Positions 1 to 43,581 of a stretch of 43,581 nucleotides of DNA are shown here, one piece after another. Position numbers and translations under genes: made by a program. The notes under the pieces were generated by a model. It ran no database searches, was not told the DNA's origin, and was given only the letters and a program-made list of their open reading frames with translations. Origin of the DNA: Hyphomicrobiales bacterium (GTDB taxonomy: Bacteria > Pseudomonadota > Alphaproteobacteria > Rhizobiales > Methyloligellaceae); NCBI GenBank assembly GCA_028280515.1, contig JANQLP010000244.1, forward strand, positions 1 through 43,581, in the 5' to 3' direction. Each line of letters starts with the position of its first letter. Positions within the stretch are counted from its first letter, which is position 1.

Positions 1-1
1 C

Positions 2-685
2 AAGATCGCCAAACCGGCGCAGCGTCACTCACCGCGTTCCTCCGTTTCACATGATGCTGAGGTTGGCCGCGCCGCCCGTGCGCACTCGGAGATACTCGAC
101 CTTGTCCTGTCCGGCGAACTGTTGACGGGCTCCCCGCTGAACGAGCGTCAACTGGCTGAGATGCTCGGGATGTCACGCACACCGGTACGAGATGCGCTCG
201 GTCGTCTCGAGGTGGAGTCGGTCATCACGCGGCACGGCAAAACGCTGACCGTGCGGCAGGTATCGGTACAGGAAATCAAGGAAGTGATGGCGATCCGGGA
301 GGTGCTCGAAAGCTACGCGGCAAGGCTGGCGGCAGGGCGGATCGACCCGTCAGAGATCGAAGATCTGTCCAAGCGCATTCACGCTATCCGCGACACCACA
401 GACCCCACCGCCGACGAACATTGGAAGCTCGATGACGCGGTGCATGAACTGGTCTGGCGCGGCAGCGGAAACGCGGTTCTCGGTGAGCTGATAGTCGACT
501 TGCGGCGACGCACGCGCATGTTCGATATCGATCGCGTTCCTGAACGTTTCATGCCGGGATGCGATGAACATCTGGCGTTGTTGATTGCTCTGGCTAGCGG
601 CGACGCCGAAGCGGCTTCGACGGCCATGCGGAGCCACATCAGGAATGCCCGTCAGGGCATTTTCGAGAATCTCATCAATACGTGA
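2..685 (+). CDS. GntR-family transcriptional regulator, FCD/FadR subfamily (5' end outside window)
   Basis: The reading frame is open to the left edge, so the true start lies outside the window. The first ATG-like codon in frame (TTG at 122) falls inside the DNA-binding domain and is not a credible start. The N-terminal winged helix-turn-helix shows the signature LNERQLAEMLGMSRTPVRDAL (split here as LNERQLAEML and GMSRTPVRDAL). The C-terminal part is an all-helical FCD ligand domain (EVMAIREVLESYAARLAA, then acidic/His positions in the DDAVHELV and DEHLALLIAL helices that usually bind a metal and a carboxylate effector). Such proteins are typically repressors of adjacent catabolic genes. It lies 27 bp before the DapA-like gene and probably controls that gene and the following dehydrogenase. 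The effector is unknown. Confidence 0.9.
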   Translation, partial: KIAKPAQRHSPRSSVSHDAEVGRAARAHSEILDLVLSGELLTGSPLNERQLAEMLGMSRTPVRDALGRLEVESVITRHGKTLTVRQVSVQEIKEVMAIREVLESYAARLAAGRIDPSEIEDLSKRIHAIRDTTDPTADEHWKLDDAVHELVWRGSGNAVLGELIVDLRRRTRMFDIDRVPERFMPGCDEHLALLIALASGDAEAASTAMRSHIRNARQGIFENLINT

Positions 686-712
686 AGTCAGTGCAGGGGA
701 AAATGAAGCGAA

Positions 713-1645
713 ATGGCTACGCAATTGATCAGTGAAGACACGCGCGGCGTGTTTCCGATTGCGGCTACGCCGTTCTCCGAGGACGGATCGGTCGATTTCG
801 AGTCGATTGACAGTCTCGTGGATTTCTATCTCGAAAGCGGCGCTCATGGACTAACCATCCTGGGCATGATGGGCGAAGCGCACAAGCTGAGTGACGCGGA
901 GTCAACCAAGATCATCGGCCGCGTCATGCGCCGCATCGATCAGAGCATACCTGTGGTCGTCGGCGTGAGCAGTCCCAGCATGCTGAAGGTCGCCGATCTT
1001 TCGAAAGCCGCGATGGACGAGGGCTGTGCCGGTATCATGATCACGCCGATGTCCGGCCTGAAGACGGAATCCCAGGTTTTTGGATATTTCGACACTGTGT
1101 TCGCCGCACTCGGGCCGGAAATCCCGGTCTGTCTGCAGGACTACCCAACAGTGACGGGCGTTCACATTTCTAACGAGACACTCCTGAAACTGATCGATGA
1201 CCACCCGAGCATCGTCATGCTCAAGCACGAGGATTTCCCGGGTCTGCGCAAGCTTACCGAGGTCCGTAAGCACGGGAATCGGTCGGACGCGCGGCGCATT
1301 TCCATACTCGTTGCGAATGCGGGTTTGTACTACCCGATCGAGATGCGGCGCGGCGCCGACGGGGTGATGACCGGGTTCGCCTTCCCGGATATGCTGGTCA
1401 AAGTCTACGATCTCTTCGCCTCGGGCGAGGCTGAAGCGGCCGAGGACCTCTACGATCTCTATCTCCCGTTACTGCGCTATGAGTACCAGCCGGGCATCGG
1501 CCTTGCCTTGCGCAAAGAGATCCTGTGTCGCCGAGGCGCCATCAGATGTACCGCGACGCGATCACCGGGACCGGCACTGAACCAAGATGAGCATGCGGAG
1601 CTCACGGTCCTGATGGACCGGTTGCAGCGGAAACTAGGAGGCTAG
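713..1645 (+). CDS. Dihydrodipicolinate synthase/N-acetylneuraminate lyase superfamily protein
   Basis: 310 residues, the usual length for this class I aldolase family, in a TIM-barrel fold. The Schiff-base lysine is K171 (in VMLKHED) and the conserved active-site tyrosine is Y144 (in LQDYPTV). The GTTGE loop of true DapA is replaced by GMMGE at 51-55, which argues against lysine biosynthesis and for a catabolic aldolase or dehydratase acting on a 2-keto acid. The neighbours support this: an FCD regulator upstream and an SDR 8 bp downstream, probably one operon. The ATG at 713 is preceded by a weak purine-rich stretch. The exact substrate cannot be read from the sequence. Confidence 0.88.
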   Translation: MATQLISEDTRGVFPIAATPFSEDGSVDFESIDSLVDFYLESGAHGLTILGMMGEAHKLSDAESTKIIGRVMRRIDQSIPVVVGVSSPSMLKVADLSKAAMDEGCAGIMITPMSGLKTESQVFGYFDTVFAALGPEIPVCLQDYPTVTGVHISNETLLKLIDDHPSIVMLKHEDFPGLRKLTEVRKHGNRSDARRISILVANAGLYYPIEMRRGADGVMTGFAFPDMLVKVYDLFASGEAEAAEDLYDLYLPLLRYEYQPGIGLALRKEILCRRGAIRCTATRSPGPALNQDEHAELTVLMDRLQRKLGG

Positions 1646-1653
1646 ACGGCGTC

Positions 1654-2433
1654 ATGGACCTTGGAATTGAAGGCCGCAAAGCAATCGTGTGCGCCGCGAG
1701 TGAAGGGCTCGGATTTGCTTGCGCGAACCAGCTTGCGGCCGAAGGGGTCGATGTCACGATCATCGCCCGGCGCGATGGCCCGCTTCAAACGGCAGCAGAG
1801 ACGATCCGATCAACTCATGATTGTAACGTCACGGCAGTTGCCGGGGATATTACGAGCGAGGAAGGGCGTGCTGCCGTTCTCGACGCTTGTCCGAACCCGG
1901 ACATCCTCGTCAACAATGCTGGCGGACCACCGCCGGGAAGTTTCCGCGACTGGGGCCGCGATGACTGGATCGACGCTGTCGACAGCAACATGATCTCGCC
2001 AATCCTCATGATAAGGGCAACCGTAGACGGCATGATAGAGAGGCGTTTTGGGCGCATCGTCAACATCACGTCGGGTGCCGTGAAAGCGCCGATCCCGACT
2101 CTTGGTCTATCCAACGGTGCGCGCGCCGGACTGACCGGGTTTGTCGCAGGTCTTGCGCGCCAGGTCGCCGAGCACAATGTCACCATCAACAACCTCATGC
2201 CCGGTCCCTTCGCGACCGCGCGCCTGGAGAAAACGCTCGAGGGTGCGGCAAAAGCAGAAGGCGTCAACATCGAGGAGATGCGTAAGCGCCGGCGCAATTC
2301 CATCCCGGCCAGGAGGTTCGGTGATCCGGATGAATTCGGCGTTGCCTGCGCGTATCTGTGCGCCGCGCGTTCGGGTTATGTAACGGGTCAGAATTTACTG
2401 TTGGATGGCGGCACATTCCCCGGAATGCTCTAA
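1654..2433 (+). CDS. SDR-family oxidoreductase with atypical active site
   Basis: 259 residues, a classical short-chain dehydrogenase/reductase in length and layout. The dinucleotide-binding turn near residues 15-20 reads ASEGLG (TGxxxGxG-like, first glycine lost), NNAGG is at 87-91, and the active-site serine is S140. The catalytic YxxxK is not present: the aligned stretch at 152-158 reads LSNGARA, with S153 and R157 where Tyr and Lys are expected. A subgroup of FabG-like proteins carries this LSN-x-x-R pattern, so it may be an ancestral feature of the subgroup rather than decay. A strong ribosome site (AGGAGG) lies in the last codons of the preceding gene. It probably acts with the upstream DapA-like enzyme in the same catabolic route. 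Confidence 0.87.
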   Translation: MDLGIEGRKAIVCAASEGLGFACANQLAAEGVDVTIIARRDGPLQTAAETIRSTHDCNVTAVAGDITSEEGRAAVLDACPNPDILVNNAGGPPPGSFRDWGRDDWIDAVDSNMISPILMIRATVDGMIERRFGRIVNITSGAVKAPIPTLGLSNGARAGLTGFVAGLARQVAEHNVTINNLMPGPFATARLEKTLEGAAKAEGVNIEEMRKRRRNSIPARRFGDPDEFGVACAYLCAARSGYVTGQNLLLDGGTFPGML

Positions 2434-2824
2434 GCTACGCATCCGGTTTTAAACTGCGGCGTAATTGATTGATCTGGTTGATTTTCCAACGGACTGCTGG
2501 GGTGGGGTCGAGGAACCAAACAGGTTCAATGCCAATCCAGACCCTCAATCTAGGGGACTAGAGATTCAGAGCTTATCCGGCATCTCTTGAACGGTTCTTG
2601 TCGTGCCGGTCCCACGGGCTCGATGTCCTTGGTGTCAAATGGGGTTCGATGGGCAAGAAGCCGTAGTTCAACGATGTCCAACGGGAGGCCCAGGCGTGCA
2701 TCGTTGACAGGGGTCTGTCCCGGTGGTTCGTTGGCGGCAGATCGACGCCTCATCGCGACCGGCGAGGACCGGATCGTTTTTTTAGCTCTGGTCGGATGAG
2801 CTCTCCCGCATCGTACCAGGTCAG
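2434..2824. other. Intergenic stretch with no supported gene
   Basis: About 390 bp between the SDR gene and the CNNM/CBS gene. Short open frames exist on both strands near 2550-2800, but they lack ribosome sites, start inside one another and match no family I recognise. No clear hairpin terminator was seen. The stretch could hold remains of an older gene, but nothing in it can be named. Confidence 0.4.
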
Positions 2825-3877
2825 ATGTCCATGCTGTTTCTTGAGATACTCTTCGTACTCCTGCTCATACTCGTAAACGGTCTGCTGGCTATGTCTGAGC
2901 TGGCCATTGTGTCGTCCCGGAGAAGCCGGCTTGAGCACATGGCCGGTCTCGGCAACAGCGGGGCGCGCACTGCACTCCGCTTGATCGATGACCCGAGCCG
3001 GTTCCTGTCAACGGTGCAAATCGGCATCACACTTGTCGGCATCCTGGCTGGTGCTGTGAGCGGAGCGACGTTCGCTGACAAGCTCGGCGACTGGTTTGAT
3101 ACTTTTCCCGCAGTCGCACCGAATGGCGACACGATCGCAATTGGCCTGGTGGTGGTCGTGATCACCTATATTTCGCTCATCGTCGGCGAACTTGTACCGA
3201 AGCGCATCGCACTGGCGAATCCTGAACGCGTCGCTTCGCTCGTCGCGAACCGGATGAACCTGCTTGCCCGTCTTGCCGCTCCCGCGGTCTGGCTGCTCAA
3301 GGTATCGACAGACACAGTCCTTCGCTTCATGAATATTTCCGCGGCGCACAGGGAGACAGTGACCGAGGATGAGGTGAAATCGCTGATTGCCGAAGGCACT
3401 CTTGCGGGGATTTTCGCACCGGAGGAGCGCGAGATGATTGATGGCGTGCTTCGTCTCGACGATTGGCATGTGCGCGTCATCATGACGCCGCGTTCCGAAG
3501 TCGTCTGGGTCGACGCGCAAGCCGATCGCGAGACGCTGGTGGGGGTGGTCGAGACATGCCGCTTCTCGCGCGTGCTCGTCTGCAACGAGTCGATCGACCA
3601 CCCGGTCGGTTTCGCTCATACCAAGGACATGCTCCCGCTGGCTTTGAAGAGCCAGCCCATCGACCTGCAGTCTCTGATGGTGGCGGCGCTCGTTGTCGCG
3701 GATGATATCTCCGTTCTTGAGCTTGTCGACCGGTTTCGCCTCGAAGGCGTACACATGGCGGTCGTCGCCGACGATCATGGCAGGACCGCGGGCGTCGTAA
3801 CGCTGACCGACCTCCTCGAGGCGATCGCGGGTGAAATGCCGGAGGATGGAGAGGTTGTTAAACCAGCTATGGCATGA
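2825..3877 (+). CDS. Hemolysin/CorC-type CNNM-domain membrane protein with CBS pair, lacking the C-terminal domain
   Basis: 350 residues. The N-terminal half (about 1-180) is a DUF21/CNNM transmembrane domain with segments at about 3-25, 60-80, 98-120 and 130-150. A CBS pair follows (about 205-335), starting with the family signature MTPRSEVVWVD. The family (TlyC/YtfL/CorC type) is linked to Mg2+/Co2+ or other ion efflux. Members are usually 420-440 residues and end in a CorC_HlyC domain. Here the protein stops just after GEMPEDGEVVKPAMA, before that domain. The in-frame codons after the TGA read RADGRRLIG, which resembles the usual start of the missing domain (RADGSWLVDG), so a nonsense change followed by decay is likely. 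The start ATG at 2825 has only a weak Shine-Dalgarno sequence. Confidence 0.85.
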   Translation: MSMLFLEILFVLLLILVNGLLAMSELAIVSSRRSRLEHMAGLGNSGARTALRLIDDPSRFLSTVQIGITLVGILAGAVSGATFADKLGDWFDTFPAVAPNGDTIAIGLVVVVITYISLIVGELVPKRIALANPERVASLVANRMNLLARLAAPAVWLLKVSTDTVLRFMNISAAHRETVTEDEVKSLIAEGTLAGIFAPEEREMIDGVLRLDDWHVRVIMTPRSEVVWVDAQADRETLVGVVETCRFSRVLVCNESIDHPVGFAHTKDMLPLALKSQPIDLQSLMVAALVVADDISVLELVDRFRLEGVHMAVVADDHGRTAGVVTLTDLLEAIAGEMPEDGEVVKPAMA

Positions 3878-4268
3878 AGAGCTGACGGACGCCGGCTCAT
3901 CGGTGCGGCGCGCGCGGTGGGCGGCGCAGTCTGTCTGCTGAAGCTTTCCTGAAGACGCCGTAGGAAGAAGGGTGACGCGCATCGTCGTCAGGTCGCGGTT
4001 GCAGCGCCCAGGTTTGGACCCAGGTGGCTTCCGGGAGGGGTGAGAAGAATGAGATGATTCCTTTCACTCCAATTCAGTTCAAATCGGCGTTTCTGCGCCT
4101 CATGCTTAGTGATCACGTGCGGCCAGTGCGATAGCAGCTTGTTTTGCTGGTCAAAATCACATGTGATTGGCTTCTTTGCCCTGTTGGGTCGATCATAGGG
4201 TGAGTTACGCAAGCCTGACCGATCAGTGTCCGGACCCCGAACCGAACATAGGGATCCCAAGTCATAAA
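3878..4268. promoter_or_regulatory. Intergenic region upstream of AraC regulator, with two palindromes
   Basis: About 390 bp without a supported gene. It holds an 8-bp palindrome GTGATCAC near 4108-4115 and a perfect 14-bp palindrome AATCACATGTGATT at 4155-4168, about 100 bp before the chosen start of the AraC-family gene. Palindromes in this position are candidate operators for an unknown repressor or for autoregulation. A frame open from TTG 4167 runs into the AraC gene but would not begin translation well. Confidence 0.35.
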
Positions 4269-5246
4269 ATGAGTTTCATCAACAAAAACAAAGACCACTT
4301 TCGTCATCCGTCCGATCTGACCGTTTCCAAGGTTCTCGACGTCGCCCGAAATCTGCCCGCGAAGGCGCTGCAGTTGAAATCGAGCGCCGTTTTCGCAACC
4401 GGATCGATGAATGTCGTCAAGGTATCCCATGGTGTCCATGTCTCGGTCGCACGGTTGCGCGGCGTGCGAAGCGCCGAGGCACGATCCGAGGCGGCGGTGG
4501 GCCTGCAAATCGAGGGCAGACTGCGCGGCCGTTCGTCGGCACGTGAGATCGGGGGCGCGCAACGTACGGGAGAGATACACGACGGGATGCTGTCGATGGT
4601 GGGACTTCCCGTTGAATCCAGATGGGTCGTGAATGTTCCGGCACAGTCGGAATTCGAGTCCGTTATCATCGAGTTCCCGCTCGGCTACTTTCGGCACCTC
4701 GAAACCGTCGAACCCGTATTTTCGGAGCGCGTCCTCGATTTCATCTCGAACGGTTCGACGGTCCGGCGGCCCATGAGCGCGCGCCAGAAGATGCTCTTCG
4801 CGCAGATCGTTGCGATGGATGAAGCTCAGCCTGGACACAAACTCTTCGCAGAGTCCGTGGCGCTTTCCATGCTCTTCGAAGCCTTTGCCAGGAACGGCAA
4901 TGCCGTCGGTGAGCGCCGCCCTTCATCTGACTCCGTCTCCTATGCTCTGGAGATCATCGAAGAACGGCTGCAGGCGCCGCCGACAATAGGCGAACTCGCA
5001 AAACTTGCCCGCATGAGCGAAACCGGATTCAAACGCGCATTCTCGAAGGCGATGGGACGACCTGTCGGTGAGTACATTTTGAGCCGACGCATGGAACTGG
5101 CCCGCGAACTTGCAGGAACCGGACTGCCCGTCGCTCGGATTGCGTCGGATGTCGGATACGCGACACCGGAGGCGTTTTCGAAGGCGTTTCAAAGGCACTT
5201 TGGCGTCAGTCCGCGGCAATATCAGGATCGTAACAACCGGGCCTGA
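4269..5246 (+). CDS. AraC-family transcriptional regulator of siderophore module 1
   Basis: 325 residues from the ATG at 4269, preceded by AGGGA about 15 bases upstream. A longer frame exists from TTG 4167 but adds residues without homology character. The C-terminal ~100 residues hold the two helix-turn-helix motifs of AraC/XylS (TIGELAKLARMSETGFKRAF and VARIASDVGYATPEAFSKAF), ending in the usual FGVSPRQYQ. The N-terminal ~200 residues are an effector-binding region of the PchR type. The gene is 98 bp upstream of a TonB-dependent receptor on the same strand, so it is probably the ferric-siderophore-responsive activator of that receptor operon. Confidence 0.9.
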   Translation: MSFINKNKDHFRHPSDLTVSKVLDVARNLPAKALQLKSSAVFATGSMNVVKVSHGVHVSVARLRGVRSAEARSEAAVGLQIEGRLRGRSSAREIGGAQRTGEIHDGMLSMVGLPVESRWVVNVPAQSEFESVIIEFPLGYFRHLETVEPVFSERVLDFISNGSTVRRPMSARQKMLFAQIVAMDEAQPGHKLFAESVALSMLFEAFARNGNAVGERRPSSDSVSYALEIIEERLQAPPTIGELAKLARMSETGFKRAFSKAMGRPVGEYILSRRMELARELAGTGLPVARIASDVGYATPEAFSKAFQRHFGVSPRQYQDRNNRA

Positions 5247-5310
5247 TCGGACATGCTGTTGGCCTGACCGGACTGTCAAAGCCACTCGACCGCGAAATCC
5301 CCTCTCAATA

Positions 5311-5331
5311 ACATGATTTCCAAAGTCATGT
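5311..5331. promoter_or_regulatory. Putative RirA iron-responsive operator upstream of TonB receptor 1
   Basis: The core TGATTTCCAAAGTCA (5314-5328) fits TGA-N9-TCA, the published iron-responsive operator of the rhizobial regulator RirA. The inverted repeat extends three bases further on each side (ACATGA ... TCATGT). It ends 13 bp before the receptor start codon, a good place for repression under iron-replete conditions. A TGA-N9-TCA match alone is expected about ten times by chance in a window of this size. The extended palindrome and the position are what make this one credible. Confidence 0.6.
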
Positions 5332-5344
5332 ATCGGGGGATACG

Positions 5345-7525
5345 ATGTTCTCGAATTCGATTTTTGCGCGGCACAGGCGCGCTGCGCTCGCCGGCATTGC
5401 GTTTCTAGCTTCGGGGACGCTCTTGAGTTCCGTGCCGGTTGCCCAGGAGGCAGACATCACGCAACTTGGCCAAATCGTCATTATCGGTGAGCGGCAAGAG
5501 CGTACCTTCGTAGATACCACGAGCAGTGTCAGTGTTTTTGACGTGAATGAACTGGAGAAGACGCCCGGTGCCGAGATCAACGATATTCTCACCGGCTCTC
5601 CCAACGTTCAGACCAGGAGCATCAGTGAGATTCCCAATATCCGCGGCATCGAGGGCGGCGGTCCCGGAGGTCTGGCGAACACGGGTTTGAGTGGCACACT
5701 GCCGCGCGTTCCTTTGATCGTTGATGAAGTGGCGCGGCCCGCGGCTGTCCCGAATGTCGACTACAACAGCTTGTGGGACGTCGAGCAGCTCGAACTGTTC
5801 AAAGGCCCGCAGACGACCTTGCGCGGCCGGACCGCCATTGGCGGCGCTTTTGTCCTGAAGACATTCGATCCGACGTTTGATCCCGAATTTGCCGTGCAGA
5901 CCGTCCTTGAATTCGATGACTTCCACGGACCGACGCGCTCTCTCAATACGATGGCGTCATTCGGCATATTCGATGACATCCTAGCCTTCCGCGGGACGCT
6001 CGAAGGACGCGATGGTGCCGACCCGCGCGACATTGTCAATGTGCCTCCGGGCATCGACGGAAACAGGCTGAACGAGTTCGATCAATTGAGAGGGCGTGCG
6101 AAACTCCTGTTCACACCGCAAGGCGAGGAGGGTCCCTGGCGTTTCCTCGGCATCTACGAGCACCAGGAGGGGACCACACCGCAGACCCGGGGCACCGTTC
6201 AGACGACAGGCTTTTCCGATGGACGTGTTGTCAGCCCGTCACAGCGCGAGATCGACTATGTGACCGGCGGCTTGCGGATCTTCGATACCGAGGCAAACAC
6301 ATACGCGCTCGACTCGTCCTACACCTTCGCCGACGGCTCGAAGCTGCGCTCGATCACGAGCCAGGCCGACACGTTTTACGAAAGCCTGCCGTTCCAGCCC
6401 CAGAACTTCTTCTTCAAGGTCGACGACGACGTTTTCAACCAGGATCTGCTCTACACTTTCGGGACCGATGAGAGCCGCCTGAGCGGGCTGTTCGGTGCGA
6501 CATACACGTACCGGACGCAGGATGTGCGCATCGACAATATCATTCCGCCGTTCCTGCCGCCGGGCATTGCCTTTCTCACCGCCGACGGTGATACCGAGAC
6601 CGTGGCGGCCTTCACCGATCTGCGCGTCGGGCTGACCAGGCGCCTTGACCTGTTGGCCGGTGGCCGTGTCCTGCGGCACGAATATGACCGGACGACGTTT
6701 TCGAGCCTGACCGCCGTACCGCCGTTCAACGTTCCGCCTGTGCTGCAAACGGACCGCGACACCGAGACCGTCGGGCTGCCACTGATCGGCTTGAAGCTCG
6801 ATGTCGACGAGACGCAGAGCGTATCGGTTACGGCGCGCAAGGGCTGGAACGAGGGCGGCGCATCGGTGAACTTCTTCACGGGGCAGCCCTACACGTTCGA
6901 ATCCGAGGAAGTCTGGACCTACGAGGCTGGGTATCGGCTCGAGTCGCAAGACAAGAGGTACAGCTTCGGTGCGACGACCTTCTTCAGCAAGTACGACAAC
7001 CCGCAGTTCTTTCTGGAGACGCAACCCGGCAACCGGTTCAGCATCCAGGTGGTCAACCTCCCCAAGGGGGAGACCTACGGCGCCGAGTTTGAAGGCGAGG
7101 CTGCCGTCACGGACAGCCTGACGCTGCGCGCCGGCGTCGGTCTGCTGGAGACCGAGATCACCGAAGCGCCGGCAGGAAACCCTCAACTCAAGGGCAACCA
7201 TTTCGGCAAGGACCCGGACATCACGGCGTTCCTGGGCTTCGTGTGGAATCCGGCCTGGAAACCGAACTTCAGTTTCGATGGAAAAGTGGCGTTCATCGGC
7301 CAGTCGTTCAACGATTTCAATAACCGGCCGGCGGAGAAGATCGGCGATTACACCATTGTCGATCTGGGGCTCAGTTACGAACGTGGACCGATTACGGGGC
7401 GGGCTTTCGTCAACAATGTGTTCGACGAAACAGGTCTGACGGCGCTTGTCATCAGTGGCGCGAGCAATTTCGCTGCCGTCACGCCCCCGCGCACTGCAGG
7501 GTTTTCGCTGACAGCGAGGTTTTGA
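5345..7525 (+). CDS. TonB-dependent outer-membrane receptor, siderophore module 1
   Basis: 726 residues. It has an N-terminal signal peptide (basic start, hydrophobic core at about 12-28, likely cut near VPVAQ-EA), then a TonB box-like segment (LGQIVIIGER), a plug domain (about 50-160, with the conserved VEQLELFKGPQTTLRGRTAIGG) and a beta-barrel ending in an aromatic residue (SLTARF). Such receptors import ferric siderophores or other metal complexes with energy from TonB-ExbBD, which is not encoded in this window. The gene follows a putative RirA box and an AraC regulator, and is followed 18 bp downstream by an RhtX/FptX-like permease. The ligand cannot be told from the sequence. Confidence 0.94.
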   Translation: MFSNSIFARHRRAALAGIAFLASGTLLSSVPVAQEADITQLGQIVIIGERQERTFVDTTSSVSVFDVNELEKTPGAEINDILTGSPNVQTRSISEIPNIRGIEGGGPGGLANTGLSGTLPRVPLIVDEVARPAAVPNVDYNSLWDVEQLELFKGPQTTLRGRTAIGGAFVLKTFDPTFDPEFAVQTVLEFDDFHGPTRSLNTMASFGIFDDILAFRGTLEGRDGADPRDIVNVPPGIDGNRLNEFDQLRGRAKLLFTPQGEEGPWRFLGIYEHQEGTTPQTRGTVQTTGFSDGRVVSPSQREIDYVTGGLRIFDTEANTYALDSSYTFADGSKLRSITSQADTFYESLPFQPQNFFFKVDDDVFNQDLLYTFGTDESRLSGLFGATYTYRTQDVRIDNIIPPFLPPGIAFLTADGDTETVAAFTDLRVGLTRRLDLLAGGRVLRHEYDRTTFSSLTAVPPFNVPPVLQTDRDTETVGLPLIGLKLDVDETQSVSVTARKGWNEGGASVNFFTGQPYTFESEEVWTYEAGYRLESQDKRYSFGATTFFSKYDNPQFFLETQPGNRFSIQVVNLPKGETYGAEFEGEAAVTDSLTLRAGVGLLETEITEAPAGNPQLKGNHFGKDPDITAFLGFVWNPAWKPNFSFDGKVAFIGQSFNDFNNRPAEKIGDYTIVDLGLSYERGPITGRAFVNNVFDETGLTALVISGASNFAAVTPPRTAGFSLTARF

Positions 7526-7543
7526 GGTCCGGGACCTGGTTCA

Positions 7544-8776
7544 ATGTCATCATCTCTGTCTGTTGGGGTGATCGGGCTGCAGCGGCGAAATCTCATCGCC
7601 GCTGTTTCGCTTCTCACTCTGCTGCAAGGCCTGCTGGGCCAATTTGCGATCCACGGGGTGCCGCTCTTCCTGCGCGACGCCGGCCATTCGGCGCAAATGA
7701 TCGGACTGGTTTTCCTGGCAGCCATTCCCTACGTCTTGCGCTTCGTCTGGGCACCCCTGGTTGACCGGTTCGGCAGTCGCCGGTTTGGCCATTTTCGCAG
7801 CTGGATTGTTGCCGGTCAGGGCGTCGCTTGTCTTATGGTCGGCGCGCTTGCACTCGCCAATCCCGCCGGGAACCCCGTCGTGCTGCTGATGCTCATCTCG
7901 TTGATGATGATCTGTATTGCGACCCAACTGACCGCAACCGGCGGATTGATGGTTGAAAAGCTCGCGCCGGAAGACAGGGCGCGCGGCGCCTCGGTGCAGT
8001 CCGCTTCGGCGGGTATGGCCGGGCTGTTGCTTGGAGCTTGTGTGATCTACGTCTTTGGCGATGTCGGATGGGTAGCGACGGTTACGGCATTGCTGGCTGT
8101 ATCGTTGGCGGGTTTTCTTGTCGTCGGCACTCTGCGGCTTGACGCGGGCGAGGCTCCGCCCGCACAGCCGGGGCCGTTCTGGAGTCAGCTCAACATCCTG
8201 AAGCGCGCAGAAACGCGACACTTGCTGTTCGTCACGGTTCTCGTCGGCTTGGGGTTGGTGCTGACTTACGGCTTCAAATCCATCGTTCTGATCGACGCTG
8301 GATACTCGATTGCACAGGGCGGGCTCATCGGCCTCGTGTTCGGCAACGCCGTCGGCATTGCCTGCGCGCTCGCAATCAGACCGTTGGTCGATCGCTGGGG
8401 CGGGTTCGCCTGCCTGTGCCTGGTCGGCGCCTTGGCGGCGGTGTACTGCGTGGTTTTTTCCGCCTTGTACGCGGCCGGTCTGAGCAAAACGTCAGCCGCG
8501 GCCTTCGTCGTGATTGCCAACGGCCTGACGTTTGCCGCGTTCACCGCGAGCAGAACACTGATGATGGGACTTTGCTCCTCCGGCAACAAGGCGACCGAGC
8601 TCGCCACATTCGTAAGCCTAGAGGGGTTGTGCGTCCTGTTGTTTGCCGGCGTCGGCAACTTTCTTGCCGGCCATATCGGATTTTCGTCCGTCATGCTCGT
8701 GGCCGCCGTCGGCTCGGCGGCGGGGGGCTTGCTGTCCTGGCGGATGGCATCACAAGCGAGGAACCCAAGTCCATGA
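7544..8776 (+). CDS. MFS transporter of the RhtX/FptX siderophore-permease type
   Basis: 410 residues with about 12 transmembrane segments. The first helices and loop (LLTLLQGLLGQFAIHGVPLF ... AAIPYVLRFVWAPLVDRFGS) match the pattern of RhtX/FptX, single-subunit inner-membrane permeases that carry ferric siderophores such as rhizobactin 1021 or pyochelin into the cytoplasm. Its place between a TonB receptor and a siderophore-interacting reductase agrees with import. It overlaps the next gene by four bases (ATGA at 8773-8776), so translation is probably coupled. A related but distinct permease occurs at 25706. Export instead of import cannot be excluded. Confidence 0.88.
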   Translation: MSSSLSVGVIGLQRRNLIAAVSLLTLLQGLLGQFAIHGVPLFLRDAGHSAQMIGLVFLAAIPYVLRFVWAPLVDRFGSRRFGHFRSWIVAGQGVACLMVGALALANPAGNPVVLLMLISLMMICIATQLTATGGLMVEKLAPEDRARGASVQSASAGMAGLLLGACVIYVFGDVGWVATVTALLAVSLAGFLVVGTLRLDAGEAPPAQPGPFWSQLNILKRAETRHLLFVTVLVGLGLVLTYGFKSIVLIDAGYSIAQGGLIGLVFGNAVGIACALAIRPLVDRWGGFACLCLVGALAAVYCVVFSALYAAGLSKTSAAAFVVIANGLTFAAFTASRTLMMGLCSSGNKATELATFVSLEGLCVLLFAGVGNFLAGHIGFSSVMLVAAVGSAAGGLLSWRMASQARNPSP

Positions 8777-9837
8777 CCGTCCAGGCCGATACCCACGTCG
8801 TGATGCCCGATCCGAAGGCGGCATTCGATCATCTTTTGGAGCATATGGAGGAGAGCGGCATCGAGCCGGAGAGACTTGGGAACGGTTCCGTTCGTATCAC
8901 GCACGAGGGATGCCGGCTGGATATCGGCCATTCTCCGCGTGGATTGTCGATCGCCGTCGAGGCGCCGAGCGCCAACATGCTCTATTTCCTGAAGGAGGCG
9001 GCAGCGCTTCATGTTGCAGAAGTCGATCCGCAGTCGGCCCAGGGGCTGATGTGGAGCGACGGCGATCAGTCGGCGGGTTCGCCGGTGAACTTCCAGACAT
9101 TGACGCTTGTCCGGCGCGCGGAAGTCTTCCCGGGCATGATCCGTCTGACCCTGGCGAGTGACGACCTTGGCGAGTTTGCGCAGGACGGTCTACACGTGAA
9201 ACTCATGCTGCCTTCGGACCGCTCGCGCGAGCCAGTCTGGCCATCGGTTGAGTCTAACGGCGTCACCCGTTGGCCGGACGGAGAAGACGCGCTCCATGTG
9301 AGATACTTCACCATTCGGGATGTAAGAGAAGCCTCCGCCGAGATTGATATCGATGTCGTTCAACACCCGGGCGGCATGATCTCCGACTGGGCGCGCGATG
9401 CCGAGGCAGGAGACGTGATCGGCATCATGGGGCCGGGCGGCGGCGTGCCGCCCGCGGGCAGTGCAAACATGCTTCTTTCTGGAGATGAAACCGCATTGCC
9501 GGCGTTGGCGCGGATCATGGAGTCGCTCGACGCTTCCGCCGGGGGCCACGTTATCGTTGCGTTCCCGGGGAACGCCGACCCAACTGATTATCTTCCCGAG
9601 ACATCGTTTGAAGTTCATACGATCGAGCCGGCCAAGTTCCGGTCGCATGTGCGGAGCGAGGTAGAGCGGTTGGCGTCGGAAAAAGGCTTCACTTATGCCT
9701 GGTTTGGCGGCGAATTCGCCAATGCACAAGACTTGAGGAAACTTTTCAAAGGCGATTTCGGCCTTGGAAAATCCGAGCAGATCAGTGTCGCATATTGGCG
9801 CGACGGTGTTCGCGGCGATGCCAGAACCGAAGATTAG
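8773..9837 (+). CDS. Siderophore-interacting protein (FAD-dependent ferric reductase) with N-terminal DUF2218 domain
   Basis: 354 residues. Residues about 8-98 form a DUF2218 domain (VMPDPKAAFDHLLEHM ... LMWSDG). Residues about 105-350 form the SIP/ViuB-type reductase with the FAD-contacting motif RYFT (177-180), the VVQHPGG segment (196-201) and the NAD(P)-side motif GDETALPAL (238-246). SIPs release iron from siderophores in the cytoplasm by reduction. The ATG overlaps the stop of the permease gene, and the long open frame to the left of it (from 8416) is only the shadow of that permease. The fusion of DUF2218 to a SIP, together with a free DUF2218 protein at 16467, points to a role of DUF2218 in iron release or reductase support. 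Confidence 0.92.
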   Translation: MTVQADTHVVMPDPKAAFDHLLEHMEESGIEPERLGNGSVRITHEGCRLDIGHSPRGLSIAVEAPSANMLYFLKEAAALHVAEVDPQSAQGLMWSDGDQSAGSPVNFQTLTLVRRAEVFPGMIRLTLASDDLGEFAQDGLHVKLMLPSDRSREPVWPSVESNGVTRWPDGEDALHVRYFTIRDVREASAEIDIDVVQHPGGMISDWARDAEAGDVIGIMGPGGGVPPAGSANMLLSGDETALPALARIMESLDASAGGHVIVAFPGNADPTDYLPETSFEVHTIEPAKFRSHVRSEVERLASEKGFTYAWFGGEFANAQDLRKLFKGDFGLGKSEQISVAYWRDGVRGDARTED

Positions 9838-9893
9838 AGTTGGCGGTATGCGGCGCCGGCTTTCCGGGCATGATCGACCGGCCTACGAGCTGA

Positions 9894-10838
9894 CTATTTC
9901 CGGAGCAGCTTCGGCGAGATGCCGAATGCGCGCTTGAAGGCTGTCGCGAAGTTCGCGGGATTCTTGTAGCCTGCGAGATAGGCGGCCTCGCCCACGGAGA
10001 GGCCTTCGGTCTCGATCGCGAAGCGTGCGCGTTCGAGCCTGCGGGTCCGCACATACTCGACAACCGTCATCCCGTAAACGGACTTGAACAGCCGTTGCAG
10101 TGTGGTGGCTCCAATTCCCACCTCCCGCGCAATCGCGGACAGGGTCAAGGGGTCGCCCAATCGCTGCTCGATATAGTCCCGGACGGTCTGGGCGCGGCAT
10201 ATATCAATCGTCGCCGCGCTATTGAGTGCCGGGCAGCGCCGTTCTCCGTTCAAAGCCTGCAGGGCCTCCGCGGCGAGCTCCACGGCACGGCTTTCCAGAT
10301 AGAGCTCGCGGACGATCGGCGGAAGCTGCGGTGGATTCAGCATCTGCTCGGCGAGGGCGATGGCGCGGCCGGAAGGATGCCAGCTTGTTTGGGCAAGGTG
10401 TTTGCGCAGGAAGCAGCCGACGTCATGTTCACAGGTCTTTTCTCGCAGTCCACCATCGTCGAGCCATTCCGGCCGGATCGTGATGTTGACCTTGCGGGTA
10501 CGCGCTCCGCGCCGCGAGTGCCTTGCCAGCCTGACCGGTTTGGCAATGGCCACGGCGAACGCGGCCGGTTGGGTGTGACCATTGTCCCGGATTGCGGAAA
10601 ACCTGAAGGGCACATCATCAAGATGGAAATCAATTCCGCCCTCCAGAATGACAAATACCTTCAGGCAAGGCTCAACGGCCATCTCCATGGTGAGGTCCTG
10701 GATCTCGGCGGTTTCTGCTGTGTGGATCGTGAGGCCGGAGCGCAGTCGCGAAACGTTGACCCGTCCTTCGATGATGACATCCTCGGGCCCAAACGTGGGT
10801 TCAAGCGCGCAGAAATCGGAACCGGCGGATTGCGCCAT
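9894..10838 (-). CDS. AraC-family transcriptional regulator of siderophore module 2
   Basis: 314 residues from the ATG at 10838, chosen because GGGAG lies eight bases upstream. The frame continues to a GTG at 10931, but those residues look non-conserved. The C-terminal domain has the two AraC helix-turn-helix motifs (LSAIAREVGIGATTLQRLFK; VGEAAYLAGYKNPANFATAF), of PchR/YbtA-like style. The N-terminal half is a cupin-like sensing region (VFVILEGGIDFHLDDVPFRF). It is divergent from the TonB receptor operon at 11134 and convergent with module 1, so it most likely activates module 2 in response to the ferric siderophore. Confidence 0.9.
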   Translation of the reverse strand: MAQSAGSDFCALEPTFGPEDVIIEGRVNVSRLRSGLTIHTAETAEIQDLTMEMAVEPCLKVFVILEGGIDFHLDDVPFRFSAIRDNGHTQPAAFAVAIAKPVRLARHSRRGARTRKVNITIRPEWLDDGGLREKTCEHDVGCFLRKHLAQTSWHPSGRAIALAEQMLNPPQLPPIVRELYLESRAVELAAEALQALNGERRCPALNSAATIDICRAQTVRDYIEQRLGDPLTLSAIAREVGIGATTLQRLFKSVYGMTVVEYVRTRRLERARFAIETEGLSVGEAAYLAGYKNPANFATAFKRAFGISPKLLRK

Positions 10839-11086
10839 GGTTGTGAGCTCCCGTTGTCTTAATCCGGTGCTCAATGGCTTGATCGGTGGTTTTGGTTTTC
10901 CCTGATGCGTCATTGGTTGTCGGCAGATCACTATTCAGATCACCACAGGCCGTCAGTCTACTGATCATTCATTCAGGACCCGCGAAGCCTCAATCTCGTG
11001 AGCACGGCAGTGCTTCTCGCAAACGTCTTTGGCGATCCTGCAAAGGCCTTGTCGATGGCGTCGTTCCACCCATATCGCATAAATTG

Positions 11087-11101
11087 TGATTGTTAAAGTC
11101 A
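11087..11101. promoter_or_regulatory. Putative RirA iron-responsive operator upstream of TonB receptor 2
   Basis: TGATTGTTAAAGTCA fits TGA-N9-TCA and shares TGATT and AAAGTCATGT with the site at 5314, although its left half-site is less extended. It lies 32 bp before the chosen start codon, between the divergent AraC gene and the receptor operon. The rest of the ~300-bp region (10839-11133) holds no gene. Confidence 0.55.
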
Positions 11102-11133
11102 TGTTTTGTCGAGAGTTGGGCCGGGGGGCGGAA

Positions 11134-13389
11134 ATGTCGACAACAATCAGAACAACAACGAAACCCGTGTGTCTGCGTTCCAGAGCTCGTCTAGGTGGAA
11201 CCGGAATCACGATCGCCGCGTGCCTTGTCCTGACCTCGTTCGGTGTACACGCACAACAGAGCGAACTGCCGACGGTCGTCGTGACCGGTCAGGGTGAGCA
11301 GCAAGATGAGCAACTGCCGCAGGAGGCAGGTGACGATGCGGGCACCACGCCGGATATCGTCGGCGGGACGGACCGCTCAGCACAGACGGAAGGGGTGGAC
11401 AGCTACACGACGAGCGAGACGACGGTTGGCTCGAAGGGCCCGGCGGCGATCCGTGACATCCCGCGCACAGTGAATTTGATCACGCGTCAACAGCTCGACG
11501 ATCAGAATCTGGACAGCATTGAACGCGCGCTGGAATGGGACCCGGGCATTGTCGTTGCAACGGGCAATCTGTTCCTCTCCAGCTTCTACGCCCGCGGGCA
11601 CGAGATTTTCAGCTACTCGATCGACGGGATGACGCGGCCCTTGCAGAGCATCTATGGAACCACGCCGGACTTGTCCTTCTTCGACCGTGTCGAGGTGCTG
11701 TCCGGACCGGGGACCTTGTTCAACGGGTCAGGGGAGCCGGGGGCCACCCTGAATCTTGCCCGAAAGCGCGCCGGGCCGGTGGCGCACGCCGAGGCGTCAT
11801 TCACCGGAGGGATGTGGGACTACTACCGTGGTGAATTCGACATCAATACGCCGCTCAATGACTCGGGCACCGTACGGGCGCGCGTGGTCGGATTCGGGTT
11901 GGATGAGGGCTCCTTTGTCGACCATGCCAATCAGCAACGTATCGGCGCATACGGAACGCTCGAATTCGACATAACGCCGGCGACCACACTCTCGCTTGGC
12001 ATGTTCGGCGAGGAGCAGGATATCTCCTCCACGAGCGGGCTGCCGACATTCCTCGACGGAATGCTGGTGGACGTCAGTCGCTCGTCTTATGTGGGCGCGG
12101 ACTGGAACGCCAATGACTCCAGGTCGAAGGAGCACTTCGTTGAGCTCGACCACATTTTTCAGAACGACGCGCGCTTTCATGCGGCCTACCGGCGCAACGA
12201 CCGGGATACCGACATCCTGACGGCGCTGGGGCAGACCGGCGTCGACCCGGCAACCGGTGACTTCAACATGTTCACGTTCGCGCGCAACTATGAGGAAACC
12301 AATGACGCGTTGGACGCATATCTGGCAGTCCCTTTCCAGATGTTCGGAACCGAGAACGAGATCGTTGCCGGCGCCGATTACCGCAAATCCGATCAGTTCT
12401 TCGAGCAGAATTTCGCGTTTTTCGCTCAGCCGACCAACAATATCTTCAATCTCAGAAAGAACTTCCCCGAACCGGTTGTGACGTTTCCCGGTGTCGGGCC
12501 GGGTTTCAGGCTCAACCAGTCGACGGAGTTCAACGAGACCGGACTGTACGGTCAGCTGCGGCTCAACCCGGTTGAGCCCGTTACGGTCCTGCTCGGCGGT
12601 CGTTCGACATATTTCGAGAATACGATCATCGACGAAGGCCGCGCGCGCGTTAGCAAGATTGATGAGGACGACACGACCGGAAACGCCGGTGTTCTGATCG
12701 ACGTCACTCCAAACGCCACCTTGTACGGGAGCTACGCCCAGATCTTCCAGCCGCAGACGGAGGCGGACGCAAACGGCAATCCAATCGGCGCGCGGTCGGG
12801 ATACCAATATGAGTTCGGCGTGAAGAAGTCCCTTTTGGATGACCGGCTCAACTTTCAGGCGGCGTGGTTCAACCTCGAAGACACAAACCGTGCCGTGAGC
12901 AATGGTGTCGGCACCTTTGCGGCGACCGGCGACGTCCGCACCCGCGGCGTGGATGTGCGCATCGGCGGTAACCCCCGACCCGGACTCAAGATGACCGCAG
13001 GCTACGTGTATACGGACACGGAAAACCTGTCCGGCGATCCGCTTGCGGAGTTCGGAGAGGTCGCACCGCGCCATTCGGCATCCGTGTTCATGAAGTACAC
13101 GTTCCAGGACGGTCCGTTGCGGGGGCTCGGTCTGGGGGGTGGCGTGCGGGGCGTCAGCGAGTTCTTTGCGCTCGATATCGATGGCACGACCATCACGCGT
13201 ATCAAAGCGCCCGGATACGTCGTCGCCGACGCGCAAGTGAGCTACGCCATCTCCGAAAAGGTGCAGGCTCAACTCGACGTGACCAACATCTTCGACAAGA
13301 AATACTATCAGCGTGTGAACGAGGTCATCCGCGGTAACTTCTATGGCGAGCCGACGCGTGTGATATTCAGGATAACCGCAAGACGGTAA
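11134..13389 (+). CDS. TonB-dependent siderophore receptor, module 2
   Basis: 751 residues from the ATG at 11134, which has a purine-rich site (GGGGGCGGAA) just upstream. The frame extends to 11086 but that part covers the putative operator. The signal peptide has its core at about 24-38 and is likely cut after GVHA, followed by a TonB box-like LPTVVVTG. The plug domain carries SLTLLR-type features of siderophore receptors: RDIPRTVNLITRQQLDDQ, the FYARGHEI segment, and VEVLSGPGTLFNGSGEPGA. The beta-barrel ends in FRITARR, without the usual terminal Phe but with F as the sixth residue from the end. This layout is that of the FpvA/FhuE/FoxA-like siderophore receptors. Its stop overlaps the start of the binding-protein gene (TAATG). 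Confidence 0.94.
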   Translation: MSTTIRTTTKPVCLRSRARLGGTGITIAACLVLTSFGVHAQQSELPTVVVTGQGEQQDEQLPQEAGDDAGTTPDIVGGTDRSAQTEGVDSYTTSETTVGSKGPAAIRDIPRTVNLITRQQLDDQNLDSIERALEWDPGIVVATGNLFLSSFYARGHEIFSYSIDGMTRPLQSIYGTTPDLSFFDRVEVLSGPGTLFNGSGEPGATLNLARKRAGPVAHAEASFTGGMWDYYRGEFDINTPLNDSGTVRARVVGFGLDEGSFVDHANQQRIGAYGTLEFDITPATTLSLGMFGEEQDISSTSGLPTFLDGMLVDVSRSSYVGADWNANDSRSKEHFVELDHIFQNDARFHAAYRRNDRDTDILTALGQTGVDPATGDFNMFTFARNYEETNDALDAYLAVPFQMFGTENEIVAGADYRKSDQFFEQNFAFFAQPTNNIFNLRKNFPEPVVTFPGVGPGFRLNQSTEFNETGLYGQLRLNPVEPVTVLLGGRSTYFENTIIDEGRARVSKIDEDDTTGNAGVLIDVTPNATLYGSYAQIFQPQTEADANGNPIGARSGYQYEFGVKKSLLDDRLNFQAAWFNLEDTNRAVSNGVGTFAATGDVRTRGVDVRIGGNPRPGLKMTAGYVYTDTENLSGDPLAEFGEVAPRHSASVFMKYTFQDGPLRGLGLGGGVRGVSEFFALDIDGTTITRIKAPGYVVADAQVSYAISEKVQAQLDVTNIFDKKYYQRVNEVIRGNFYGEPTRVIFRITARR

Positions 13390-14531
13390 TGCGTATGCGA
13401 AGCTTCTTCCTTTGCCAGCTTGTTCTTGCCGTGCTCGCCGGGATCCTTGGCCCGGCGAGCATCGCATTTGCGGACCCCATAACCGTAACCGATCTGATCG
13501 GCAGATCGGTTACGCTCAAGGCTCCCGCGCAGAAGGTGATCCTGGGGGAGGGCCGCTACATCGCTGCGCTCGGGATACTGGACCGGGACGATCCGACGAA
13601 ACGCCTTGTCGGCTCACTTGGCGAGTTCAAGCGTTTCGACCCCGCCGGATACGAACAGTACCTGAGGGCGTTCCCGAAACTGTCGGACGTGCCGTTGTTC
13701 GGCACAACATCGGCCGACACGGTGAGCGTCGAGAAGGTGATTGCACTGAAACCGGACCTGGCGATCTTCGGAAAGAGTGGCCACGGTCCATCGGCGCGCA
13801 CAAAGGGACTGGTCGAGAAAATCGAGGCCGCGGGAATTCCTGTTGTGTTCATAGATTTTCGGGACGAACCGCTCGTCAATACCCCGAAAAGCATGTTGCT
13901 GCTCGGCAGGCTTCTGGGCCTGGAGAAGGAGGCCGAGGCCTTTGTCCGGTTTTATGAAAGCGAGTTGGCCAAGGTCGAAGAGAGACTGAGCCAAAGCAAA
14001 CCGGCGCGACCGAGCGTGTTCATCGAGGTGCATGTTGGCCGCAACATTCCGTGTTGCTTCACCATGGCTGACGACCTGATGGGCCGGTTCATCGATGTTG
14101 CCGGCGGCAGGAATATCGCCAAGGGTTTGGTTCCGGGGGCCTCGGGAACTCTCAACCTCGAACACCTGATCGCCACCCAGCCCGACATCTATATCGGGAC
14201 CGCCATCGGCTCGCCTTCGGCCATAAAGAGTGCGCCGAAGTTCATTGTGCTTGGTGCAGGCGTCTCCGAAGACATGGCGCGGGCGTCACTGAAGCGGGGA
14301 CTGGACCGGAAGGGCATCGCCAACTTGAAGGCGGTAACGTCGGGCAACGCGCATGCGGTCTGGCATCATTTCTACAATTCCCCCTTGAATGTCGTGGCCG
14401 TCCAGGCGTTTGCGAAGTGGTTTCACCCCGAGCTTTTTGCCGATCTCGATCCGGACGCGACGCTAAAGACGCTTTTTGACCGGTTCCAGGCCGTCCCGCT
14501 TGAAGGCGTTTACTGGACAAGCTTGAAGTGA
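13389..14531 (+). CDS. Iron-siderophore ABC transporter, periplasmic binding protein
   Basis: 380 residues with a signal peptide (MRMRSFFLCQLVLAVLAGIL..., cut near AFA-DP). The mature part is a helical-backbone type III binding protein (PF01497-like): ITVTDLIGRSVTLKAPAQKVIL at the start, EKVIALKPDLAIFGKSG in lobe 1, and DIAGG-like FIDVAGGRNIAKG in lobe 2. It binds a ferric siderophore in the periplasm and docks on the FecCD permease encoded next. It overlaps the receptor gene by one base, so the receptor and transporter are one transcript. Confidence 0.92.
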   Translation: MRMRSFFLCQLVLAVLAGILGPASIAFADPITVTDLIGRSVTLKAPAQKVILGEGRYIAALGILDRDDPTKRLVGSLGEFKRFDPAGYEQYLRAFPKLSDVPLFGTTSADTVSVEKVIALKPDLAIFGKSGHGPSARTKGLVEKIEAAGIPVVFIDFRDEPLVNTPKSMLLLGRLLGLEKEAEAFVRFYESELAKVEERLSQSKPARPSVFIEVHVGRNIPCCFTMADDLMGRFIDVAGGRNIAKGLVPGASGTLNLEHLIATQPDIYIGTAIGSPSAIKSAPKFIVLGAGVSEDMARASLKRGLDRKGIANLKAVTSGNAHAVWHHFYNSPLNVVAVQAFAKWFHPELFADLDPDATLKTLFDRFQAVPLEGVYWTSLK

Positions 14532-14582
14532 CGGGGTCGCCATGAACGCTCGACGTCGACAGGTTTTGAGGGAGTGCCGGCC

Positions 14583-15626
14583 ATGAGCGAGGCGTCGCTT
14601 GGACAGTCTTACCGGCAAATCTACCGCCGCCGTTTGGCGGTGCTGTCGGTCCTGGTTCTGGCGCTGGGGCTTTCGTTCCTGGTTGATGTTGCGACGGGCC
14701 CTTCGATCTTCCCTCTTGGCGAGCTTCTGCGCGGGCTTGTCGATCCCTCATCTCTCGATCAGGCCAAATCCGTAATCCTCTGGGACGTGCGGCTGCCTTA
14801 CGCGATCATGGCCGTCCTTGTCGGCGCGGCGCTCGGCCTTGCGGGCGCGGAAATGCAAACGGTCCTGAACAACCCGCTCGCAAGCCCATTCACGCTGGGC
14901 ATATCTGAGGCGGCAGCATTCGGTGCCTCGCTTGCGATCGTGTTTGGAGTGCTTTTTCCGGTTGCCATCCAGACCTACACGGTTCCGCTTTTTGCCTTTC
15001 TCACGGCATTCGCGGCCTGCATGATCATTCTGGCGCTTTCCCGGACCTTCGGTGCAGGCGCGCACGCGGTCATCCTGTTCGGGATTGCCCTGGTGTTTGT
15101 TTTCAAGGCGCTGATTTCCCTGGTTCAGTTCGTCGCCGAAGCGGACGCCTTGCAGCAGATTGTCTTTTGGACGATGGGGTCGCTGGGTCGTGCGACCTGG
15201 GAACAGCTTGCGATTGTCACCTGCGTCCTGATCGTGTGTTTTCCATTCTCGATGCGCGCCGTCTGGATGATGACCGCGATGCGTTCCGGCGAAGCACAGG
15301 CTGCGAGCCTCGGGATACCGGTCGAGCGCTTGCGCCTCGTGGTCCTCTTTCGGGTGAGCGTCCTGGCCGGCGTGGCCGTTGCCTTTGCCGGATCGATCGG
15401 CTTCATCGGACTTGTCGGCCCCCATATCGCCCGTCTTGCACTCGGAGAAGACCATCGGCTGTATCTCCCCGGAAGCGCTCTGGCAGGCGCGCTCATTCTC
15501 TCGCTCGCCTCGATCGCCAGCAAGGCCCTGATCCCCGGAGTCGTTATTCCGATCGGGATCGTGACGGCGCTGGTCGGTGTCCCACTGTTCATGACGCTGA
15601 TTGTCAGACAGAGGCACAGGCTGTGA
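14583..15626 (+). CDS. Iron-siderophore ABC transporter, FecCD-family permease
   Basis: 347 residues from ATG 14583, with GAGGGAG nine bases upstream. A GTG at 14574 would leave no room for a ribosome site. About ten transmembrane helices, with the family signatures GAALGLAGAEMQTVLNNPLA (about 75-95) and GFIGLVGPHIARLALG (about 273-288), the latter being the ATPase-coupling region. There is only one permease gene, so the transporter is presumably a homodimer, like BtuC, and unlike the FepD/FepG pair. The stop overlaps the GTG start of the ATPase gene. Confidence 0.93.
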   Translation: MSEASLGQSYRQIYRRRLAVLSVLVLALGLSFLVDVATGPSIFPLGELLRGLVDPSSLDQAKSVILWDVRLPYAIMAVLVGAALGLAGAEMQTVLNNPLASPFTLGISEAAAFGASLAIVFGVLFPVAIQTYTVPLFAFLTAFAACMIILALSRTFGAGAHAVILFGIALVFVFKALISLVQFVAEADALQQIVFWTMGSLGRATWEQLAIVTCVLIVCFPFSMRAVWMMTAMRSGEAQAASLGIPVERLRLVVLFRVSVLAGVAVAFAGSIGFIGLVGPHIARLALGEDHRLYLPGSALAGALILSLASIASKALIPGVVIPIGIVTALVGVPLFMTLIVRQRHRL

Positions 15627-16414
15627 GCGAGGGCCTGCGCATCCGTGACGTGTCGGCCGGGTACGGGCCCCGCCGGGTCCTGCACGACATCACGCTTCCA
15701 CAACTGCAACCCGGCACGATCACGGCTGTTGTCGGGCCGAATGCCGCAGGCAAGTCCACCTTCATGAAGGTGCTCGCCGGACTTCTTCCGAGCGGCGGCG
15801 AGATCGTGCTCAATGGCGAAGCCTATCTGCAGCGATCGCCATCGGCTCGCGCCAAGCTGGTCGGTTATCTGCCGCAGAGCATCCCTGCGGGAAGTGGCTT
15901 GCTCGCCTATGAAAGCGTCCTCGGCGCCTATCGGATGACAAGTGGCAGCCAGGACGCGGAGCCGGTCGAGCGCGTCTTTCGGATGCTCGACCTGGAGAAC
16001 GTTGCGCTGCGCCCGGTCAGCGAACTCTCAGGCGGCAAACGCCAGCTCGTCGGCCTGGCCCAGGTTCTTGTGCGGGAGCCCCGGCTGCTTCTGCTGGATG
16101 AGCCCACGAGCGCGCTTGATCTGAGATGGCAGATCGAGGTGCTGCGCATTGTCAGGGAGGCCGTCGAGCAGCGGGATGCGGTGGCGCTGGTGTGCGTGCA
16201 CGATATCAATCTTGCCATGCGCTTTTGCGACATGGTCGCCGTGTTGTCGGAGGGCCGGTTGCTCGCCGCCGGTCCGCCCTCGCAGGCCATCACCTCGGAA
16301 ACCCTCAAGACCGGCTGGCAGGTCGAGGCGCGCATCGAAAACTGTTCGCTCGGGTACCCCGTGGTCCTCGCAGATGAACCGGTACGGGGCGAGACGGTGG
16401 TTCCAATGCCGTGA
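15623..16414 (+). CDS. Iron-siderophore ABC transporter, ATP-binding protein
   Basis: 263 residues starting at GTG 15623, overlapping the permease stop by four bases (GTGA). The longer frame to the left is the shadow of the permease. It has Walker A GPNAAGKST (38-46), Q-loop QSIPAG near 85, signature LSGGKRQ (135-141), Walker B LLLLDEP (155-161) and the switch histidine in VCVHDINLA. This is a FepC/FhuC-type ATPase that drives the FecCD permease. Confidence 0.94.
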   Translation: MSEGLRIRDVSAGYGPRRVLHDITLPQLQPGTITAVVGPNAAGKSTFMKVLAGLLPSGGEIVLNGEAYLQRSPSARAKLVGYLPQSIPAGSGLLAYESVLGAYRMTSGSQDAEPVERVFRMLDLENVALRPVSELSGGKRQLVGLAQVLVREPRLLLLDEPTSALDLRWQIEVLRIVREAVEQRDAVALVCVHDINLAMRFCDMVAVLSEGRLLAAGPPSQAITSETLKTGWQVEARIENCSLGYPVVLADEPVRGETVVPMP

Positions 16415-16466
16415 ACGAAGTCGAAAAGGCGAAAAAGTCGATCGGGAGGCAAAGCAGGGATGCGTG

Positions 16467-16763
16467 ATGATTAAGGAAGAGGCCAGAGTCCAAACGGAGA
16501 AAGCGAGCAAGTACCTCGTGCAAATGTGCAAGCACTTTGCCCACAAGGTCCCGGTCGAGTTCGACGAGCACAGCGGAACGGTCGACTTCAAACCCGGGCG
16601 CTGTGTCATGAGGGCGGAGAACGATCTCCTCGTGATGTCGTGCGAGGCGGCTGCCGAGCAGGAAATGGCCCGAATCAAGTTCATCCTCGACAAGCACCTC
16701 TTGCGCTATGCCTGGCGCGAGGAAATCGAGATCAGGTGGATGGCATTGCCGGACGGCGCCTAG
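16467..16763 (+). CDS. DUF2218 domain protein
   Basis: 98 residues, consisting of a single DUF2218 domain (AEKASKYLVQMCKHFAHKVPVEFD-like start, split here; internal DFKPGRCVMRAENDLLVMSC; end EIRWMALPDG). The same domain is fused to the ferric reductase at 8773. The ATG at 16467 follows GCAGGGA, and the gene lies 52 bp after the ATPase gene in the same operon, so a role in the cytoplasmic handling or release of the imported iron complex is inferred. The biochemical function of DUF2218 is not established to my knowledge. Its stop codon TAG forms the first bases of a palindromic repeat. Confidence 0.88.
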   Translation: MIKEEARVQTEKASKYLVQMCKHFAHKVPVEFDEHSGTVDFKPGRCVMRAENDLLVMSCEAAAEQEMARIKFILDKHLLRYAWREEIEIRWMALPDGA

Positions 16764-16897
16764 AGCATCATGCGTTCAGATTGACGCGTTTCGTCGCGAA
16801 ATCTGAACGCATAAAGATGCTCTAACACTTTAAGATATGGAGCAAATTTATCCGATCAGGTTGAAACAGGGTGAGTCAACCTAATCGGGTTTTGCTC
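16761..16897. repeat. Pair of long palindromic intergenic repeats (rhizobial mosaic-element style)
   Basis: Two adjacent hairpins fill the space between two convergent genes. The first (16761-16824) has outer arms TAGAGCATC / GATGCTCTA and inner arms TGCGTTCAGATT / AATCTGAACGCA. The second (16840-16897) has outer arms GAGCAAA / TTTGCTC and inner arms AGGTTGA / TCAACCT. Such two-hairpin units resemble the RIME/Bru-RS-like palindromic repeats of Rhizobiales. They could also act as a two-way transcription terminator here. Confidence 0.6.
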
Positions 16898-16920
16898 TAG
16901 GCCGATCCGGCCAGGCTGCA

Positions 16921-17394
16921 TCACTTCATGATCTGATCGACTTCCGCCCAAAGCGTCTCGAAGATCTTCTTTGACCTTCCGCGCTGCTTGACGCCTTTGG
17001 CCGCTCCCAGATTTGCATCCCAACCGTCGCCCTCGACAATCACAATGCCGACCATGCCAAGCGTGTAGTGCGGCGTGCAGCGATAGCCGTAGATGCCCGG
17101 TTGGTCGAACGTGACTTCGAAGTCCCTGCTGATTTTGCTCTTCCAAGGTTTGCCCCCTTTCGGGATCATGCCTTTGATCGATTCCGTGTTGTGTCCCTTG
17201 CTCCCTGACACAAACTTCACCGTGTCGCCGGGCTTGATTTTGATGACGGCCGGGACGAAGACATTCCGCTTCTTCTTGTCGTCCGGGTGCTTGTTCAGCA
17301 TTTGCACTTCATGGGTTTCGGCGAACGCGCCAATGCTGGCCAGCGGTAGCGACGTCAGGAACAAGCCCAAGAACATAACCAGTTTCTGTCTCAT
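16921..17394 (-). CDS. Pseudoazurin (type 1 blue copper protein)
   Basis: 157 residues from ATG 17394 (AGAAGAG just upstream). The frame extends to 17463, but the signal peptide is best with this start (MRQKLVMFLGLFLTSLPLAS, likely cut after AFA at 25). The copper ligands are all visible: H68 (GHNTES), C106 and H109 (YRCTPHY), and M114, with the C-x2-H-x4-M spacing of pseudoazurin. It is a periplasmic one-electron carrier, usually donating to nitrite reductase, nitrous oxide reductase or peroxidase. None of these is encoded nearby, so its partner here is unknown. Confidence 0.92.
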   Translation of the reverse strand: MRQKLVMFLGLFLTSLPLASIGAFAETHEVQMLNKHPDDKKKRNVFVPAVIKIKPGDTVKFVSGSKGHNTESIKGMIPKGGKPWKSKISRDFEVTFDQPGIYGYRCTPHYTLGMVGIVIVEGDGWDANLGAAKGVKQRGRSKKIFETLWAEVDQIMK

Positions 17395-17574
17395 CACACT
17401 CTTCTCGTTGATGCTTGAAAGGCAAATGCGATTTCCAGGACGGAAGTTCCGAGGGCTGCGCAAAATTCATGAACGAACCTCATGAATAATTTTAGAGACA
17501 ATGCGCGTGTTGCACTAATGAAAAGGTGTCATGTTGATCCTTCGGGACGGTTCAACGGATGGACGGACTATTTC

Positions 17575-18252
17575 ATGAGCTACATTCGGCTTCGGCGTAG
17601 CGCGCCGCGGATTCTCGCAGCGCTCGGGCTACTCTTATTTTTGCTGCCTGGTTCCCCAAATGCGCGCACCTCTGACCGCCATGAGCTGCACGGACCGCAC
17701 TGTCGACAGGACGTTCTGGAAAACTTGTTGAGCAAGGCTCGCAGCGGCGACAGAAACGCTCAGTTTGTTATGGCGTTCATGTATGGGGCGGGACATTGCC
17801 TGCGGCAAGATACGGAAAAGCGGCTCGAATGGCTGGAAAAGGCGGCGAACCAAGACCACCCTGAAGCGCTTTTCCAGTTGGCCACAGCCTACTATCGCGG
17901 AAAGGGGCTCGAGCAGAACACGGTAATTGCGGGCCGCCTTTATCGGCGCGCCGCAAAGCTTGGCCATGCCGGCTCGCAAAAGCAACTGGGCCTGATAATG
18001 CTGCGCGACGGCGAACGCACTGAGGCGGACACCTCTCAAGGCCTGTACTGGCTTGGCTCCGCTGCGACCAATGGCGATGCCTTGTCGGCCCTGCTGGTCG
18101 CCTACATGTATGAAACAGGTACGCTCGGCGTATCCGAGGACAAGTGCCTGGCCTGGGACTGGTATGAGGCGAGCTTCCTGCTCGGGATGCAGGACGCCAA
18201 ACGGCACATGGCCCGGCTGGACGAGGCGGGCGGATGTGTTGATGGCAAGTAG
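17575..18252 (+). CDS. Secreted Sel1-like repeat (TPR-like) protein
   Basis: 225 residues if started at ATG 17575, which puts a signal peptide at the front (basic residues, hydrophobic core ILAALGLLLFLLPG). The frame is open from ATG 17482, but that start would bury the signal. Four Sel1-like repeats of ~36 residues run from about 50 to 215 (AQFVMAFMYGAGHCL..., ALFQLATAYYRGKGL..., SQKQLGLIMLRDGE..., ALLVAYMYETGTLG...). These helical repeats mediate protein-protein contacts, often at the envelope. It is divergent from pseudoazurin, and no partner can be named. Confidence 0.82.
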   Translation: MSYIRLRRSAPRILAALGLLLFLLPGSPNARTSDRHELHGPHCRQDVLENLLSKARSGDRNAQFVMAFMYGAGHCLRQDTEKRLEWLEKAANQDHPEALFQLATAYYRGKGLEQNTVIAGRLYRRAAKLGHAGSQKQLGLIMLRDGERTEADTSQGLYWLGSAATNGDALSALLVAYMYETGTLGVSEDKCLAWDWYEASFLLGMQDAKRHMARLDEAGGCVDGK

Positions 18253-18300
18253 GCTGTTTGCAACTTGCTGGAGACTTGAGCCGTTCGGCGGGAGAAGCAC

Positions 18301-18335
18301 GGTCCGGGTTCACTGGGCAATGCAGTGGCCGGACC
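18301..18335. terminator. Probable two-way terminator hairpin
   Basis: Strong inverted repeat GGTCCGG ... CCGGACC (18301-18307 / 18329-18335) with a second inner stem CACTG / CAGTG and a 7-base loop. It lies between the convergent Sel1-repeat and epimerase genes, 48 bp after one stop and 5 bp from the other. There is a pyrimidine run (CCTTTC) on the right, but no long U-tract. Confidence 0.55.
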
Positions 18336-18339
18336 CCTT

Positions 18340-19233
18340 TCAGCTTCCTGTCCGCATGTGTTGTTCTTCTTCGGCCAGAATTGCTTTCAATCCCTCGCGG
18401 TAGTCGGCATATCTGGGGGCAAAGCCGAGTTCGGCGCGTGCCCTGGAGATATCGAGCCTCTTGCACTCCTGGTAAAAGTGCAGCGCCATCGGGGGCAGGT
18501 CCGCCTCTTCGAGGGGCATCGCCGGCGGTGGCGGCATCCCCAGCAGTTCCGCGGCATGGCTCAAGACCTCGCTGGATGAGGCGGGCACACCATCGGCGAT
18601 ATGAAAGACCGGCCCCGCCGTTGGCTTGTTCATGCCGGCAAGGCAGGCCGCGACAATGTCATCCACATGGATGCGGTTGAACACCTGCCCCTCCTTGATC
18701 AGCCGTTTGGCCTTGCCCGCACGCAGCCGCGCGAACGGAGACCGTCCCGGACCATAGATGCCGGGAAGGCGGAAAATCTGAACGGATTTTCCTGAAGCAG
18801 CGGTAAACTCCAGCCAGCCGCGCTCCATCTCCAGCCGTCGTTCGTTTGCGTCGGTCAATGGCGCGGGCGGGAAGTCCTCGTCAATCCATGCACCTTTCGC
18901 GTCGCCATAGACCCCGGTGGTCGAGAGTATCCCGATCCATGTCAAATCCGGGGCGTTCAGCAGCCTTTCCCGATGAAGCGTCAGGCTCAGATCACCGTCG
19001 GCGCCAGGTGGAACAGACACCAGAATATGGCTGATGCCATCAAAAGCCTGATCCGGCAACGGCGCGCTGCCGTCGAAAAACCAGGGCGTGATCCCCAGAT
19101 CTTTCAGGACCGCGCAGCCGTCATCGCTTCGTGAGGTCCCTGAGACCGTCCAGCCATCCGTCAGCAGTGCGCGCGCCAACCGCTTGGCGCTGTACCCGCA
19201 TCCGAGCGCCAGCAGATGAGAAACCGACCCCAT
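18340..19233 (-). CDS. NAD(P)-dependent epimerase/dehydratase-like extended or atypical SDR (YeeZ-like)
   Basis: 297 residues with an N-terminal Rossmann motif GCGYSAKRLA (about 12-21), a conserved serine pair and tyrosine in the STTGVYGDAKGAWIDE segment, and RLPGIYGPGRSPF downstream. The YxxxK lysine is not evident, as in the atypical SDR5/YeeZ group whose substrates are unknown. The ATG at 19233 lies three bases after the stop of hutX, so it is the third gene of the heme operon. A link to heme product handling is possible by context only. Confidence 0.83.
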   Translation of the reverse strand: MGSVSHLLALGCGYSAKRLARALLTDGWTVSGTSRSDDGCAVLKDLGITPWFFDGSAPLPDQAFDGISHILVSVPPGADGDLSLTLHRERLLNAPDLTWIGILSTTGVYGDAKGAWIDEDFPPAPLTDANERRLEMERGWLEFTAASGKSVQIFRLPGIYGPGRSPFARLRAGKAKRLIKEGQVFNRIHVDDIVAACLAGMNKPTAGPVFHIADGVPASSSEVLSHAAELLGMPPPPAMPLEEADLPPMALHFYQECKRLDISRARAELGFAPRYADYREGLKAILAEEEQHMRTGS

Positions 19234-19236
19234 CGC

Positions 19237-19740
19237 TCAGTCGGCTGTCAGCCGGTCGCGCAGGGCCACAAAGGCGTCGACCTGACCGGGCAGGAAGTTC
19301 CGTTCCTCATCGCGGCCGAGATAGACCTTGAACATGCAATTGCCGCTCTCGCTGTAGAACTGAACCGAATGGGTATCGACGCCCATGAACTTGCGCGACA
19401 CAAAGGCGATGAACTCGCAGGCCTCTGCCTTGAGGTGGCCGCCGATCGGCTTGCCATGCAGATTGTAAAAGCCACGCCCCATGCTGCCGTCGGGCAAGGG
19501 TGCCTTGGCCTCGAGGATCACATCGCCGGTGTTCACGATGAATGTGATCTCGCCCCATGTCTTTATGTCCTGCATCGCTTCAACGAAGAACTCACCCGGC
19601 ACGCAGACCGCCTCGCCCTCGGGCAAATGACGCACGACATCCGCGACCCGCGTTTCCGCGAGCTTGGCAATATCCTCCAGTGCGGCAACAGGTTTCTCAC
19701 TCAGCGCGGCGGCCACGCGCGACGCAATCTCAGCTGACAT
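19237..19740 (-). CDS. hutX: Heme utilisation carrier protein HutX/ChuX
   Basis: 167 residues from the ATG at 19740, which has AAGGAGCAAGGAA directly upstream. The frame to 19782 is upstream overlap. The protein fits the ChuX/HutX family in length and motifs (VRHLPEGEAVCVPGEFF, TWGEITFIVNTGDVILEAKAP split over two strands, FYNLHGKPIGGHL, FVSRKFMGVDTHSVQFY). These cytoplasmic proteins bind heme after import and hand it to degradation enzymes. The gene overlaps the end of hutW by 11 bp, so the two are translationally coupled. Confidence 0.93.
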   Translation of the reverse strand: MSAEIASRVAAALSEKPVAALEDIAKLAETRVADVVRHLPEGEAVCVPGEFFVEAMQDIKTWGEITFIVNTGDVILEAKAPLPDGSMGRGFYNLHGKPIGGHLKAEACEFIAFVSRKFMGVDTHSVQFYSESGNCMFKVYLGRDEERNFLPGQVDAFVALRDRLTAD

Positions 19741-21175
19741 TTTCCTTGCTCCTTTTTTGTTTTGCCATCGCCTTGGCGGCATTCAGTGCCCGAACGCCAT
19801 AATCGGCCTGGTCGGCCGGCAGATATTGCGATGACAGCAATCTGGTCATCCGTTGGGTCATCTGCACCTGCCAGAAGCGCCCGGCAAGGGTGAGATCGTG
19901 AAAACGGCCGCGCCGCTCCATCAGACCCGCCTCCTGCCACTGGTTGAGCAGTGGCAGGAGAAGTTCTGTGGTGTGGGGGCCGTCGGCACCGCTTTGTTCA
20001 AAGCCCGCGCTGACAGCACGGCTATCCAGCCGTGCCCGTTCCATGCCGGCGCGAACGGCGTTTACAATTGGCGCCAGGGAAGAGGCGCGCGACATGCCCT
20101 TGAACGGCGCTGCTCCGGCCTGGACTTTGGCGCCGTACTCCTCAAGGATCGGCGTGTTGAAGGCACCGATACCGTTCACAAAACCTCCAGCCCCCGCGCC
20201 CAGTCCGAAATAGTCCCAACCGGTCTTGGCGCCGAAATTGTAGACCGAGCGCTCGCGCAGGTCAGGGTGTTGCCAATGCGACGTTGAAATCGGATGCCAG
20301 CCGAAGCTCTGCATCGCTTCAAAGCCCTGCGCATAAAAAGCTCCCAGGTCCTTTCGCGTTATGGGGCTGAGCTTGCCTTTCTCGACCGCGGACATGAGCG
20401 GGGTGCCGGGGATCAGATTGAGGCCGTAATGATCCACACCGTCCAGCCCAAGCTCATCCACGAGGGCAAGATCTTCGGCCCAGGTCTCGCTGGTCTGGCG
20501 CGGCAGCCCGTACATCAGATCGATCACGATCGCGCCGCTGTCGCAGGCCACCAGACGCTGCAGGGTGGCAAGTACCTTCTCCCGCGTAGCCTTGCGACCG
20601 AGCGAACGGCGGATGTCTGTATCGAATGTCTGAACGCCGAGCGAAACCCGGTTCACGCCCGCCCTGAACGCCGTCTCCATCTTGTCGGGCGTAAAGGAGT
20701 GAATGCGGCCTTCCAGGGTGATCTCGCAGTCCGGCGCCAACGGCAGAACATCACGCAGCCCGGAGACCATGCGGCCTATCTCCGCCGCGGCCAGGGCGGT
20801 CGGCGTGCCACCGCCAAAGTAGAGCGCCCGCAACGGCGGACCTTCCAGAACGGGCTTGCCGGCCAGCTGCGTGGCCTGCCTCAGCACCAGGTCCACATAA
20901 CCGGGGCCGGACTCCGGCCGCCAGGCGTTCTGGTAGAAGCCGCAGAACAGGCAGTGGTTTTCACAGAAGGGAATGTGCACATAGGCCATCCCCGGTCGTG
21001 TTCGAGGCGTTTCGATGCACTTCCGCCAGACGGCTCCGTGGTCCTCGCTCGCAACGGGAATCTGACCACCCGGCGGATGGGCCTGGCGCGCGTCCTCGAA
21101 GGCTTCCTCAAGCGGATTGTCCGAGACCCGGGCGAAATAGGGCGACAGGTCAGTTTGTGCTCCTACGGACGCCAT
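19730..21175 (-). CDS. hutW: Radical SAM heme-degrading methyltransferase HutW/ChuW
   Basis: 481 residues. The radical-SAM cluster motif is C71-x3-C75-x2-C78 (CENHCLFC) in the HemN-like setting AYVHIPFCENHC, followed by ALYFGGGTPT, VNRVSLGVQTFD and IDLMYGLPRQT. The C-terminal HemN-type wing is present. ChuW, the E. coli O157 homologue, opens heme without oxygen to give anaerobilin and free iron. A function in oxygen-independent use of heme iron is therefore inferred. No heme receptor or HmuTUV transporter is encoded in this window. A TGA-N9-TCA site lies about 165 bp upstream. Confidence 0.93.
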   Translation of the reverse strand: MASVGAQTDLSPYFARVSDNPLEEAFEDARQAHPPGGQIPVASEDHGAVWRKCIETPRTRPGMAYVHIPFCENHCLFCGFYQNAWRPESGPGYVDLVLRQATQLAGKPVLEGPPLRALYFGGGTPTALAAAEIGRMVSGLRDVLPLAPDCEITLEGRIHSFTPDKMETAFRAGVNRVSLGVQTFDTDIRRSLGRKATREKVLATLQRLVACDSGAIVIDLMYGLPRQTSETWAEDLALVDELGLDGVDHYGLNLIPGTPLMSAVEKGKLSPITRKDLGAFYAQGFEAMQSFGWHPISTSHWQHPDLRERSVYNFGAKTGWDYFGLGAGAGGFVNGIGAFNTPILEEYGAKVQAGAAPFKGMSRASSLAPIVNAVRAGMERARLDSRAVSAGFEQSGADGPHTTELLLPLLNQWQEAGLMERRGRFHDLTLAGRFWQVQMTQRMTRLLSSQYLPADQADYGVRALNAAKAMAKQKRSKENVS

Positions 21176-21341
21176 CTCACTGCCCTGTCTCGGCCGATAT
21201 GCGTTGTTTTGAGAGCGTCCATTTGCGTGCTTTGCGAGAGAACAGTCTTGTTCGCCGCCGCCGGTATGACTTTATGACGAGGACTATGCGCCGGGCCGGA
21301 ACCGGCCAAGTTGACTTTCGTCAAGCTGTTGGTCAAAAACA

Positions 21342-21356
21342 TGACAAAAAAGATCA
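21342..21356. promoter_or_regulatory. Putative RirA iron-responsive operator upstream of hutW
   Basis: TGACAAAAAAGATCA fits TGA-N9-TCA with flanking CATGA / TCATG arms, the same extended palindrome as at 5311-5331. It lies 167 bp upstream of hutW on the minus strand. The remainder of the 21176-21562 gap holds an imperfect repeat TTGAC-TTTC-GTCAA (21311-21324) and no supported gene. Confidence 0.5.
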
Positions 21357-21562
21357 TGAATAAGGTTAAGCGACCGATTTCGTCGATGCGAGAGCGCATT
21401 CGGTCGCAGCGTTGCGACGCTCTTTCCGGCACAAACGGAGTTCGCCAGATGCACATGAGGGTGTGTACGCCCCAGAAGTCAGCGTGGGCGAACCGGCGTG
21501 CAGATCGCATGTTTCGACCATGGAACGGCTAAAGATGGTTTCAGCTCGAAACCACACTGCAT

Positions 21563-22393
21563 TCAAACGCCCTGCGCCACCTTTGCATGCACCAGCGCTC
21601 CTGCGAAACGTCTTCTGATCCAACCGATCTTGCCAAGCAGATTGTAAAGCCGGGTGCGTTCGGGAAACCGGTCCCCATAGCTGACGAGAGATCCGACGGA
21701 CATGCCCGGTATGCTGTCGATGAAGGCCGGCAAATCGTCGATGGTAATGCCCCACGGCATGGGCGGGGCGGTATAGTGTTTGGTGACCTTCCAGCCATTC
21801 AGGGTCTTGGCTGAGACATGCGGTGTGATGGTATCGAAAAACACGTCCGCCCCCGGAAACCGGGACGCGATCTTTTCAAGCAGTGAGCGGACCTCCGCTT
21901 CCTTGAAGTACATCAGGAGACCTGCCGCCGAGACAAACGGCGTCGTTTGTGCGGGAACCGCATCCATCCAGCTTTCGTCCAGTGCGGAGCAGGCGATCGA
22001 TGACGCCATTGGTTCCGCCGGCAGGAGTCTCTCGCGAAGCTCGATTGCTTCCGGCAGGTCGACCGTGATCCAACGTATGCGTGGGTCGGCAATGCGCCAG
22101 AGCTGTGTCTCGAGGCCTTCACCGAGCGCCACGACGGTCGGCATGTCAGGGTTTGCGGAGAGATAGCGGCGAACGAGATCGTCGCACACGCGCGCGCGAA
22201 TGGGATGAAACACCGTCGGCTTGCCGAACTTTGCGGCAAAGTCGTACTCGATCTGCCGGACCAGCGCGGCGGCCATTTCGTCCTCGATGAGACGGTCGGC
22301 GCGCTGCATCTCCGCGGCACGGTTCCAGAGCGGCCAGAGCATGGTCTCCGGTACGCCCGTCAGATCAATGCGGCCCTTACTGCTCGATGACAT
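21563..22393 (-). CDS. Class I SAM-dependent methyltransferase, leucine carboxyl methyltransferase (LCM)/COG3315 type
   Basis: 276 residues from ATG 22393; ATG 22402 is an equally possible start, since the only purine-rich site (GGAG) sits 12 or 3 bases away. The LCM-type features are present: RARVCDDLVRRYL, VVALGEGLETQLWRI (SAM site, E-G-L-x-T pattern), WITVDLPEAIELRERLLP, and FVSAAGLLMYFKEAEVRSLL. The family includes LCMT1/Ppm1, which methylates C-terminal carboxyls of proteins, and TcmP-like O-methyltransferases of small molecules. It lies behind a 34-codon ORF and an AraC regulator in module 3. The substrate is unknown. Its presence in an iron locus suggests modification of a siderophore or of the small peptide. 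Confidence 0.85.
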   Translation of the reverse strand: MSSSSKGRIDLTGVPETMLWPLWNRAAEMQRADRLIEDEMAAALVRQIEYDFAAKFGKPTVFHPIRARVCDDLVRRYLSANPDMPTVVALGEGLETQLWRIADPRIRWITVDLPEAIELRERLLPAEPMASSIACSALDESWMDAVPAQTTPFVSAAGLLMYFKEAEVRSLLEKIASRFPGADVFFDTITPHVSAKTLNGWKVTKHYTAPPMPWGITIDDLPAFIDSIPGMSVGSLVSYGDRFPERTRLYNLLGKIGWIRRRFAGALVHAKVAQGV

Positions 22394-22434
22394 GATCTGC
22401 ATACGCTCCGCTGAACCGGAATTCGGCTCCAAGT

Positions 22435-22539
22435 TTAGCCAGTATGATTGAGTCCCGTTTCGGCAACCGGCAATTCAATGGTGGTCGGTTTCGCCTTGTA
22501 ATGATGAACTGTGACGTTCGCGGTGTGTCCTTCGGTCAT
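22435..22539 (-). CDS. Small ORF (34 residues) between AraC regulator and methyltransferase
   Basis: Translation starts MTEGHTANVTVHHYKAKPTT and ends PVAETGLNHTG before a TAA stop. AGGAACAGG lies five bases before the ATG, a good ribosome site. Codon choice is like that of its neighbours. There are four histidines and no cysteine, no signal peptide and no membrane segment. It is 98 bp after the AraC stop and about 42 bp before the methyltransferase start, all on one strand. It is not a HemP hemin-uptake peptide. I do not recognise the family. It may be a peptide substrate, a small regulator, or a chance ORF. Confidence 0.45.
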   Translation of the reverse strand: MTEGHTANVTVHHYKAKPTTIELPVAETGLNHTG

Positions 22540-22636
22540 GAATGCCTGTTCCTGAGTCCGAGATTTCTGGTGCTGCCGGATGGCGCCTGAGCCGCAAAAA
22601 GTAAGAATGTGACAAGTCAGGTGACCGCATGCCCGT

Positions 22637-23590
22637 TTATCGCCGGGAATACTCACTTGGCAGCATGCCGGTTTTTTCGCGAAAGACCTTGCTGAAATAG
22701 CTCAGACTGGAAAAGCCGATGGTCATGGCTGTTTCGGTTACCGACATCCCGCTTTCCAATAGATCCGCAGCCGCCTCCATGCGGACTGAGCAGTGATATT
22801 GATTCACTGTTTTGCCGACCAACTGGCGGAAGCCGGTCTTCAGTTTTTTTTCATTCAGTCCGACGGTCTTTGCCAGCTGGGCGATGCTCCAATCCTGTTC
22901 ATATTGCAGTTCGAGGAGCTTTCGGGCCTGTTCAAGCTTGGACCGGTCACTGGCCTTGAGTGTCATCCGGGGGCCGTGGTTGCGCTTCGAGAAATCAATC
23001 ACCAACGCCAGAACCTCGATGGCCTTTGCCCGCAGAAAGAGCTTGCGGGCATGGTCGTGGGCCAGGTCGCAGTTCATGATTTCACGTGCGGACTTGGATA
23101 AGGCAAGGTTCATCGGAAAACTGACCATATGGGCGCCGGACTCAGGGACGCTATGGTCGATCAGAATTTCACCGGAAAATCGTGCGAGTTGATAGCCGCA
23201 AATACGACGCAAAAAATCCGTGTTGTACATGATGCTGACAAGACGCACTTGTTCGCCCGGCTCGACATGGTTTTTCCCGCCAACGATCCTGTCAGATGAG
23301 AAGACGATAACAGTTCCGGGTTTCACCCTCGCGCGTGAACCGCCATCTATCTCGAAACCCAGTTTTCCGCTGAGACACAGCGTGATGCTGAAATTCGCGG
23401 GGCCTGTAACTTCGGAGGTCTGGTGTGCTTGCGGCAGGCAATCCACACTCAGGACAGACAGATCGGACTCGAGAATGTCGATGCGGCAATTGTCTTCACA
23501 ACCCAGCTTTGCAGCTTCATCGGTAATACTGTCAGCGGAACGCGCCTCCAGATAGCGATCTTCCGGTATGGACCAGTTCGTTTCTTCCAT
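22637..23590 (-). CDS. AraC-family transcriptional regulator (PchR-like) of siderophore module 3
   Basis: 317 residues from ATG 23590; the frame extends to 23638 without support. The C-terminal domain shows the PchR-style helix-turn-helix pair (IAQLAKTVGLNEKKLKTGFR; VTETAMTIGFSSLSYFSKVF) and ends GMLPSEYSRR. The N-terminal part has a cupin-like effector region (FSITLCLSGKLGFEIDGGSR). PchR-type proteins bind a ferric siderophore and switch on its receptor. The gene is divergent from the TonB receptor at 23720. Confidence 0.9.
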   Translation of the reverse strand: MEETNWSIPEDRYLEARSADSITDEAAKLGCEDNCRIDILESDLSVLSVDCLPQAHQTSEVTGPANFSITLCLSGKLGFEIDGGSRARVKPGTVIVFSSDRIVGGKNHVEPGEQVRLVSIMYNTDFLRRICGYQLARFSGEILIDHSVPESGAHMVSFPMNLALSKSAREIMNCDLAHDHARKLFLRAKAIEVLALVIDFSKRNHGPRMTLKASDRSKLEQARKLLELQYEQDWSIAQLAKTVGLNEKKLKTGFRQLVGKTVNQYHCSVRMEAAADLLESGMSVTETAMTIGFSSLSYFSKVFREKTGMLPSEYSRR

Positions 23591-23655
23591 TAAAGCGCTC
23601 GCTGTGTGCCGGGCTCCGAAAAAGTCCGTTCTGCACAAAAATCGACCCCGATCGC

Positions 23656-23678
23656 GTTAGTCCACATCGCGGATTAAC
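23656..23678. promoter_or_regulatory. Inverted repeat between divergent AraC and TonB receptor genes
   Basis: GTTAGTCC (23656-23663) and GGATTAAC (23671-23678) are inverted with one mismatch and a 7-base spacer, 42 bp before the receptor start. No TGA-N9-TCA site is seen here, unlike in the other iron promoters. It may be the binding site of the AraC protein or of another repressor. Confidence 0.35.
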
Positions 23679-23719
23679 AACTAGCTTTCCCGCCAGAAGG
23701 GGACCTCGGGGGATTAAAG

Positions 23720-25702
23720 ATGAAATTTAGAGTTGTGTTAAGTGTGATTTTTTCAACGACCTTGTTTCAGGGGCAGGAGGTTCTCGCACAGGACGCCGTG
23801 ATTTCCCTCGACTCTGTCGTCGTGAGCGCCAACAAGCGCGAGCAGGGTTTGAGCAAGGTTGACGGAAGCGTCTCGGTGAAAACGGGCGAGGACCTGCAAC
23901 GCGCCAACGTCACGAAGGTGAGTGAGTTGGGAAAGGTCTTTTCCGGTCTTGTGATCCGAACCCGCGGCAGCCGGGTGTATGCGAATTTCACCGTTCGAGG
24001 CCAATACTCCCCTGACTTTTACAATGCGACCGTCCAAATCTATTTAGATGGCGTGCCCCAGGATACGTCGGTTTTCGATCAGGAACTGATCAACGTCGAT
24101 CGGGTGGAGTTTCTGCGCGGACCTCAGGGCACTCTCTACGGCCGCAATGCATTCGGCGGCGTCATCAACATCATCACCCGTCGCCCGCGCACGGATGAGC
24201 TGTCAGTCGCCGGCGAGCTTTCAGATCACGGTCGCCGTGCGGATATCGTCGGAACGGCGGCTTTGAGCCCGGACAGCTGGTTTCTCGATTTCGCCGGTCG
24301 TGCCGAATACGACGAAGGCCACATCAAGGATGCAACGACAAACAACAGCGACATTGCCGATACGCGATCCGCGTTTGGAAGCGCGATGCTGCGTTTCGAT
24401 CCGCAGGATGGTCCTTTCGACGCGACATTGGCCGCGTCATACGATCACGTGCGAACACACGAGGAACTCTACCTTCTCGACCAATTCGTCAGTCAGCGAA
24501 AGTACTTCACGGCATTCCAGCCGGTGAATTTTCTGGATCGTGAATTCTGGACGACTTCACTGAACTGGAACTACCAGTGGGATGGCTTCACGCTTTCGAG
24601 CACGTCGGCCTATCAGGATGTCAGCTATGACAGGAACATCTTTGGTGGAATGTTTCCTGAAACGAAGCAGGTCGCGTCCGAAGAGCTGAAACTTGCTTAT
24701 GACGGCGCCGGACGCCTCTCTGGCGTCGCGGGCCTGTACCTGCAGGACGATGAATTCACCCGCGAGGTCGTCGGGTTTTCCTTCAACAAGGTGGAAGGGC
24801 AGTCGATAGCCGTTTTCGGAGATGTCACGTTTCAGGTGACACCGCGTCTCGATGTTACGGGAGGCATTCGCTATGGCGAGGATGATGCGTCCATCAATTT
24901 CAATGCGCCAGGCTTCTTCGCATTCCGCAATTCGGAGAGTTTCGACGACGTTCAGACCAAGGCTGCGGTGGGGTTCCAGATCACTGAAAACACACGCGTC
25001 TACGCCTTGGTTTCGGAAGGGTACAAACCGGGCGGGTTCAACCGAGCTGTCGCATCACCAGCCGATTTCGCGCCTTATCTGCCGGAAACCTCGGTCAACT
25101 ATGAGGTGGGTATTCGCAAGACGATGCTCAACCAGGCATTGTACCTGGCGGCCGCTGCCTACTATATCCCGTCCGAGGACAAGCAGATCTTTGTCGGGCC
25201 GGTTGGTGTGCAGGTGATCCGTAATGCCGGCGAGGCGACGAGCAGGGGCGTAGAGCTCGAGGCAAATCTACAAGCGTCCTCAAACCTGACGATCACGGGT
25301 GCGACCTCAATAGACCGCTCGGAATTCGACAGTTATGTCGATCAGATCACCAGTGCCGACAACAGCGGAAACCGCGTTCCCTACGCACCCGAAGTGACTG
25401 CCAACCTGTCTGCGCGATACATCGTGCCGCAAACACGAATGCCGGCCGACATAAGTCTGTATGGGGCGTTGCAGTACACGAGCAAAATCTATTTCGATGA
25501 GGCCAATACGCTCAGCCAGTCGCCCGTGACGACCTTCGACGCATCCGTCGATCTGGCCTTCCATAATGGCGTCACCGTATCGGTGTTCGGCACAAACCTG
25601 ACCGATGAGACCTACCGGACGTCCAGCTTCAATTTCGGCGGCATCATCAGCACAATCGCCGACGGGCGTGTTGTCGGGGGCAAAGTCAAGGCGACGTTCT
25701 AG
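23720..25702 (+). CDS. TonB-dependent outer-membrane receptor, siderophore module 3
   Basis: 660 residues. The signal peptide is at 1-24 (likely cut at VLA-QD) and the TonB box-like stretch is LDSVVVSANKRE. The plug (about 40-160) has INVDRVEFLRGPQGTLYGRNAFGGVINIITRRP, whose key elements are VEFLRGPQGTLYGRNA and GGVINIIT. The barrel ends in GGKVKATF with a terminal Phe, as needed for outer-membrane insertion. Short for a siderophore receptor and without an N-terminal signalling domain. It is followed three bases later by an RhtX-like permease, so it imports a compound that enters the cytoplasm through that permease. Confidence 0.93.
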   Translation: MKFRVVLSVIFSTTLFQGQEVLAQDAVISLDSVVVSANKREQGLSKVDGSVSVKTGEDLQRANVTKVSELGKVFSGLVIRTRGSRVYANFTVRGQYSPDFYNATVQIYLDGVPQDTSVFDQELINVDRVEFLRGPQGTLYGRNAFGGVINIITRRPRTDELSVAGELSDHGRRADIVGTAALSPDSWFLDFAGRAEYDEGHIKDATTNNSDIADTRSAFGSAMLRFDPQDGPFDATLAASYDHVRTHEELYLLDQFVSQRKYFTAFQPVNFLDREFWTTSLNWNYQWDGFTLSSTSAYQDVSYDRNIFGGMFPETKQVASEELKLAYDGAGRLSGVAGLYLQDDEFTREVVGFSFNKVEGQSIAVFGDVTFQVTPRLDVTGGIRYGEDDASINFNAPGFFAFRNSESFDDVQTKAAVGFQITENTRVYALVSEGYKPGGFNRAVASPADFAPYLPETSVNYEVGIRKTMLNQALYLAAAAYYIPSEDKQIFVGPVGVQVIRNAGEATSRGVELEANLQASSNLTITGATSIDRSEFDSYVDQITSADNSGNRVPYAPEVTANLSARYIVPQTRMPADISLYGALQYTSKIYFDEANTLSQSPVTTFDASVDLAFHNGVTVSVFGTNLTDETYRTSSFNFGGIISTIADGRVVGGKVKATF

Positions 25703-25705
25703 GTC

Positions 25706-26986
25706 ATGGGTGTTGTTTTGCATGCCGCTTCGGACCCGGCGAATACCGGACGGTCCAAGGGCGAACGGATGCCGCTCGTCAACCTGCTGATGGTTTGCGG
25801 AGGGATTTATACGGCACAAGGCATAATCGGCGGGCTGACGTTTCAGGGACTTCCGGCCGCCCTCCGGGCAAACGACGTCGCGCTGGACAAAATCGGGCTC
25901 GTGTACCTTGCTATGCTGCCGTGGGCGCTGAAGTTCCTTTGGGCGCCATCGCTCGAGCGGGTGCGGATTCGAACCGACAATAGCCGTCGGTCGCGGCCGA
26001 TTGTGCTGTCTGGCCAGTTGGTTTGCATCGTGCTTCTGTTCGCTCTCGCCATGTCCGGCGTGGCGAATTTCTACCTGCTTTTGGGACTTGTGTTTTCACT
26101 GGCCCTCGTTGCGGCCACCGTCGACATTGCATGCGACGGCTTCATCATCGAGCAGCTCAGCCGGGAAAACCGCGGTTGGGGCAACACGGCCCAGATGGGC
26201 GGTGCCTATGCGGGGTTCGTGATCGGCGGTGGGCTGTTCCTGTGGGTTGTCGGTGCCCATGGTTGGACGGTCGGCCTGCTCAGCCTGGCAGTGTTCCTTT
26301 TGGTGCTCATGCTGCCGTTCGTGTTTCTTGCCGAGCCACAGCCAAACCCCATCGAGCACGCGCACCGTCCAAGCCTCCGGTTTGCTCTCGCGCGTCCCGA
26401 GGTGCGCGTCGGCATCTTTGCGCTCGTCCTGTTCGATGTCGGGATTCGTGTGACCAGCGGGCTTGGAAGTCCATTTCTCGTGGACAGCGGCATGAGCCTG
26501 AAGCTGATCGGTTTGCTCGCCGGATTCGGCGGTGCCGCGGCTGGCATCCTCGGAACTATAGCCGGGGGCCTCATTGTCCGTAAGGTTGGTGCGAGCCGGG
26601 CAACCGTGGTGGCGATCATGCTGCAAGTCTGTATCGTCGGCGCGTTCTTTCTGGTTTCGATCACGCAGACGACGAACATCAACGTGTTGGCAGCACTTAT
26701 CGTCAGCAAGTCGGTTGTGATGGGTATCGGCTTCGTCAGCATATACTCGCTGGCGATGGGCCTTGCATCGTCGCGGCAAGCGGGCGTCGATTTCACGCTG
26801 TTTCAATCTGTCGATGCCGCGGTCGCGGCGATTGGCGGTTTCGGCGCTGGAATGCTTGCCGAGAGCTTCGGCTATGCCGGTGCATTCGGATTTGCAGGTG
26901 TCGTGTCGGCAACGGCAGCAGTAGTAATCCCGGCGTTTCTGCTCAAGCGTTTGAACATGTCGCACGAAGTGGAGCGGGCATCGTGA
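25706..26986 (+). CDS. MFS transporter of the RhtX/FptX siderophore-permease type (second copy)
   Basis: 426 residues and about 12 transmembrane helices. The RhtX/FptX hallmarks are clear: IYTAQGIIGGLTFQGLPAAL, then IGLVYLAMLPWALKFLWAPSLER, and ATVDIACDGFIIEQL in helix 4. The start could also be ATG 25769, which has a better ribosome site (AAGGG, seven bases upstream). The first start is kept because it gives the same N-terminal length as the permease at 7544. The stop overlaps the GTG of the next gene. The sequence is only distantly similar to the permease at 7544, so the two were not produced by a recent duplication. Confidence 0.9.
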   Translation: MGVVLHAASDPANTGRSKGERMPLVNLLMVCGGIYTAQGIIGGLTFQGLPAALRANDVALDKIGLVYLAMLPWALKFLWAPSLERVRIRTDNSRRSRPIVLSGQLVCIVLLFALAMSGVANFYLLLGLVFSLALVAATVDIACDGFIIEQLSRENRGWGNTAQMGGAYAGFVIGGGLFLWVVGAHGWTVGLLSLAVFLLVLMLPFVFLAEPQPNPIEHAHRPSLRFALARPEVRVGIFALVLFDVGIRVTSGLGSPFLVDSGMSLKLIGLLAGFGGAAAGILGTIAGGLIVRKVGASRATVVAIMLQVCIVGAFFLVSITQTTNINVLAALIVSKSVVMGIGFVSIYSLAMGLASSRQAGVDFTLFQSVDAAVAAIGGFGAGMLAESFGYAGAFGFAGVVSATAAVVIPAFLLKRLNMSHEVERAS

Positions 26987-27378
26987 CACTGACCTATCAA
27001 CTCTCCATTCTCTGGATGTTGTCTCCAATTGGGCTTTCCGTCCACGTACTGGTTGCCCTGTTGCCATTGTTTGCGGGGGGTGACGTGCGCGAGGCGTCTC
27101 TGCGCCTGACTGACGTTCCCCGGCAAGCGCGCATGATGGTCATCACGGCGGTCATTCCGATGATCATGGCGGTGAGCGTCGTTTCGGTCGCGGCCATGCC
27201 GCTCAGGTGGCTCAACCTGGGTCTTGCGGTGCTTCTGACGCTCGCGAACACGGCGCATCTGTTTCAGCACCTGCATCTCCGGCCGCCGGATCACACCCAG
27301 AACGCATTGCTGACGGTGATTCTCATACTGTCGGCAATACTGACATATCTGTCCTACCTATGGGTGGTCGCCGAGTAA
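26983..27378 (+). CDS. Small four-helix membrane protein of unknown function
   Basis: 131 residues starting at GTG 26983, which overlaps the permease stop (GTGA). Four hydrophobic segments at about 8-31, 50-71, 76-95 and 107-129, with a histidine-rich loop HLFQHLHLRPPDH at 92-104. No family is recognised. Tight coupling to an RhtX/FptX-like permease suggests a helper subunit, a regulator or a metal-binding accessory of siderophore import. The histidines between helices 3 and 4 could bind metal or heme. Confidence 0.75.
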   Translation: MTLTYQLSILWMLSPIGLSVHVLVALLPLFAGGDVREASLRLTDVPRQARMMVITAVIPMIMAVSVVSVAAMPLRWLNLGLAVLLTLANTAHLFQHLHLRPPDHTQNALLTVILILSAILTYLSYLWVVAE

Positions 27379-27402
27379 CAACCGGAGCGGACGAGGAGTG
27401 TC

Positions 27403-27813
27403 ATGGCACAGAACGAGCTGATCGATACGACTTCCTGGCCTGTGGTCAGGGTTCGGATTCCGGAGACGATACCCGACGATGCCGGGCCGGCCTATGTCCA
27501 GGAGATGCAAGCGATCCTCGACCGGCGTGAACATTATGCGGTGATTTTCGAAGGTCCGGAGCGGCCCGACTCGCCCGAGTTCAACCGCCACTACATGAAA
27601 TGGTACAAGAGCACGAAGGCGCTGCAGAAGGAGCTCTGTTGCGGCGTCGTGCGCATTGAAGCGGACGACGGCAAGCGGAACAGGGCGATCTCGAAAGCCA
27701 TGACCTATCTTGCCAAGGCGGCCATACCATACCCTTACGAGGTATGCGGCAGCGAGGCGGAGGCGGAGGCGATCGCGAAACGGATGCTCGCCTCGAGGGC
27801 GGAGACAAATTAG
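27403..27813 (+). CDS. Cytoplasmic protein with STAS/SpoIIAA-like features
   Basis: 136 residues with no signal or membrane segment; GAGGAG lies upstream of ATG 27403. The layout (WPVVRVRIPETI strand, YAVIFEGPERPD strand, a long helix HYMKWYKSTKALQKEL, then VVRIEADDGKRNRAISKAMTY and YEVCGSEAEAEAIAKRML) resembles the SpoIIAA/STAS-like fold found in many small proteins of unknown role, in which the last helix is followed by a tail. It is the last gene of module 3, 24 bp after the four-helix protein. Function unknown; a partner of the membrane protein is possible. Confidence 0.7.
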   Translation: MAQNELIDTTSWPVVRVRIPETIPDDAGPAYVQEMQAILDRREHYAVIFEGPERPDSPEFNRHYMKWYKSTKALQKELCCGVVRIEADDGKRNRAISKAMTYLAKAAIPYPYEVCGSEAEAEAIAKRMLASRAETN

Positions 27814-28128
27814 GGGTAGTTTGTCTATGCGCAAACCTCAGGCCGGACGGGCGCAGGCATCGTCTATTCGCTGACACCCCGGCTCGCCGGGATGGATGCT
27901 ATGCACATGGGAAAGACTGGCAGACGGGGACGATACCTGAGTTGTCTATAGTGGCCCGAATGGCAGGAAACAGTGCCACAAAGGCTCCGTACCTATATCA
28001 GCCTGTTTCGTGTGCAATATGTGTGCACGCACGAGTCAGCAGAGATCCAGGCTGATCAAGCCGCATCAACTCGGTTGCAACAGGGGACTTTGGTTGCCGC
28101 CTAGGCAGCACTCGATCTTCTTGGAATA
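27814..28128. other. Intergenic stretch after module 3
   Basis: About 315 bp before the duplicated Zur promoter segment. It holds a short GC hairpin, CCCGGCTCGCCGGG (27878-27891), that may help end transcription of module 3 but has no U-run. No gene is supported: the open frames in it have neither ribosome sites nor familiar products. Confidence 0.4.
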
Positions 28129-28400
28129 TGTCCGCTCATAAGCGGAAAGGGGACTCCCCGGGCGCCGTGCGGTGACGTCCGCTCGTCACCCAAGGCGGAC
28201 ATGACAAGCGATTTCAAACTTCGTCTCAACTGCCGCTAATGCATGCGCGCGCCCAGGGTTACCGCTCCCGGGGAAGCCCCTGGAAGCGCCGCCATCCGAA
28301 GTCCCCAACAACTCTTGTGTGATGTTATATAATTACGTATTAAGCAGGCCAATCGGTGGTGGAGGCATCGCATGAGCAGGCGGGCAGCAAAGATCCAGGT
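28129..28400 (+). repeat. Duplicated promoter segment, copy A (zinc operon)
   Basis: This ~270-bp segment is clearly similar to 42014-42260. Shared landmarks in the same order are TCCGCTCAT, TTTCAAAC-TCGTCTCAAC, TGATGCATG or TAATGCATG, TTCTTGTGT/TCTTGTGT, the ATGTTATA core, TTAAGCAGGC and GGAGGC-6-ATGAGC. Both copies carry a Zur-like palindrome and the start of a short leader ORF, and both lie upstream of zinc-related genes in the same direction. Confidence 0.75.
28319..28336. promoter_or_regulatory. Putative Zur operator of the zinc-limitation operon
   Basis: GTGATGTTATATAATTAC is an 18-bp imperfect palindrome with 12 of 18 positions symmetric. Its ATGTTATA core is like the known proteobacterial Zur boxes (ATGTTATAACAT-type). 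It stands upstream of a COG0523 GTPase and a DUF1826 gene, which are common Zur targets. The assignment rests on motif memory and context. Confidence 0.6.
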
Positions 28401-28473
28401 GGGGTGTTGGCCGTCTTGCGCCGCCGCGGCTTTCTGTCCGCCAACGATGTCCTGGGAGTGGCACAAGCTTTAG
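28372..28473 (+). pseudogene. Leader ORF or truncated first gene of the zinc operon
   Basis: ATG 28372 follows GGAGG with ideal 6-base spacing and opens 33 codons starting MSRRAAKIQVG. The same ribosome site and start (MSKRGAE) occur in copy B at 42243. The other frame from about 28380 reads DPGGVLAVLRRRGF and LSANDVLGVAQALG, which looks more protein-like, so this may be a frameshifted remnant of a former first gene. A translated leader is the alternative. No family is recognised. Confidence 0.4.
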
Positions 28474-28515
28474 GGAGCTGGCTTACCAGGAACACTGCCA
28501 ACGGAGAACTGCATA

Positions 28516-28893
28516 ATGAAAGTTGCCTATGTCTTCGCCACAAACATGGCCGCCACGTACAAACTCGCCACCATGATCTTGCCGCAGCTTGAGGACGGCG
28601 AACACGGCGCAGAAGTCGTGGGGATGTTCTTCTTTGACGACAACCTGTTCTGCTTGCGTGAGGGCGATCCTGTCGGCGAGCGCTTGGCGAAGGTCGCGAA
28701 GGAACAGAACATCCTGCTCATGATCTGCGACCAATGTGCTGTGCGCCGCAACTTGGCCGAAGGCACCCTCGAGCAATGCGGCAAGGGAGAGGTTACGGCG
28801 AAGGGCACGGTCTCTGGTGTTGAGGCCGGATGCTTCCCGCAGCTCTACGCTGCATTGGCGCCAGCCATGCCCGATCAAGTCATAACACTGTGA
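28516..28893 (+). CDS. SaoD/DsrE-family protein
   Basis: 125 residues with the DsrE-like fold: [20 protein letters not shown] at the N-terminus, [22 protein letters not shown] in the middle, and [18 protein letters not shown] near the end. A CxxC pair (C71, C74, in [11 protein letters not shown]) plus C46, C88 and C106 could carry sulfur or bind a metal. DsrE-type proteins relay persulfide sulfur; SaoD is a related, poorly characterised branch. Ribosome site GGAG lies eight bases upstream. First full gene behind the Zur-like box, 20 bp before the COG0523 GTPase, so it may help deliver sulfur or zinc under zinc shortage. Confidence 0.8.
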
Positions 28894-28913
28894 TTCCTTT
28901 GGATGAGGGACCC

Positions 28914-30131
28914 ATGTCTGCAATCGACCAACGTCTTCCCGTTACCGTACTTTCCGGCTTTCTTGGGGCCGGCAAGACGACGCTGCTTAACCGCGTACTG
29001 AACAACCGTGATGGCCGGCGGGTCGCCGTCATCGTCAACGACATGTCCGAGGTGAATATCGACGCCGATCTGGTGCGTGCGGACACCGAGCTCAGCCGCA
29101 CCGACGAGACACTGGTTGAGATGTCGAACGGCTGTATCTGCTGCACGCTGCGCGACGACCTGCTGGCCGAGGTCCGGCGCCTCGCGGGCGAGGGGCGGTT
29201 CGATTATTTGCTGATCGAGTCCACCGGAATTTCCGAACCGCTGCCCGTTGCCACGACTTTCGAATTCCGCGATGAAAAGGGCGAAAGCCTTTCGGATGTC
29301 GCCCGTCTCGACACGATGGTGACGGTCGTGGATGCGGTCAACCTGCTCAAGGACTATTCCAGCCACGACTTCCTGCACGACCGGGGCGAGACGCTGGGGG
29401 ATGAGGACGATCGGACACTCGTTCATCTGTTGACTGACCAGATCGAATTCGCGGACGTGGTGATCCTCAACAAGGTCGCCGACGCGGAGCCACATCAGGT
29501 GGACGCGGCGCGAAAGATCATCCGCAGCCTCAACGGCGATGCCCGGATCATCGAGACCAACCACTCCGACGCGCCGGCGGACGCGATCCTCGACACCGGG
29601 CTTTTCGATTTCGAGAAGGCGCACGAACATCCGATGTGGGCCAAGGAACTCTACGGCTTCGCCGATCACGTGCCGGAGACCGAAGAATACGGTGTTGCGA
29701 GTTTCGTCTACCGGGCACGTCGTCCGTTCGTGCCGGAGAAGGTGAAGGCTGTCCTGAACGGCGAGATGCCCGGCGTCATTCGCGCCAAAGGGCATTTCTG
29801 GCTCGCCACGCGGCCCGATTGGGTGGCCGAGTTCTCGCTGGCAGGCGCCTTGTCGAGCATCACGCCGCTCGGCACCTGGTGGGCCGCCGTTCCGAAGGAG
29901 CGTTGGCCGGACAATGACACTGCGCGTAGGTATATGGCCGATAACTGGCAGGAGCCCTGGGGTGACCGGAGGCAGGAGATTGTCTTTATCGGTGCCGACA
30001 TCGACTGGCCACGCTTGAAGGCGCGGCTCGACGCCTGCCTTCTGCCCGAGGATCTCGCATCAGACCCTGACTCGCTCCCTGATCTGCCTGACCCGTTTCC
30101 GATCTGGCGGCGCGCGGAGCAAGCGGCATGA
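28914..30131 (+). CDS. zigA: COG0523 (CobW/ZigA-type) GTP-binding zinc metallochaperone
   Basis: 405 residues from ATG 28914, with GAGGGA upstream. G1 motif GFLGAGKTT (15-23), the family's metal-binding CxCC (C74, C76, C77 in [12 protein letters not shown]), switch region [10 protein letters not shown] and G4 motif NKVA, then the CobW C-terminal domain ([12 protein letters not shown] ... [10 protein letters not shown]). Members in Zur operons (ZigA, ZagA, YeiR-like) are believed to deliver zinc to enzymes in zinc starvation. The symbol is given from family and context, since subfamilies of COG0523 cannot be separated by eye. Its stop overlaps the start of the DUF1826 gene (ATGA). Confidence 0.88.
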
Positions 30132-30763
30132 CCGTTGTGCGAGAAATCGCGAAAGACGCGGCCATCGAGGTTGACGTGGCGGACGCAGCGGAGGGATTGT
30201 CCGCGATCCATAATCCGGGTTGCGCCGCAGTGATCTGGAGGCGCCAAGTGTTGCCGGACTTTCAATCCTGGATCGATGCGCTGCCGCCTGAACAACTGCC
30301 GCAGGCGCGGGTGATCCTGCGCCCTGAGGACGTGCGAGACGCCGTGTTCCAGATCTGCAAGGCGACCGGCATCGCGAACTGCGCCGAACGGGAACAGCTC
30401 GTAGACGATACCGCGGTTCTGGCGGACATCTTTACCAGCCTGGTGCCCGCGCCATATCTCCGGCTGCGCTTTGACGTCGTCACGACAAACGCCTGCACAA
30501 AATTCCACATCGACGCCGTGACAGCACGTCTCATCTGCACCTATCGGGGGACGGGCACGCAATACGGCGTCGCGGCCGACGGGGCCGAACCTCGGCGGGT
30601 TTTCACCGTGCCCACCGGCGCCCCGATTCTGCTGCGCGGCACGCTTTGGCCCGAGCGTCCGAAATCCGGCCTGCTGCACCGCTCACCGCCCATCGAGGGA
30701 ACGGGCGAGACACGGCTTGTGCTTGTCCTTGATCCGGTACTGGAGCCCGACGAGGCGCAGTGA
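30128..30763 (+). CDS. DUF1826 domain protein of the zinc operon
   Basis: 211 residues. Conserved DUF1826 features: the [16 protein letters not shown] segment, [25 protein letters not shown] and the end [24 protein letters not shown] and C residues ([15 protein letters not shown]) may bind a metal or form a 2-oxoglutarate-oxygenase-like site. The function is unknown. The gene is coupled to the COG0523 GTPase, a pairing common in Zur regulons of alphaproteobacteria. The last ~90 bp are duplicated at 42265-42345. Confidence 0.88.
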
Positions 30764-30792
30764 TGGCGAATGGAAAGTGATCCGCAATGGCT

Positions 30793-30825
30793 GTTCCCGG
30801 CACATACCGGTCATTGGGCGGGAAC
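30793..30825. terminator. Possible terminator hairpin between convergent genes
   Basis: GTTCCCG (30793-30799) and CGGGAAC (30819-30825) form a 7-bp stem with a 19-base loop between the stops of the DUF1826 and iron-ADH genes. No U-run follows, so its role is uncertain. Confidence 0.3.
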
Positions 30826-30900
30826 GGTCGGCCCATCCTCTCTCATCGCGACGGCAATAGCCGGATGTTTTGGCCCATTGTTTGCGCGAGCCGAAATGCT

Positions 30901-32061
30901 CTACCAAGCGGACGTGTATATCTCGAATGCGTCCGACTCACTTAGCTCGCGCGGATTGTTGACCAGCAACCGCGTTTGAAGCATCGCGTCTGCGGCCATT
31001 TTCGACAACGCATCCCTGGGGATTCCGACATCCCGGAGTTTCGTTTGCAGCCCGAGCCGCTTCGACAAGGAGCCGAGTTCGTCAATAAAGGCGCCACAGC
31101 GGGCCGGTCCATGCTCTACATCGGCAAGCGCGGGGAACACATTCGGCGCGATTTCGGAATAGCTGTCGGCCGCGTTCGGCGCATTGAACCTCAGAACATG
31201 CGGCAGAACCAGCGTGTTTGACAGTCCATGTGAGACATGAAAAGTCGAGCCTATAGGGTAGGCGAGGGCGTGTACCGCGGCGATGGGAGAGTTCGCAAAC
31301 GCCTGCCCGGCCAGCATGGAGCCCAGCAGCATCGCAGAGCGGGCCTGGAGGTCGTTTCCATGGTGCACGGCGGTTTCGATGTTTGCGCCCAGCAGCCGCA
31401 GCGCTTCGCATGCGAGCAGTTTCGATACCGGGTTGTTGTTCGGGTTCTTTGACGCGTAGGCCTCGATCGCATGCACCATTGCATCGACGCCCGTTGCGGC
31501 GGTGACATGCGGCGGAAGCGACAAAGTGAGATCCGGATCCAATACCGCAATGTCAGGGAGAATTATCGGCGAAGACACGCCGCGCTTCTCCTCTTCACTG
31601 ACGGTCACGATGGAAATCGGCGTTACTTCCGAGCCCGTGCCGGCCGTTGTCGGCACTGCAACCAGCGGCAGGCGCGGGCCTTTGGCGTTGCCAACGCCCC
31701 AGGCATCGTTCAGGTCTTGATCCGATGCCACCAGAAGCGCCACCAGCTTCGACACGTCAAGGGATGAGCCACCGCCGAATCCCACCACGCAAGTTGAATT
31801 CGACGCCTTGGCCGCCTCGACCGCCGCCAATACTGTTGCAAGGGACGGGTCCGCTTCCACGTCGCTGAAGACGTTCACCGTCATTCCTGCGGATTCGAGC
31901 GATGCGATCGCGCCATCGCAGAGGCCGAGTTCGCGGAGCGTCGGGTCAGTGATGAAAAAGCAGTTGCCGCTCAGACTCGCGGCGCAATGGTCAGCGAGAC
32001 AAGCTGCGGCCCCTGATTCGAAGATCAGGGATTTCGTGGTGTTGAAGACAAACGATGTCAT
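30901..32061 (-). CDS. Iron-containing (group III) alcohol dehydrogenase
   Basis: 386 residues from ATG 32061, with AGGAC upstream. It has NAD(P)-binding GFGGGSSLD (94-102), AVPTTAGTGSEVTP (135-148) and the four metal ligands D193, H197, H264 and H278 (GVDAMVHAIEAY; AAVHALAYP; HVSHGL). The family oxidises or reduces alcohols, hydroxy acids and aldehydes with Fe2+ or Zn2+. It is the last gene of the minus-strand arm behind the rhodanese and thiol dioxygenase, 120 bp downstream. In this setting it may act on a hydroxy- or semialdehyde intermediate of organosulfur breakdown. Confidence 0.92.
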   Translation of the reverse strand: MTSFVFNTTKSLIFESGAAACLADHCAASLSGNCFFITDPTLRELGLCDGAIASLESAGMTVNVFSDVEADPSLATVLAAVEAAKASNSTCVVGFGGGSSLDVSKLVALLVASDQDLNDAWGVGNAKGPRLPLVAVPTTAGTGSEVTPISIVTVSEEEKRGVSSPIILPDIAVLDPDLTLSLPPHVTAATGVDAMVHAIEAYASKNPNNNPVSKLLACEALRLLGANIETAVHHGNDLQARSAMLLGSMLAGQAFANSPIAAVHALAYPIGSTFHVSHGLSNTLVLPHVLRFNAPNAADSYSEIAPNVFPALADVEHGPARCGAFIDELGSLSKRLGLQTKLRDVGIPRDALSKMAADAMLQTRLLVNNPRELSESDAFEIYTSAW

Positions 32062-32181
32062 GCGATGCGTCCTGTTCCGGAACCTGGAGGGATTAGGAGT
32101 CGGGAAGCGGCGGAGTCCCTGATCACCATCCGCAAGGAAGAGGGCGGTACGGGACATTGTCCCGACCGGTGGTTCCTGCCG

Positions 32182-33771
32182 TCAAGACGCCGGAACGTTG
32201 AATGTGATGCCGTCTTCTTTGATTTTCTCAACGAGATTCACTTCCCACGTCAGATATTTGTTCGCCGCGGCCCGCTCCTGATCGGGGTCGTCATATTCAA
32301 AAGGCTTGTACCAGACATCGTCACACTCGCTGTAGCGTTTCTCAAAGCCGCTTGCCATCGGATAGCCCGCGTTGCGCCAGGCATCGTTGCCGCCCTTCAA
32401 CGCGTACACCGGCACAGAAGAATCCCCGGAAAGGTCGTTGAGCACATATGCCACGAGCGCAGGGTCATCGCCGGTAATGACAACCTCGTCATGTTGCTCC
32501 ATATCCGATTTGATCGTGTCGTATCGGCCTCGAACAGCCCAGGCCGCTCCGGGGATGTGTTCGGTCTTGTGTGAGACAGAGACCGCCACGTCGAGCAGGA
32601 GTACAGCACGATCACCGTTTATCTTCTCTGCCAGCGCTTCGACCGGAATTATGGCGCTTTCGTCAACCAAATGGTCGAGCTCAGTGGAAGACTTGGCCGT
32701 CAAATCTTGCGAGTGCACGTTGTCCAGGACAAAGACGTTCTCAAGGCCCAGTTGCAAAAGCCATGACGCTGTCATGACCGCACGGATCGTTTCGGGGTCG
32801 ATCAGGACGATCGTTGCGTTGCGCACGGCGATATAATCGTCGGTTGCCTGAACCAGTTGGCCTCCCGGGGCGTTGTCCGTGTCTGGCAGATGCCCTTGCG
32901 CAAATTCCTCCGGTCCGCGGACGTCCAGACAATAGACAGTGCGGTCCTCCTTTTGCCTGAGTTCCGCGAGTTCGCCTTTCTGAATGAACCGAACCCCGAA
33001 GCAGTCGGCGACGCGCCGCATACACTCCTCCGCACGGCGGCGTGTTTCCTGAGTAAGTTCCGGGATACGTCTGGTTTGCCCGGTTTCGAGTTCATATCCG
33101 GCAAGCTTCCAACCCATGGTGCCATTTCTCAGGCAATAGACGTCATTGGGCAGACCGGCATTTATCAGGGACTGGCATCCGATGATCGAACGGGTGCGGC
33201 CGGCGCAGTTCACGACAATTGCCGTGTCAGCATCCGGTGCCAACTCGTGCGACCTGAATGCGAGTTCGGCGCCGGGCACGCTAACCGAGGTTGGAATGGT
33301 ATGGTGATGGTATTCAACGAAGGGACGGCTATCCAGCACCACCATCTTTCGACCTTCATCCATCCAGGCCTTCAAGATCTCAGGCGTGATGTCAGGCGTG
33401 CCGCTGTGCTCGTAAACAATCTCGCCGAACGCTTTGCTCAGGACGTTCACACCGCTGTAGGTGGAACATCCAGCGTCGGACCAGGCCTGGACGCCGCCTT
33501 TGAGGATATTGATGTTCCTGTATCCAAGATCCGTGAGCTTCGCGTGGGCCTGTTCGGCCAGGCCTTCGCCGGCGCCATCCATCAGTACAATGAACGCGTT
33601 CTTGTTCGGCACAAGCGTCGGGGCACGCAATTCGAGCCGGCTCATGGCGAGGCACGATGCGAACAGCAATCTGTTTTCGCTGAATGCTCCTTCCTCCCGC
33701 ACATCAAGCAGGGCGTACTCCTGATCCGTCTCTGTCAGTTTCTTGACCTGACCCGGGTCGAGAAAGCGCAT
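32182..33771 (-). CDS. Four-domain rhodanese protein with one active domain
   Basis: 529 residues from ATG 33771 (GGAGGGATTGATC upstream). Four rhodanese domains in tandem, each with its own LLDVREE-like start: about 1-105, 125-230, 265-355 and 375-475, with a ~55-residue tail. Only domain 2 has the catalytic cysteine (C189 in CAGRTRS). The matching loops in the others read DGAGEG, DPETIR and GDDPAL. Rhodaneses move sulfane sulfur to thiols, cyanide or sulfite. The start lies two bases after the stop of the thiol dioxygenase gene, so the pair is translationally linked and probably handles sulfur released from the oxidised thiol. Confidence 0.9.
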   Translation of the reverse strand: MRFLDPGQVKKLTETDQEYALLDVREEGAFSENRLLFASCLAMSRLELRAPTLVPNKNAFIVLMDGAGEGLAEQAHAKLTDLGYRNINILKGGVQAWSDAGCSTYSGVNVLSKAFGEIVYEHSGTPDITPEILKAWMDEGRKMVVLDSRPFVEYHHHTIPTSVSVPGAELAFRSHELAPDADTAIVVNCAGRTRSIIGCQSLINAGLPNDVYCLRNGTMGWKLAGYELETGQTRRIPELTQETRRRAEECMRRVADCFGVRFIQKGELAELRQKEDRTVYCLDVRGPEEFAQGHLPDTDNAPGGQLVQATDDYIAVRNATIVLIDPETIRAVMTASWLLQLGLENVFVLDNVHSQDLTAKSSTELDHLVDESAIIPVEALAEKINGDRAVLLLDVAVSVSHKTEHIPGAAWAVRGRYDTIKSDMEQHDEVVITGDDPALVAYVLNDLSGDSSVPVYALKGGNDAWRNAGYPMASGFEKRYSECDDVWYKPFEYDDPDQERAAANKYLTWEVNLVEKIKEDGITFNVPAS

Positions 33772-33773
33772 GA

Positions 33774-34352
33774 TCAATCCCTCCGGTCGACGATATTGGT
33801 GACGGGGGATGAAGGTTCCCATGCATCCGACTCTTCATTCCAGAACACGCGATCGAACAGCCGGTCCAGAGCCAGCCCGTAGAGGTGAAGGTTGGAAAAC
33901 GGTTCGGGACCGTTGATGGCGATAGAATGAATATCGTCCGGCATCAGTGAGATGCTCTCACCGGCCGACACTCTCGTCTTTTTGGACATTATGGGCGCCC
34001 CGCCATTGGTGGAGTCGTACAGTGTATTTTCCTCAACGCCCGAAATGCCGGCGATACAGGCCCACGTAGTGTGGTTGTGCGGCGGCACGGATGCCGGTGC
34101 GTTCGCCACTTGATAGTAAAGCGCAAACTTGTGATCGTCGTCTTCCGACAAGCGGTACAGCACGATCTTGTCCGTCGCCGAAATTCCAAACTCATCGGCC
34201 GGAAAGAGTTCCGGATGCGCGGCCAACTTGCGTAGCTCAGCCTCGATCCTGACAAGGGTTTCTCGGCTGACGATAGATTCCGAGCGGCAAATCTCCTTAA
34301 TCGCACTTATGGTGCCGGCAACCCGACTCTTGCGTAACGCACTGAAAGTCAT
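33774..34352 (-). CDS. Cysteine dioxygenase-like thiol dioxygenase (cupin)
   Basis: 192 residues in a double-stranded beta-helix fold. The iron-binding triad is H92, H94 (PPHNHTTW) and H142 (DDIHSI), and H156/Y158 (NLHLYG) match the second-sphere His and Tyr of cysteine dioxygenase. C99, five residues after the second histidine, aligns with the cysteine that forms the Cys-Tyr crosslink in mammalian CDO. The enzyme should use O2 to turn a thiol into a sulfinate. Relatives act on cysteine, 3-mercaptopropionate or mercaptosuccinate; the substrate here is open. GGGAGA lies ten bases before the ATG. First gene of the minus-strand arm, divergent from the GntR gene. Confidence 0.88.
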   Translation of the reverse strand: MTFSALRKSRVAGTISAIKEICRSESIVSRETLVRIEAELRKLAAHPELFPADEFGISATDKIVLYRLSEDDDHKFALYYQVANAPASVPPHNHTTWACIAGISGVEENTLYDSTNGGAPIMSKKTRVSAGESISLMPDDIHSIAINGPEPFSNLHLYGLALDRLFDRVFWNEESDAWEPSSPVTNIVDRRD

Positions 34353-34390
34353 AGATTTATTGTCTCCCGCAGAGATGTAATTTCTCTATT

Positions 34391-34441
34391 GCATATTCCA
34401 TACAATCTGCATATTGTGATCGCATATTGCATACAATATGG
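34391..34441. promoter_or_regulatory. Two tandem GntR operator-like sites in the divergent promoter
   Basis: GCATATTCCATACAATCTGC (34391-34410) and GCATATTGCATACAATATGG (34422-34441) are direct repeats spaced 31 bp, three helical turns, so a regulator would sit on one face of the DNA. The second holds the near-perfect palindrome ATATTGCATACAATAT (34424-34439), of the T-G/C-x-ATAC-A type known for FCD-family GntR proteins. They lie between the thiol dioxygenase gene (start 34352) and the GntR gene (start 34464), so one regulator could control both arms. Confidence 0.65.
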
Positions 34442-34463
34442 AATTTCACAAGCAGATGAGCGA

Positions 34464-35183
34464 ATGAAGAGCCAGCTACCATCGATATCCGGTATGGCGG
34501 ACCTTCGTGTTGCGGCGTTCCCTGATCAGGTCGTCGATATGATCGAGGATTTGATTGCGATGGGGGAGTTGCGCGGCGGGGACCGCCTGACCGAGCAATG
34601 GCTTTCAGACTCGCTTGGTGTTTCGCGGACGCCAATGCGCGAAGCGATCAAAATCCTGACTGCTCGTGGGCTGTTGAAGACGCGGCCCAACGCGGGTGCG
34701 GTCGTTAATCTGCCCGATGAGCAGGAGGCCAAGCAGCTTGTTCAGGTCATGGGATGGCTTTGGGAAAAGCTGGCTGTGATGGTTGTGCAGAACATTTCCG
34801 CGCAGCAGGAGGCGGAGATCAGGGGCCTCCAGGAGGAGATGTGTGCCCTGGTGCAGTCCGGCGACATGCTCGGATGGGCCAAGCTGAACCGCAAATTCCA
34901 TAATCAGATCATCAGGTCCAGTGGCAATGAGGTGGCGTGCGAAATCGCCATCAATCTGCAGATGAGGCTCTACCTTTGCTTTGCCATCGGCCAGCGAACC
35001 GTCGATAGGCAGCGGCAGGCAAATGAAGAGCATGCCCTGATTGTCGAAGCGATTGCTGCTCGCGATGCCGAGCGCATCGCCGACATGTTGACGAAGCATA
35101 CGGGCAAGGCGTTCGCAACCGCGTACGAGACCGGCGTCATATCGAAAAGCGAGAAAAATCAATCAACTGACGAAAGTGCCTGA
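34464..35183 (+). CDS. GntR-family regulator, FCD/FadR subfamily, of the organosulfur cluster
   Basis: 239 residues from ATG 34464. The frame extends left to 34389, but that part is the operator region. The N-terminal winged helix has LTEQWLSDSLGVSRTPMREAIKIL and GLLKTRPNAGAVV. The FCD ligand domain follows (MGWLWEKLAVMVVQ; LNRKFHNQIIRSSGN; EEHALIVEAIAARDAERIADML), with the H-containing positions that bind a metal and a carboxylic acid effector. It is 54 bp before tctC and may be co-transcribed with it. Its likely effector is the transported acid or a product of it. Confidence 0.9.
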   Translation: MKSQLPSISGMADLRVAAFPDQVVDMIEDLIAMGELRGGDRLTEQWLSDSLGVSRTPMREAIKILTARGLLKTRPNAGAVVNLPDEQEAKQLVQVMGWLWEKLAVMVVQNISAQQEAEIRGLQEEMCALVQSGDMLGWAKLNRKFHNQIIRSSGNEVACEIAINLQMRLYLCFAIGQRTVDRQRQANEEHALIVEAIAARDAERIADMLTKHTGKAFATAYETGVISKSEKNQSTDESA

Positions 35184-35237
35184 CAACAAGGGCGCAAAAA
35201 CAAACACGCAAAAAAACAAAAACTGTGGAGGAAAATA

Positions 35238-36197
35238 GTGAATATTATCAAGAAAGTATCAGCGTTGGCTGCGCTTGGGGTTCTTGTCGCAGTGCCGGCA
35301 TCAGCCGGGACATTCCCGGAAAAGCCGATTGAACTGGTGGTGCCGTATTCCCCCGGTGGTGGGTCAGACGTATCTGCACGTGTCTTTGCCGAATGTCTGA
35401 GCGGCCACCTGCCGGAGAAGGTCGTCGTGAAGAACATTACCGGCGGTGCTGGAGCGGTTGCCGAGAATACTGTTCTCAAGGAACGTCCGACCGGCTACGT
35501 CCTGCTCTGGCAGCACCAGTCGCTACATGCATTGTCCGCGCGGGGCGTGACCGCTCACGCGCCTAAAGACTTCGAAGTCGTTGCCCAGACCGCCTTTGGT
35601 CCGTGGGGTATATTTGCCGGGGCCGATGTGCCGGCTGACGACATCAAGGGGCTGCGAGAATACATTTCGGCCAATCCCGGCAAAATACGGGTTGGCGCGG
35701 CGCTCGGCGGCCTGTCGCATTTCGCCGGTTTGGTGTTCATGGGATCGTCTGACATCGACATTTCCAAGACGCAGATCATCGGTCTTTCCGGCGGCAAAAA
35801 CAGGATCGTCGCAATTCTTCAAGGCAATCTCGATATGGCGCCGATGTCGGTTGCTGCGGCTCGCCCATACGTGAAGTCCGGCAAAATGAAATCGATCGCC
35901 ATTCTTGCGCCGGAACGCGTGGATGCAATGCCTGACCAGGCAACCGCCGCTGAGCAGGGTGCGGAAGTTTCATACGGTGTGAACTGGATCACCTGGGCGC
36001 CGAAAGGAACTCCCAAGGACCGTCTCGATATTCTTCGCAAGGCGTGGAAAGCCGCCGCGAGTGACGAGAAATGCAAATCCAACTTCGCGGCCAAGGCGAT
36101 GATGGCAGTCTACAAGCCTGAAGATGCAGTCGACGCTTACAACGAAAGCGAAATGGCCGTCTACAAAGGGCTCGTGAAGAAATACGGCATGAAATAG
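35238..36197 (+). CDS. tctC: Tripartite tricarboxylate transporter (TTT), periplasmic substrate-binding protein (Bug/TctC)
   Basis: 319 residues starting at GTG 35238, with an unusually good ribosome site (GTGGAGGAAAATA) in an A-rich leader. Signal peptide MNIIKKVSALAALGVLVAV, cut after ASA. The mature start FPEKPIELVVPYSPGGGSDVSAR is the family hallmark (VVPYSPGGGSD), followed by VKNITGGAGAVAENTVLK. These high-affinity binding proteins catch carboxylates such as citrate, terephthalate or thiodipropionates. The substrate is unknown here. It is the first gene of the importer operon. Confidence 0.93.
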   Translation: MNIIKKVSALAALGVLVAVPASAGTFPEKPIELVVPYSPGGGSDVSARVFAECLSGHLPEKVVVKNITGGAGAVAENTVLKERPTGYVLLWQHQSLHALSARGVTAHAPKDFEVVAQTAFGPWGIFAGADVPADDIKGLREYISANPGKIRVGAALGGLSHFAGLVFMGSSDIDISKTQIIGLSGGKNRIVAILQGNLDMAPMSVAAARPYVKSGKMKSIAILAPERVDAMPDQATAAEQGAEVSYGVNWITWAPKGTPKDRLDILRKAWKAAASDEKCKSNFAAKAMMAVYKPEDAVDAYNESEMAVYKGLVKKYGMK

Positions 36198-36255
36198 GTT
36201 TGGCGGCATCGGGTGCAGTTGCCATGCGCCCATGCCCTGAGTTCTCCCTGGGGAT

Positions 36256-36295
36256 GAGGGGCACGGCCCGCACATAGTGCGGACGTGCGCCCCTC
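36256..36295. other. Intercistronic hairpin between tctC and tctB
   Basis: GAGGGGCACG / CGTGCGCCCCTC with an inner stem CCGCAC-ATA-GTGCGG gives a strong hairpin in the 134-bp gap between tctC and tctB. Such structures often protect the upstream mRNA or reduce read-through, so that the binding protein is made in excess over the membrane subunits. Confidence 0.5.
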
Positions 36296-36331
36296 TCCCT
36301 GAAGACGCACCATATCAATTGGCAGATTGAC

Positions 36332-36814
36332 ATGAGAATTCTTGAATCGCTCGTCGCGGTTCTGTTGCTCGCCGTCGTGATCGTACTGGGCTTCCAGGTC
36401 GACAACATCGAGAGCGCGACGCAGGTTAGTCAGCACAGCGCTCCCGGGACCATCCCGACGTTTTTTCTTTCGGCATGCGGTATTGCGCTTTGCGCCGTGA
36501 TCATACAGGCGGCCCTGAAAAGAAAGGATGGGGGTGAGTCGCAACTGCTGCCCTTGCTCAGGACCATGAAGAGGCCGCGGCGGTTGGCGTTTCTCACGAC
36601 CGCATGTCTGTTTGTTCTGCTGCTTTATCCACTCGGGTTTATTGTCTCATCTATCCTGTTCATTTCCCTGACGATCCTGCTGCTCTGCGTAAACAGGCGG
36701 CGGGAAACCCCGATCAACATTCTGGTCACGGTCGTGGCGACGGTGCTCGTCTACGTGATCGTGGTGTCGGGACTTGAAAGCCACTTGCCGGAGTTCCGTC
36801 TTCTTGGCGGTTAG
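36332..36814 (+). CDS. tctB: TTT small membrane subunit TctB
   Basis: 160 residues with four transmembrane segments at about 5-24, 45-63, 87-110 and 130-155. The gene has the position and size of TctB, the least conserved subunit of TTT importers, between the binding protein and the 12-helix TctA. The start ATG 36332 follows a weak site (GGCAGATTGAC). The gene lies 14 bp before tctA. Confidence 0.88.
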   Translation: MRILESLVAVLLLAVVIVLGFQVDNIESATQVSQHSAPGTIPTFFLSACGIALCAVIIQAALKRKDGGESQLLPLLRTMKRPRRLAFLTTACLFVLLLYPLGFIVSSILFISLTILLLCVNRRRETPINILVTVVATVLVYVIVVSGLESHLPEFRLLGG

Positions 36815-36827
36815 GTAGGACGGCGAA

Positions 36828-38342
36828 ATGATCAATTACATCGCGGAAGCACTGCAGATCCTTGCGACCAACCCGGCGCTCCTTGCATTGATTGCCGCTG
36901 GCGTTGCCAGCGGTCTGGTCATCGGATCGATTCCCGGGCTCACGTCAACGATGGCGCTGGCGTTGCTCGTTCCACTGACATTCAGCATGGATTTCAATGT
37001 GGCGATCGCGCTGCTGATGGGCGTGTATTGCGGTGCGATCTCCGGCGGGCTGGTCGGGGCAATTGTCTTGAATATTCCCGGCACCCCGTCTTCTGCTGCA
37101 ACTTGCCTGGATGGCTATCCCATGGCCGCCAAGGGACAACTTTCCCGGGCGCTGGGGATAGGCGTTTACGCTTCAATAATTGGCGGCGCGCTTAGCGGAC
37201 TTGCGCTGGTATTCATCGCCCCGGCCCTGGCGGACTTCGCCCTGACGTTCGGACCGTGGGAATACTTCGCCATAATCGTCTGTACGTTTTTCACCATCGC
37301 TTCGTTTTCGGAGGGACAAACACTGAAAGCGATTGCGGTCGCGCTGTTCGGCGTCTGCATTTCACTGATCGGATATTCATCAGGCGTCGGCGAGTCCCGA
37401 TTCACTTTCGGCATTTCGGAACTGGAGGGCGGCATCAGCGTTATGCCGGCCCTGATCGGTGCGTTTGCGCTGCCCCAATTGCTGATGGATACCGACCGGA
37501 TCGGCGAAAAGGTAGAGCGCGTCGCGTCGCGGTTTGTGCTCAGGGACTTCATGAGGGCGTTTGGAGAGGTCGTGTCCCGGCGTTGGACGCTCGTTCGTTC
37601 GTCATTAATCGGCATTGGGATCGGGATCTTGCCGGGTGTCGGGCCGGGGCTTTCCAACATCCTGTCCTACGGCCGTGCCCGCGCTGCATCGAAAACGCCG
37701 GAAAAGTTCGGCAAAGGAGAATTGCCGGAGAGCATTATCGCGCCCGAAGCCGCCAACAATGCATCGATGGGCGGTGCGCTCATCCCGATGTTGACGCTTG
37801 GCATTCCCGGTGACGCTTCAACACTGATGCTGCTGGGTGCGCTCACGCTTCACGATATCGAACCGGGGCCGTTGCTGTTTCTGGACAATGCCGACAGCGT
37901 CGCATTCATTTTCGTGACGTTCTTCATCGCATTTGCGTTTTGCGCGATCCTCTATCATTTCCTTATTGGGCTGATCATCAAAGTCCTCGCGGTGCCAACG
38001 CAGTACATCGTGCCGGTCATCTTCATGTTGTGCGTTGTTGGCAGCTACGTCCTCAACAATCGCATGTTCGACGTCTACTGCCTGCTGGCATTCGGAATGC
38101 TCGGGTATCTGCTTCGTTCGGCGGGGTATCCCATTCTGCCAATGGTCCTTGGGCTCATTCTGGGGCCCATGGCTGAAGAGCAACTGCGTCTTGCCCTGGA
38201 ATATGGTCAAGGCTCATTCGAGCCGTTCGTTACGCGCCCGTTGTCGGCCGCGATCATCGGTCTGACGTTGATTTCGGTCGCAATACCGATTTGGCGGCGC
38301 TTTCGGCATGCCGCGTCTCCTGAGCTTTCCGAAAACAGGTGA
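36828..38342 (+). CDS. tctA: TTT large membrane subunit TctA
   Basis: 504 residues, typical for TctA. Many membrane segments and the two family repeats: GLVIGSIPGLTSTMALALLVPLTF near 26-50, and IGIGILPGVGPGLSNILSYGRARA near 263-286. The next features are KFGKGELPESIIAPEAANNASMGGALIPMLTLGIPGDASTLMLLGAL, of which PEAANNAS and LGIPGD are the landmarks. It forms the import channel for the carboxylate captured by TctC. The stop is followed by the dehydratase gene after 11 bp. Confidence 0.94.
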   Translation: MINYIAEALQILATNPALLALIAAGVASGLVIGSIPGLTSTMALALLVPLTFSMDFNVAIALLMGVYCGAISGGLVGAIVLNIPGTPSSAATCLDGYPMAAKGQLSRALGIGVYASIIGGALSGLALVFIAPALADFALTFGPWEYFAIIVCTFFTIASFSEGQTLKAIAVALFGVCISLIGYSSGVGESRFTFGISELEGGISVMPALIGAFALPQLLMDTDRIGEKVERVASRFVLRDFMRAFGEVVSRRWTLVRSSLIGIGIGILPGVGPGLSNILSYGRARAASKTPEKFGKGELPESIIAPEAANNASMGGALIPMLTLGIPGDASTLMLLGALTLHDIEPGPLLFLDNADSVAFIFVTFFIAFAFCAILYHFLIGLIIKVLAVPTQYIVPVIFMLCVVGSYVLNNRMFDVYCLLAFGMLGYLLRSAGYPILPMVLGLILGPMAEEQLRLALEYGQGSFEPFVTRPLSAAIIGLTLISVAIPIWRRFRHAASPELSENR

Positions 38343-38353
38343 AGAGAGGTCAA

Positions 38354-39544
38354 ATGAAGATCACGAGGGTAGAAATTTTTGACGTCCATATGGACAAGGA
38401 CATTGTCTTGCCCTGGCATCCCGTCCTGGTCCGCGTGCATACCGACCAGGGGGTGAGCGGCGTCGGTGAAGTCGGGCTCGCATACGGCATTGGACATTCG
38501 GCCGGCGCGCATGCCGCGAAGGAGATCGCCGAGAGATTTGTCATCGGCGCCGACCCGTTCAGGCGTGAGGCGCTGTGGGAGCAGGTCTATCGCTCGAGCT
38601 TCTGGGCACAAGCTGGCGGCAGCATGGTCTATGCCGGGTTGAGCGGTATCGATACCGCGCTTTGGGATATTCAGGGCAAGGCTCTGAACGTTCCCTGCTA
38701 TCAACTTCTCGGGGGGAAAACGAATGAGCGTCTGAGGACGTATGCAAGTCAGCTTCAGTTGGGCTGGGGCGATGAATACCTCCAGTTGGCGTCTCCCGAA
38801 GATTATGGACGCTCGGCGGAGGCGGCAAAGAAAGAGGGCTTTGATTGCGTCAAGGTTGACCCGATCAACATGGACGAAAACGGCGTTCGCGTTTTCGCCC
38901 ACACGAAATATTTTTCGCAGTCACAGTTACAACTCTTCAGGGAGCGCATGGCGGCTGTCCGTTCCGCGCTCGGTCCCGAAGCAGACATTATTCTCGAGGT
39001 TCATAGTCTGACCAGTGGACCCTCGGCAGTCCAGTTGGCCGAGGCACTTGAGGAATACGGCATCTACTACTTCGAAGAACCGGTCAGCTACACAAACTCG
39101 AAAATGCACTCCTACGTTAACGACCGGACGCCCATTCGGCTCGCTGGTGGCGAACGACTGTTCACACGTTGGGGCATTCGTCCCTACCTGGAAGAGCAAA
39201 GTCTGGAGGTGCTCCAGCCCGATATTGGTCTGGTCGGAGGTCTGACCGAAGCGAAGAAGATGTGCGACTACGCACACATCTATGACGTCATGGTTCAGGT
39301 GCATGTCTGCGGCAGTCCGGTCGCCACCGCTGCATCCTTGCATCTGGAAGCTGCGATCCCGAATTTCCTCATTCATGAGCATCACAGTCACGCAAAGAAA
39401 TCGTACAACGTTGAATTGTGCGACATCGACCTTCAGCCTGAGAACGGTTATTTCGAGGTTCCGGACCGTCCGGGACTTGGCATTGAGTTGAATGACGATG
39501 TCCTTTCGTCATCGCCGACAATGGTTGTTGACGGGAACTCCTGA
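38354..39544 (+). CDS. Enolase-superfamily acid-sugar dehydratase (mandelate racemase/muconate lactonizing enzyme type)
   Basis: 396 residues from ATG 38354 with AGAGAGG upstream; a GTG at 38339 overlapping the tctA stop is less likely. The metal ligands fit E215 (LEVHS), E241 or E242 (FEEPV) and E267 (GGERLF). The H217 after the first ligand and H317 (QVHVCGS) match the two acid/base histidines of the D-galactonate and D-mannonate dehydratase group; the K-x-K base of racemases reads KVD. The reaction is thus probably beta-elimination of water from a hydroxy acid. Its coupling to the TTT importer suggests it acts on the imported acid. Elimination from a sulfur-substituted acid is conceivable but unproven. 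Confidence 0.9.
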   Translation: MKITRVEIFDVHMDKDIVLPWHPVLVRVHTDQGVSGVGEVGLAYGIGHSAGAHAAKEIAERFVIGADPFRREALWEQVYRSSFWAQAGGSMVYAGLSGIDTALWDIQGKALNVPCYQLLGGKTNERLRTYASQLQLGWGDEYLQLASPEDYGRSAEAAKKEGFDCVKVDPINMDENGVRVFAHTKYFSQSQLQLFRERMAAVRSALGPEADIILEVHSLTSGPSAVQLAEALEEYGIYYFEEPVSYTNSKMHSYVNDRTPIRLAGGERLFTRWGIRPYLEEQSLEVLQPDIGLVGGLTEAKKMCDYAHIYDVMVQVHVCGSPVATAASLHLEAAIPNFLIHEHHSHAKKSYNVELCDIDLQPENGYFEVPDRPGLGIELNDDVLSSSPTMVVDGNS

Positions 39545-39636
39545 CAACGGGACAGGATAAGCAAGGACACGCTCACGCCGCCGCATGGTGTCTGTGAGCA
39601 TATTCAGTTTTCAGCGGATTCAGGGACCAGATTGCC

Positions 39637-41925
39637 GTGCGTTATACATCGAGTCACTGGGGCATCTACGAGGTCATCGAGAATGGTGATGGCACCTTTG
39701 CCCAACGGCCGATTTCGGATGATCCGGATCCATCTGACATTGGCCACGACCTCAATCAGGAATCCCTTCAAAAGCTGAGAGTCAAACAACCCGCGATACG
39801 CAAGAGCTGGCTGGAGAGCGGCCCGGGTGCGTGTCCTGAAAAGCGGGGACATGAACCGTTTGTCGAAGTGAGCTGGGGCCGGGCGCTTGAATTGGTTGCC
39901 GGCGACCTCAACCGGGTTCGCAGAGATCATGGTAACCAGTCGATTTTTGCGGGGTCATATGGCTGGGCCAGCGCGGGGAGGTTTCATCACGGCCAGAGCC
40001 AGGTCCACCGGTTCATGAACACGATCGGCGGTTATATCCGCCACGTGAACACCTACAGCCTTGGGGCTGCGCATCTGATCATGGGGTACATTGTTGCGCC
40101 CATGAAATCACTGATGGCTGACCACACGTCCTGGGATGTCATGAAGGAACACACCCGGATGTTTGTGACATTTGGCGGTGTACCGAGCAAAAACACGCAG
40201 GTATCTCCCGGGGGCGTTCGAAGGCACTTCACGCGTGGCGGCATGGCGGGATTGAGGGCGGCAGGCGTACGTATCGTCAACATTGGACCCGTTTGTGACA
40301 ATCTGGACGACGACGAAGCCGAGTGGATTCCGATACGTCCAAACACCGATACGGCCGTCATGCTGGGAATTGCATATGTATTGCTACAGGAAGATCTGCA
40401 CGATGCGGAATTTCTGCAGCGGTACTGTGTGGGATTTGACAGGTTTTCCCGTTACCTGACCGGGGAGGACGGAACCCCACCTTGTACGCCGGAATGGGCG
40501 GAAGGCATATCCGGCATGCCGGCGGAGCGCATTGTCCAACTGGCCCGGGACATGGCTGCGACGCGGACGATGATCAATATGGCCTGGTCGTTGCAGCGCG
40601 CCAGCCATGGCGAGCAACCGTGCTGGATGATTGTGACTTTGGCTGCCATGCTGGGGCAGATCGGATTGCCGGGTGGCGGGTTCGGCTTCGGATACGGAAC
40701 GACGAACGCGCTGGGAAGTCACTATGCGGCCGTACCTGGTCCGGTCTTTTCTCAGGGTCGAAATCCCGTTGAGGAATTCATCCCGGTCGCGCGTATTTCA
40801 GACATGCTTCTGAAGCCCGGTAAGGAATTCGAATACGAAGGTGGCCGACACACTTATCCGGATATCCGGCTCGTTTACTGGGTTGGCGGCAATCCCTATC
40901 ACCATCATCAGGACCTGAACCGGCTCGAACGTGCATGGCGCAAGCCGGAAACGATCGTGGTTCACGAACAATATTGGACCGCCACGGCACGGCGGGCGGA
41001 CATTGTGTTGCCCGCATCGACGGTGCTGGAACGCAACGACATCGGGTTTGCAAACCGGGAAGGTCATTTGGTGGCCATGCGCAAGGCCATGCCGCCAATC
41101 GCGGACGCGCGCAGCGATTTCGACATATTCTGCGGGTTGGCAGAGTGTATGGACGTCAAGGACTCCTTCGCGGAAGGTCTGGACGAACTGGGCTGGCTGC
41201 GCCGGATGTATGACGAGGCAGGCGAGAGGGCATTGAAGGGCGGCATTTCGTTGCCTTCGTTTGACGATTTCTGGGAAGAGGGCCTTATCGAAATCGATGA
41301 GGGCGCCGAGGCCGTCGTCATGCTGCAGTCGTTCCGCGCGAACCCCGATCTGTCACCCCTGCCAACCCCCTCTGGCCGTATCGAGATTTTCTCGGAGAAG
41401 ATTGAGAGTTTTGGTCTTGCCGATTGTAGAGGACACGCGATGTGGTTCGAGCCGCATGAGTGGCTTGGCGGTCTTAAATCAGGTGACGAGCGCCTGCATC
41501 TGCTTTCGGACCAGCCTGCCCGGCGCCTGCATAGTCAACTGGATGCGAGCGCCCACAGCATGGCGGGAAAGATACGTGGCCGGGAGCCCGTGTACATGAA
41601 TCCGCATGACGCCGAGGCGCGTAACATCCGTGATGGAGACATAGTCGAACTGTGGAACGAACGCGGCCGCTGTTTGGCGGGCGCCAAGTTGACGGACTCC
41701 ATCATGCCCGGCGTTGTCCGTCTCTCGACCGGGGCGTGGTACGACCCCGATGCGGACGGGCGCGACAAGCACGGCAACCCCAATGTGCTGACATTGGATG
41801 TCGGGACGTCGAGTTTTGCACAAGGGTCCGTGGCACAGTCCTGCCTCGTACATTTGAGCGGTCCGGTTGAGCATCCTGAGCCGGTTACGGCATTCGAATT
41901 GCCCGAGATCGTATCGGCAGACTGA
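39637..41925 (+). CDS. Molybdopterin-dependent S/N-oxide reductase, BisC/DMSO-reductase family
   Basis: 762 residues starting at GTG 39637 (AGGGA upstream), with no signal peptide and no N-terminal [4Fe-4S] motif, hence cytoplasmic like BisC. Domain order is that of the DMSO reductase family. The molybdenum ligand is S141 (NTYSLGAA). Y108 and W110 in SYGWASAGRFHH match the Tyr114 and Trp116 of Rhodobacter DMSO reductase; TorA lacks the Tyr. This argues for an S-oxide substrate such as biotin or methionine sulfoxide, or a sulfoxide made from the imported compound. It lies 92 bp after the dehydratase. The C-terminal pterin-binding domain is complete. Confidence 0.92.
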   Translation: MRYTSSHWGIYEVIENGDGTFAQRPISDDPDPSDIGHDLNQESLQKLRVKQPAIRKSWLESGPGACPEKRGHEPFVEVSWGRALELVAGDLNRVRRDHGNQSIFAGSYGWASAGRFHHGQSQVHRFMNTIGGYIRHVNTYSLGAAHLIMGYIVAPMKSLMADHTSWDVMKEHTRMFVTFGGVPSKNTQVSPGGVRRHFTRGGMAGLRAAGVRIVNIGPVCDNLDDDEAEWIPIRPNTDTAVMLGIAYVLLQEDLHDAEFLQRYCVGFDRFSRYLTGEDGTPPCTPEWAEGISGMPAERIVQLARDMAATRTMINMAWSLQRASHGEQPCWMIVTLAAMLGQIGLPGGGFGFGYGTTNALGSHYAAVPGPVFSQGRNPVEEFIPVARISDMLLKPGKEFEYEGGRHTYPDIRLVYWVGGNPYHHHQDLNRLERAWRKPETIVVHEQYWTATARRADIVLPASTVLERNDIGFANREGHLVAMRKAMPPIADARSDFDIFCGLAECMDVKDSFAEGLDELGWLRRMYDEAGERALKGGISLPSFDDFWEEGLIEIDEGAEAVVMLQSFRANPDLSPLPTPSGRIEIFSEKIESFGLADCRGHAMWFEPHEWLGGLKSGDERLHLLSDQPARRLHSQLDASAHSMAGKIRGREPVYMNPHDAEARNIRDGDIVELWNERGRCLAGAKLTDSIMPGVVRLSTGAWYDPDADGRDKHGNPNVLTLDVGTSSFAQGSVAQSCLVHLSGPVEHPEPVTAFELPEIVSAD

Positions 41926-42013
41926 GAATTGCTTGCCGGGCAGGGAATAGCCACGAAGGTCTGGTACCTCTTTTTGCCGAGATCGAATCCGCAGCGGAAT
42001 TTCGAGTAAGCAG

Positions 42014-42260
42014 TCCGCTCATGCGCGGGAAGGGGGCGTTCCGCCCAGGTCACTCGAACTTCCGTTTCTGACCCCGAGCTGATCTGGCAAGCGTTTTCAA
42101 ACCTCGTCTCAACCAGCGCTGATGCATGAGCCGGCCCGGATGCCGCACCTGAGGAGCACCGCAATCGAACATCGGCAACAAGTTCTTGTGTAATGTTATA
42201 AGATCACGTGTTAAGCAGGCGGGTCCGTGGCGGAGGCGTTACATGAGCAAGCGGGGCGCG
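42014..42260 (+). repeat. Duplicated promoter segment, copy B (class III ADH)
   Basis: Similar to 28129-28400 along its whole length, with scattered substitutions and small indels. Landmarks in order: TCCGCTCATG, GCGTTTTCAAACCTCGTCTC, TGATGCATGAG, TTCTTGTGTAATGTTATA, TTAAGCAGGC, and CGGAGGC before ATGAGC. The copies differ enough that the duplication is not very recent. Confidence 0.75.
42190..42207. promoter_or_regulatory. Putative Zur operator of the class III ADH gene
   Basis: GTAATGTTATAAGATCAC is symmetric at 14 of 18 positions and closer to the Zur consensus (GTAATGTTATAACATTAC-like) than copy A. It lies about 205 bp upstream of the ADH start, in the same relative place as in copy A. 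Confidence 0.6.
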
Positions 42261-42338
42261 GAGCGAGCGTCCGAAATCCGGCCTGCTGCACCGCTCACCG
42301 CCCATCGAGGGAATGGGAGAGACGCGGCTTGCCCTTGA
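42243..42338 (+). pseudogene. Fused leader ORF and DUF1826 3' fragment
   Basis: The ATG at 42243 has GGAGG six bases upstream, as in copy A. After about eight codons (MSKRGAER) the sequence jumps to a copy of the last ~90 bp of the DUF1826 gene. Bases 42265-42318 match 30653-30706 nearly perfectly (one or two differences), then match with small gaps to about 42345. The DUF1826 piece is out of its original frame and the ORF stops at 42338. This is a deletion-fusion remnant, not a working gene. Confidence 0.7.
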
Positions 42339-42410
42339 TCCCGTGGAGTGTCCGGATTTCCCATCCCAACAACTCCCGCATTGACCCTCACACTCAGTAG
42401 GAGACTGACC

Positions 42411-43574
42411 ATGAAAACACGCGCAGCCATCGCATGGGAGCCAAACCGACCGCTGGAAATCGAAGAAATTGACCTTGAAGGCCCTAAAGAAGGTGAGGTT
42501 CTGGTCCGGATCGTGACGACCAGCCTCTGCCATACTGATGTGTTCACCCTGTCGGGCGAAGACCCCGAAGGTCTGTTTCCCTGTATTCTGGGACATGAGG
42601 GCTGTGGCGTGGTGGAGGAAGTTGGCAAAGGCGTTACATCGGTTGCGCCGGGAGACCATGTTATCCCGCTTTACGTCCCCGAAGATCCCGACTGCCCATA
42701 CATCAAATCGGGTAAGACCAATCTTTGCCAAACTATCCGTAAAACCCAGGGTGCAGGGTTGATGCCTGATGGAACCTCGCGTTTCTCGTACAAGGGCAAA
42801 CAGATCCTGCACTATATGGGTACCAGCACGTTCAGCGAATACACGGTTCTGCCCGAAATCTCGGTCGCCAAGATCGCCAAAGAAGCGCCCTTGGCCAAGG
42901 CATCAGTCATGGGCTGTGCCGTACCGACAGGCATTGGGGCTGTGCGCAACACCGCCAAGGTCGAGGCGGGCGCAACGGTCGCTGTCTTTGGTCTCGGAGC
43001 CGTCGGCATGGCTGTGATTCAGGGCGCTGTGATGAACGGCGCATCGCGGATCATCGGCATCGACATCAACACGGCAAAGTTTCCTCTGGCTACGGCGCTA
43101 GGCGCTACGGAATGCCTCAATCCGAAAGATCATGACGCACCGATACAGGACGTATTGGTCGAAATGACCGGGGGCGGCCTCGACTACACTTTCGAGGCCG
43201 TGGGCAATGTAGAGCTCATGCGCTCGGCGCTCGAGGCGTGCCATAAAGGCTGGGGAGAATGCACCGTAATTGGTGTTGCCGGTGCAGGGCAGGAAATCGC
43301 GACGCGGCCCTTCCAACTTGTCACCGGCCGGGTCTGGCGCGGTACCGCCTTTGGCGGTGTGTTGGGACGGAGCGAGCTGCCCGGCATGGTCGACGAGTGG
43401 TTGCGCGGCGACTTCAGCGTCGATCCCTATATCACGCATCACATGACGCATGGCCAGATCAACACCGCCTTCGACTTGCTTAAGGCCGGCAAGTCGATCC
43501 GGTCTGTCGTCCACTTCGAGCCGAGCAAGACCATGACGATCAACACCCTGCCGGGTGAAATTGTTCCGGAATGA
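42411..43574 (+). CDS. Class III alcohol dehydrogenase / S-(hydroxymethyl)glutathione dehydrogenase with altered structural zinc site
   Basis: 387 residues, a zinc-dependent MDR enzyme. Catalytic zinc ligands C40 (SLCHTD), H62-E63 (GHEG) and C169 (MGCAVPTG) are kept, as is the NAD motif [11 protein letters not shown] (193-203). Near-identity to class III signatures ([55 protein letters not shown]) identifies glutathione-dependent formaldehyde dehydrogenase. The structural zinc loop, normally C-x2-C-x2-C-x7-C, here reads [17 protein letters not shown]. Positions 1 and 3 are D92 and I98, and only C95 and C106 remain, so structural zinc is probably not bound. It lies behind a Zur-like box. TAGGAG precedes the ATG at 42411. 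The gene is complete. Confidence 0.93.
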
Positions 43575-43581
43575 CCTGATT

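Follow-up and report, generated by a model that had tools for sequence, protein, structure and literature searches.

A small gene on a contig of a Hyphomicrobiales bacterium, referred to here as saoD, very likely belongs to the zinc-starvation (Zur) regulon, both in the 43,581-nucleotide stretch of DNA analysed here (the window) and in numerous other bacteria. Its membership of that regulon probably spans several phyla and has apparently gone undescribed. What was computed is the family, fold and cysteine conservation of the protein, a gene neighbourhood that recurs among its relatives, and operator words that saoD has in common with zinc genes.

The saoD gene and its operon

In the window, saoD stands first in a tightly packed operon, followed by a zigA-like gene and a DUF1826 gene:

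28516-28893, forward strand: saoD/dsrE-like gene, 125 aa, with C71-x2-C74, C88 and C106 (NF040913, AlphaFold2, Foldseek)
28914-30131, forward strand: COG0523/ZigA-like GTPase with a CICC motif (NF038288; Pfam cobW 4.2e-53, CobW_C 8.5e-24)
30128-30763, forward strand: DUF1826 protein (PF08856, 3.3e-56)

The saoD open reading frame (ORF) runs from ATG to TGA, encodes both C71 and C74, and was confirmed as a real gene: it is not a chance frame, because its retained relatives are 60–94% identical and spread over many phyla. Its product matched the NCBIfam model NF040913 (DsrE_rel_ELSE, “SaoD/DsrE family protein”) with 210.9 bits over residues 1–125 of 125, above the cut-off of 152. The SaoD equivalog model of the same library, NF040732, aligned over the whole length with 121.7 bits, below its cut-off of 169, and Pfam DsrE scored 19.5, under the gathering score of 22.7. 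No Sao partner was recognized among ten window proteins scanned with NCBIfam models. The COG0523 gene starts after a spacing of 20 bp, and its 3′ end overlaps the DUF1826 gene by 4 bp. Its product fell narrowly short of the ZigA model NF038288 (598.6 bits, cut-off 600) and, judged by its sequence, is clearly a ZigA-like COG0523 protein.

Two further observations concern the surroundings of saoD. The DUF1826 protein (30128-30763) keeps H127-x-D129 and H184 in three aligned sequences, an H-x-D...H arrangement that we take to be reminiscent of the iron/2-oxoglutarate oxygenase triad; a structure model built from the three sequences was discarded as too poor (pLDDT 54). About 3.3 kb downstream of saoD, the reverse strand encodes a 546-aa protein with four rhodanese stretches (32182-33822), which is adjoined by an alcohol dehydrogenase of the iron-containing type.

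Fold and conserved cysteines

SaoD is presumably a small, cytosolic protein. AlphaFold2 modelling from a 61-sequence alignment headed by the window protein gave a pLDDT of 97.5 and a pTM of 0.90, and a Foldseek search with this model returned five matches at E ≤ 0.001, all to DsrEFH chains, an archaeal DsrE/F-like protein or a TusBCD chain. Among them were DsrE (2hy5_A, E 1.4e-5) and 2d1p_A (E 6.9e-5), the TusBCD chain that we take to be TusD, with a probability of 1.00 and 15–17% identity. By its predicted structure, SaoD thus has the DsrE fold. The initial annotation had described a CxxC protein (C71/C74) of the DsrE type from the letters alone, and the confirmed ORF, the NF040913 match and the modelled fold all bear it out. 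In a profile alignment, C71 fell on the DsrE carrier cysteine and the following RR was also common to both, although this alignment is weak (E 0.73). Matches of the profile to CBP/p300 among solved structures (E 0.18–0.87) were set aside as a chance likeness of a cysteine-rich stretch.

Conservation extends well beyond C71. All 80 relatives kept for the counts have C71, D72, C74, R78, C106, F107, P108, Y111, H30 and D41 without exception. An aligned C88 is present in 77 of them, and 78 have some cysteine in that loop; these figures may be flattered because some of the peptide patterns used for recruitment contain these cysteines. The mean column identity was 73% over 61 sequences. In the model, C71 ends one strand and C106 follows directly after the next; the two strands are predicted to be neighbours, so that the cysteines would meet.

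Zinc genes recur beside saoD across phyla

Scanning genome contigs yielded 263 confirmed relatives, and the best 80 were retained. These loci had been recruited with six peptide patterns, three of them containing the cysteines. Locus anchors were set from tblastn (93), as our home-made ORF caller, which mis-called some starts and high-GC frames, had missed 19 of the 93. Taxa are those of the record titles; the records are mostly metagenome-assembled genomes (MAGs) and single cells, some of which may be mis-binned. We queried the zinc markers COG0523, DUF1826, ZnuA, ZnuB, Fur, HisI, FolE and ZIP within 3 kb of saoD (near) and at 4.5 kb or more (far), comparing 431.6 and 345.1 kb of flank, respectively.

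A zinc marker was found near saoD in 39 of the 80 loci (in 36 on the same strand) versus far from it in 5. After clustering at 90% anchor identity, the same held for 25 of 46 clusters, with a far marker in 4. By individual query, the near and far counts (of 80 loci) were 24 and 2 for COG0523, 13 and 0 for ZnuA, 13 and 1 for ZnuB, 11 and 3 for Fur, 9 and 0 for HisI, 5 and 0 for a YpdA-like flavoprotein, 4 and 1 for DUF1826, 3 and 0 for FolE, and 1 and 0 for ZIP; the controls gave 7 and 1 (SDR query) and 2 and 0 (TonB query). The near/far P values were 5.3e-5 for COG0523, 4.8e-4 for ZnuA, 3.3e-3 for ZnuB, 5.1e-3 for HisI, 0.069 for Fur and 0.067 for the SDR control; those of the queries chosen after viewing the neighbourhoods (HisI, FolE, ZIP, YpdA, ArsP, MerB, WD40 and dCTP deaminase) are optimistic. 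The COG0523 and DUF1826 queries were taken from the window. On representatives, Pfam and NCBIfam confirmed the labels PRA-CH (HisI), GTP cyclohydrolase I, ZIP, ZnuA, DUF1826, dCTP deaminase and Pyr_redox_3.

The zinc-linked rows of the saoD tree include, among those listed, Pseudomonadota, Planctomycetota, Gemmatimonadota, Nitrospinota, Chloroflexota, Thermomicrobiota, Ignavibacteriota, Bacteroidota, Deinococcota and Hydrogenedentota; the tree has 125 columns and many unresolved forks, with phyla given by record title. Both the coupling of saoD to a COG0523 metallochaperone and its zinc-starvation setting, as proposed in the initial annotation, are thus upheld: the first by the 20-bp spacing in the window and the near/far counts of COG0523, the second by zinc neighbours that recur in many phyla and by the zinc-gene type of operator that often stands before saoD itself. 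An absence of repeated co-occurrence across genomes, which the annotation had named as evidence against itself, is not what we found.

A zinc neighbour within 3 kb or a zinc-type operator was present in 44 of the 80 loci and neither in the other 36, which counts against the zinc reading, as do the SDR control (7 near versus 1 far), two haloarchaeal copies with sulfur genes, and the context of saoD in Thermus thermophilus HB8 and HB27. The loci without a zinc link include six Nitrospinota-type and five Armatimonadota-type copies with other neighbours. In the two haloarchaea, saoD is accompanied by genes for TusA, rhodanese and YeeE. The HB8 and HB27 strains of T. thermophilus carry it between an Argonaute-type gene and surE, with no zinc gene annotated near it and no evident palindrome at it.

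Other named records present a zinc context. In Thermomicrobium roseum, a Fur-like repressor (by BLAST), znuABC-type genes and saoD stand in one row, and a metal-ABC binding protein adjoins saoD in Thermus oshimai, with one of the same type close by in T. brockianus. Matches occurred in 32 plasmid records, seven of which were inspected. On the T. brockianus plasmid (L095, 6400-9136), a COG0523 sequence starts 25 bp behind saoD and resumes past an IS1634-family transposase, as if the gene had been split by insertion. By eye, the saoD promoters of T. oshimai and T. brockianus contain Fur-type words.

A Nitrospinota MAG (bin107) carries two near-identical saoD genes (L027 and L031), one among znu-, fur- and COG0523-like genes and the other behind what by eye looks like a TRAP-type transporter locus, where the gene directly before saoD had no Pfam match. 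Members of the MerB and MerC families were seen inside zinc-type gene sets (L007:1160-1864, L157:10264-10668 and L168:3701-4108), which points to zinc-starvation members within these “mercury” families as well.

Among 289 genomes of the window's class, which judging by the relatives is Alphaproteobacteria, its own genome included, six had a saoD match, three of them above the cut-off. COG0523 lies within 0.9 kb of saoD in four of the six (G000, G065, G120 and G148); G065 retains only a degenerate remnant of saoD, and in G120 the contig ends within the gene. The other two have a Zur-box-like site only, at −395 in G241, where saoD has an in-frame stop and a Fur-like gene lies 3.6 kb away, and at −118 in G258, where saoD is cut by the contig end.

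Operators shared with zinc genes

The 300 bp before saoD were searched for palindromes in all 80 loci. Zur-type palindromes stand right before saoD in four loci titled Alphaproteobacteria (L004 at −83, L005 at −82, L017 and L019 at −62 and −44) and also in L100; the 15-bp core of L005 is exact on one strand, with 0 expected in 200 shuffles.

Four Bacteroidota/Balneolota loci (L063, L065, L070 and L071) have the word TGCAACnnnGTTGCA in common. It occurs 5, 9, 2, 5, 0 and 2 times in six whole genomes, and its backwards control 0 times in all of them. Five of these 23 sites lie 62–120 bp before the four saoD genes, in genomes with 2–9 sites each. The others stand before, or within 300 bp of, fur (three, all Pfam FUR), a YpdA-like flavoprotein gene (three), DUF1826 (two), FolE (one, and one more behind MerC in a fur-divergent pair), a MerC-COG0523 pair (one) and TonB-type receptors (four, one by Pfam and three by look); four sites match none of these gene types, one of the four being intragenic. 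On the Balneolaceae chromosome, all five sites fall within ~10.5 kb around saoD. Judged by the genes behind it, TGCAACnnnGTTGCA looks like a zinc-regulon operator of Bacteroidota/Balneolota (L157-L172).

In six Chloroflexota/Thermomicrobiota genomes, TGATACTnAGTATCA was found 0–3 times per genome at up to one mismatch, and its control 0 times. Three sites of this type in G298 precede saoD, a ZnuA gene and a COG0523 pair, and two in G299 precede znuA and saoD. Taken over four Bacteroidota/Balneolota and two Chloroflexota/Thermomicrobiota genomes, palindromes common with fur, FolE, DUF1826, COG0523 or znuA stand 30–147 bp before saoD. The genomes of L058 and L035 lack these operator words. The words were first picked upstream of saoD, which the random-placement P values calculated for the operators do not take into account, so the independent support comes from the other genes behind the same words. 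In these relatives, an operator shared with zinc genes is present, and Zur is its likely binder. As a separate observation, three lone Bacteroidota saoD genes (L075, L080 and L081) have a common perfect palindrome, TTATCCCTACCATAGGGATAA, ~180 bp upstream.

The window promoter, a zur-like remnant and a possible collapsed copy

Upstream of saoD and near the end of the window, we noted the following features:

28319-28341 (core 28323-28337), no strand: Zur-box-like palindrome GTGATGTTATATAATTACGTATT, 14/21 consensus positions
28360-28458, forward strand: truncated zur-like (Fur-family) remnant between the palindrome and saoD, by identity to L006
42085-42255, forward strand: diverged copy of the saoD-operon promoter region, 71.7% identical to 28202-28384, with its own palindrome at 42190-42212
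42264-42337, forward strand: copy of the 3′ part of the DUF1826 gene, 93.2% identical to 30652-30725

The palindrome before saoD is degenerate and only the second-best site of the 43.6-kb window, the best (15/21) being the one in the promoter copy at 42190-42212. Of 2000 simulated 300-bp stretches, one reached a score of at least 14, but 8 of 60 simulated whole windows contained such a site. In the organism's own genome (5.41 Mb), the core word occurs at 16 sites with up to three mismatches, one being the saoD box, versus 34 for the reversed control word. Among the other sites, one lies between a Fur-family gene and hisI (contig C127) and two overlapping ones in the promoter copy; neither ZnuA contig of this genome (C156 and C101) has any of the 16 palindromes. 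As the control word is commoner and the ZnuA contigs lack a site, the box of the window rests on its position and on the relatives, not on the rarity of its word. An initial scan of the window with a 13-mer at three mismatches gave 21 matches versus 20.4 expected and has no evidential value, for which reason a longer consensus, the relatives and genome-wide counts were used instead.

The zur-like remnant aligns over 103 columns, at 76.7% identity, with L006:2463-2565. In this near relative, that stretch contains the start of an intact Fur-family gene (Pfam FUR 2.3e-13) of the sister operon, whose order is operator, fur, saoD, COG0523, DUF1826. Because L006 keeps an intact gene at that place, most of the zur gene has most likely been lost from the window operon. 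The description of saoD as the first gene of its operon therefore holds for the operon of today, but a zur-like gene appears to have once stood between the operator and saoD.

Two copies within this genome are of separate interest. The promoter copy and the DUF1826 3′ copy (42085-42337) directly precede a zinc-type alcohol dehydrogenase gene (42348-43574), an arrangement that might suggest a duplicate of the operon, since collapsed, as the source of a Zur-type promoter for that gene. A second saoD copy (G000:C127:993-1363, L096) is disrupted by a change of frame and by in-frame stops. It adjoins hisI, and upstream lie a Zur-like palindrome and a Fur-family gene truncated by the contig end.

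What SaoD may do in zinc starvation

We tentatively favour, at somewhat less than even chances, a zinc-thiolate exchange of SaoD with COG0523 over a classical sulfur relay. The gene is probably repressed by a Zur-type regulator of the Fur family, in the window as in many other bacteria, with the operators described above as putative Zur sites, and it is probably expressed alongside COG0523 GTPases, zinc importers and back-up copies of zinc enzymes. To C71, probably at the position of the DsrE carrier cysteine, the protein adds C74, C106 and, in nearly all relatives, C88; together these would form one site whose thiolates bind zinc. Under zinc scarcity, SaoD would pass zinc to COG0523, whose CxCC motif is likewise thiolate, or take zinc from it. 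On sequence grounds, the four conserved cysteines would fit metal binding as well as or better than sulfur handling. Judging by its fold and C71, SaoD may descend from sulfur carriers; the regulon, the partners and the three extra cysteines suggest that it now serves zinc.

A sulfur relay operating in zinc starvation, as the initial annotation had envisaged, is the nearest alternative, although we consider it unlikely. C71 would carry a persulfide as in DsrE/TusD and give sulfur to some acceptor, either for zinc-sparing thiolation or for the rebuilding of thiolate sites. The DsrE fold agrees with such a role, as do the weak profile alignment that places C71 and the common RR on DsrE (E 0.73), the haloarchaeal copies beside TusA, rhodanese and YeeE, and the four-rhodanese protein on the other strand of the window. 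It gives no place to three more conserved cysteines besides the carrier one, and zinc neighbours are far commoner than sulfur genes: tblastn with the haloarchaeal TusA, rhodanese and YeeE found 0 of 80 loci at E ≤ 1e-4, a search that may miss distant bacterial forms.

Two other readings are each quite unlikely. In the first, SaoD would act in thiol redox or repair, its CxxC keeping zinc sites or COG0523 reduced with electrons from a co-regulated YpdA-like NAD(P)H flavoprotein. The Pyr_redox_3 gene of this type lies near saoD in 5 of 80 loci and far from it in none, and it follows the same palindrome as saoD in three of the six Bacteroidota/Balneolota genomes searched; reviews record DsrE-like and CobW-like selenoproteins with UxxC, which PMC9312934 gives as separate rows. 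Against this, the gene was not found near saoD in the remaining 75 loci, the flavoprotein stays below the YpdA model cut-off (66.2 versus 339.9), and C106 and C88 are left unexplained.

The second, of similarly low probability, makes SaoD a filter for thiophilic metals (Hg, Cd or organometals leaking in through derepressed zinc importers), akin to the SAO system, which a review presents as a proposed Sec-assisted organometallic operon (PMC13188914). It would account for the sub-threshold SaoD match and for MerB-like, MerC and ArsP/SO_0444/SaoE-like permeases among the neighbours or co-regulated genes, but the SaoD, SaoE and SaoL models all score below their cut-offs, and MerB-like and ArsP-like genes occur in only 1 and 4 of the 80 loci.

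That saoD merely accompanies zinc operons and has no function connected with zinc is very improbable: the 36 loci without a zinc link, the SDR control and the broken or degenerate copies (C127, G065 and the in-frame stop of G241) would fit it, but lone saoD genes with their own zinc-gene-type operator in several lineages and the high conservation of the protein (mean column identity 73%) speak against it.

The zinc-thiolate exchange that we favour has a bearing on COG0523 GTPases, which include ZigA, YciC and human ZNG1. How these proteins obtain the zinc that they hand on is a question for which SaoD would be a concrete candidate partner from the same regulon.

Comparison with known systems

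We take COG1553 and COG2044 to be the DsrE COGs. The window's operon is of the same kind as the Zur-regulated COG0523 (YciC/ZigA) clusters with DUF1826, HisI and FolE, in which COG0523 and DUF1826 occur with spare zinc enzymes, as set out in the available portions of Haas et al. 2009 (PMC2770081); in those same portions, no DsrE-type member is given, with 0 occurrences of COG1553, COG2044 or DsrE. In line with the initial annotation, which had called such a partner not well described, no link of DsrE or SaoD to Zur or zinc starvation was found in the literature searched, outside of which most subscription journals lay. An apparent co-mention of DsrE and Zur in PMC6374484 turned out, in the part of the record seen, to be the German word “zur” in references.

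Compared with SaoD of the SAO system (NF040732), the window protein aligns over the whole length yet stays below the cut-off. Candidate SAO partners among the relatives' neighbours also fall below the cut-offs, with matches to SaoE at 199.8 and 52.1 (cut-off 325) and to SaoL at 44.5 (cut-off 140). A broader view, in which NF040913 would be a core, cross-phylum and as yet unrecognised member of the bacterial zinc-starvation regulon, a DsrE fold turned from sulfur carrier into a zinc-thiolate chaperone working with COG0523, and SaoD of the SAO system its possible offshoot, seems to us somewhat doubtful.

With DsrE of DsrEFH and with the TusBCD chain 2d1p_A, the window protein shares the fold, but it differs by the extra C74, C88 and C106 and by its zinc context. 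The NF040913 family, finally, is matched over the full length; its model description names no function, and the zinc-regulon placement added here gives a functional setting to a family named in databases by resemblance alone.

Follow-up and report, generated by a model that had tools for sequence, protein, structure and literature searches.

The alcohol dehydrogenase (ADH) encoded near the end of the analysed stretch of DNA (43,581 nucleotides, in the following the window) is probably a zinc-sparing isoenzyme of glutathione-dependent formaldehyde dehydrogenase/S-nitrosoglutathione reductase (GSNOR), which would be derepressed via Zur and would have dropped its structural but not its catalytic zinc. 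This reading, a zinc-sparing and Zur-linked isoenzyme, was put forward in the original prediction and is supported by the comparative evidence: the host possesses another copy with the complete four-cysteine (C4) site, and copies with the same Asp and Ile substitutions are found in a zinc-starvation context. Three features of a zinc-sparing paralog could be identified: a zinc-binding paralog in the same genome, loss of zinc ligands in the variant and a Zur-type box at the gene or operon.

Sequence and predicted structure of the variant ADH

The open reading frame of the ADH starts with ATG and ends with TGA (Table 1). Its product scored 630.9 bits against the NCBIfam equivalog model TIGR02818 for class III ADH, for which the cut-off is 543.95. 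When aligned to 4dl9, a solved class III ADH, D92, C95, I98 and C106 fall on the four structural cysteines and this part of the alignment is free of gaps. The structural-zinc loop consists of D-C-I-C instead of C-C-C-C, cysteines 1 and 3 being replaced by Asp92 and Ile98, and the catalytic zinc ligands C40, H62, E63 and C169 are all present. Class membership, residue numbers, the two replacements and the retained ligands had all been given in the original prediction, and all of them proved correct. The four structural cysteines that are usual for class III ADH were not found in the window ADH and, judged by its D-C-I-C loop, the variant is a derived subfamily and not an ordinary class III member.

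Table 1. Positions of the features in the window
Feature	Position	Strand	Evidence
Class III alcohol dehydrogenase/S-(hydroxymethyl)glutathione dehydrogenase homologue without the full structural-zinc site	42411..43574	+	387 aa, TIGR02818
Structural lobe loop, residues 92-106 (D92, C95, I98, C106 at the four Cys positions)	42684..42728	+	Alignment
Zur-type palindrome GTAATGTTATAAGATCAC, 221 bp before the ADH start codon	42190..42207	.	Consensus match, 23.0 bits
Second Zur-type palindrome, before the COG0523/DUF1826 zinc-starvation genes	28319..28336	.	Consensus match, 3 mismatches
Small ORF (125 aa) between box and zigA	28516..28893	+	ORF only
COG0523 GTPase, ZigA type	28914..30131	+	NF038288 598.6 bits, just below cut-off 600; PF02492, PF07683
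DUF1826 protein, recurrent neighbour of the variant ADH	30128..30763	+	PF08856 190.9 bits

A structural model predicted from 46 sequences had a mean pLDDT of 88.3 and a TM score of 0.92 to human glutathione-dependent formaldehyde dehydrogenase, and its best structural matches were GSNOR/formaldehyde dehydrogenases. The pLDDT of the loop was 82 and 76 (residues 91-110), a value which says nothing on zinc occupancy. T42, D51, E53, Y88, R110 and K279, which we take to be the residues bearing on the class III reaction, are unchanged in all 30 unique variant sequences, and therefore the variant likely keeps this reaction. The window ADH also extends ∼18 residues past the usual C-terminal end. The possibility that the window copy is a pseudogene was ruled out by the open frame of 387 codons and by 84-95% identity to copies in other genera.

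The variants form a single clade

The variant clade comprises 30 distinct sequences that are 78-100% identical to the window ADH, and no collected locus lies between 72.1 and 78.2% identity. The loop reads DCIC in 28 of them, DCIS in one and DYIC in one, so that D92 and I98 are found in 30/30. The other unique class III sequences that were compared have CCCC in 149/149 cases; these were gathered by similarity to the variant and are not a random class III sample. The catalytic ligands (CHEC) are kept in all 179 unique sequences (30 variant and 149 canonical).

A tree was calculated without the loop and tail columns from 30 of the 32 variants, 21 of the 28 paralogs, 22 of the 65 controls and the second ADH of locus L088. 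All 30 variants are separated from the other sequences by a single branch (SH-aLRT 100, 1 change), and therefore loss of the C4 site is most simply explained by a single event. In the midpoint-rooted tree, which has no outgroup, the clade is placed inside the class III rows (58-row set, SH-aLRT 100), beside six canonical rows (85), with a stem branch of 0.41. Loss of the C4 site and the zinc context described below each trace to this one clade and are one correlated event, not many.

Variants were found in Hyphomicrobiales, Rhodobacterales, Acetobacteraceae and one Erwinia, partly on plasmids, a distribution that points to horizontal transfer. Copies at least 83% identical were present in 3 genomes among 61 relatives, in 7 of 397 genomes of the order and in 2 of 385 of the class, with the own genome included in each number. 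In the plasmid collection, 9 of the 1678 matching records were 80-90% identical, and the genome contigs yielded at least 15 variant loci among the best 80 loci listed, which is a lower bound for recovery of the clade.

Column identity averages 90% across 15 variant sequences from several families. Residues specific to the clade, determined by comparing 16 variants with 30 of the 65 controls (alignment A2), include D92, P93, P96, I98, S165, A170, P172, W330 and H347, and S165 corresponds to Cys in all 30 controls. Further clade-specific changes are located at positions 36, 38, 39, 44 and 65 and at seven places in 162-172. As the controls in this alignment were trimmed at residue 369, the C-terminal tail could have been a trimming artefact; this was ruled out by measuring all frames anew to the first stop. 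The frame has 387 codons in 29 of the 32 variant loci, 393 in one, 346 in L092 and 344 in L219 (these two were named as the short-framed copies by elimination), compared to 369-376 codons in 27 paralogs and 369-378 in the 65 controls.

The two outliers of the loop have each lost a third structural cysteine. In Erwinia sp. S63 (L107) C106 is changed to Ser, and in genome G345 (L050/L219), where the copy is also shorter than the others, C95 is changed to Tyr. These losses suggest that no metal site formed by the remaining cysteines is required. It was considered whether the enzyme is Zur-induced with a lobe that binds zinc more weakly, via D92, C95, C106 and water, or that closes by a C95-C106 disulfide, so that affinity would be lowered and the site not deleted. 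Both C95 and C106 are retained in 28 of the 30 unique variants and, in the passages of PMC9895041, structural zinc is bound by archaeal enzymes in which one of the four positions is occupied by aspartate or glutamate, and the A. pernix enzyme forms a disulfide when zinc is absent. As Asp can bind structural zinc elsewhere, a D-C-x-C loop might still hold some zinc, and partial metal binding is possible. However, position 3 is Ile, no zinc ligand, in 30/30 variants and the DCIS and DYIC outliers lose one ligand more, which argues against a tight site and makes a weakened lobe site a rather unlikely explanation.

Variant-bearing genomes also contain normal class III copies

The host assembly (5,412,501 bases, 253 contigs) contains 15 ADH_N matches. 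The search for a second host class III ADH that has all four structural cysteines, which the original prediction had proposed, identified one of 369 aa on contig 21 with the loop CRQCEYCTSGKTNLC, ∼61% identical to the window protein. Within ∼6 kb of this copy none of the tested zinc neighbours and no Zur-like site were found.

A further class III ADH (E <= 1e-90) is present in 20 of the 23 distinct variant-bearing genomes, including the host. Of these 28 further copies, the 27 whole ones have the C4 site and one fragment at a contig end has Cys at the two positions that it covers. In G011, G282 and G553 (120, 550 and 900 contigs) no second class III ADH was found at E <= 1e-90, and the variant may be the only class III copy there. 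A binning artefact was also considered, as the host C4 copy is on another contig of the 253-contig assembly, but it was set aside since named isolates hold both copies (genomes of L096, L103 and L108).

Zur-type boxes in the window and in the host genome

The palindrome upstream of the ADH has 2 mismatches to GTAATGTTATAACATTAC, which was used as the Zur consensus for the scan. At up to 3 mismatches two matches were found in the window, whereas 100 shuffled versions gave a mean of 0.00. Across the complete host assembly the consensus matched four places at up to 3 mismatches and two of them at up to 2; with the reversed control pattern there was no match. From the alignment and these controls, substitution and box are both considered real and above chance. 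The original prediction had described a Zur-like palindrome shared between the ADH and a zinc-limitation operon, and this is borne out by the boxes at 42190 and 28319. When scored with a site matrix, the box at 42190 reached 23.0 bits, whereas the best of 92 control promoters reached 9.4.

The four places in the host are located at the variant ADH, at the COG0523/DUF1826 genes (28319), on contig 127 and on contig 121. Only one other place in the 5.4 Mb equals the match of the ADH box, and it is flanked by a Fur-family gene and another copy of hisI. The boxes at 28319 and on contig 127 are in known kinds of zinc-starvation context. Downstream of the former, the small ORF is perhaps the first gene of the zigA operon. 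On contig 127 (positions 1-906, L013) the Fur-family gene is at the contig end and divergent from the second hisI, with the box in between; its N-terminus, cut by the contig end, scored 22.8 bits (cut-off 23.1). The two genes are likely zur and hisI2, members of one regulon. The host has seven further Fur-family matches, unsorted among Fur, Zur and PerR. HisI2 was considered as a second case of ligand loss, as the Zur-linked HisI has DDDQD at what is presumably the position of the expected zinc cysteine, but the candidate was rejected because DDDQD is also present in the other HisI of the host.

The palindrome on contig 121 (7786-7803; L014 4787-4804) has 3 mismatches and lies, by eye, between imelysin-like and porin-like genes, in a cluster that also contains a di-heme oxidoreductase-like gene.

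Variant loci are associated with zinc-starvation genes

Genes for COG0523, DUF1826, HisI, ZnuA, Zur or AztC (tblastn, E <= 1e-12) were counted as zinc genes around 32 variant loci, 27 paralogs and 65 outside controls. Flanks were ∼5 kb for paralogs and ∼10 kb for the others, and a recount at 5 kb evens these lengths. Within 5 kb a zinc gene is present at 25/32 variant loci, compared to 0/27 paralogs and 0/65 controls, and these numbers are unchanged at ∼11.2 kb. The window locus is one of the seven without a zinc gene, because its zigA is 13.5 kb away on the same contig. Within 11.2 kb, a COG0523 gene occurs at 20/32 and DUF1826 at 17/32 variant loci. The loss of the C4 site thus goes with zinc-starvation genes in several orders, the association that the original prediction had suggested to look for among homologues.

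Zur-like sites of at least 15 bits were found within 5 kb at 21/32 variant loci, 0/27 paralogs and 1/65 controls, and within ∼11.2 kb at 27/32, 0/27 and 3/65 (L144, L154, L172), counts which are partly circular as 18 sites from the same loci trained the matrix. With a matrix lacking any site from the 420 bp before an ADH start, 11/32 variant promoters exceeded the best of the 92 control promoters (9.4 bits). Many other variants have a same-strand frame upstream with a gap within ∼50 bp, as if the ADH were there in an operon with the box further up.

A zinc gene or a Zur-like site is present at 30/32 variant loci at both distances, in differing gene orders. Copies with the Asp and Ile substitutions outside zinc regulation had been named in the original prediction as evidence against it; candidates for such copies are L223 and L224 (2/32), with neither zinc neighbour nor Zur-like site, which speak weakly against it. 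The counts omit L222 (same place as L094) and L210 (fragment at a contig end) and include loci with shorter flanks (L225, L226 and L098 <6.5 kb; L100 1.2 kb upstream) and near copies (L088, L091 and L092; also L105 and L106).

These data bear on neutral decay of the structural site combined with chance hitch-hiking beside zinc genes. A single origin, continued decay in two members and the existence of superfamily dehydrogenases without structural zinc (in the passages of PMC9895041) would fit such a scenario. It is nevertheless highly improbable, as D92 and I98 are invariant in 30/30, mean column identity is 90% over 15 sequences from several families and the zinc context recurs at 30/32 loci of differing gene order.

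The frequency of COG0523 genes, which are commoner than DUF1826 at the variant loci, would also agree with an additional, Zur-induced copy that receives its catalytic metal from the ZigA chaperone encoded nearby or that works with another metal, the loop change being secondary. According to passages of PMC2770081, the zinc residues are retained in several Zur paralogs, HisI included, whose effect may be no more than a higher copy number. For the variant this is quite improbable: the ligands have been lost specifically, at two positions completely and, among the sequences compared, in the variant clade only, and the unchanged catalytic ligands give no sign of a metal switch.

FghA is the next enzyme of the formaldehyde pathway. 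Its gene is a neighbour of 15/27 paralogs and 48/65 controls, but of 0/32 variants, also at 11.2 kb. Together with the stem branch of 0.41, the clade-specific changes at 36, 38, 39, 44, 65 and in 162-172 and a GlxA-type regulator that is divergent within 200 bp at 13/32 loci, this would be compatible with neofunctionalisation towards another aldehyde or alcohol, in an enzyme that is induced in zinc starvation and whose changed lobe affects assembly or the access of substrate rather than the economy of zinc. FghA may, however, be shared with the normal copy; the TIGR02818 cut-off is still exceeded, T42, D51, E53, Y88, R110 and K279 are kept and the predicted model matches best to GSNOR/formaldehyde dehydrogenases. 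A new substrate is thus considered unlikely.

Proposed role in zinc starvation

For the zinc-sparing isoenzyme, the following working model is proposed. When zinc is plentiful, zinc-loaded Zur would bind the palindrome and repress the variant, and the reaction would be left to the normal copy with two zincs, which is encoded elsewhere. When zinc is depleted, Zur would leave and the variant would be made with ZigA, DUF1826, HisI2 and zinc importers. It would hold the catalytic zinc at C40, H62, E63 and C169 with a zinc-free structural lobe, which amounts to one zinc per subunit instead of two, and with its activity retained it could physiologically replace the normal copy. The lobe is probably held otherwise, by the invariant P93 and P96, D92 and other clade-specific residues; our guess is that the two new loop prolines and the C-terminal tail are candidates for stabilizing a metal-free lobe.

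With class III ADH (FrmA, AdhC, ADH5, GSNOR; TIGR02818) the variant has the family, fold, catalytic ligands and substrate-site residues in common. It differs in the replacement of two of the four structural cysteines in all 30 sequences and of three in two of them, in its length (387 codons in 29/32, compared to 369-378) and in having a zinc-starvation context and no FghA neighbour. In known Zur paralogs, a zinc protein is often substituted by a version that has no zinc at the site concerned or that uses another metal. The variant is unlike them in that only the structural zinc would be given up and the catalytic zinc stays, so that a two-zinc enzyme is seemingly cut to one and structural and catalytic zinc demand are separated in one protein. 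We lean towards the view that this is a Zur-regulated enzyme which saves zinc through loss of the structural atom alone, throughout a clade whose members are encoded on plasmids or chromosomes in Rhodobacterales, Hyphomicrobiales, Acetobacteraceae and one Erwinia. Formaldehyde or nitrosothiol detoxification would then be added to the functions that bacteria protect in zinc starvation.

In the passages of PMC2770081 and PMC6103462, Zur-regulated paralogs (ribosomal proteins, DksA, HemB2, PyrC, FolE2, gamma-carbonic anhydrase) are, like the variant, second copies near COG0523 genes with a Zur-type box, and those of DksA, HemB2 and PyrC have likewise lost zinc ligands. The nine zinc-enzyme families with Zur-regulated paralogs that are given there for beta- and gamma-proteobacteria include no ADH (passages of PMC2770081). 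PMC6103462 mentions zinc-free ADH paralogues among Zur-regulated enzymes in a general statement and tabulates adhA and adhP, which, as far as its passages show, are not this class III enzyme. The corynebacterial adhA is also a Zur-linked ADH and is called zinc-dependent (passages of PMC6711530 and PMC2823685). In C. diphtheriae it is activated by zinc and Zur, opposite in direction to the repression proposed for the variant (passages of PMC6711530), and in C. glutamicum Zur did not bind its site (passages of PMC2823685). As prior Zur-linked cases adhA and adhP were therefore rejected, being different in direction or unconfirmed in these passages. In M. smegmatis ADHs are up or down, none of them called class III or zinc-free in the passages of PMC7174638, and the passages of PMC10563805 give no ADH. 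Among the matches listed, the open-access literature contained no report on a Zur-linked class III ADH or on its half-site loss. The original statement that there was none for this enzyme class stood to this extent, but has to be qualified by the general mention of zinc-free Zur-regulated ADH paralogues in the passages of PMC6103462. Zur-regulated zinc-sparing paralogs are known, and the class III ADH case is, as far as seen, new.

MDR enzymes without structural zinc, such as yeast xylitol dehydrogenase and others, also have a lobe without the four cysteines, with Asp among the replacements; unlike the context of the variant, regulation by zinc starvation is not mentioned for them in the passages of PMC9895041. 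Citing earlier work, the same passages report no expression or <4% activity when structural-site Cys was changed to Ala in human beta-beta and chi-chi ADH, or in a bacterial enzyme, and call it unclear why and how dehydrogenases without structural zinc arose (PMC9895041). If the proposed role is true, the variant would be nature's worked solution to a class III ADH that does without structural zinc, whose removal disabled the human enzyme in the laboratory, and would provide an adaptive cause for loss of structural zinc in a dehydrogenase. Since an apparently regulated loss and a normal sister copy are combined within one cell in this clade, the question of origin becomes testable.

Gene neighbourhoods of individual loci

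In Gluconobacter plasmids folE, hisI, zigA, the variant ADH and a carbonic anhydrase gene are arranged in a row with a Fur-type gene near, and folE-hisI-zigA-ADH-carbonic anhydrase gene sets occur in Gluconobacter, Komagataeibacter and Acetobacter. In G. albidus a C4 class III ADH is encoded on the same plasmid as the variant (L088 859-1968). In the third of these Gluconobacter plasmid records the ADH is unannotated and its frame short. The unannotated copy on the Gluconobacter oxydans plasmid (L092) is matched at residues 1-333 only, has an apparently short frame and may be broken.

Four Paracoccus records contain zigA or another COG0523 gene and DUF1826; azt-type transporter genes are present in two records, hisI likewise in two and cysS in a single one. 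In Sagittula, metal ABC transporter genes, a repressor, GTP-binding (COG0523-like) genes and DUF1826 are present. In Paracoccus sp. MA, GTAACGTAATAACATTAC is located 51 bp before the variant ADH, and the first 15 bases of this box equal the Zur motif given in the passages of PMC5387054 for pden1338, a COG0523 gene of P. denitrificans that is induced by zinc limitation. The main text of PMC5387054 has no word beginning with 'dehydrogenase' and therefore does not discuss the enzyme.

The loci with the divergent GlxA-type regulator are L084, L085, L086, L087, L089, L090, L100, L101, L102, L103, L107, L108 and L220. The copy of L089 has DJ-1/PfpI and AraC HTH domains, and the regulator is perhaps a second input, with aldehyde sensing as a possible function.

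At L225 (G553) an apparent C-terminal DUF1826 remnant was seen by eye between a Zur-like box at -448 and the ADH. The variant ADH of L223 follows apparent housekeeping genes, and at L224 an apparent Rrf2-type regulator gene is divergent to the ADH (both by eye); this copy, which has no zinc context, is perhaps regulated by another signal.

In the window, a BisC-family molybdopterin oxidoreductase is encoded just upstream of the ADH (39637-41925; TIGR00509 936 bits, below the cut-off of 1017.55). The regions 5345-16414 and 23720-26986 contain TonB-receptor-like, MFS-like and substrate-binding/permease/ATPase ORFs together with AraC-type regulators and, by eye, are likely iron-siderophore uptake systems.
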